This document shows, in pieces, positions 1 through 24,145 of a stretch of DNA of 24,145 nt (positions are counted from its first letter, which is position 1; every line of letters begins with the position of its first letter). This stretch comes from a virus, in the IMG/VR virus record IMGVR_UViG_3300005915_000111, positions 1 to 24,145 of that record; one strand, written 5' to 3'. The notes under the pieces were generated by a model, which worked only from the letters and a program-made list of their open reading frames with translations, searched no databases and was not told the origin of the DNA. The translations under genes were made by a program, and so were the position numbers.

Positions 1-1366
1 TCGCGTTTTTAAATCGAAGCTCCAAGTCTTTATCAAAAAATTTCCACCGTTTCATCATCCGATCAATAGCTGATTTCCAATCCGATGAAATACTGCTACC
101 CAATTTGCCGAAAACATTCTTTGTATCTTTGGCAAACGTTTTAACATCCTTTATGACTTGTTTAAAATGTCCACTCGTTATATTATTATACGTCCGAAAT
201 GCCAATTCAAGCAGACGGCCCGTTTGATTCAATACCGCATAGATTGTTTTCAGTATTGTCTTAAATGATGCGCTAACAACATCAACTATATTATCACCCC
301 ACACAGTAAAAAAACCGAGTAAATCCATCCAAGCTGTTTTGATTTCACCCGGGGCTTCTACCAATTCGGCTTTTAAATCCTTTGCCTTTTCGGTGGCCGT
401 TTCGGTTTCACCGCTTAAATCTTGCATAAATTTAATAGCCGCTAATGGTGGAGCTATAAGCAAGTCCCATACTATTTTTAACGCATCACCTAAAAGTATG
501 GCTACGTCTTTTACTGTTTTAATATAGTCTTGTATTTTTTGCCTAATAAGTTCCTGATTCGCCTTGATCCATTTATTTACCCATTTAACCACATTGGATG
601 CAATAGGTAAAAATTGATCGCCAATAAAGGCCGTGATATCTTCAACCATAGCCGTTAATTTTTTTACCAAATTGGCATAACTATCCGACGTTTTTGCAAG
701 ATCACCAACGGCTGCGGCTGATCCTTTAACCATAAGAGAATATGCCGCCTGTGATTTTTGTGCAGCATTTAATTTTTCACCTGTTTTGACCAACCCTAAA
801 TCATACGCTTCTTGCTTTACCACGGTTTCATTTAAAACAATTCCGTATTTTTTCATCGTTTCAAAATTGCCTACCAGCGCACTTTCCATGTCCGCCATAA
901 CTTGAGCCGTGGGAAGGTTGTTAAAACTACCCAGGTCTGCAGATAACTTAACAACCTCATACGACATCTTTCCGGCCGCCTCTGCATTCATACCCATCGG
1001 AACTAATAGGTCTTGAATCGATGATAAGTATAATTTGGATTCTCTGGTTGACATGGCATAAGCATCAACCAGAGTTCTCGACCATGCACGCGCGACGGCT
1101 TCTTGACCCTTAAACACCACGTCGAATTTACCGGTTGTTTCCTGAAGGTCAGAGGCAACATTAATAACCTTTCTCATGGCGTATACAGCCGCAGTTGCCG
1201 CCGCAGCCGCCGCAATACCGATCACCTTGAAATTGATACGACTAATCCGCTTTTGCATCTTGCCGGCGAAGGTGTCCGTGGTTCTAAGGGCTTTGTTAAA
1301 ATCACCTTTTAAATGTTTCCGGTCACCACGGATGCCAACATATGCAGCACCTAAACTCGCGCCCAT
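1..1366 (-). CDS. Tail tape measure protein, N-terminal part (runs off the left edge)
   Basis: Reading leftward from the ATG at 1366, the frame stays open to the window edge, giving the first 455 residues. The start MGASLGAAYVGIRGD is followed by a basic helical stretch, a hydrophobic Ala-rich segment near residues 52-66 (IGIAAAAAATAAVYAM) and a long, mostly helical region with phrases typical of tape measure proteins, such as DLQETTGKFDVVFKG and GLVKTGEKLNAAQKSQAAY. Tape measure proteins set tail length and fill the tail tube. The ATG overlaps the stop of the upstream tail chaperone extension (TAATG), which fits translational coupling and fixes the start. Gene order (tail tube, chaperone pair, tape measure) matches siphophages. 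Total length cannot be known from this window. Confidence 0.93.
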   Translation of the reverse strand, partial: MGASLGAAYVGIRGDRKHLKGDFNKALRTTDTFAGKMQKRISRINFKVIGIAAAAAATAAVYAMRKVINVASDLQETTGKFDVVFKGQEAVARAWSRTLVDAYAMSTRESKLYLSSIQDLLVPMGMNAEAAGKMSYEVVKLSADLGSFNNLPTAQVMADMESALVGNFETMKKYGIVLNETVVKQEAYDLGLVKTGEKLNAAQKSQAAYSLMVKGSAAAVGDLAKTSDSYANLVKKLTAMVEDITAFIGDQFLPIASNVVKWVNKWIKANQELIRQKIQDYIKTVKDVAILLGDALKIVWDLLIAPPLAAIKFMQDLSGETETATEKAKDLKAELVEAPGEIKTAWMDLLGFFTVWGDNIVDVVSASFKTILKTIYAVLNQTGRLLELAFRTYNNITSGHFKQVIKDVKTFAKDTKNVFGKLGSSISSDWKSAIDRMMKRWKFFDKDLELRFKNA

Positions 1367-2147
1367 TATTTATCCCTATACAGCCGTTTAATATCCAGAT
1401 CGTAAACCATCCGGAGAAGATTAAGACAACGCTCCCAGTCTTTAACGCCGCGTCGGTTCATCACCTCGAAAACAGGTATCAGGTTTAGATCAACCGGCCC
1501 GGATGCACCCATAATATGCTGATTGCGTATCATGTCGTAAATCTCATAGACTTCGATATTTTCCGGTAACAATTCCGGTATTTTTAAATCATCTAAGCAG
1601 TTTTCGCAGTCGGGTTCTTCTCCGTCTTCGTATGCGGCGTATGTTTCCCGGCAGACTTTACAGTCCGGCTTTCCTGAGATCCGCTCACAGTAGTCGGCAA
1701 ATTTGATTCCTGATCCTCCGCCCGTTCTTTATCGCCGTCGACTTGCTTTTCCATGTTTTCACCGACAAACTGATTGAACTTAAAGATGCCGAGCATGATC
1801 ATTTTATTTTCCAGGTTGCACGGGATCGGATTGCCGTTATCGTCAAAAATCTGCCAATCATAAATTGTGAAATCAAACGTCAATTCATGGTGCAGTTCTT
1901 CATCCGTTTCAACAAATTCAATTCGCTGTAATGGTGCCCGGTGATTAATTTTTCCGTTCTTTTTCTTCGGCTGAACATGCTCAAACTTTTTGGTATCGGT
2001 CTGCTTTTCGATCTCTTTTAGCGGATCACCGATACAAAGCCGTTGTTCAACCCATTCCCGCTTATCTTCGGGCATGGCCATTGCCGTTGCATAGTCAGGA
2101 TAGTAAAACCGTTCCGCCGGATTCGTGTTTTTTAAGTCAAAAGGCAT
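1366..2147 (-). CDS. Tail assembly chaperone, frameshifted long (gpGT-like) product
   Basis: A -1 slip at A_AAT_TTG (1704-1698) would join residues 1-150 of the upstream chaperone to 110 residues in the next frame, ending at 1366, for a product of about 260 residues. The -1 frame is open from just after a TAA near 1720. Its early part reads KFADYCERISGKPDCKVC and then contains DCENC, giving a CX2C-X14-CX2C pattern that could bind zinc, then a helical region (LLPENIEVYEIYDMIRNQ). The style C..C / lPEN..vy..y...r.Q resembles the C-terminal chaperone domains (DUF1799-like) of other siphophages. A 68-residue frame from a TTG at 1572 is probably only the end of this extension and has no convincing ribosome binding site. 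In lambda-like systems the long form recruits tail tube subunits to the tape measure complex. Frameshifting is inferred, not observed. Confidence 0.78.
1593..2147 (-). CDS. Tail assembly chaperone, short (gpG-like) product
   Basis: This 184-residue protein lies between the tail tube gene and the tape measure gene, the position of the gpG-type tail assembly chaperone of siphophages. The N-terminal 150 residues look like a folded acidic domain (for example EFVETDEELHHELTFDF and NKMIMLGIFKFNQFVGENM). The last 34 residues are a low-complexity Ser/Thr/Lys tail (ending TEKNPTAKTA), as expected where the 0-frame only has to reach a stop after a frameshift site. A canonical -1 slippery heptamer, A_AAT_TTG, falls in this frame at 1704-1698. 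The short product would coat the tape measure during tail assembly. The assignment rests on position and frameshift architecture more than on sequence motifs. Confidence 0.8.
   Translation of the reverse strand: MPFDLKNTNPAERFYYPDYATAMAMPEDKREWVEQRLCIGDPLKEIEKQTDTKKFEHVQPKKKNGKINHRAPLQRIEFVETDEELHHELTFDFTIYDWQIFDDNGNPIPCNLENKMIMLGIFKFNQFVGENMEKQVDGDKERAEDQESNLPTTVSGSQESRTVKSAGKHTPHTKTEKNPTAKTA
1698..1704 (-). promoter_or_regulatory. Programmed -1 frameshift slippery site A_AAT_TTG
   Basis: On the minus strand the heptamer AAATTTG is phased X_XXY_YYZ in the upstream frame (TCA AAT TTG). After slipping back one base both tRNAs can re-pair on AAA TTT, and the new frame is open for 110 codons. 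The -1 frame is closed by a TAA about 20 bases upstream, so only a short window permits the switch. A possible stem downstream (CCGGACT pairing with AGTC and CCGG around a bulge) starts about 35 bases on. That is further than usual, so I give it little weight. Confidence 0.78.
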
Positions 2148-2190
2148 TGCTCCGTACTCCTATTTATCGTTATGGCTCCGTTAAAAGATA

Positions 2191-2249
2191 GCGCGGGAAG
2201 GCGTGCCGGAGCAAACACGCTTTTCGGTCTTGAATCCCCTATCCCGCGC
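2191..2249 (-). terminator. Structured intergenic hairpin, terminator-like or attenuator
   Basis: The 109-base gap between the tail tube stop and the chaperone start holds an 8-bp perfect inverted repeat, GCGCGGGA (2249-2242) and TCCCGCGC (2198-2191), enclosing a second stem GCGTG/CACGC (2220-2216 and 2205-2201). On the minus strand the outer stem is followed by TATCTTTT, a weak U-tract. It could be a partial terminator that lowers expression of the chaperone and tape measure relative to the abundant tail tube, or an RNA-processing or stability element. It is the largest gap in the tail block, where most genes overlap. Confidence 0.5.
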
Positions 2250-2256
2250 GATGTGA

Positions 2257-2709
2257 TTAAATAAGCCGCATATGGCCGGTCAGTTGTACGCTGAAACCGA
2301 TTTTGCCGACGGATCCCAAGCTGAAAGCAATCGGATCAACCGACGTGATAATTACACTTGCAACTTCTTCCCCTTCCAGGAGGCCGCCACCGGCAGCTGT
2401 TGTGCTGTTCGGCGTGTAATAGGATACCGAGTCAACATAAAATCGAATGTCGGTCATTTCGACTTCGTTGATATGATACGACCGAAGTTCGTCCTGGCCT
2501 GTCGTATCGTCTTTTTTGTAATTGCCGTCAAAACTAATCGTACCCGGTCGCAGAACATCCATTTCATAGGTTGCTATCCCTATACCAAACTCGATATCCT
2601 CGACCGTATCCCTCGTGAATCCACTCCAAGTCCATGTTCCCATACCGAGCACAGAGACGTCGCCGATTGTTACCTTGCCGAAAAAACTCGCTTTTGATTC
2701 TTTAGCCAT
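2257..2709 (-). CDS. Major tail tube protein
   Basis: This 150-residue protein has the size and beta-rich composition of siphophage tail tube subunits. The N-terminal part, MAKESKASFFGKVTIGDV, leads into a Trp/Gly-rich strand region (GMGTWTWSGFTRDTVEDI), then RPGTISFDGNYKKDD, a phrase typical of major tail proteins, and a C-terminal strand pair ending VQLTGHMRLI. Position supports it: the chaperone and tape measure follow. The ATG lies inside the end of the glycosyltransferase gene (overlap ATGGCTAA) with GAGGTGG as ribosome binding site. The direct coupling to a glycosyltransferase makes this protein a candidate substrate for glycosylation, which is inference. Confidence 0.85.
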   Translation of the reverse strand: MAKESKASFFGKVTIGDVSVLGMGTWTWSGFTRDTVEDIEFGIGIATYEMDVLRPGTISFDGNYKKDDTTGQDELRSYHINEVEMTDIRFYVDSVSYYTPNSTTAAGGGLLEGEEVASVIITSVDPIAFSLGSVGKIGFSVQLTGHMRLI

Positions 2710-4051
2710 GATCCACCTCGTTTAATTTTTCGTTCTGTTTTTCATACAGTTTTTGATACAGTCGATATTGATCCATCCCAATTTCCTGAATTGAAAGATG
2801 AGATATATTAATCGACGTATCGACAAAGATATCATATCCGCTCCGCCTTAGTTGCTCGCAAAAATATATGTCTTCACCCTTTGTTCGACCCGCCGCAGTT
2901 TTGGTGTGCAGAAACCATGGCGGATCTATGTCAAGGAAAACTTTAGTATCATATAAAATACAGCCGCAGCCGGTCGCTGGTACTTTGACAGTTTCGCCGG
3001 CAGTTACGATGCGATCGATTTCATCATAATCCATATGGTAATGCCGACCATCTTCCGTTTCCCTAAGAAGAATTGGATCAAATGGAGGATACCGGCGATG
3101 AACCCGGGCACCTACCACTGGCTTATTGTGAGCCAATAGCTTTTTGATTGTATCCGAATCATAATAAACCTGATCCGTGTCCATCATCAATATGTGTGTG
3201 CAACCCTTATTCAACGCCTGGCTCACCAAATTGTTCCGCACAGCGTCATGATTACCCGGATGAATCGGCAATAAAATATCGATCTGAGGCATGCCCGCAC
3301 CGTCGCGCATTGCACCGGTAATGTATTGGCACACGATATTCAAATTGGTAAAACAGAATTGGGCGTATAGGATTTCATATGTCACCGGATATGCCAGCGC
3401 CAGCTTGATACCCGTATAGCTGCAATTACGCATCCGATCTATTTTTCTTTTTAAATATGTGTTTTGATCGTGCTTTAAATTCTCTTTCGAATACGCCTTT
3501 TTTAATAGATCATCCATTTCATCGCCGGTATTAACCGGATGATCATGCTTGATTTTCGAATCGGCAGCAAACACCCACCGGCCAAGTCCATCCGCGATAT
3601 CATACAACTCATTATCTCCAAAGCAATGCCGGTAATCAGTCGGGAAAAAGTTGCCGCCGGGTATATGCTCAAGCATCCGCTTGTCCGCCATCCAATGCGC
3701 CAAAGGGTTGCTATTTTTGGGAATAAGCGGATCATTAACACCGAATTTTGGCCCCTCGGTGTTTAAGCCGACCACGCCCCATCCGTCCAGCAGGGTATCC
3801 ATGGCCGTGAGAGCCGCCAGAAGAAACCCCGGCTCCGGAACGGTATCATCACCCAGGAACATAACAAGATCGTGCCGTGTGGCCGCTGTGAGCTGTTTGA
3901 CCATAGCCGGGCAGCCGATGCCGTCCACGTCTTGTTCAGTAACAATTTCATATTGATGCGGAGGGATACCCGCATTCTTGATGATCGCTTTTCGGCACCG
4001 CTCCGCTTTATCTGGTCGTACCACTGGAATTATAATCGATACTTTTCTCAT
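2702..4051 (-). CDS. Tandem GT-A fold glycosyltransferase (two GT2-like domains)
   Basis: This 449-residue protein appears to contain two nucleotide-sugar transferase domains. The first (about 1-205) opens with VSIIIPVVRPDKAERC and has LGDDTVPEPGF, where D68-D69 sit at the metal-binding position. The second (about 213-449) has MPQIDILLPIHPGNHDAVR, the DxD motif in MMDTDQVYYDSD (291-293), GCGCILYDTKVF and a GEDIYFCEQLRRSGYDIF segment carrying the acidic catalytic-base position (E393/D394). It would transfer sugar from an activated donor in the cytoplasm. The substrate is not shown by sequence; virion proteins or host surface glycans are both possible. It starts inside the stop of the 197-residue gene (ATGA) and ends inside the tail tube start, so it is embedded in the tail operon rather than a separately promoted cargo gene. 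Confidence 0.85.
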   Translation of the reverse strand: MRKVSIIIPVVRPDKAERCRKAIIKNAGIPPHQYEIVTEQDVDGIGCPAMVKQLTAATRHDLVMFLGDDTVPEPGFLLAALTAMDTLLDGWGVVGLNTEGPKFGVNDPLIPKNSNPLAHWMADKRMLEHIPGGNFFPTDYRHCFGDNELYDIADGLGRWVFAADSKIKHDHPVNTGDEMDDLLKKAYSKENLKHDQNTYLKRKIDRMRNCSYTGIKLALAYPVTYEILYAQFCFTNLNIVCQYITGAMRDGAGMPQIDILLPIHPGNHDAVRNNLVSQALNKGCTHILMMDTDQVYYDSDTIKKLLAHNKPVVGARVHRRYPPFDPILLRETEDGRHYHMDYDEIDRIVTAGETVKVPATGCGCILYDTKVFLDIDPPWFLHTKTAAGRTKGEDIYFCEQLRRSGYDIFVDTSINISHLSIQEIGMDQYRLYQKLYEKQNEKLNEVDHG

Positions 4052-4641
4052 TTTGCTCCGTCCTTTTTAGTTGGTGTTATAAATTCATAGTTTATAGTTG
4101 GTAAAAAAACTTTCGATATTCTATGCTGCCCTCGGTACTGATACACGTTATCAATTCCGGCAATAGTATCGCACGAAATAATCCGATATTTTAGGCAACC
4201 AAAGAAACCCCCTAACCGAAGCGCCACAAAGAATGATGCCATGTCCCATTTCAATCCAAGGCCGCCTTGATTGATTAAAATACGGGGATTATAATCAGGA
4301 AAACAGCAAGCCGAATCATTCATGTCAAGCAATAGCGTTGCTTTTTTCGGTCGTACTTTTGTCGGACACGGCCCACAAATCTCCCCACAACCAAGAGCAC
4401 GGTCGCACGTAGGATTAGAGACTCCTAAGCGGCTATTTTTAGTTTTTACATACCGCCCTTTATCCTTTTGCATTGAATAAATCGGATTTAATAAATCAAG
4501 TTTTTCAACAGAGACAATAGCCAAATTCAACGCCACCACCGGACCATCAATAAAATAATCTTTGTTTAAATATCTAATCGATGAACCACTCCCGACGATG
4601 TTAATCGTTTGGCCATCATATTTTTTAAATAAAGATTTCAT
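4048..4641 (-). CDS. Rossmann-like sugar-metabolism protein (DUF115/sialyltransferase-like), partner of the glycosyltransferase
   Basis: This is a 197-residue protein. Near the N-terminus it has TINIVGSGSSIRYLNKDYF, a Gly/Ser loop after a beta strand as in DUF115-type and sialyltransferase-like phage proteins (the usual form is vvGsGPSl), followed by PVVALNLAIVSVEKL. A Cys-rich stretch (CDRALGCGEICGPCP, about residues 79-93) may bind metal or form a structural insert. The C-terminal half has INQGGLGLKWDMASFFVALRLGG, a helix-loop found in related proteins. Genes of this type are often found next to glycosyltransferases. It overlaps both neighbours by ATGA junctions, placing it in the tail operon. 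The enzymatic activity is not certain; a role in making or transferring the same glycan as the next gene is inferred. Confidence 0.6.
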   Translation of the reverse strand: MKSLFKKYDGQTINIVGSGSSIRYLNKDYFIDGPVVALNLAIVSVEKLDLLNPIYSMQKDKGRYVKTKNSRLGVSNPTCDRALGCGEICGPCPTKVRPKKATLLLDMNDSACCFPDYNPRILINQGGLGLKWDMASFFVALRLGGFFGCLKYRIISCDTIAGIDNVYQYRGQHRISKVFLPTINYEFITPTKKDGAK

Positions 4642-5042
4642 TTCTCGATCATAATGTCATATTCAACCGAATATTGCCAGACTGCCCGTTCCTCATCCCT
4701 TAAAAGTCGTGCCATGGTCCGCGTAAAAGTAATGTGCCGATACCCTGAAACGGTCAACTCACAGTTATCAAACCGTGCCTTTAGCTTTGTGTACAAATCA
4801 TTGACTTGAACTCCTGAATTTTTGTCTGAAAACAAATTGAATTGAATAATAATATCATCCTGCATTTCGCCACCGAAACGCCATTCCGCAACATCGACCA
4901 CCAGGAAGAAAACCGCGTATGGATAAGCCGTTTTTTGTTTAGCAAAAGTATTGCTCAACCGACCGCCGATAGCCGCATAGAAACCACCCGCAGTTTTCAC
5001 AGCGTTAAAGTATGTCATCAGGCCGGTAAAGAGTTCTTTCAT
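4638..5042 (-). CDS. Tail terminator/tail completion protein
   Basis: The protein has 134 residues, the usual size for tail terminator proteins (lambda gpU-like, DUF3168-like). It starts MKELFTGLMTYFNA, then has KTAYPYAVFFLVV and a central MQDDIIIQFNLFSDKNSG strand followed by a helix (VQVNDLYTKLKARFDN) and a final strand pair ending QYSVEYDIMIEK. This alpha-beta layout (helix, strands with YPYavf, iqfn.fs, helix LY..L...fD) is characteristic of the family. It sits immediately after the HK97 gp10-like gene, as in many siphophages. Its start overlaps the upstream stop and its stop overlaps the downstream start (ATGA junctions). It would cap the tail and help join it to the head. Confidence 0.78.
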   Translation of the reverse strand: MKELFTGLMTYFNAVKTAGGFYAAIGGRLSNTFAKQKTAYPYAVFFLVVDVAEWRFGGEMQDDIIIQFNLFSDKNSGVQVNDLYTKLKARFDNCELTVSGYRHITFTRTMARLLRDEERAVWQYSVEYDIMIEK

Positions 5043-5491
5043 TTTCTGCTCAGTGTTTTAGCGATTTCGTTTTGAAACATTTTTTTAAACTTCCGTTTAT
5101 TTCTCGCCAGCCCGGGCCGCAGGAAAGCGCGTGCTTTTATCGATGACCTTGGCCCGCTTCTTTTCGGAGCATGCGTTTGATATGATGTTCCCGGCGTGCC
5201 CAACTCCACAAATGGCGCATAGAACGGATCGCCCCAAGCACCTTTACCACCGACCTTGACAAGATATCCGCCATTCTTAAACTTGCTCTTTTCAACCCTA
5301 ATAGACGCTTTTAATGATCCAGGCCGATTGCCCCATTTATCCTGCTTGCCGGTCTTCTCCACCGGACATAGCCGCCGCGCAGTTGCCGCCACCTTTTTTG
5401 CGCCTTCTTTTGTCGCAACTTTAACAGCGCCCTCGATGGCACGGATAACGCTTTCATCGTTCCATTCTATTCTGTAATTCGCTATTGGCAT
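5039..5491 (-). CDS. HK97 gp10-family head-tail/tail completion protein
   Basis: This 150-residue basic protein carries the family hallmarks: an N-terminal helix (SVIRAIEGAVKVATKEGAKK), the segment CPVEKTGKQDKWGNRPGSLK ahead of a SI.v strand, YAPFVELGTPG (about 91-101) and the closing SIKARAFLRPGLARNK. Family members connect head and tail (HK97 gp10/bacteriophage minor tail). Its neighbours, an upstream adaptor and a downstream tail terminator-like protein, match this. The high Lys/Arg content is normal for the family. The start is immediately at the stop of the YiiX-like gene, so coupling is likely. Confidence 0.9.
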   Translation of the reverse strand: MPIANYRIEWNDESVIRAIEGAVKVATKEGAKKVAATARRLCPVEKTGKQDKWGNRPGSLKASIRVEKSKFKNGGYLVKVGGKGAWGDPFYAPFVELGTPGTSYQTHAPKRSGPRSSIKARAFLRPGLARNKRKFKKMFQNEIAKTLSRK

Positions 5492-5994
5492 TACAGCGCA
5501 CCCTCAAAAACAACTTCCCACGTTCTCCACTTATGGATCATATCAGCAACGTGATCCGGATTTTTACCTTTCCATGTCGGCATCAGCCCGGCTTTGCATA
5601 AAAACTTACAGACCAACTCAGAACACACCGGAAAACCACCGCTCGAAATGTACTTTGCAGCTGGCGGAAACAGATGGAAAAGCAAACGATGAAACGGATA
5701 TATCTGTTTTTCGTGTTTCGCAATACCGCGTATTCCCTCGTCAAACGCCTCTTGATTCATGCCGAAATGCCGCCCGATGATCACCTGTTTGCCGGCATAT
5801 GCGTCAAGTTTCGAATAGCGGATAGTCCACAAACTCTCAAAAGTGATTCCCTTTGGATTGCAGATAATCCCGGAATGACTATATTCGCTTTCGTTATCGC
5901 TTGACCAAAACTTTTGAATCTGATTAATCGCCCGGCCAAGCGCCATCGGATTGCGTGTGCAAAAAATATCGCCTGTCCTTAATTCAGGTTTCAT
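5491..5994 (-). CDS. YiiX/YebB-type permuted NlpC/P60 papain-like cysteine hydrolase
   Basis: In this 167-residue protein the order of catalytic residues is permuted relative to classical NlpC/P60. The N-terminal RTGDIFCTRN is followed by SEYSHSGII with the His at residue 40, then after about 80 residues FPVCSELVCKFL with the Cys at residue 124, and a late NPDHVAD segment. This is the layout of YiiX/YebB/LRAT-like papain-fold enzymes, which act on peptidoglycan peptides or acyl/amide bonds. No signal peptide is seen, so the product is cytosolic or a virion component. In a head-tail block it might act on the cell wall during entry or process a virion protein; neither is shown. It overlaps the upstream zinc-ribbon gene by ATGA and abuts the gp10-like gene. 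Confidence 0.75.
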   Translation of the reverse strand: MKPELRTGDIFCTRNPMALGRAINQIQKFWSSDNESEYSHSGIICNPKGITFESLWTIRYSKLDAYAGKQVIIGRHFGMNQEAFDEGIRGIAKHEKQIYPFHRLLFHLFPPAAKYISSGGFPVCSELVCKFLCKAGLMPTWKGKNPDHVADMIHKWRTWEVVFEGAL

Positions 5995-6194
5995 GGTTTT
6001 GCCTCGATGTTCATTTGCATTGCTTTAACCCGTTCCCCGCATTCGGGACATTCTATGTCGTATGGCCCAAAATCCCAATCCCGTTTTATCCAACCACATG
6101 ATGCACAATGATAAACATATTCTATAATGTCGGCAGTATCGACAGAAGTATTACCGCAGCCCCACCGATACTTACCGCCGCTACGATTAGCCAT
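5991..6194 (-). CDS. Small zinc-ribbon protein
   Basis: This 67-residue protein contains two Cys pairs, YHCASCGW (about 29-36) and IECPECGERV (about 48-57), forming a short zinc ribbon, preceded by an acidic/aromatic segment DTADIIEYVY. No enzyme motif is seen. The ATG at 6194 has no clear Shine-Dalgarno. It lies inside a short upstream frame (6122-6214) that does have one, so translation may depend on coupling. The stop overlaps the next start (ATGA). A DNA/RNA or protein contact role is possible; function is unknown. Confidence 0.7.
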   Translation of the reverse strand: MANRSGGKYRWGCGNTSVDTADIIEYVYHCASCGWIKRDWDFGPYDIECPECGERVKAMQMNIEAKP

Positions 6195-6214
6195 GATTTA
6201 AAGTTGTCGATCAT
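6122..6214 (-). CDS. Putative 30-residue single-TM peptide overlapping the zinc-ribbon gene
   Basis: From ATG 6214 a 30-codon frame encodes MIDNFKSWLIVAAVSIGGAA followed by VILLSILPTL, one strong transmembrane helix with a short N-terminal polar cap. AAGGAATAG lies 6-7 bases before the ATG and includes the end of the protease gene, making a good ribosome binding site. It overlaps the zinc-ribbon gene in another frame. It could be a real membrane micropeptide (small membrane proteins are common in phages), a translational coupler, or, via frameshift, an N-terminal anchor for the zinc ribbon. Confidence 0.5.
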   Translation of the reverse strand: MIDNFKSWLIVAAVSIGGAAVILLSILPTL

Positions 6215-6217
6215 TTA

Positions 6218-7062
6218 CTATTCCTTGGCCGCCTTTTTCTTTTCCTCGATCTCTTTTTCTCGGGCTTCAAGACAAGTTTTTTCATCTTTAGCCGGATCAT
6301 AAATGAAATCATAGTGTTCTTTTTCCAGCCATTCATAAATCCGTTTGATCGGAATAAAAAGGCCCATATGTGATACCACGCCTGACCAACCCATGGAGGC
6401 TATCATACTTGGGACCCCAATCAACGTACCGTCTGCGGTAAACATTGCACCGCCGGAGTTACCGAATATAATCTGTGCAGATGACATATCAAACGGGAGC
6501 GACTTGGCCTGTAACCCAATTCTAGTAATAAGCCCCTTTGAAAGCAATGGAGGCCACCCCAAGGAACAACCCGACGCAATGGATTCATCGGCAACTCTAT
6601 ATTCCTCGGTTTTGTCTTTGGCCGGAAGTGTTGCAATGTATTTCATTTTGTCATCAAGTCGGATTTTTACAATCGCCATATCCTCGGTTTTGTTATAAAT
6701 CACCACATCAGCTTCGAGCTTCATCGTTCCGACGGGAGTTGAAAGATTCCGGTACTTAAACACCTCGACATAAACGATAGACCGAATCTCTTTTTTAATC
6801 TCTTTGCCGAGGTCTGAATCCCATTCATCAGCAATGCGAATGGCGCCGGCAATAACATGATGATTCGTTAAAATGTAGGTTGAATACTTTTCTGATTCGA
6901 CCATGCCTGAATAAATGATCGTACCAGATCCAGAACTACTCCCGCACGAAACCCTTACAACCGGATAAAGGTATTTTTCATGGGCTTCTAGTCCGGTTAA
7001 AGATGCCACGCCGTACCACTCAAAAAACACACGATTAAAACCGCTAAAAATAGCCTTTTCAT
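6218..7062 (-). CDS. Trypsin/DegP-like serine protease with signal sequence in a different frame (frameshift needed)
   Basis: The catalytic body (6218-7030) has a chymotrypsin-fold triad: TNHHVI (His58 of the body), EDMAIVKI (Asp117) and FGNSGGAMF (Ser192), plus a C-terminal Lys/Glu-rich helix. Its only in-frame start is a GTG at 7030 with no ribosome binding site. Just upstream, ATG 7062 has AAGGAG eight bases away and follows the adaptor stop by two bases. It encodes MKRLFLAVLIVCFL, a typical signal sequence, but its frame ends at a TAA (6999-6997) after 21 codons. A single -1 shift at T_TTT_TTG (7027-7021) would join the two into a 281-residue exported protease. Alternatives are a true disabling mutation, a homopolymer sequencing error, or a leaderless protease from the GTG. 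The listed range is for the joined product. Confidence 0.75.
7021..7027 (-). promoter_or_regulatory. Candidate -1 slippery heptamer T_TTT_TTG in the protease gene
   Basis: In the signal-peptide frame the codons are TGT TTT TTG, so TTTTTTG is phased as a -1 slippery heptamer of the type seen in HIV-1 gag-pol (U_UUU_UUA). A -1 slip gives Glu-Trp-Tyr and continues into the protease body. A run of six T is also where a one-base deletion or base-calling error would most easily occur, so the two explanations are not separable from this sequence alone. Confidence 0.45.
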
Positions 7063-7064
7063 TC

Positions 7065-7388
7065 TTAATACTCCTTTGCCAAGATGTCTAAAATTACGTT
7101 ACGTTCTTCAACGTTTATAATTGACACAATCTCAAAGGCTCTTGTACCGTGGTAGATTTTCATCGCTGGTAAAATTCCGGTCTGCCAATCGATCCGGATC
7201 CGGTGAGTCGTTTGCATTTCGAGCTGATCGGATTGCATCTGCTCCCTTGCCGATGCCGGCCAAATTGCAGCACGGCATGTTAAAAATGTTACCTCTGTTT
7301 CTGTCAACCCACCGATGCCGTCCGCAACTGTCGTCACGGTTTTAATTACGACCTGATGTCTTAAATCGCCCCGGCGGATTGGTATCAT
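7065..7388 (-). CDS. SPP1-type head-tail adaptor (closure) protein
   Basis: This 107-residue protein begins MIPIRRGDLRHQVVIKTVTT, matching the start of SPP1-family head-tail adaptors (GdLRhrv.iq), then ADGIGGLTETEVTFLTCRAAIW (T/W closing the first strand pair), THRIRIDW and the ending GTRAFEIVSIINVEERNVIL. These proteins close or extend the connector below the portal. It starts at the stop of the M15-like gene (ATGA overlap) and ends with TAA two bases before the ATG of the protease signal peptide. Length is normal for the family. Confidence 0.88.
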   Translation of the reverse strand: MIPIRRGDLRHQVVIKTVTTVADGIGGLTETEVTFLTCRAAIWPASAREQMQSDQLEMQTTHRIRIDWQTGILPAMKIYHGTRAFEIVSIINVEERNVILDILAKEY

Positions 7389-7672
7389 TTTGGATCATAC
7401 TCCACATGGAAAATGTCAAGATTTGAATATTCAACCACGTCAAAATCAGATCCGCAAACATCAACAATATCCGACTTTGAAAATCCTTTACGTTTAAAAT
7501 CGATTGCATCGCCCTCGTAATGACACGATGCCCGATTATGATTTCCTTCCCCTTTTGAAGTTATAAAAAAATCACTTCCACGAAACTTATAGAAATCAAT
7601 CAACCGACCTTTGCACCGCCGCATCGATGGTGATAGCCGCCCGAGCACTCCTTGTTTAATCCATACCGTCAT
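7385..7672 (-). CDS. M15-like D,D-peptidase/endolysin-like protein
   Basis: I start this gene at ATG 7672 (95 residues) because GGGAG lies eight bases upstream; a TTG at 7687 would add five residues without a good site. The C-terminal half has FFITSKGEGNHNRASCHYEG followed by DAIDF, with His51 and Asp58 as metal ligands, and SNLDIFHVEYDPK with His89 and Glu91. This S.H..G.A.D ... HvEyDP pattern is that of M15/VanY-like peptidases, which cut peptidoglycan cross-links. It is short for the family and has no signal peptide. Function could be lysis or wall penetration from the virion. It overlaps the upstream connector end and the downstream adaptor start. Confidence 0.75.
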   Translation of the reverse strand: MTVWIKQGVLGRLSPSMRRCKGRLIDFYKFRGSDFFITSKGEGNHNRASCHYEGDAIDFKRKGFSKSDIVDVCGSDFDVVEYSNLDIFHVEYDPK

Positions 7673-7674
7673 TT

Positions 7675-8454
7675 TTAAAACTCCCAAAGCGTTTTGGATC
7701 TGAGCAAGTTGCCGATCGTATCCAGCTTATTGACAGACACGTTAAGCATGGTTACCTCGCGGATTGAATACATTTCCGTAATGGAAAGCAGGATTGCTTG
7801 TTTGATCGTAGCTGGCACCGCACGGCCTACACAGGTCCATGTAATGTCATTATCGACCACTGTGCCGCCAATGGTACGCGTCCATGTCGGTTCCGCCGTG
7901 TCGGACGTGCCAGCACCACCGGCCTGATACACAAAGCCGTTTCCGGTCGTCGGCACGATATAATCATCCTCGGAATAATCTGTTGAAACCACATACAAGC
8001 TGCCCTGAAAGTAGCCACAAACAAATTGCACCTCAATCGGATTAGTCGGATAAAGCGATGCCGTCGGAAAACTCTTGTTGTAAGCCAGCACAACGGCCCC
8101 GGGTTCATCGTATGTGTCAACATCGTACTCAGTATCCGCCCACTCGGTTTGATCTTCGTCAGTGTCCGTGTACTTGATATGAGACACCGATTGAAGCTGG
8201 CCAAACAGAATATAAAAGCCCCGGGGAAAGTATCGATTCGGATCATTCCCGGCCCAACTATTAAGATACAGATTCCAAGTTTGCGATACCAGCCGACGAA
8301 AGGTTGCGTTTTCCGCAAAATAAACCGCTGTTAAGATTTGAGCATTCAACAAGGTATCGTCGGTGGTAAAAGACGGGTTAAGATTCAAGTGCGCCTTTGT
8401 TTCCACCAGCGATACCGGGTTTAATGCCGGTCCTGTTACGAGTTGAGTTTTCAT
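7675..8454 (-). CDS. Head-tail connector, phiE125 gp8/HK97 gp6-like, with inserted module
   Basis: The N-terminal MKTQLVTGPALNPVSLVETK, LVSQTWNLYLNSW, and GQLQSVSHIKYTD followed by EYDVDTYDEPGAVVLA are hallmarks of the phiE125 gp8 connector family, as is the C-terminal VPATIKQAILLSITEMYSIR. Between the strand VQFVCGY (about 142-148) and that helix (about 213) sits an extra segment of about 60 residues containing EPTWTRTIGGTVVDNDITWT (189-208) and CVG. This resembles the small W..G....d..v.W.c.g module found in many phage fibre and decoration proteins. Normal family members lack it here. At 259 residues the protein is longer than usual because of this insert. It would join portal to adaptor; the insert could be surface exposed on the neck. 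Confidence 0.85.
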   Translation of the reverse strand: MKTQLVTGPALNPVSLVETKAHLNLNPSFTTDDTLLNAQILTAVYFAENATFRRLVSQTWNLYLNSWAGNDPNRYFPRGFYILFGQLQSVSHIKYTDTDEDQTEWADTEYDVDTYDEPGAVVLAYNKSFPTASLYPTNPIEVQFVCGYFQGSLYVVSTDYSEDDYIVPTTGNGFVYQAGGAGTSDTAEPTWTRTIGGTVVDNDITWTCVGRAVPATIKQAILLSITEMYSIREVTMLNVSVNKLDTIGNLLRSKTLWEF

Positions 8455-8654
8455 TTTTTGCCTATTGCCAAATCTAAAAGCAGATCAAGTTTTTTTTCAA
8501 TACGCCCCTGGTCGGTTTCGTACCGGTTAATGGTTACATAATCATCGCGGAAGCACGCGACTGTGTTTGTATTCCAAAGCTGAAAAACACCGATCATCGC
8601 TATTAAAAGCCAAACTAAATATCCTTGAAAAGAATCTTTTGAAAACTTTGGCAT
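8451..8654 (-). CDS. Small single-TM protein with C-terminal coiled-coil-like tail (holin- or spanin-like, unassigned)
   Basis: In this 67-residue protein YLVWLLIAMIGVFQLWN (about residues 12-28) is a strong transmembrane segment. The rest is soluble and ends with an amphipathic helix (RIEKKLDLLLDLAIGKK). GGAGG precedes the ATG and the stop overlaps the connector start (ATGA). Such small membrane proteins may act in lysis or anchor virion-associated proteins, and the M15-like peptidase two genes on makes a lysis role conceivable. No family-defining motif is seen, so the function is open. Confidence 0.7.
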   Translation of the reverse strand: MPKFSKDSFQGYLVWLLIAMIGVFQLWNTNTVACFRDDYVTINRYETDQGRIEKKLDLLLDLAIGKK

Positions 8655-8667
8655 TATCGGCCTCCAC

Positions 8668-9771
8668 TTAATTCTGACTTACCAAACCCTCTTCCCAGGC
8701 TTGCAATACCAGCCGTTGGACTTCTGCGGCGGTTAGCGCCCGTTCGTATATCAGGTATAGGGCGATTTGGCCATTGAGATAACCGGCAGGAAGCGATGTA
8801 ACATTTAAACCCCCAATGGCGAGGGGAATGTGTGAATCAAAAAAAGATGCAGGAATAGCCCCCGTAGTTGTAGATGCCTCAACACTCCCATTATTATATA
8901 TAACGCAAGTAGTTCCATTATAGACAAATCCAATTTGATTAAATGACGCTTGCGCTCCGTTTGCATATATAACGGCATCTGTTTTTTCATATGTTGTGTT
9001 AACCCCGTCACCGCTTAGATAAATCCATACATGCCCATCGTCTTTTTTATAAAAAAGCATGGATCTAAAATCGCCCAGGCTATTATCCTGTATAGATGAG
9101 AAAGTCTGATCAACGCCTTGCCCATCGTCCGGTTTCACTCCAAGAAATATATGGCTCTGGTCACCAGCCAGATTCGTGGTTCCGATGATTTTATATACCA
9201 CATAAGATGCTGCCGTATCTGGTGATACCTGCGGAGTTGTTCTTCCTTTCCATCCCCGAGTCGTCAGAGCGTAGTCCGAATAAATATCAATATCGGTGCC
9301 ACCGTTATTTGATGCGCCCATGTATCCGTATGAAATCCCGTTGTTCGTAGTAATAACTATTCGATATGATGCCAACCCGGCCGCCGGCGCTGTTTCCCAA
9401 TCGCTAAAATCTTGCCCGGCATCACGAAACTCAGCCGCTCCAGCATCAGCCACAAATGTCATTGCCCCTTGATTGATATCGTAAGTTTTTTGAGCAATAA
9501 AATCAGAACCATCCAAATCCCAAACAGGATTGGAAGCATTCATTGACGAAGCAAAAGCGTATTGTTTTCCGACCGTATTCTGTTCGAAATCATTATCCTG
9601 TCTACTCCTATCCCGAATAGACGAAAGTGTTGAATGTAAAGGAAGTCCTGCAAATACTAACCCTGTCGGATTTACTCCTGCCCTACTGCTAAAGGCAACT
9701 CCGTCCCATGCATGAGCAACGGGAGCGAAAAGAAAAAGGCAAGTTAATAAATATACAAAAAGTTTTTTCAT
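8668..9771 (-). CDS. Secreted LamG/concanavalin-like lectin-fold protein
   Basis: The first 21 residues are a classical Sec signal (MKKLFVYLLTCLFLFAPVAHA, cleavage after AHA). The mature 346 residues have a central strand-rich region (GDQSHIFLGVKPDDGQG, MLFYKKDDGHVWIYLSGDG) and a C-terminal LamG-like jelly roll with IGFVYNGTTCVIYNNGS, then LNGQIALYLIYERALTAAEV, the closing phrase typical of LamG_3/concanavalin domains in phage and exported proteins. The role is likely carbohydrate or surface binding. The start follows the 334-residue gene by a TAATG overlap. It is the last of five consecutive signal-bearing genes. A signal peptide is unusual for a virion protein; it could instead be displayed by the host cell. 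Confidence 0.85.
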   Translation of the reverse strand: MKKLFVYLLTCLFLFAPVAHAWDGVAFSSRAGVNPTGLVFAGLPLHSTLSSIRDRSRQDNDFEQNTVGKQYAFASSMNASNPVWDLDGSDFIAQKTYDINQGAMTFVADAGAAEFRDAGQDFSDWETAPAAGLASYRIVITTNNGISYGYMGASNNGGTDIDIYSDYALTTRGWKGRTTPQVSPDTAASYVVYKIIGTTNLAGDQSHIFLGVKPDDGQGVDQTFSSIQDNSLGDFRSMLFYKKDDGHVWIYLSGDGVNTTYEKTDAVIYANGAQASFNQIGFVYNGTTCVIYNNGSVEASTTTGAIPASFFDSHIPLAIGGLNVTSLPAGYLNGQIALYLIYERALTAAEVQRLVLQAWEEGLVSQN

Positions 9772-10775
9772 TACTTCACCGTAACCGCTATGGTGATTCC
9801 GATTGCATCGCCCGGATCCGCAAGGGATGTTAACTTTGCATGGATTTCGCCGGTTTCGTCGGCATCGCTAAGTGGAAAGCTGTCAACGATTCTAACTTCT
9901 CGGCATATTCCTTCATCAACCGCATGACCGTTTACCAGGGTTGTCACAACCACTGTATCGGCATCTGTGATCGTCACAAGGTTGACCGATTCAGCCGTAC
10001 CACCCATGAGCCTAATCCAATCGTAAACAAGCAACCCAGCAGAGCTGTCCAAATCCCCGCCCGTTCCAGCCGCCGACCAAGTTCCGGTTTTAACTTCCGT
10101 ATAAGTCAAATTGAAATAAATCGGTTTTCCGATCCGGTCCTGGCCGAGCTTTGTATCCTTTGTGAAAAATTCAAGCCGAAAGTTGACGTTAATATCCGCG
10201 CCCGGATCATTTACGCCATCAGCAAGATAGATCCGGATCAAGGTTGACTGAACATCATCCCCAGGCAGCCCGGTTATATCCAGCGCCACGGTTTCCGCAG
10301 CGTCAATATCCGGAAAATCATCAGTGATAGTCGTGCCGATATCGGTCAGACGCGCCACGAGGCCGGCAGGAGTGACAACCCTATCAGTTGCCGTACCGGT
10401 TATTGTCTCCGCGCCTGTGGCCAACTCAGATACACCCTCTGCCGATGTCAAGGCCGTTGCAACCCCTATCGTCGCCTTTGCGCCATTCGCCCCAGGAAAA
10501 ACATCAGATGCCGCACCAGTTACCGGAGCCGTGACTGCCAGATCGCCAAGCATTGTAATTCCGAGCGTTAACGTATCAGCATCCGCCCCAGGAAAGATAT
10601 CATTAACGCCCCCGGTGATAGGTGTGGTCGTCACCACATCGCCAAGTTTAAGGCCCGACCCGGTCCCACCGTCTACAACGGCAAGCGGTAAACTCGGTTG
10701 AGGGATTGAGCGCAAGCCGAGCGTAGACAACCCGATCAACACAAAGGTAAATATTGCGATTTTTAATGATTTCAT
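9771..10775 (-). CDS. Signal-bearing protein with tail-fibre-like repeats
   Basis: This 334-residue protein starts with a hydrophobic signal or anchor (IAIFTFVLIGLSTLGL, about 6-21; no clear AxA site). Residues about 35-130 hold a VDGGTG segment, two related units of about 32 residues (LGDVVTTTPITGGVNDIFPG and LGDLAVTAPVTGAASDVFPG, each followed by a short Gly/Thr strand), then ELATGAETITGTATDRVVTP and AGLVARL, a phrase very common in phage tail fibre repeats. The C-terminal 180 residues look like a folded beta domain (DVQSTLIRIYLADG, GKPIYFNLTYTEVKTGTW, LVYDWIRLMGG). Ribosome binding site AGGGG. Fibre-type sequence with an export signal is unusual. Function is unknown; surface fibre or adhesion is inferred. 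Confidence 0.8.
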   Translation of the reverse strand: MKSLKIAIFTFVLIGLSTLGLRSIPQPSLPLAVVDGGTGSGLKLGDVVTTTPITGGVNDIFPGADADTLTLGITMLGDLAVTAPVTGAASDVFPGANGAKATIGVATALTSAEGVSELATGAETITGTATDRVVTPAGLVARLTDIGTTITDDFPDIDAAETVALDITGLPGDDVQSTLIRIYLADGVNDPGADINVNFRLEFFTKDTKLGQDRIGKPIYFNLTYTEVKTGTWSAAGTGGDLDSSAGLLVYDWIRLMGGTAESVNLVTITDADTVVVTTLVNGHAVDEGICREVRIVDSFPLSDADETGEIHAKLTSLADPGDAIGITIAVTVK

Positions 10776-10783
10776 ATCAGCCC

Positions 10784-11296
10784 CTATTTTTCAAACGTCA
10801 TTACGATGGTCCAGTCGGCGCTGGCCGTGACCTGATCGTCAACGTCCAGGGTAAGCGCACCGGTAACCAGCGGATAATAAAGCTGATGCGTTCCGGCCCT
10901 GGTCAAGTACATATCCGGCATACACTTTTTAGCCAGTGACTCATGGAGCAAGTTAAGCCCCTGGTATGCCGTTGAATTATCGATACTGCCGAGCAAATCG
11001 ACCCCTGAAGCGTCGTAAACCAGCACGCTTCCCGCGTCCGGTTGCGTTCCGCCGACGGTCCTGAATGCTTTAACTTCTGTGAGATACCAACCCGTAATAA
11101 ACAGGGTATTCGCCGCATTCGTTGCGGTATTCGGTATCGTTCCGGTTTCGCCGGCAGTTCCACCGATGCAAATAAATGTTATGATCCGCGAATGGGTATC
11201 GATAATCAATGGAGTTTGCGTCACCGTCCCGACCGCTCCAAATGCCATCACCGGCAAAAGAAAGCTGATTAATATTGCAATTAATGATTTTTTCAT
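10784..11296 (-). CDS. Signal-bearing 170-residue beta protein, function unknown
   Basis: MKKSLIAILISFLLPVMAFG is a clear signal sequence with likely cleavage after FG or GA. The mature part is strand-rich, with VGTVTQTPLIIDTHSRIITF, a GTAGETGTIP turn, a VLVYDASGVDLLG segment (yDasG.DlLG is a common phrase in phage proteins beside capsid genes) and a C-terminal ADWTIVMTFEK strand. Good site AGGAG precedes the next gene upstream and a normal spacing separates it from the 435-residue gene. A decoration or fibre-base role is possible for the mature domain, but the signal argues for envelope passage. No enzyme motif is seen. Confidence 0.78.
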   Translation of the reverse strand: MKKSLIAILISFLLPVMAFGAVGTVTQTPLIIDTHSRIITFICIGGTAGETGTIPNTATNAANTLFITGWYLTEVKAFRTVGGTQPDAGSVLVYDASGVDLLGSIDNSTAYQGLNLLHESLAKKCMPDMYLTRAGTHQLYYPLVTGALTLDVDDQVTASADWTIVMTFEK

Positions 11297-11299
11297 TGT

Positions 11300-12607
11300 T
11301 TAAATCTCCTGAATTTTGAGCCAAATATAGACAATGTCTCCACCATCCGACTCTGCCATGACCCTTGCGCTTATCCGCGTTCCCGGATTAAAGATAAAAT
11401 CAGTATCAGCAGTCGCGGCAGTTGCTTGCCCCTTTGTGGACCCGACGATCATCTGATTAAAATAAGTTGACCCGCTATCCGTACTAAACCCGATTAAATG
11501 CTCCTGAGTTACCGCCAATTTAAAAGCATACCCAACGATCTTAAACGGTTTTGTCGCAGTCACAGCCGCCCGTAGTTCCGTATCGGTCCCAAATTCGTCC
11601 GCGTTTGCATGACCAGCAACAGGAGTTCCGTCAACATCTTCCGGGTATGCAGCTATTTTAAATTCGCCGCTAATATTATTATAATGATGATCACTTTGGC
11701 CGACGGTCGCATCATCAACATTTGCGGTATTATGATGAAATGAAATACTCTCAAAATGCTGTTCATTCCCGGCGTCAAGATCAAGCCCGGTTGCGCTATC
11801 ACCAATATCGACATTGTAAAAATAATTTGAATCGGAATCGGTTTCTGTTATCTGAATACCGGTTTTGCATTCATGTATTTCAACGTGGCTAAATTCCGAC
11901 CGCGCAACATGATCAAGCTTGATCGCGGTCAAGCGGGTTGTGCCATCCCCAAGAAAATGAGTATCCGAAACCTGGCCATGTTTTAACAGACTGGCCCCGT
12001 CGATATGCAGGGCGGTCCTCGTAATCGCACCGTCAAGATCCTCACCCACGAATTGACAATGGCTGACTCGAAAAGCGCCTTTGGTAATGATCACGCCGTT
12101 ATTATCGGTCCCGAGATTAAAGTTTAAATCGATTAAAGAAACGTATCCGGTAAACTTTAGAATCGAATCGCCAGTATCGTTTTTAATTTTCACCCACGTT
12201 CGATGTGAGCCCTTGAGAATATAATTACCGGTCCATGTCGGATCGCTGGCCGTGGCTATATCGTAATAATCCGACCCGGTATTGATCCCGATTAAAATCA
12301 GTGTGAGTTCATTTGCATCCGTACTGGCCGCATCAAGGGCCCCTTGAATGGTTGTGTAAGCTGTGGTCCATGATTTGCCATCCGTGTTTGTTCCGTTCGG
12401 GGAAACATACAGCGTGTCGGTAACCGCCCGACCACTCGCCGCAGCCCCGGCGTTTTCTTGAATGGCATGTAAACGATACGCAACGGAATCGGGTTCCCCG
12501 GCAAGTCCATCAGACTTAACCTGGTCAAGCCACCTGTCTGCATAGGCGTAGGTGACGATCAATAAGACCGCCACCAAAACGCCTATTATTTTAAGTTTAT
12601 ATTTCAT
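11300..12607 (-). CDS. Exported right-handed parallel beta-helix protein (435 residues)
   Basis: The signal sequence MKYKLKIIGVLVAVLLIVTY with cleavage after AYA (residue 23) precedes an N-terminal helix-rich linker (RWLDQVKSDGLAGEPDSVAY). From about residue 62, TLYVSPNGTNTDGKSWTTAY opens a right-handed parallel beta-helix like those of pectate lyases and phage tailspikes, with repeated short strands (ILKFTGYVSLIDLNFNLG, VSDTHFLGD, FSHVEIHECKTGIQITET). A C-terminal domain (about 340-435) ends IVYIWLKIQEI. It is homologous in opening phrase and fold to the 1013-residue neighbour. No acidic active-site cluster is obvious, so it may bind rather than cut polysaccharide. It starts three bases after the upstream stop. 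Confidence 0.82.
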   Translation of the reverse strand: MKYKLKIIGVLVAVLLIVTYAYADRWLDQVKSDGLAGEPDSVAYRLHAIQENAGAAASGRAVTDTLYVSPNGTNTDGKSWTTAYTTIQGALDAASTDANELTLILIGINTGSDYYDIATASDPTWTGNYILKGSHRTWVKIKNDTGDSILKFTGYVSLIDLNFNLGTDNNGVIITKGAFRVSHCQFVGEDLDGAITRTALHIDGASLLKHGQVSDTHFLGDGTTRLTAIKLDHVARSEFSHVEIHECKTGIQITETDSDSNYFYNVDIGDSATGLDLDAGNEQHFESISFHHNTANVDDATVGQSDHHYNNISGEFKIAAYPEDVDGTPVAGHANADEFGTDTELRAAVTATKPFKIVGYAFKLAVTQEHLIGFSTDSGSTYFNQMIVGSTKGQATAATADTDFIFNPGTRISARVMAESDGGDIVYIWLKIQEI

Positions 12608-12610
12608 GGT

Positions 12611-15600
12611 TTATATCGGAATAACACTTGCGCCTTCGGTCAAGGCTCTCCAATACACGTGAATAACTACCGTTCCATCTGCCAAGTTTGTAGCACTTTG
12701 GGTAATTGCAATGTTATCATCATCAAGGATGTAGGTTGTCGGAGATGCCGCACTTTTCGCCGTGGTTGCCGATGTCCAGGTATCGCCACTTGTCATCGGA
12801 GCATCGCCGCCAGTAGCCGCAATCAACAACGTCGTGCTGTCAGCGGTCCCTATGGCAATGGTATCACTATGGCTTGTCAGCGTTTCAGTAACAGTTCCGT
12901 AAACCTTAACCTCGACAGATCCGGTCACGGTAAACAAATTGTCCGTATTCGCAGCGCCGTCAAGCTCAAACGTGGCTTCCGCATAAAACCATTTGCCATC
13001 CTCAAGCCATGCATTGTCGGGAGCGTCCGTTTTATCGCTTTCGACGATCTTATTACCAAAGGCAAGCAATGACCCCGGGTCGAAGATTGCACCCGGCACC
13101 GTCCCTGTTAGAATGTTGTCGTATGCATACCCGGTCGCCGCACCGCTTAACTGTACCGCATGGTCAGCAGCCTGAACATTCCGGATAAGATTGCTTCTGA
13201 GAATAAAGTTGGTCAGCGCCTTATCCGAATTGATAGCTGCGTCGGAATAATCACCCCATATATCATTGTTCTCTACCAGCAAGCGATTGACGATCCCGGT
13301 TGTACCGTCGATGAAGGAAGTGGCACCACTCTGCGTATTGTAAACCGAACAGTTTCGCACCGTCACCATATCCGCACCGGAAGCCAAGAGGATGCCGATG
13401 GTATGAACAAAGTTCCCGGCACCGGTATCTGTAAACTCGATTCCGTCAATTACCGCATAATCACCGCCGGCAAGAATCGAAATCGCGTTATCAGTCGCCG
13501 CTGTGGTATTGTAAAGCCGAAGATTTTGAATCGTCACCCCGGCAACCGAAATATCAATCGATGAGCTTGCATGATTAAAGGTCAACGTCGGCATTTGCGA
13601 GCCAGTCCCGAGCCCGATAACCGTTACGCCGATAATATTGGCGGTAATGGCCGCTGATACTGTTTCAGCATGCGCAGGAGCGACGAAAACAACATCGCCC
13701 TTGCTGGCCGTCGCATCAGCAATGCCGGCAGCAAGAGTGGCCTCTGCCAGCGCCCAGGTTGACCCATCGTCACCACCGGCACCGGTTACCGAATCGACAT
13801 ACCAGACATTTCCAACGGATTTGCCAGATGCCCGCATTCCGGATAGGATTTCTTCCGACATTCTTTCCAGTTGTGCAAAGTAGGAAAAAACATTGTCATC
13901 TTTAACCTTTCCACCATCACCGGAAAACAGATTTGCGTTCGCATCTGTACTGTTAAAGGTTGTATAGAGATTTCCACCGGATCCGTCATCTTCCCAACCG
14001 TTCGCACCCGCCGCGTCGACCATCTGCATTACGGTCGTAATTGCATCGATCCGTTCCTGAATTTTCGCCGCGTTTCGATCCGGAGCCACGGTCGTATCAG
14101 CCCCATTTTGGCCCAAGGCGTCCACAAGGGATACATTCGAAGCCAAAGCCGTTCCGCCAACAAAATCACCATCGCCAGACGCAATATATTGACTTATGCG
14201 ATATGCAAGCGAGTTGGTAACCGGAGTCGCCAACGCTTTTTGATATATAGAAACCAGTTCATCCCTGACAAACAAAACCTTGTCATTTTCGGCAAGGGTC
14301 GTAACAGCGCCATGCGTAACGGCGCCGGTCGTTGTGTTAAAGGCTGAAATGTCAACCACGTCACCCTCGGGAGCCGCATTTCCGCCGTTAGCGTCCCATA
14401 TAACGATCATTGTCCAACCGTTTACAAAGTAATTCGTACCCAAACCGATCAAAGCGGAATAGCTTGTATGAGTCGTGTCGGTTGCGGTCGTTACCGCAGC
14501 AACGTAGCTCATACCGGAAGGCACTGAGGCAAGAATCGCGTCCAGGTCAATTTGGTCAAGAATCCATTGGTCGTACATGGACACGTCGCCCATTTCGGAA
14601 TCAGTCCCAATTTTGCCATGAATGCTATCGGTGGTCGCATCGTCTATTGCACCGATACTGCCAGCGCCGGCAGTTGACATGACAACCGGAATGGCAACCG
14701 TATCCGCCGTAGTGTCATCATCCCATAACACGTTGCTCATGGTCATGCTGCCCGGATCAACAGCAGTTCCCTGTGCATTTGTCCGCACCAGAACATCTAT
14801 AATCTGACCCGTTGCGGTCCCTGTGACAAATTCAAGCGCATGCTGATCATTGGTCAAGTTGGTATACGTTCCGCCCTGAATAAGCCATTCCAGATCCGTA
14901 TCGTTTGACCAAACACACGCCACCCCAAACTCACCATAGATGTAATTGTCAATGAGTTGGATATTCGTGTTTACACCGTTCCCGGCCTCTAAAAAATGAG
15001 AACCGCCGGTCGCGTCCGCGTTATAAAAAGTGCAGTTCTTAACGGTCATCCCGGATACCAACGCTTCAAGATCTATCGCGTCGATAAACTCCCAGGAACT
15101 CGTTGTCGGTTCCGGAAATATACAGTCCTCCAGTGTAAATCCAGTACCAGCAGCCTCAACCGCAATACCGATCTCGATCGCATGCACCCCGGCAATGAAC
15201 TGGATATTCTTGACCGTAACATTAGCCGCACCGATTGCAAAGGTCGTATCGGTATCGGAAAACGTAAACGACGGCCGATTTGCGCCAACGCCCAGGCCCT
15301 CAACCCGCAATCCGGCTTTATCGATATCCACCAGATTTGCAGCGGATCCGCTTTCCGCATGGCCCGCCGCAACATAAATTACGTCACCGTTGCTGGCCGT
15401 GGTCAAGCCGATTACATAGTCAAGGGTTGCCGTAGGGCTTAACGGGTTGCGCCCGTACCCGGCGCCATCGGTTCCGGTCCCTGAATCAACATACCAAATA
15501 TCACCGGTCGTTTTTGACGTATCGATTACGCCGTAAATGCCGCCCGGTTGCTTTTTCGTAAACAACGGCGACCACTGACCCGCAGCGAGTGCCATGGGCG

Positions 15601-15652
15601 CTGTCAGCAAAATCATAATCGCTATGAGTGACAGAAATTTGAGCTTTTTCAT
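12611..15652 (-). CDS. Large exported protein with two parallel beta-helix domains (1013 residues)
   Basis: The signal peptide MKKLKFLSLIAIMILLTAPM is followed by ALA and then AGQ. There are two homologous beta-helix domains: the first opens at about residue 51 (IWYVDSGTGTDGAGYGRNPL, then NGDVIYVAAGHAESGSA, LRVEGLGVGANRPSFTFSD), and the second at about 615 (VWYVDSVTGAGGDDGSTWAL, then GDVVFVAPAHAETVSAAI, VTVIGLGTGSQMPTLTFNH). Between them is a mixed region (about 360-610) containing YFVNGWTMIVIWDANGG and helices (RNAAKIQERIDAITTV). The C-terminal part (about 880-1013) is a beta-sandwich-like domain. Similar WyVDs.tG / GDvi.VApgHaE helices are common in uncultured phage genomes, but signal peptides on them are notable. 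Tailspike-like binding is inferred; I see no proven catalytic site. Confidence 0.85.
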   Translation of the reverse strand: MKKLKFLSLIAIMILLTAPMALAAGQWSPLFTKKQPGGIYGVIDTSKTTGDIWYVDSGTGTDGAGYGRNPLSPTATLDYVIGLTTASNGDVIYVAAGHAESGSAANLVDIDKAGLRVEGLGVGANRPSFTFSDTDTTFAIGAANVTVKNIQFIAGVHAIEIGIAVEAAGTGFTLEDCIFPEPTTSSWEFIDAIDLEALVSGMTVKNCTFYNADATGGSHFLEAGNGVNTNIQLIDNYIYGEFGVACVWSNDTDLEWLIQGGTYTNLTNDQHALEFVTGTATGQIIDVLVRTNAQGTAVDPGSMTMSNVLWDDDTTADTVAIPVVMSTAGAGSIGAIDDATTDSIHGKIGTDSEMGDVSMYDQWILDQIDLDAILASVPSGMSYVAAVTTATDTTHTSYSALIGLGTNYFVNGWTMIVIWDANGGNAAPEGDVVDISAFNTTTGAVTHGAVTTLAENDKVLFVRDELVSIYQKALATPVTNSLAYRISQYIASGDGDFVGGTALASNVSLVDALGQNGADTTVAPDRNAAKIQERIDAITTVMQMVDAAGANGWEDDGSGGNLYTTFNSTDANANLFSGDGGKVKDDNVFSYFAQLERMSEEILSGMRASGKSVGNVWYVDSVTGAGGDDGSTWALAEATLAAGIADATASKGDVVFVAPAHAETVSAAITANIIGVTVIGLGTGSQMPTLTFNHASSSIDISVAGVTIQNLRLYNTTAATDNAISILAGGDYAVIDGIEFTDTGAGNFVHTIGILLASGADMVTVRNCSVYNTQSGATSFIDGTTGIVNRLLVENNDIWGDYSDAAINSDKALTNFILRSNLIRNVQAADHAVQLSGAATGYAYDNILTGTVPGAIFDPGSLLAFGNKIVESDKTDAPDNAWLEDGKWFYAEATFELDGAANTDNLFTVTGSVEVKVYGTVTETLTSHSDTIAIGTADSTTLLIAATGGDAPMTSGDTWTSATTAKSAASPTTYILDDDNIAITQSATNLADGTVVIHVYWRALTEGASVIPI

Positions 15653-15654
15653 TT

Positions 15655-15867
15655 TTATTTCTCCCCCTTGGCCGCTTTTCGCGCCTTCCGTTCGGCTTTT
15701 TCAGCCTTGGCAAGCAACCGGTCAGTTTCCACCTTGCGAGCCGCTAAAAACTCCCGGTCCGGCTTGGCAAGTCCGTTGACCATCCATAAATAGGCACGGT
15801 CATCAGACACACCGACAGTCGTTCCGGCACAGTGCCCGCTAATTTGTTTTAAAAGTGTAACTTGCAT
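15655..15867 (-). CDS. Small conserved protein next to capsid genes (SH3-like start, charged tail)
   Basis: This 70-residue protein begins MQVTLLKQISGHCAGTTVGV, a compact beta segment of the kind V.ll....G..aG....v found in small phage proteins beside the capsid gene, followed by an A..Lm..G.A-type motif (AYLWMVNGLAKPDREFLA) and a strongly charged Lys/Ala/Glu helix (ETDRLLAKAEKAERKARKAA) that may be coiled coil. Ribosome binding site GGAGG. Its last codons provide the GGAG site for the large beta-helix gene. Role unknown; head fibre or assembly helper is a guess. Confidence 0.65.
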   Translation of the reverse strand: MQVTLLKQISGHCAGTTVGVSDDRAYLWMVNGLAKPDREFLAARKVETDRLLAKAEKAERKARKAAKGEK

Positions 15868-15906
15868 TTTATCCTCCGGTTAAATCCTTGCAATCGATCT
15901 GCCAGA

Positions 15907-16401
15907 TTAATCGGTTATGAGCGACGGCGGATTATTAGACTGATAAAGCATATCGGGGTAATACATCACCTCGATATAGTTTCCAGCATTCCCGCCGCTT
16001 GATCGGAACTGAAAACAATCGTACCCGTCAGAAAATTTTGCTGGATCAAACCCCATCACCCAAATCTGATCAAGTTGCGTCGCCGCAGCGATTGTAAAGG
16101 TGTATGCGTCAGTTGCCCTGGTTAATCCGTCGATAGTTGCCGTGTCAATGTTGTACCAGATTGGACACGTCTCCGTAATTGCCGCTGTGGTTCCGCCAGC
16201 TACATCAGTGCTTTCGTTCCAGGTTATAATCAAGTCATTTGATGCGGACCCAGCACCGTAAAAATGAAATACAGCCCACAGCATCGATACGTTTTTCAAT
16301 GAAATAATTGCACAGGTATTGTCCATGGCATCGGCGGATCCCGGTTCGTGCGCCTGTACCGGGGGAAATCGTTCCGGAAAAGTTAAATCGTTCATTTTCA
16401 T
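15907..16401 (-). CDS. Probable capsid decoration/head-stabilising protein
   Basis: This 164-residue protein is encoded directly downstream of the capsid gene, where decoration proteins usually sit. It is beta-rich: AIISLKNVSMLWAVFHFYGA, NDLIITWNESTDVAGGT, CPIWYNIDTATIDGLTR, YTFTIAAATQLDQIWVMGFD and GNYIEVMYYPDMLY. The scheme (isLkn...v.f..g....i.v.qs.d.ag...k.....p.wy..d......t......t........i.ve.d...l) is shared by many proteins beside HK97-type capsid genes. No signal peptide, in contrast to the genes that follow. Ribosome binding site AGGAG. It would bind the capsid exterior. Confidence 0.6.
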   Translation of the reverse strand: MKMNDLTFPERFPPVQAHEPGSADAMDNTCAIISLKNVSMLWAVFHFYGAGSASNDLIITWNESTDVAGGTTAAITETCPIWYNIDTATIDGLTRATDAYTFTIAAATQLDQIWVMGFDPAKFSDGYDCFQFRSSGGNAGNYIEVMYYPDMLYQSNNPPSLITD

Positions 16402-16445
16402 ATCTCCTGTTTAAAACATTTTAATTTTTATCAATCAATCCGAGA

Positions 16446-17861
16446 TTACTCCCGAACAGCGACTCTTACAAACGGGGAAACCGTTGAACCGGCCACCGAG
16501 TTTTTAAACGGCGTGATCGCTGAAACGTCCACCGGACGCCCATCAAAGTATGAGGTGAACCGGAGCGCAATCTGGCCGTACTCAAATTTTACATGGATGG
16601 AAACGGCCTGGAGAACATCGCCCTTGTCGGCCACGATATATTTTGAAAAATCGGTCAGCCAGATATCGCCGGCGGTTCCGCAAACTTCCGCTTGTTCGAT
16701 TGGAATTGCCGGATAACCCCAAATAGCGCCGATACCATCGGACTTCCGGGGAGGCGTAAACAGTTTGGAAAGCTCGCCGCCGGACCCCACATCATAGGTC
16801 ATCTTCATGAGCTGGCTAAAGCAGTTCCGGTTATAAAAGAATGCCGGCTTTCCGCCGCTGTTAGGCTGGAACCGTTCGATCATCTTGAGAATGTTCTCTG
16901 TAACGATGGTCAAAGCTTGCTGACCGGTTTCTTTGGGAATACTGACCTTACAGTCGGCATTCATGATGCCCTGGGCTGTACCGGCGCCTGTACCCTCTAT
17001 AACCTGATCCTGTTTCTTCCATGCAAACTCGTTTTCAAACAACCGCCGCACTTCCTGGCCGATGATCGGAGCGTTCATGTTGATTTCTTCGGAAAAATAA
17101 ATCAAGCCGGTCAGCTTTTTGGGCTCGATCCGCATTTTCTGAAATTTGGTCATGCTGGAATCGTATTCTCCGAGTTCCGCCTCTGTGTAAACACGGATGC
17201 CACCCTGCCGACTATCATCCGCCCGGCTGGTTTCGTCAATGTCAATGAGTTCGGCCCACGCTTCGCCGGCGCCCAGGGTAATCCGTCGGCATCTTGATAA
17301 AACTTCGGAGTTGTTAAATCCACGGTCCATGATTTCGACCGCCGTTGATCCGGTAAGGAACATACCGCCCTCGGAAGCAATGCCCTGCACCTGGCCGGTT
17401 CCGGCTGCCCGAAAATCCGGCTGATCTTTTTCCAGAAGGGTAATTTCCCGAGTTCGGTTCTCGTTGTACCGTTTTTCCGCCGCCTTCCTTACCTCATCGC
17501 TCTGGTTGCGCTCACGGTTTGTCATCATTACAATGGTATCACGGATTTGAGCGGTAAGCGCCCGAGTTTCATCCCCTCGGTAAATCGGGTTGTCCGGCAC
17601 GTCCATATTGCTCGGAGGCGGATCGCCATCGCCACCTGGATCACCGGCATCGGGTGGATCGTTGATTGACCGGTTTGCAAAGGCGTCAAGCTCATTTGCA
17701 CGTTCTTCGGTTTCGATCTGAACTTTCAAGCCCTCACATTCAGAAATGACGGTTTCGAGATCTGTTCTTTTTTCGTCGGTCATTTCTTCCGGCTTAATCG
17801 CTCGCAGAGCCTTCATGCGCTCAATAGCTTTCTTAAGTTTTTCTCGCAATTCTTTTAACAT
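16446..17861 (-). CDS. Major capsid protein, HK97 fold
   Basis: This 471-residue protein has an N-terminal delta/scaffold domain (about 1-150) with a coiled-coil start (LREKLKKAIERMKALRAI) and a Pro/Gly/Asp-rich linker (DPPDAGDPGGDGDPPPS). The capsid body begins near GTGQVQGIASEGGMFLTGS and contains KKLTGLIYFSEEINMNAPII, the E-loop-like and spine helix region (FAWKKQDQVIEGTGAGTAQG), NSGGKPAFFYNRNCFSQLM, and GAIWGYPAIPIEQAEV followed by WLTDFSKYIVADKG, all standard in HK97-type capsid proteins. The prohead protease upstream probably removes the delta domain. Ribosome binding site GAGGTG is five bases before the ATG. Confidence 0.95.
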   Translation of the reverse strand: MLKELREKLKKAIERMKALRAIKPEEMTDEKRTDLETVISECEGLKVQIETEERANELDAFANRSINDPPDAGDPGGDGDPPPSNMDVPDNPIYRGDETRALTAQIRDTIVMMTNRERNQSDEVRKAAEKRYNENRTREITLLEKDQPDFRAAGTGQVQGIASEGGMFLTGSTAVEIMDRGFNNSEVLSRCRRITLGAGEAWAELIDIDETSRADDSRQGGIRVYTEAELGEYDSSMTKFQKMRIEPKKLTGLIYFSEEINMNAPIIGQEVRRLFENEFAWKKQDQVIEGTGAGTAQGIMNADCKVSIPKETGQQALTIVTENILKMIERFQPNSGGKPAFFYNRNCFSQLMKMTYDVGSGGELSKLFTPPRKSDGIGAIWGYPAIPIEQAEVCGTAGDIWLTDFSKYIVADKGDVLQAVSIHVKFEYGQIALRFTSYFDGRPVDVSAITPFKNSVAGSTVSPFVRVAVRE

Positions 17862-17862
17862 T

Positions 17863-18486
17863 TTACACCTCGTATGATTTTGAAATTGTTTGAAGGTTTC
17901 TGATTAGCCGGAGGTTCGCCTCCGCTGTTTTATCTTCGTCGCGGTTCGCCGCGTTGAATACATCCTTTGACCGCTTTGCAACGGTCGTGTCCGGGTATGC
18001 TGGGAACGTAACCGGGCTAACGTCGAATATTTCTTTAACTTCGATGATAGTCCGGATTTCCGGTTCACCTTCGTTTGCCGATGATTCCCACTTGTCCTGC
18101 TTCACGGTAAACGCAAAGGATTGTTCCTTTACATCGCCCCGGTCGATGGACAACATAAGATCACGCGCCCATTGCGTATCCGGTGGCGTATTTTCCATGT
18201 AAAGACCCCTGGCACGTTCCCGCAATTCCAGCGTGCCGGCAGATTCACGGCCCAGGACAAAGTTCGAATCGTGATTCCACAATGCCCGGGCATCAGAAGT
18301 TTTCAGCGCATTCTTAAACGCACCCGGCTTAATCTTTTCCCGAAACCAGCCAAGATCATCAGATAGCGAATTGAACACCGCCGCGTACCCGGTAATCTTC
18401 GGGGGATTATCGCCGTCACGACTTACCCGCAGTTCAGATGCCGCCAGCATCCGTACTTCTCGGATTTCTTCCTTATCTTTTTTCAT
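17863..18486 (-). CDS. HK97-family prohead protease (peptidase S78/U35)
   Basis: This 207-residue protein has the catalytic His in ALWNHD (His72), the Ser in KEQSFAF (Ser123) and the acidic site region EIFDVSPVTFPAYPDTTV (about 152-169), the three conserved blocks of the HK97 prohead protease family. The N-terminal part has ITGYAAVFNSLSDDLG and FREKIKPGAF, also characteristic. It cuts the scaffold domain from the capsid protein inside the prohead. Position between portal and capsid genes is standard. The start overlaps the end of a 40-codon upstream frame, and the stop is just before the capsid ATG. Confidence 0.95.
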   Translation of the reverse strand: MKKDKEEIREVRMLAASELRVSRDGDNPPKITGYAAVFNSLSDDLGWFREKIKPGAFKNALKTSDARALWNHDSNFVLGRESAGTLELRERARGLYMENTPPDTQWARDLMLSIDRGDVKEQSFAFTVKQDKWESSANEGEPEIRTIIEVKEIFDVSPVTFPAYPDTTVAKRSKDVFNAANRDEDKTAEANLRLIRNLQTISKSYEV

Positions 18487-18595
18487 AGCCCTGCCTTTTT
18501 TCCTTATCCATCATGGCGTTTTCCCGTTTCCGGTCATTCGCCGCTTGAATCTTTTCGGCCCTGGTCGGTCGTCGTCGCTCCGCTCGCTTTCCCAT
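18473..18595 (-). CDS. Putative 40-residue basic protein between portal and protease
   Basis: ATG 18595 begins two bases after the portal stop (TGATATG junction, the same arrangement as at the terminase small subunit/Cys-rich gene junction). The frame encodes MGKRAERRRPTRAEKIQAAN and ends EKRQGYEKR, a very basic helical peptide. It overlaps the protease start by about 14 bases. The protease has no strong site of its own outside this frame, so the frame may serve both as a small gene and as a coupler. The tight junctions and clean fit support it, but composition alone cannot prove it is made. Confidence 0.55.
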   Translation of the reverse strand: MGKRAERRRPTRAEKIQAANDRKRENAMMDKEKRQGYEKR

Positions 18596-18596
18596 A

Positions 18597-20597
18597 TCAC
18601 CCCGCAGTTATAAAACAGTCGCAACCGCCATGCAGTTGCGGATATTTCGTTAGCCCATAAATCGGCATCGGATCTTGGCCCTCGACTTCTATTTCGGTTC
18701 CGGCTTCGGCAAACGCTTCGCCCCGTTTAACCGCACGACCGGCAAGGGATTGACAGTATGGGCACGTTTCCGGTCCCCGAATAGCCCACACGGAACGGAA
18801 GCCGCCCGAAAAGAAAGTTGAGGCCGCAACCATACTGGCCATCGAAACCGTTTGCCGATTCGCGACCTTGTCCGCTCGCTTTTCATGCCATTCATCAACC
18901 CGCGTTTCAAGCTCTGTTAATTCGTCACCGATAAGCGCCACAAGCTGCCCGCGCGAGGATCCAACATACTGAGCCGTGAATCCGTCAATATATTCCCTGA
19001 TTTCGTCCTCAAGTTCCGGGGTCAACCCAACATCAGCGCCGATTTCAGCAGCTGCAGCTTCTTGGATCGATTCCGCAAAGCTCCGCATGGTCGGGCCGAT
19101 GGTGTCGTTAATATATGTCGGCATATCCCGATAAAAATTGTCCAGCCAAGTTTCCATGTTCCGTTTAGCCCGATCTTTGGACTGTTTATCCACTTCTTTT
19201 TTAACGGCAATGGATTCCCGATTGATTATCTTTTGTGCAGCGTCACGGAAAAGCGGATAAAACCGTTTTGATACCCGATCCCGCCCGCGTACAGACTTTA
19301 AGGCCGTTGCTCTAAACTCAAGCGCCCGAATACTTGCCTGTACGGGAACGGGAGGAGGTTCGCGTGGCTCACCCACCGGCACAAAGTTTAATGGCACCAT
19401 ACCAACATCACCACCCTTGACCGGATTTTCATCATCACGGTCAAGCATTATATTTAACGGTTTGCCCATCTGCCAATATCGTTGATCGATTTCGGAACGT
19501 GACTTGGCATCCGGGCGGAGAAGCGCATCAAGATTGTATTTCCAAAACCAACCGGCCCGGCGTTTTTCTTCAGTCAATAATTGCATATTGAACGATTGTT
19601 CATCGCGCACGGTCCAGCCCGATAGGCAAGAATCAACATAGGCTTTATTCTGTTGCTCAGTGTTGTTGTAGTTCGCGCCTTTGGTAAAAATCCCGATCTT
19701 TGCAGGAGGCACGCGATTAATTCCGCAAATATCTTCACGCGTCATCTGCATCATTTCGAGCAGTTGTGCATCGGCAAATTTAATATCGAATGGAACAAAT
19801 TTACCGTCATCTTCCATAACCATCGGGCGCCGTGAGCCGGTTGAACCCGTGCCCATGAACCGCTTATCGACAGCTTTGGTAAATGTCTTTTTATTGTTTC
19901 CCAGTGACCCCGGAAACGTAAAAAATCCAGCCGGTGAAAATCCTTGCTTGTAATATATGGCCTCAAATTCTTTTTGACTCAGGCCAATGCCGATAGAATC
20001 CCGCGCAAAGTTTTTAATGACCGATTCACCGGACAATCCGTCGAAACCAAACCCGGGAACATGCAGAATATCTTTTGCCGGTCGATCTTTTATTTCACCT
20101 TGGATTTTATACACAAGCGGTCCGCGTTTCCGGGGGTTTCCGTATCTATCTTTTTCGGTCCAGCCTTTGCCGCGCTTAACCGTTACCAGTTCCGGCTTAA
20201 TTGGCCACAACGCTTTTATACCCATGCCGGATCGCTCAATAAATGCAAAATAGTTACCATCTGTCATTATTTGGCCCTGGTTGGTTTCCCGCCATGTAAA
20301 CGAGTTCATGTCCGGATTTGGCTGATCTTTTAGGAGATAATAAAGATCCTCATCGGTTGCATCTTCGGACCCACCGCCTTTTTTTGGCCGTTTAAGTTTC
20401 AGCGGTAATTTTGCTTTATCCGATGCAACCAACATGATACAGGAAGCCCACGCCGCAAGTCTCATGGCCGTTTGTTGATTTACAGATTTGCCGGATTCGG
20501 AGACACTGCCACCGAGTCCGTACCAAAAATCGTCAGTGACGGTTAAACTGCCACCGCCTATGACTTGGCTTCTGAAACCTTTCGAGAAGATACCCAC
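18597..20597 (-). CDS. Portal protein fused to Mu gpF/SPP1 gp7-like head morphogenesis domain
   Basis: Residues 1 to about 430 match HK97-type portals: SVNQQTAMRLAAWASCIMLV, TWRETNQGQIMTDGNYFAFI, HVPGFGFDGLSGESVIKNFA, and DICGINRVPPAKIGIFTKGA. After a linker (VPVQASIRALEFRATALKSV) the C-terminal 220 residues are helical and end with VWAIRGPETCPYCQSLAGRA and HGGCDCFITAG, the Cys-rich closing motif of Mu gpF/SPP1 gp7 minor head proteins. In most phages these are two genes. The portal is the DNA channel; the gpF-like part helps head assembly. The start is a GTG at 20597 inside the end of the two-TM gene. The overall length of 666 fits a fusion with no frame break. Confidence 0.92.
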   Translation of the reverse strand: MGIFSKGFRSQVIGGGSLTVTDDFWYGLGGSVSESGKSVNQQTAMRLAAWASCIMLVASDKAKLPLKLKRPKKGGGSEDATDEDLYYLLKDQPNPDMNSFTWRETNQGQIMTDGNYFAFIERSGMGIKALWPIKPELVTVKRGKGWTEKDRYGNPRKRGPLVYKIQGEIKDRPAKDILHVPGFGFDGLSGESVIKNFARDSIGIGLSQKEFEAIYYKQGFSPAGFFTFPGSLGNNKKTFTKAVDKRFMGTGSTGSRRPMVMEDDGKFVPFDIKFADAQLLEMMQMTREDICGINRVPPAKIGIFTKGANYNNTEQQNKAYVDSCLSGWTVRDEQSFNMQLLTEEKRRAGWFWKYNLDALLRPDAKSRSEIDQRYWQMGKPLNIMLDRDDENPVKGGDVGMVPLNFVPVGEPREPPPVPVQASIRALEFRATALKSVRGRDRVSKRFYPLFRDAAQKIINRESIAVKKEVDKQSKDRAKRNMETWLDNFYRDMPTYINDTIGPTMRSFAESIQEAAAAEIGADVGLTPELEDEIREYIDGFTAQYVGSSRGQLVALIGDELTELETRVDEWHEKRADKVANRQTVSMASMVAASTFFSGGFRSVWAIRGPETCPYCQSLAGRAVKRGEAFAEAGTEIEVEGQDPMPIYGLTKYPQLHGGCDCFITAG

Positions 20598-20737
20598 GCC
20601 TGTAAAATCCCCACGCTAAATAGCAACGATCCGACCGCCAGCAATGCCCACGGCAGCCCGTACAATAAAAAAAGGCCCACCCCTATTGAAGTGAGCCCCG
20701 AAAAAATCAGAACGTCCGGAAAATCGATGCTTGTCAC
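20558..20737 (-). CDS. Small two-TM protein overlapping the portal start
   Basis: A 59-codon frame from GTG 20737 encodes MTSIDFPDVLIFSGLTSIGV followed by GLFLLYGLPWALLAVGSLLF and SVGILQAWVSSRKVSEAKS: two hydrophobic helices joined by a Tyr-Gly-Leu-Pro-Trp turn and a charged tail. Small proteins of this form (G..L...GLwli.pp.aliv.G..ll..g) are often encoded just before the portal in phages. It overlaps the portal start by about 40 bases in another frame. The start is not certain: no good Shine-Dalgarno is visible, and the 18-bp palindrome lies immediately before it. It is the first gene after the internal promoter. Role unknown, membrane location. Confidence 0.65.
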   Translation of the reverse strand: MTSIDFPDVLIFSGLTSIGVGLFLLYGLPWALLAVGSLLFSVGILQAWVSSRKVSEAKS

Positions 20738-20739
20738 AT

Positions 20740-20757
20740 TTTAAATCGCGATTTAAA
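20740..20757. repeat. 18-bp perfect palindrome (candidate operator)
   Basis: TTTAAATCGCGATTTAAA reads the same on both strands. It lies about 30-45 bases after the expected transcription start of the minus-strand promoter at 20819-20791 and directly before the first gene of the head block. A symmetric site of this size just downstream of a promoter is a typical place for a dimeric repressor. As RNA it could form only a weak AU-rich hairpin with no loop, so a DNA-binding role is more likely. Confidence 0.5.
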
Positions 20758-20790
20758 TTAATCCAAAAAAACGTCAGTTAGCTTAAAGGG

Positions 20791-20819
20791 ATTTTAAAGG
20801 ATTTTCAATGTGCTGTCAA
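20791..20819 (-). promoter_or_regulatory. Strong sigma-70-type promoter for head genes
   Basis: Minus strand TTGACA (20819-20814), 17-bp spacer, TAAAAT (20796-20791): a perfect -35 box, ideal spacing and a -10 one base from consensus (TATAAT). Transcription would start near 20784, ahead of the two-TM gene and portal. It follows a terminator, so it gives the head and tail genes a transcription unit separate from the terminase genes. Confidence 0.78.
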
Positions 20820-20832
20820 GTGTTTATTTTTA

Positions 20833-20850
20833 CTGTGTATTGTTACACAG
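20833..20850. repeat. Inverted repeat upstream of the promoter (candidate regulator site)
   Basis: CTGTGTA TTGT TACACAG has perfect 7-bp arms and a 4-base spacer. It ends about 14 bases before the -35 box, where an activator could contact RNA polymerase or a repressor could block it. The CTGT...ACAG ends resemble LexA-type sites, but the internal spacing is 10 instead of 8, so I do not call it a LexA box. Confidence 0.5.
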
Positions 20851-20900
20851 GGCGTTATCTATAATCATTCGATATTGTTTATCATTCGTGCGGATATAAC

Positions 20901-20932
20901 AAAAAAGCCCGAATCTTTGCAGAATCGGGCTT
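20901..20932 (-). terminator. Rho-independent terminator after the terminase block
   Basis: On the minus strand GCCCGA pairs with TCGGGC, then a T-T mismatch, then TCT/AGA closing a GCAA (GNRA) loop, followed directly by TTTTTT. It lies 25 bases after the stop of the zinc-ribbon gene at 20957 and ends the terminase transcript. Confidence 0.88.
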
Positions 20933-20956
20933 AAATCGTGCGGATGTTTGGTTAGA

Positions 20957-21175
20957 TTAACGAGCCATTGCGCCAATTATTACAAACTCTGCCCTTCTGC
21001 GCTCAACGTCCATATCTTTTTTTATCTGTTCTTTGTTTGGTCCAAACAGGCTACAATTGCAACAAATAAAACCAGCGTGGCCGAATGTTTGCGGATCGAT
21101 GAACTCACTACCAGATAAAACACCCGGTATCGATTCATCGATTGGATCACCACATTTTACACAATATTCTGTCAT
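20957..21175 (-). CDS. Small zinc-ribbon protein after terminase
   Basis: This 72-residue protein has MTEYCVKCGDPIDESIPG at the start (Cys5, Cys8) and GFICCNCSLFGPN (about residues 35-47), giving a CX2C ... CX2C zinc ribbon, followed by a charged helix (KEQIKKDMDVERRRAEFVII). It starts at the stop of the large terminase gene (ATGA overlap) and is the last gene before the terminator. Its link to terminase suggests a packaging accessory or a transcription-type zinc protein. No family is recognised with confidence. Confidence 0.7.
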   Translation of the reverse strand: MTEYCVKCGDPIDESIPGVLSGSEFIDPQTFGHAGFICCNCSLFGPNKEQIKKDMDVERRRAEFVIIGAMAR

Positions 21176-23004
21176 ATCAAACTCCCATCATTCCCTTTAG
21201 GTTTAATATTAGCCCGCATTAATCGATCCAGCGAAAGCAGGATGCCTATGATGCCGTCGATCCGGCCCTGACTGGTGGACTTGTCCGGTTTCGTCTTTCC
21301 TGCCGGCCCTTCGGTTACTGACACGTTATCAGCCATGTGTCGCAATATCGGATTACCGCCGTGGTTCATATGGTTTTCAAGTAAACGCCGCTCAATTTCC
21401 AACATCGGCCCGGCCATCGACTCATAACCCATGCCGCACGGAAAAACCTTCGGAGCCTTTTTGTTCCCGCCGAGTTCTTCATCAAGCTTTTGCGAAAACT
21501 CGTAACCCTGAAATAGCCGATCTACCGAAATCGAATCAATATCAAAAACTTTCGCATCGGCCACAATTTGAGCCCGGACAAAAGCATAATCAATTGCATC
21601 GCCCGGAGTCGTCGTTAAATAGCCCTGCTTCTCCCAGGCTTGATACTGATCCGCATACTTATTGCTCTTGTCATACAGCCGCACTGAGGGGCACCAGACA
21701 CGTATCAGGATGTCAACCAGATCCGGCACAACCAGATCCGGAAATAGCATCACCCACACCGTTAAATCCGATACCGCCGATAAATCGATACCGCCCGTAC
21801 ACCGCCGGCCTTTTAATTTCGATTCGTCAATTTCCCGGGTATAATTCCGGTCCCATAATTCAAGATCGATCCACCGGCTAAACTGTTGGGTCCAGATATT
21901 CATCCGTTTGGTCAAGAAATTATTTTGTGCGCTGACAATCTCCTTTGCAATCTTGCATTTATCCCGCACATCCTCGATTTTTGTCATGTATCCGGTCGGG
22001 CGCCCATTTGTGTCAAGACTGTTCGGCAAGCCCGGCTCATTTGTTCCACAAAGCCCCGGCATAGGTTTGACCCACTTCGATTCGTCGGTCCAATCATCCT
22101 CAACCGTGCCTTTTTTGCCGGCTTTGGATTCTTTAACGCTGACCAGCTCCGCCCAGTCTTTTTTAACGTCCAGTGTGTAGATTATTCCAAAAAAAGAATC
22201 ATCCTGAAATGGAACCGGTCCAGGATCAACGACGCCTTTTAAAATCTTAGTCAAATATTCGCGCCGACTATAGCAGATTCCGGACTGATCAAACCCTGAC
22301 GTTGTAATTATCAAAATCAACGGCTGCGAACGTGAACCAATCGAATCGACCGCCAGATCATAAACTTTCGGCGTAGGGCTCGCGTGCAATTCGTCCAGGG
22401 CGCAAAAGTGAGTATCTAAACCGTCAAGGGATTTCGAATCGGAAGCCAGCGCCTCGCACTTCGACCATGTGGATTCGATGGAAAGATTATAGACTTTGTT
22501 CGAGTTTGGATATTTAATCAGCGGAGCAAATATCGATGGCCGTGTCAGATTTTTAATGTTTTCCCAAACAATAGCCGCCTGATCTTGCTTTACGGCTGCC
22601 GTGTAGCATTCGGCGCCATCCTCACCATCAGCAACGAAAAAATAAGCGCCCAGGCCACCGGCAAACGTAGACTTCGCACCCTTCCGACCCATTTCAACGT
22701 ATGCGGTTCTGAAACGACGCGTATCGTCCGCACGCTTCCACCCCATAATCACCGATACGATAAACTGATAATGCGGCGCCAGCACGAACTCTTTGCCTTT
22801 GTAGTCCCGCCCCTTCCAAAGCCTTAAATGGGAAAAGAAATCAAGTGCATGGTCTGCCGCGTCATAATCAAAATATAGCCCGCGCTCATGGCCGTGTTTC
22901 AGATCATCAAGTTGCCTTTGACATGCAAGCTTGACCCATTTACAGGCAAGGATATTTCCGGCCAGAACATCCTTTGTGTATTTGGTTGATACGTGGTCAG
23001 CCAT
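21172..23004 (-). CDS. terL: Terminase large subunit
   Basis: This 610-residue ATPase-nuclease packages phage DNA. Walker A-like GRKGAKST is at about 107-114, Walker B CALDELHASP at 201-210 with the Asp-Glu pair, and the coupling motif LILIITTSGFDQSG at 229-242. The nuclease domain has GGIDLSAVSDLTVWVMLF (about 404-421; first metal-binding Asp), DIDSISVDRLFQGYEFSQKL, and GRIDGIIGILLSLDRLM near the C-terminus with the last Asp. This is the Terminase_1/HK97-like family. The small subunit gene lies two genes upstream. The start ATG has no clear site of its own but overlaps a short hydrophobic frame (22997-23050) that does, so coupling is likely. Confidence 0.96.
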   Translation of the reverse strand: MADHVSTKYTKDVLAGNILACKWVKLACQRQLDDLKHGHERGLYFDYDAADHALDFFSHLRLWKGRDYKGKEFVLAPHYQFIVSVIMGWKRADDTRRFRTAYVEMGRKGAKSTFAGGLGAYFFVADGEDGAECYTAAVKQDQAAIVWENIKNLTRPSIFAPLIKYPNSNKVYNLSIESTWSKCEALASDSKSLDGLDTHFCALDELHASPTPKVYDLAVDSIGSRSQPLILIITTSGFDQSGICYSRREYLTKILKGVVDPGPVPFQDDSFFGIIYTLDVKKDWAELVSVKESKAGKKGTVEDDWTDESKWVKPMPGLCGTNEPGLPNSLDTNGRPTGYMTKIEDVRDKCKIAKEIVSAQNNFLTKRMNIWTQQFSRWIDLELWDRNYTREIDESKLKGRRCTGGIDLSAVSDLTVWVMLFPDLVVPDLVDILIRVWCPSVRLYDKSNKYADQYQAWEKQGYLTTTPGDAIDYAFVRAQIVADAKVFDIDSISVDRLFQGYEFSQKLDEELGGNKKAPKVFPCGMGYESMAGPMLEIERRLLENHMNHGGNPILRHMADNVSVTEGPAGKTKPDKSTSQGRIDGIIGILLSLDRLMRANIKPKGNDGSLI

Positions 23005-23050
23005 TAAAAATAATCTTTAAAATTGTGATGATAACTTCTAAAATTACCAT
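22997..23050 (-). CDS. Possible 17-residue hydrophobic leader peptide coupled to terL
   Basis: ATG 23050 follows the stop of the Cys-rich gene by two bases and has AGGA six to seven bases upstream. It encodes MVILEVIITILKIIFNG and ends at TGA overlapping the terL start (ATGGCTGA). terL has only a weak AAAG site, so ribosomes that finish this peptide could restart at terL. It may be a coupler with no function of its own, or chance. Confidence 0.35.
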   Translation of the reverse strand: MVILEVIITILKIIFNG

Positions 23051-23052
23051 GG

Positions 23053-23256
23053 TTAATCCTGTTTAGAATTACTTGTGAGTTTCATCCATGCATATGGATC
23101 ATAGCCTTTATTGTATAAATCGCACTCACACTCCCCATCGCCCCATATCATACGACATGCGCAATGGCGTGAATGTCCCTTTGCCTGAAAATGTTCTATT
23201 TCGGCCAAATCCTCTTTGTGCATGGTTTCAAACTGTTTAATTTTATCGGGTTTCAT
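23053..23256 (-). CDS. Small Cys-rich protein between terminase subunits
   Basis: This 67-residue protein has a helical N-terminal half (DKIKQFETMHKEDLAEIEHF) and a Cys/His cluster SRHCACRMIWGDGECECDLY (about residues 29-48) with CAC and CEC motifs, likely a metal site. It starts just after the small terminase stop (TGATATG junction). The placement between the two terminase subunits suggests a packaging-linked accessory or a small nucleic-acid-binding protein, but no family is recognised. Confidence 0.65.
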   Translation of the reverse strand: MKPDKIKQFETMHKEDLAEIEHFQAKGHSRHCACRMIWGDGECECDLYNKGYDPYAWMKLTSNSKQD

Positions 23257-23257
23257 A

Positions 23258-23806
23258 TCAATCCACCTTATACGGCTTACCGCCGCGTTTCATAAATTCG
23301 GCCAGCGGATCCGCTTTATCTTTTCCGTCCGGTCGCGTTTTAATCCCGGTCCTCGATGAAGCTGTCAGCCCAAACTGCTTTAAACCGTCCATGCACCGCC
23401 GCCATGCATCGGAAGCGATCTTGACCTGTGGGTAAATCTTCCAGGTTATTTGCGCCGGCGAAAGAACAACTTTACCGTCAGTGTCGATCATGGCCTTTTC
23501 CGGTTCATGTTTCTGGATATACGATTGCCCATGCTCGCGGATAAACGCCCGGGCTTCCCGCCATTCGGAATACGCATCGGCCATAAGCTCCAAAGCCTTT
23601 TTATCCGCTTTGGTTATGACCTTCATGTCGTCAAGCAGTGTGCCGACTTCCTTAAAGAAATATTTGGCCTTGCCGTCCAGCCATGCCGGTGTGATCGGAA
23701 TGCCGGTTTCCGGTTTAGGCTCTTTTTTATTCGGCTTGCGCTTGCCCGGGTTGCCGTGCAGCTTCTCAAGTGCCGATGGTTTCTTTGCTGGTCCTCGCTT
23801 TCCCAT
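23258..23806 (-). CDS. terS: Terminase small subunit, P27 family
   Basis: This 182-residue protein starts MGKRGPAKKPSALEKLHGNP followed by GKRKPNKKEPKPETGIPITP and AWLDGKAKYFFKEVGTLLDD, the exact layout of P27-type small terminases (GRp.kPtaLk.l.GnPGKR ... P..P.wL). A central helix pair (ALELMADAYSEWREARAFI) and IASDAWRRCMDGLKQFGLTA follow, then a basic tail. It recognises the packaging site and presents DNA to the large subunit. The tail has RTGIKTRPDGKDKADPLAEF, usual for the family (TRs...). Confidence 0.93.
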   Translation of the reverse strand: MGKRGPAKKPSALEKLHGNPGKRKPNKKEPKPETGIPITPAWLDGKAKYFFKEVGTLLDDMKVITKADKKALELMADAYSEWREARAFIREHGQSYIQKHEPEKAMIDTDGKVVLSPAQITWKIYPQVKIASDAWRRCMDGLKQFGLTASSRTGIKTRPDGKDKADPLAEFMKRGGKPYKVD

Positions 23807-23836
23807 GATTAAAACCTCACTTTAAATCAATAACCC

Positions 23837-24091
23837 TTATTTGTCGTTATCGATTCTTTCCACCTCAATCCGGGTGGCCTCCTTGTGAAAAGTCAATGTA
23901 ACATCTTCGGCTTGACCACGATTATTAGTTTTCGGAAAATCACTTCCAGATATTAACATTATTGATTCTCCATCAACTGGAAGGCCAGCGCGATTAAACG
24001 ATGGAGTAATTTCCTCAATTTCCCAATCATTGGGAAACCTTAACGCATCCTGAATTAATTTGTTTGTAATTCTAATATAACCTTTTCCCAT
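23837..24091 (-). CDS. Small hypothetical protein upstream of terminase
   Basis: An 84-residue protein starting MGKGYIRITNKLIQDALRFP and containing WEIEEITPSFNRAGLPVDGE, then IMLISGSDFPKTN and a final strand-rich region (VTLTFHKEATRIEVERID). It looks like a compact alpha-beta fold. GAGG lies about eight bases before the ATG, and the upstream frame stops one base before the ATG. It sits directly before the small terminase, in a place where phages often carry small DNA-related proteins. I do not recognise the family and assign no function. Confidence 0.6.
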   Translation of the reverse strand: MGKGYIRITNKLIQDALRFPNDWEIEEITPSFNRAGLPVDGESIMLISGSDFPKTNNRGQAEDVTLTFHKEATRIEVERIDNDK

Positions 24092-24092
24092 T

Positions 24093-24145
24093 TTAAAATC
24101 CTCGCTCCGCTAAACTTTGAAAACTTGCGGATACATACGTTTTGC
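24093..24145 (-). CDS. Possible C-terminal end of an upstream gene (cut by the window edge)
   Basis: One frame from the right edge reads KTYVSASFQSLAERGF and stops at TAA one base before the ATG at 24091, which is how most junctions in this window look. Too little is present to identify it, and another frame ending in TAG (QVFKV) is also open. Low confidence. Confidence 0.3.
   Translation of the reverse strand, partial: KTYVSASFQSLAERGF

Follow-up and report, generated by a model that had tools for sequence, protein, structure and literature searches.

A cassette of five genes in a late operon

The DNA analysed here is a 24,145-nucleotide stretch of an IMG/VR virus record (IMGVR_UViG_3300005915_000111), referred to below as the window, and comes from a phage that is siphovirus-like in carrying tape measure and tail terminator genes. 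A reading made from the sequence only had reported five open reading frames, tightly spaced between capsid and connector genes. Both points were confirmed: the five genes, called the cassette here, all lie on the minus strand (Table 1), and the spacing of the cassette genes and their neighbours is 2, 3, 3, 8, -1 and 13 nt. On the capsid side the gene order is major capsid protein (MCP), two small proteins and gene 1 (left ends 16446, 15907, 15655 and 12611), and in relatives a gene similar in size to the first of the small ones is usual between the capsid and beta-helix genes. On the connector side, the single-transmembrane (TM) protein is a possible holin- or spanin-like part.

Table 1. Features of the cassette and its flanks (positions in the window; a slash marks the predicted cleavage site)
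Feature	Position	Strand	Description
HK97-type major capsid protein	16446..17861	-	upstream boundary, signal-free
164-aa protein	15907..16401	-	no assigned function, signal-free
70-aa protein	15655..15867	-	no assigned function, signal-free; stop 2 nt ahead of cassette gene 1
Cassette, genes 1-5	8668-15652	-	tandem, between HK97-type capsid gene and head-tail connector
Cassette gene 1	12611..15652	-	1013 aa, predicted signal peptide and two right-handed beta-helix domains
Predicted signal peptide, gene 1	15584..15652	-	residues 1-23, MKKLKFLSLIAIMILLTAPMALA/AGQ (...APMALA/AGQ)
Cassette gene 2	11300..12607	-	435 aa, predicted signal peptide
Predicted signal peptide, gene 2	12539..12607	-	residues 1-23, MKYKLKIIGVLVAVLLIVTYAYA/DRW (...TYAYA/DRW)
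Cassette gene 3	10784..11296	-	170 aa, predicted signal peptide
Predicted signal peptide, gene 3	11237..11296	-	residues 1-20, MKKSLIAILISFLLPVMAFG/AVG (...VMAFG/AVG)
Cassette gene 4	9771..10775	-	334 aa, fibre-like
Hydrophobic N-terminus, gene 4	10713..10775	-	residues 1-21, MKSLKIAIFTFVLIGLSTLGLRSIPQPS, weak cleavage site
Cassette gene 5	8668..9771	-	367 aa, predicted signal peptide and C-terminal LamG/ConA-like domain
Predicted signal peptide, gene 5	9709..9771	-	residues 1-21, MKKLFVYLLTCLFLFAPVAHA/WDG (...PVAHA/WDG)
67-aa single-TM protein	8451..8654	-	between cassette and connector
gp6-like head-tail connector	7675..8454	-	downstream boundary, signal-free

Promoter-like sites occurred at the level of shuffled sequence (17 versus 15.0), as did terminator-like sites (11 versus 12.5). 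Because the gaps are small and the promoter matches are at chance level, the cassette appears to be part of the late operon. The idea that these are moron or lysogenic-conversion genes was rejected, since they have neither promoter nor terminator signals of their own and gaps of at most 13 nt. The same gene order is present in other phages: contig 3300025669_000078 holds a cassette with the same genes, and contigs 3300023435_000515 and 3300023257_000874 hold part of it. This occurrence on other contigs rules out an assembly accident, and an artefact of start-site choice was rejected along with it on the basis of the multiple contigs, the SD sequences and the coupled starts.

Predicted signals on the cassette proteins

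The products of genes 1, 2, 3 and 5 begin with the canonical Sec/signal peptidase I (SPase I) pattern: the n-region is rich in K, mean Kyte-Doolittle hydropathy reaches 2.7-3.6 over a 12-residue segment, and the site is of the AxA or AxG type. The gene 4 product has the n- and h-regions but a poor cleavage site. Because its homolog in the relative L014 has a clear one (IVGA/FTP), the gene 4 N-terminus is described here as a signal or signal-anchor. The sequence-only reading had counted five signal peptides; four of these are clear and that of gene 4 is only probable. Its observation that the flanking capsid, portal and tail proteins are signal-free could be extended to all window genes outside the cassette (0/24).

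The signal calls were made with a home-made n/h/c rule and not with a trained predictor, which gives some weight to the concern that hydrophobic N-termini of cytoplasmic proteins were misread as signals. A report on Porphyromonas phages also suggests that 'signals' on their capsid proteins are removed by the prohead protease (PMC10367356). However, 0.76% of shuffled N-termini gave a positive call, and the tagged segments, which homologs lack, are added precisely, conserved within clades and outside the modelled fold, so such a misreading is scarcely probable. In relatives, the rule was positive for 1/114 and 5/176 of the genes lying upstream of the beta-helix gene, so the cassette signals exceed chance. 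The gene 1 signal has a pN/pS of 0.38-0.46 and is modelled with low confidence outside the fold. The cassette signals appear, from sequence comparison, to drift in sequence but to be constrained by purifying selection, and export of the cassette proteins is strongly predicted. Disulfide formation was unconvincing as a motive for export, since the proteins have few cysteines (1, 2, 2, 2 and 4).

The same N-termini could instead act as membrane tethers that keep appendages at the inner membrane, where heads would dock for the last assembly steps. The hydrophobic N-terminus and poor cleavage site of gene 4 would fit this, and TM segments on neck parts would suit docking. However, most of the signals show clear AxA sites immediately ahead of the conserved mature start, and a cytoplasmic mature part would need an N-out topology, which conflicts with the positive-inside rule because the n-regions are rich in K and R. 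Tethering is therefore quite unlikely.

Mature parts and relatives of the cassette

The mature parts had been described as beta-helix, LamG-like, fibre-repeat or other beta proteins. The first two descriptions hold. Gene 1 has a Pfam Beta_helix match (E 7e-7), and an AlphaFold2 model of residues 1-334 had a pLDDT of about 97 across most of residues 50-310. When this beta-helix was compared with the PDB, the weak matches (TM about 0.2-0.45) included the HK620 tailspike and pectate or rhamnogalacturonan lyases. The LamG domain of gene 5 matches PF13385 (E 2.2e-9). The fibre-like repeat of gene 4 is a weak match (phrog_910, E 0.004), and genes 2 and 3 matched no family in profile searches. Gene 3 encodes the best-conserved cassette protein, with 93% and 75% identity in relatives; its structure model, attempted with three sequences, was not usable (pLDDT 34).

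In divergent relatives (capsid identity 87% and 45%) the signal is kept on all cassette genes, and cassette genes and C-terminal halves have been exchanged with the signals retained. Gene 2 is missing from L013 and L014. Residues 1-143 of gene 4 are conserved in L013 while the C-terminal part is exchangeable, such that the L013 cassette fibre consists of a signal, the conserved N-terminus and a tail protein of phrog_5302 (E 2e-84). Among cassette proteins phrog_5302 was found only in this homolog, which lies on an incomplete 15.7-kb contig. Diversified receptor-binding proteins sit beside reverse transcriptases, and a phrog_5302 homolog in crAssphage cr55_1 adjoins a reverse transcriptase. The nearest relative, L183, also has a tail fibre of the usual glycine-rich sort that bears no signal (12610-13296), so the cassette need not be the receptor-binding device. 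Genes 3, 4 and 5, as well as one cassette protein each from L064 and L188, had no match in the phage collection, and no relative of gene 3 was found in the genome-contig collection searched.

Signals gained by a post-capsid beta-helix family

HMM matches in the listed relatives, the AlphaFold2 model and Foldseek all place gene 1 in a post-capsid phage beta-helix family, of which it is a signal-tagged member. A signal was called in 22 of the 69 distinct members, 20 of them in one clade and two in separate rows, and the signal requires 3 changes on the family tree compared to 18.7 in shuffles. Most members are untagged and start as M..RTALFSRHQPGG... instead of a signal peptide followed by AGQWSPLFTKKQPGG. 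At untagged loci a phrog_10 MCP is the nearest long upstream gene in 30/39 cases; tagged loci come after several MCP families. Relatives without a signal were also found in a Chitinivibrionales metagenome-assembled genome (MAG) and a TA06 MAG. The only annotated phage record matched by the family is MW202647.1, and the family is not known to have a proven virion role in any cultured phage, which counts against placing it in the particle. On the other side, a protein able to function without export suggests a role in the particle rather than in the host envelope. A further beta-helix match, L092, lies in Flavobacteriia and is a candidate phage.

Signals on the tail nozzle of other phages

Predicted signals also occur on a core tail protein, the podovirus nozzle (phrog_376, tail tubular protein B). 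In a sample drawn with a signal-bearing query, 22 of 104 distinct IMG/VR copies were tagged; in an earlier and less biased sample there were 2/57, both members of the query alignment. In tagged nozzles the signal replaces the usual few leader residues, and in the cultured members listed the alignment begins only at query residues 18-31, past the signal. The nozzle tree has six signal changes, at least four of which are forced by starred branches, which indicates that the signal was probably gained several times. The phylum to which the Chitinivibrionales genome belongs gave two long nozzle matches, both signal-free. There was no match in 396 genomes from the phylum of the Flavobacteriia MAG, but controls gave none there either, so this does not speak for absence. 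The nozzle family had no match in G005, a relative of the window phage.

Genes upstream of the nozzle carry signals more often in tagged-nozzle genomes (25/76) than otherwise (12/249). The tail adaptor (phrog_394), capsids, portal and ejection-type proteins of these phages are signal-free. As far as these sequences indicate, the tagged proteins are only those parts that could be added last, from outside.

It could also be proposed that each gene yields both a minor form for export and, from an internal start, a cytoplasmic form that becomes the virion part. An in-frame ATG does lie within 14 codons of the core in 7 of the 22 tagged nozzle genes. However, there is none in the other 15, and the L095 nozzle (the only match in its 33-kb record) has no in-frame start codon of any kind between signal and core. 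Additionally, the first start candidate past the gene 1 signal is a TTG within a conserved motif and without an SD sequence. Dual products are therefore very improbable.

Where the exported proteins may go

Tailed-phage virions are held to be completed in the cytoplasm, and the view of the sequence-only reading that an exported fibre-like block is unexpected within a late head-tail operon is upheld here. That reading offered three meanings and chose none. The comparative evidence now favours exported particle parts, because untagged beta-helix proteins occupy the same place, the cassette fibre of a relative carries a phrog_5302 domain, and the nozzle is tagged in other phages. The signals, their conservation and their precise addition to the N-termini of proteins that are untagged elsewhere are what the sequences present directly, as is the reappearance of such signals on a core tail protein.

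The model that we prefer, with a confidence close to even, is that the cassette proteins are outer virion parts that are exported late via Sec and are added to heads after the inner membrane has opened. The cassette would encode decoration proteins or fibres of the head or neck, which during late expression would leave the cytoplasm through host Sec and SPase I. The capsid, portal, connectors and packaged DNA would be put together in the cytoplasm, while the exported and cleaved appendages would fold in the periplasm, apart from the heads. The two would meet on holin-mediated opening of the inner membrane or on lysis of the cell. We infer from the observations above that export and cleavage take place and that the particle contains the mature proteins, which would join it after the membrane has opened.

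The main rival is that late export takes the proteins not into the particle but into the periplasm, or to the exterior of the dying cell or of what is left of it. There their beta-helix, LamG and lectin-like domains might mask receptors, form a barrier to superinfection, prevent progeny from re-adsorbing to debris, or make cells stick to each other. An envelope protein would need just such a Sec signal with its cleavage site, glycan binding is common among LamG and beta-helix domains, and the relative L183 has another tail fibre of its own. Also, the Porphyromonas phage report proposes that exported proteins of those phages modify the outer membrane (PMC10367356). However, homologs that lack the signal yet occupy this locus would have no way to the surface, a signal-bearing nozzle would make no sense as a surface mask, and the cassette has no promoter of its own. 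Display on the host surface, with any of these roles, is less likely than the preferred model but far from negligible.

The repeated signals on outer virion proteins of unrelated uncultivated phages suggest that in some phages the last steps of particle assembly take place outside the cytoplasm. It is possible, at somewhat less than even chances, that these phages form a split assembly class, in which heads and adaptors are cytoplasmic, nozzle, fibres and decoration are exported, and the arrangement has arisen repeatedly by addition of Sec signals. If this is true, virion completion would be coupled to lysis. However, if the nozzle stays periplasmic until lysis, DNA-filled heads would be closed by the adaptor alone, which counts against the proposal. 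The signals would mean either lysis-coupled assembly in two compartments or a group of exported phage surface proteins that is large and has stayed hidden, and both readings affect the annotation of virion genes and the search for receptor-binding proteins. Both also prompt one to ask what makes periplasmic folding of such parts favourable for certain hosts or phages. No description of a signal-tagged fibre cassette or nozzle was found in the literature searched, which was mostly open access and without preprints.

Comparison with known systems

Gene 1 shares its fold with the uncultivated phage protein A0A1B1IT72 (BFVD; Foldseek TM 0.76/0.85). UOF79913.1 (MW202647.1, annotated 'lacto-N-biosidase') is about 34% identical to gene 1 over the matched part, and its gene is the one that immediately follows the major capsid gene. 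However, UOF79913.1 has no signal and its sequence opens with the conserved domain, whereas gene 1 has a 23-residue predicted signal and a doubled domain. Tailspikes of the P22 and HK620 type combine a beta-helix with a head-binding N-terminal domain and an endoglycosidase site; gene 1 is in the same fold class, with weak PDB matches, and neither a head-binding domain nor catalytic residues were recognised in it. The nozzle of the P22 gp10 and T7 gp12 type (PHROG 376) appears to have gained a signal of like kind in other uncultivated phages, though these are podovirus and the window phage is siphovirus-like. Exported lysogenic-conversion genes of the lambda lom/bor type have signals and lie among late genes, but they are single host-envelope genes. 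The cassette differs in being a multi-gene head-to-neck block with untagged homologs at a virion locus and no promoter of its own.

Phages of Porphyromonas gingivalis (Nixviridae) encode several exported 'Q-rule' proteins with host-adapted signal peptides, which the accessible part of the report does not describe as a capsid-connector fibre cassette or as tagged virion proteins (PMC10367356). The tails of Acidianus two-tailed virus are completed outside the host cell (PMC12662068, PMC3466262), but this virus is spindle-shaped and archaeal, with unrelated proteins and no Sec-exported cassette. Lastly, the L013 cassette fibre may be compared with DGR target tail proteins and Bordetella Mtd-type adhesins through phrog_5302. 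Phage DGR proteins have been reported to lack signal peptides (PMC6199706), and the predicted signal of the L013 fibre sets it apart from them.

Gene order and the signal-bearing cassette

All main genes of the 24,145-base IMG/VR virus record are on the minus strand, and their order is given in the table. The sequence-only reading had claimed five consecutive signal-peptide genes, and this was upheld for the four whose proteins begin with textbook Sec signals, whereas the fourth gene in transcription order (9771-10775) has only a weaker one. It had also claimed that the flanking genes have no signal, and indeed no window gene outside the cassette carries one. The cassette sits tightly within the operon, no gap exceeding 13 nt, and no promoter or terminator signals of the cassette rose above chance level.

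Coordinates of features in the window (in transcription order down to the tape measure) and in other contigs
Feature	Coordinates	Strand	Remarks
Small genes		-	First transcribed, ahead of TerL
TerL	21172-23004	-	phrog_9
Portal	18597-20597	-	phrog_12
207-aa gene	17863-18486	-	Usual protease position (position alone)
HK97-type capsid	16446-17861	-	Phage_capsid, E 6e-29
Two small genes, capsid to cassette	15907-16401, 15655-15867	-	
Five-gene cassette	15652 down to 8668	-	Gene 1, 12611-15652; 2, 11300-12607; 3, 10784-11296; 4, 9771-10775; 5, 8668-9771
67-aa one-TM protein	8451-8654	-	Cassette end; charged, possibly coiled-coil C-terminus; could be a lysis protein
gp6-like connector	7675-8454	-	C-terminal stretch 154-208 matches head-decoration family phrog_20658, E 1e-7
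Head closure Hc1		-	
Protease-like protein	6218-7030	-	phrog_9683/11383; starts with GTG; lies after Hc1 and before the neck genes; no homolog in L013
Neck protein, tail terminator, tape measure		-	In this order
Glycosyltransferase-like gene	2702-4051	-	Within tail region; L009 homolog longer (615 aa)
L013 cassette fibre	7035-8996		Signal-bearing, with DGR-type relative
L064 cassette	7001-13196		After capsid
L181 nozzle region	3407-7635	-	Contig 3300032931_000509
L188 fibre-like gene and neighbour	2116-6367		

The cassette in related phages

The IMG/VR relatives of this phage are near-identical contigs together with L013 (3300035698_013664) and L014 (3300032731_001083), with capsid identities to the window of 87% and 45%, respectively. 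Gene 2 is absent from both, and L013 also lacks gene 5 and has a different signal-bearing gene of 151 aa. Though gene content differs, a signal is found at the start of every cassette protein in L013 and L014. The signals are under purifying selection, looser than that on the mature parts (pN/pS in six comparisons, 0.29-0.57 for residues 1-23 and 0.06-0.30 for residues 24-150). Among relatives the N-terminal parts of cassette proteins are kept and the C-terminal parts swapped; for example, residues 1-143 of gene 4 are 86% identical in L013, after which L013 has a different protein. Such mosaicism is usual among phage fibres. For the replacement part of the L013 cassette fibre the match is to phrog_5302, a family of tail proteins (E 2.4e-84); the homolog of this part in crAssphage cr55_1 is annotated as a tail protein and adjoins a reverse transcriptase.

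Another lineage, L064, has a cassette of six signal-bearing genes (324, 153, 540, 432, 121 and 100 aa), possibly of separate origin. In L188, another phage, two signal-bearing genes lie close together, a fibre-like one of 798 aa and one of 415 aa, and the sequence in common with gene 4 is a short fibre segment alone.

Tagged and untagged beta-helix proteins

A query alignment built from the first beta-helix domain retrieved 79 viral loci. Most have one protein of ~308 aa beginning like MTNRTALFSRHQPGGVFTIED, often encoded downstream of a ~158-aa gene and the major capsid gene. The phrog_10 major capsid is the nearest long upstream gene in 30 of the 39 untagged loci, and upstream genes of tagged loci match several major-capsid families (phrog_10, 1357, 3437, 212 and others). 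Signals, called by a home-made rule with a false-positive rate of 0.76% on shuffled N-termini, are present in 22 of 69 distinct domains. On the domain tree (a quick tree, as are all trees here, with L064 on a long branch) the signal required 3 changes compared to a shuffled mean of 18.7, and none of 500 shuffles gave so few; a single starred clade holds 20 of the tagged members, and L064 and L077 lie outside it.

The main gene begins with the signal followed by AGQWSPLFTKKQPGGIYGVID, and its untagged counterparts begin M..RTALFSRHQPGGVFTIED. Here the tag takes the place of the first residues of the beta-helix protein, and the main gene is a tagged member of a family that is mostly untagged. 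AlphaFold2 predicted a beta-helix with pLDDT ~97 from residue 50 and the signal as a low-confidence tail. The top viral structural match was a 297-aa protein without a name (TM 0.76/0.85); PDB matches were weak, to pectate-lyase-type enzymes and tailspikes, and give no basis for assigning the protein an enzymatic role.

A tagged tail nozzle

In L037, a tagged beta-helix relative, a 739-aa gene matches phrog_376 (E 9e-169), a tail protein family named 'tail tubular protein B' in pelagiphages. It starts MKRRWEYLIPLFSILATVAVA|ATVRQNITLSSFNAGEMSPLM, with a Shine-Dalgarno sequence and the overlapping stop of the upstream gene, and among the matches listed, the alignment of cultured phrog_376 homologs to it begins only at residue 18-31. 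The nozzle of a different phage, L095, starts MRKLFNSLLLSLTILFSANLFA|AETVKVSGISNTFSSGELSPML; no internal start codon was found before its core, nor a second nozzle match in the 33-kb record. These two were the only tagged nozzles among 57 distinct ones in the first sample, where nearly all others start ~10 residues ahead of the core. A second search found 22 of 104 distinct nozzles tagged (e.g. MKKILVFVLLLCSAVFA|GNPYRVFNNFNAGELSPL), a proportion, though not the existence of tagged nozzles, inflated by the use of tagged N-termini as query. The nozzle tree requires 6 changes of the tag, of which starred branches force at least 4, so that it was gained or lost several times.

In L181 the nozzle is split and duplicated: pieces of 479 and 122 aa carry the signal and nozzle N-terminus, and a 785-aa piece, which has a signal-like start of its own, carries the remainder. 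Simple repeats (ACACGGATTAACACTGATTAACACGG, CTCTGTGTCCTCTGTG, GATTTAAGATTTCAGATTT) make up the DNA of the signal and the stretch upstream, and it looks as though the signals arose from them.

Which parts carry signals

Signals occur on some nozzles, beta-helix proteins and fibre-like proteins, and are absent from capsids, portals, tail adaptors (phrog_394) and the large proteins after the nozzle (ejection-type by position). This split would be expected if export were tolerated only for parts mounted last, from outside. The contigs are metagenomic and mostly incomplete. Upstream of tagged nozzles 25 of 76 genes have a signal, and upstream of untagged ones 12 of 249 (Fisher 1e-9, treating genes as independent despite relatedness, and with longer flanks for L037 and L095). 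Tagged beta-helix genomes show a weaker effect of this kind downstream (14/68 vs 9/161, p 0.001). A portal signal flagged by the rule in L012-L014 was discounted because it is at an internal start, the true start being further upstream.

Conserved signals have been added to virion-locus proteins, and recurrently, and export of the tagged proteins to the periplasm is strongly predicted. Once the inner membrane has opened, we infer, the exported proteins would attach to the heads. The main rival explanation is that these proteins belong to the envelope or surface of the dying host; the beta-helix protein has untagged homologs and the nozzle itself can be tagged, both of which make this rival less likely. 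The nearest relative of the window phage, L183, has an ordinary tail fibre (12610-13296), so the cassette need not be the receptor-binding device.

Comparison with known systems

Exported phage proteins are known from Porphyromonas phages (PMC10367356), and there is one archaeal virus whose virions are known to mature outside the cell (PMC12662068). An incomplete literature search found no report of signal-tagged appendage cassettes or nozzles, and two-compartment assembly, if shown, would be categorically new. Phage DGR (diversity-generating retroelement) tail proteins have been reported without signals (PMC6199706), whereas the L013 cassette fibre with the phrog_5302 part has one.
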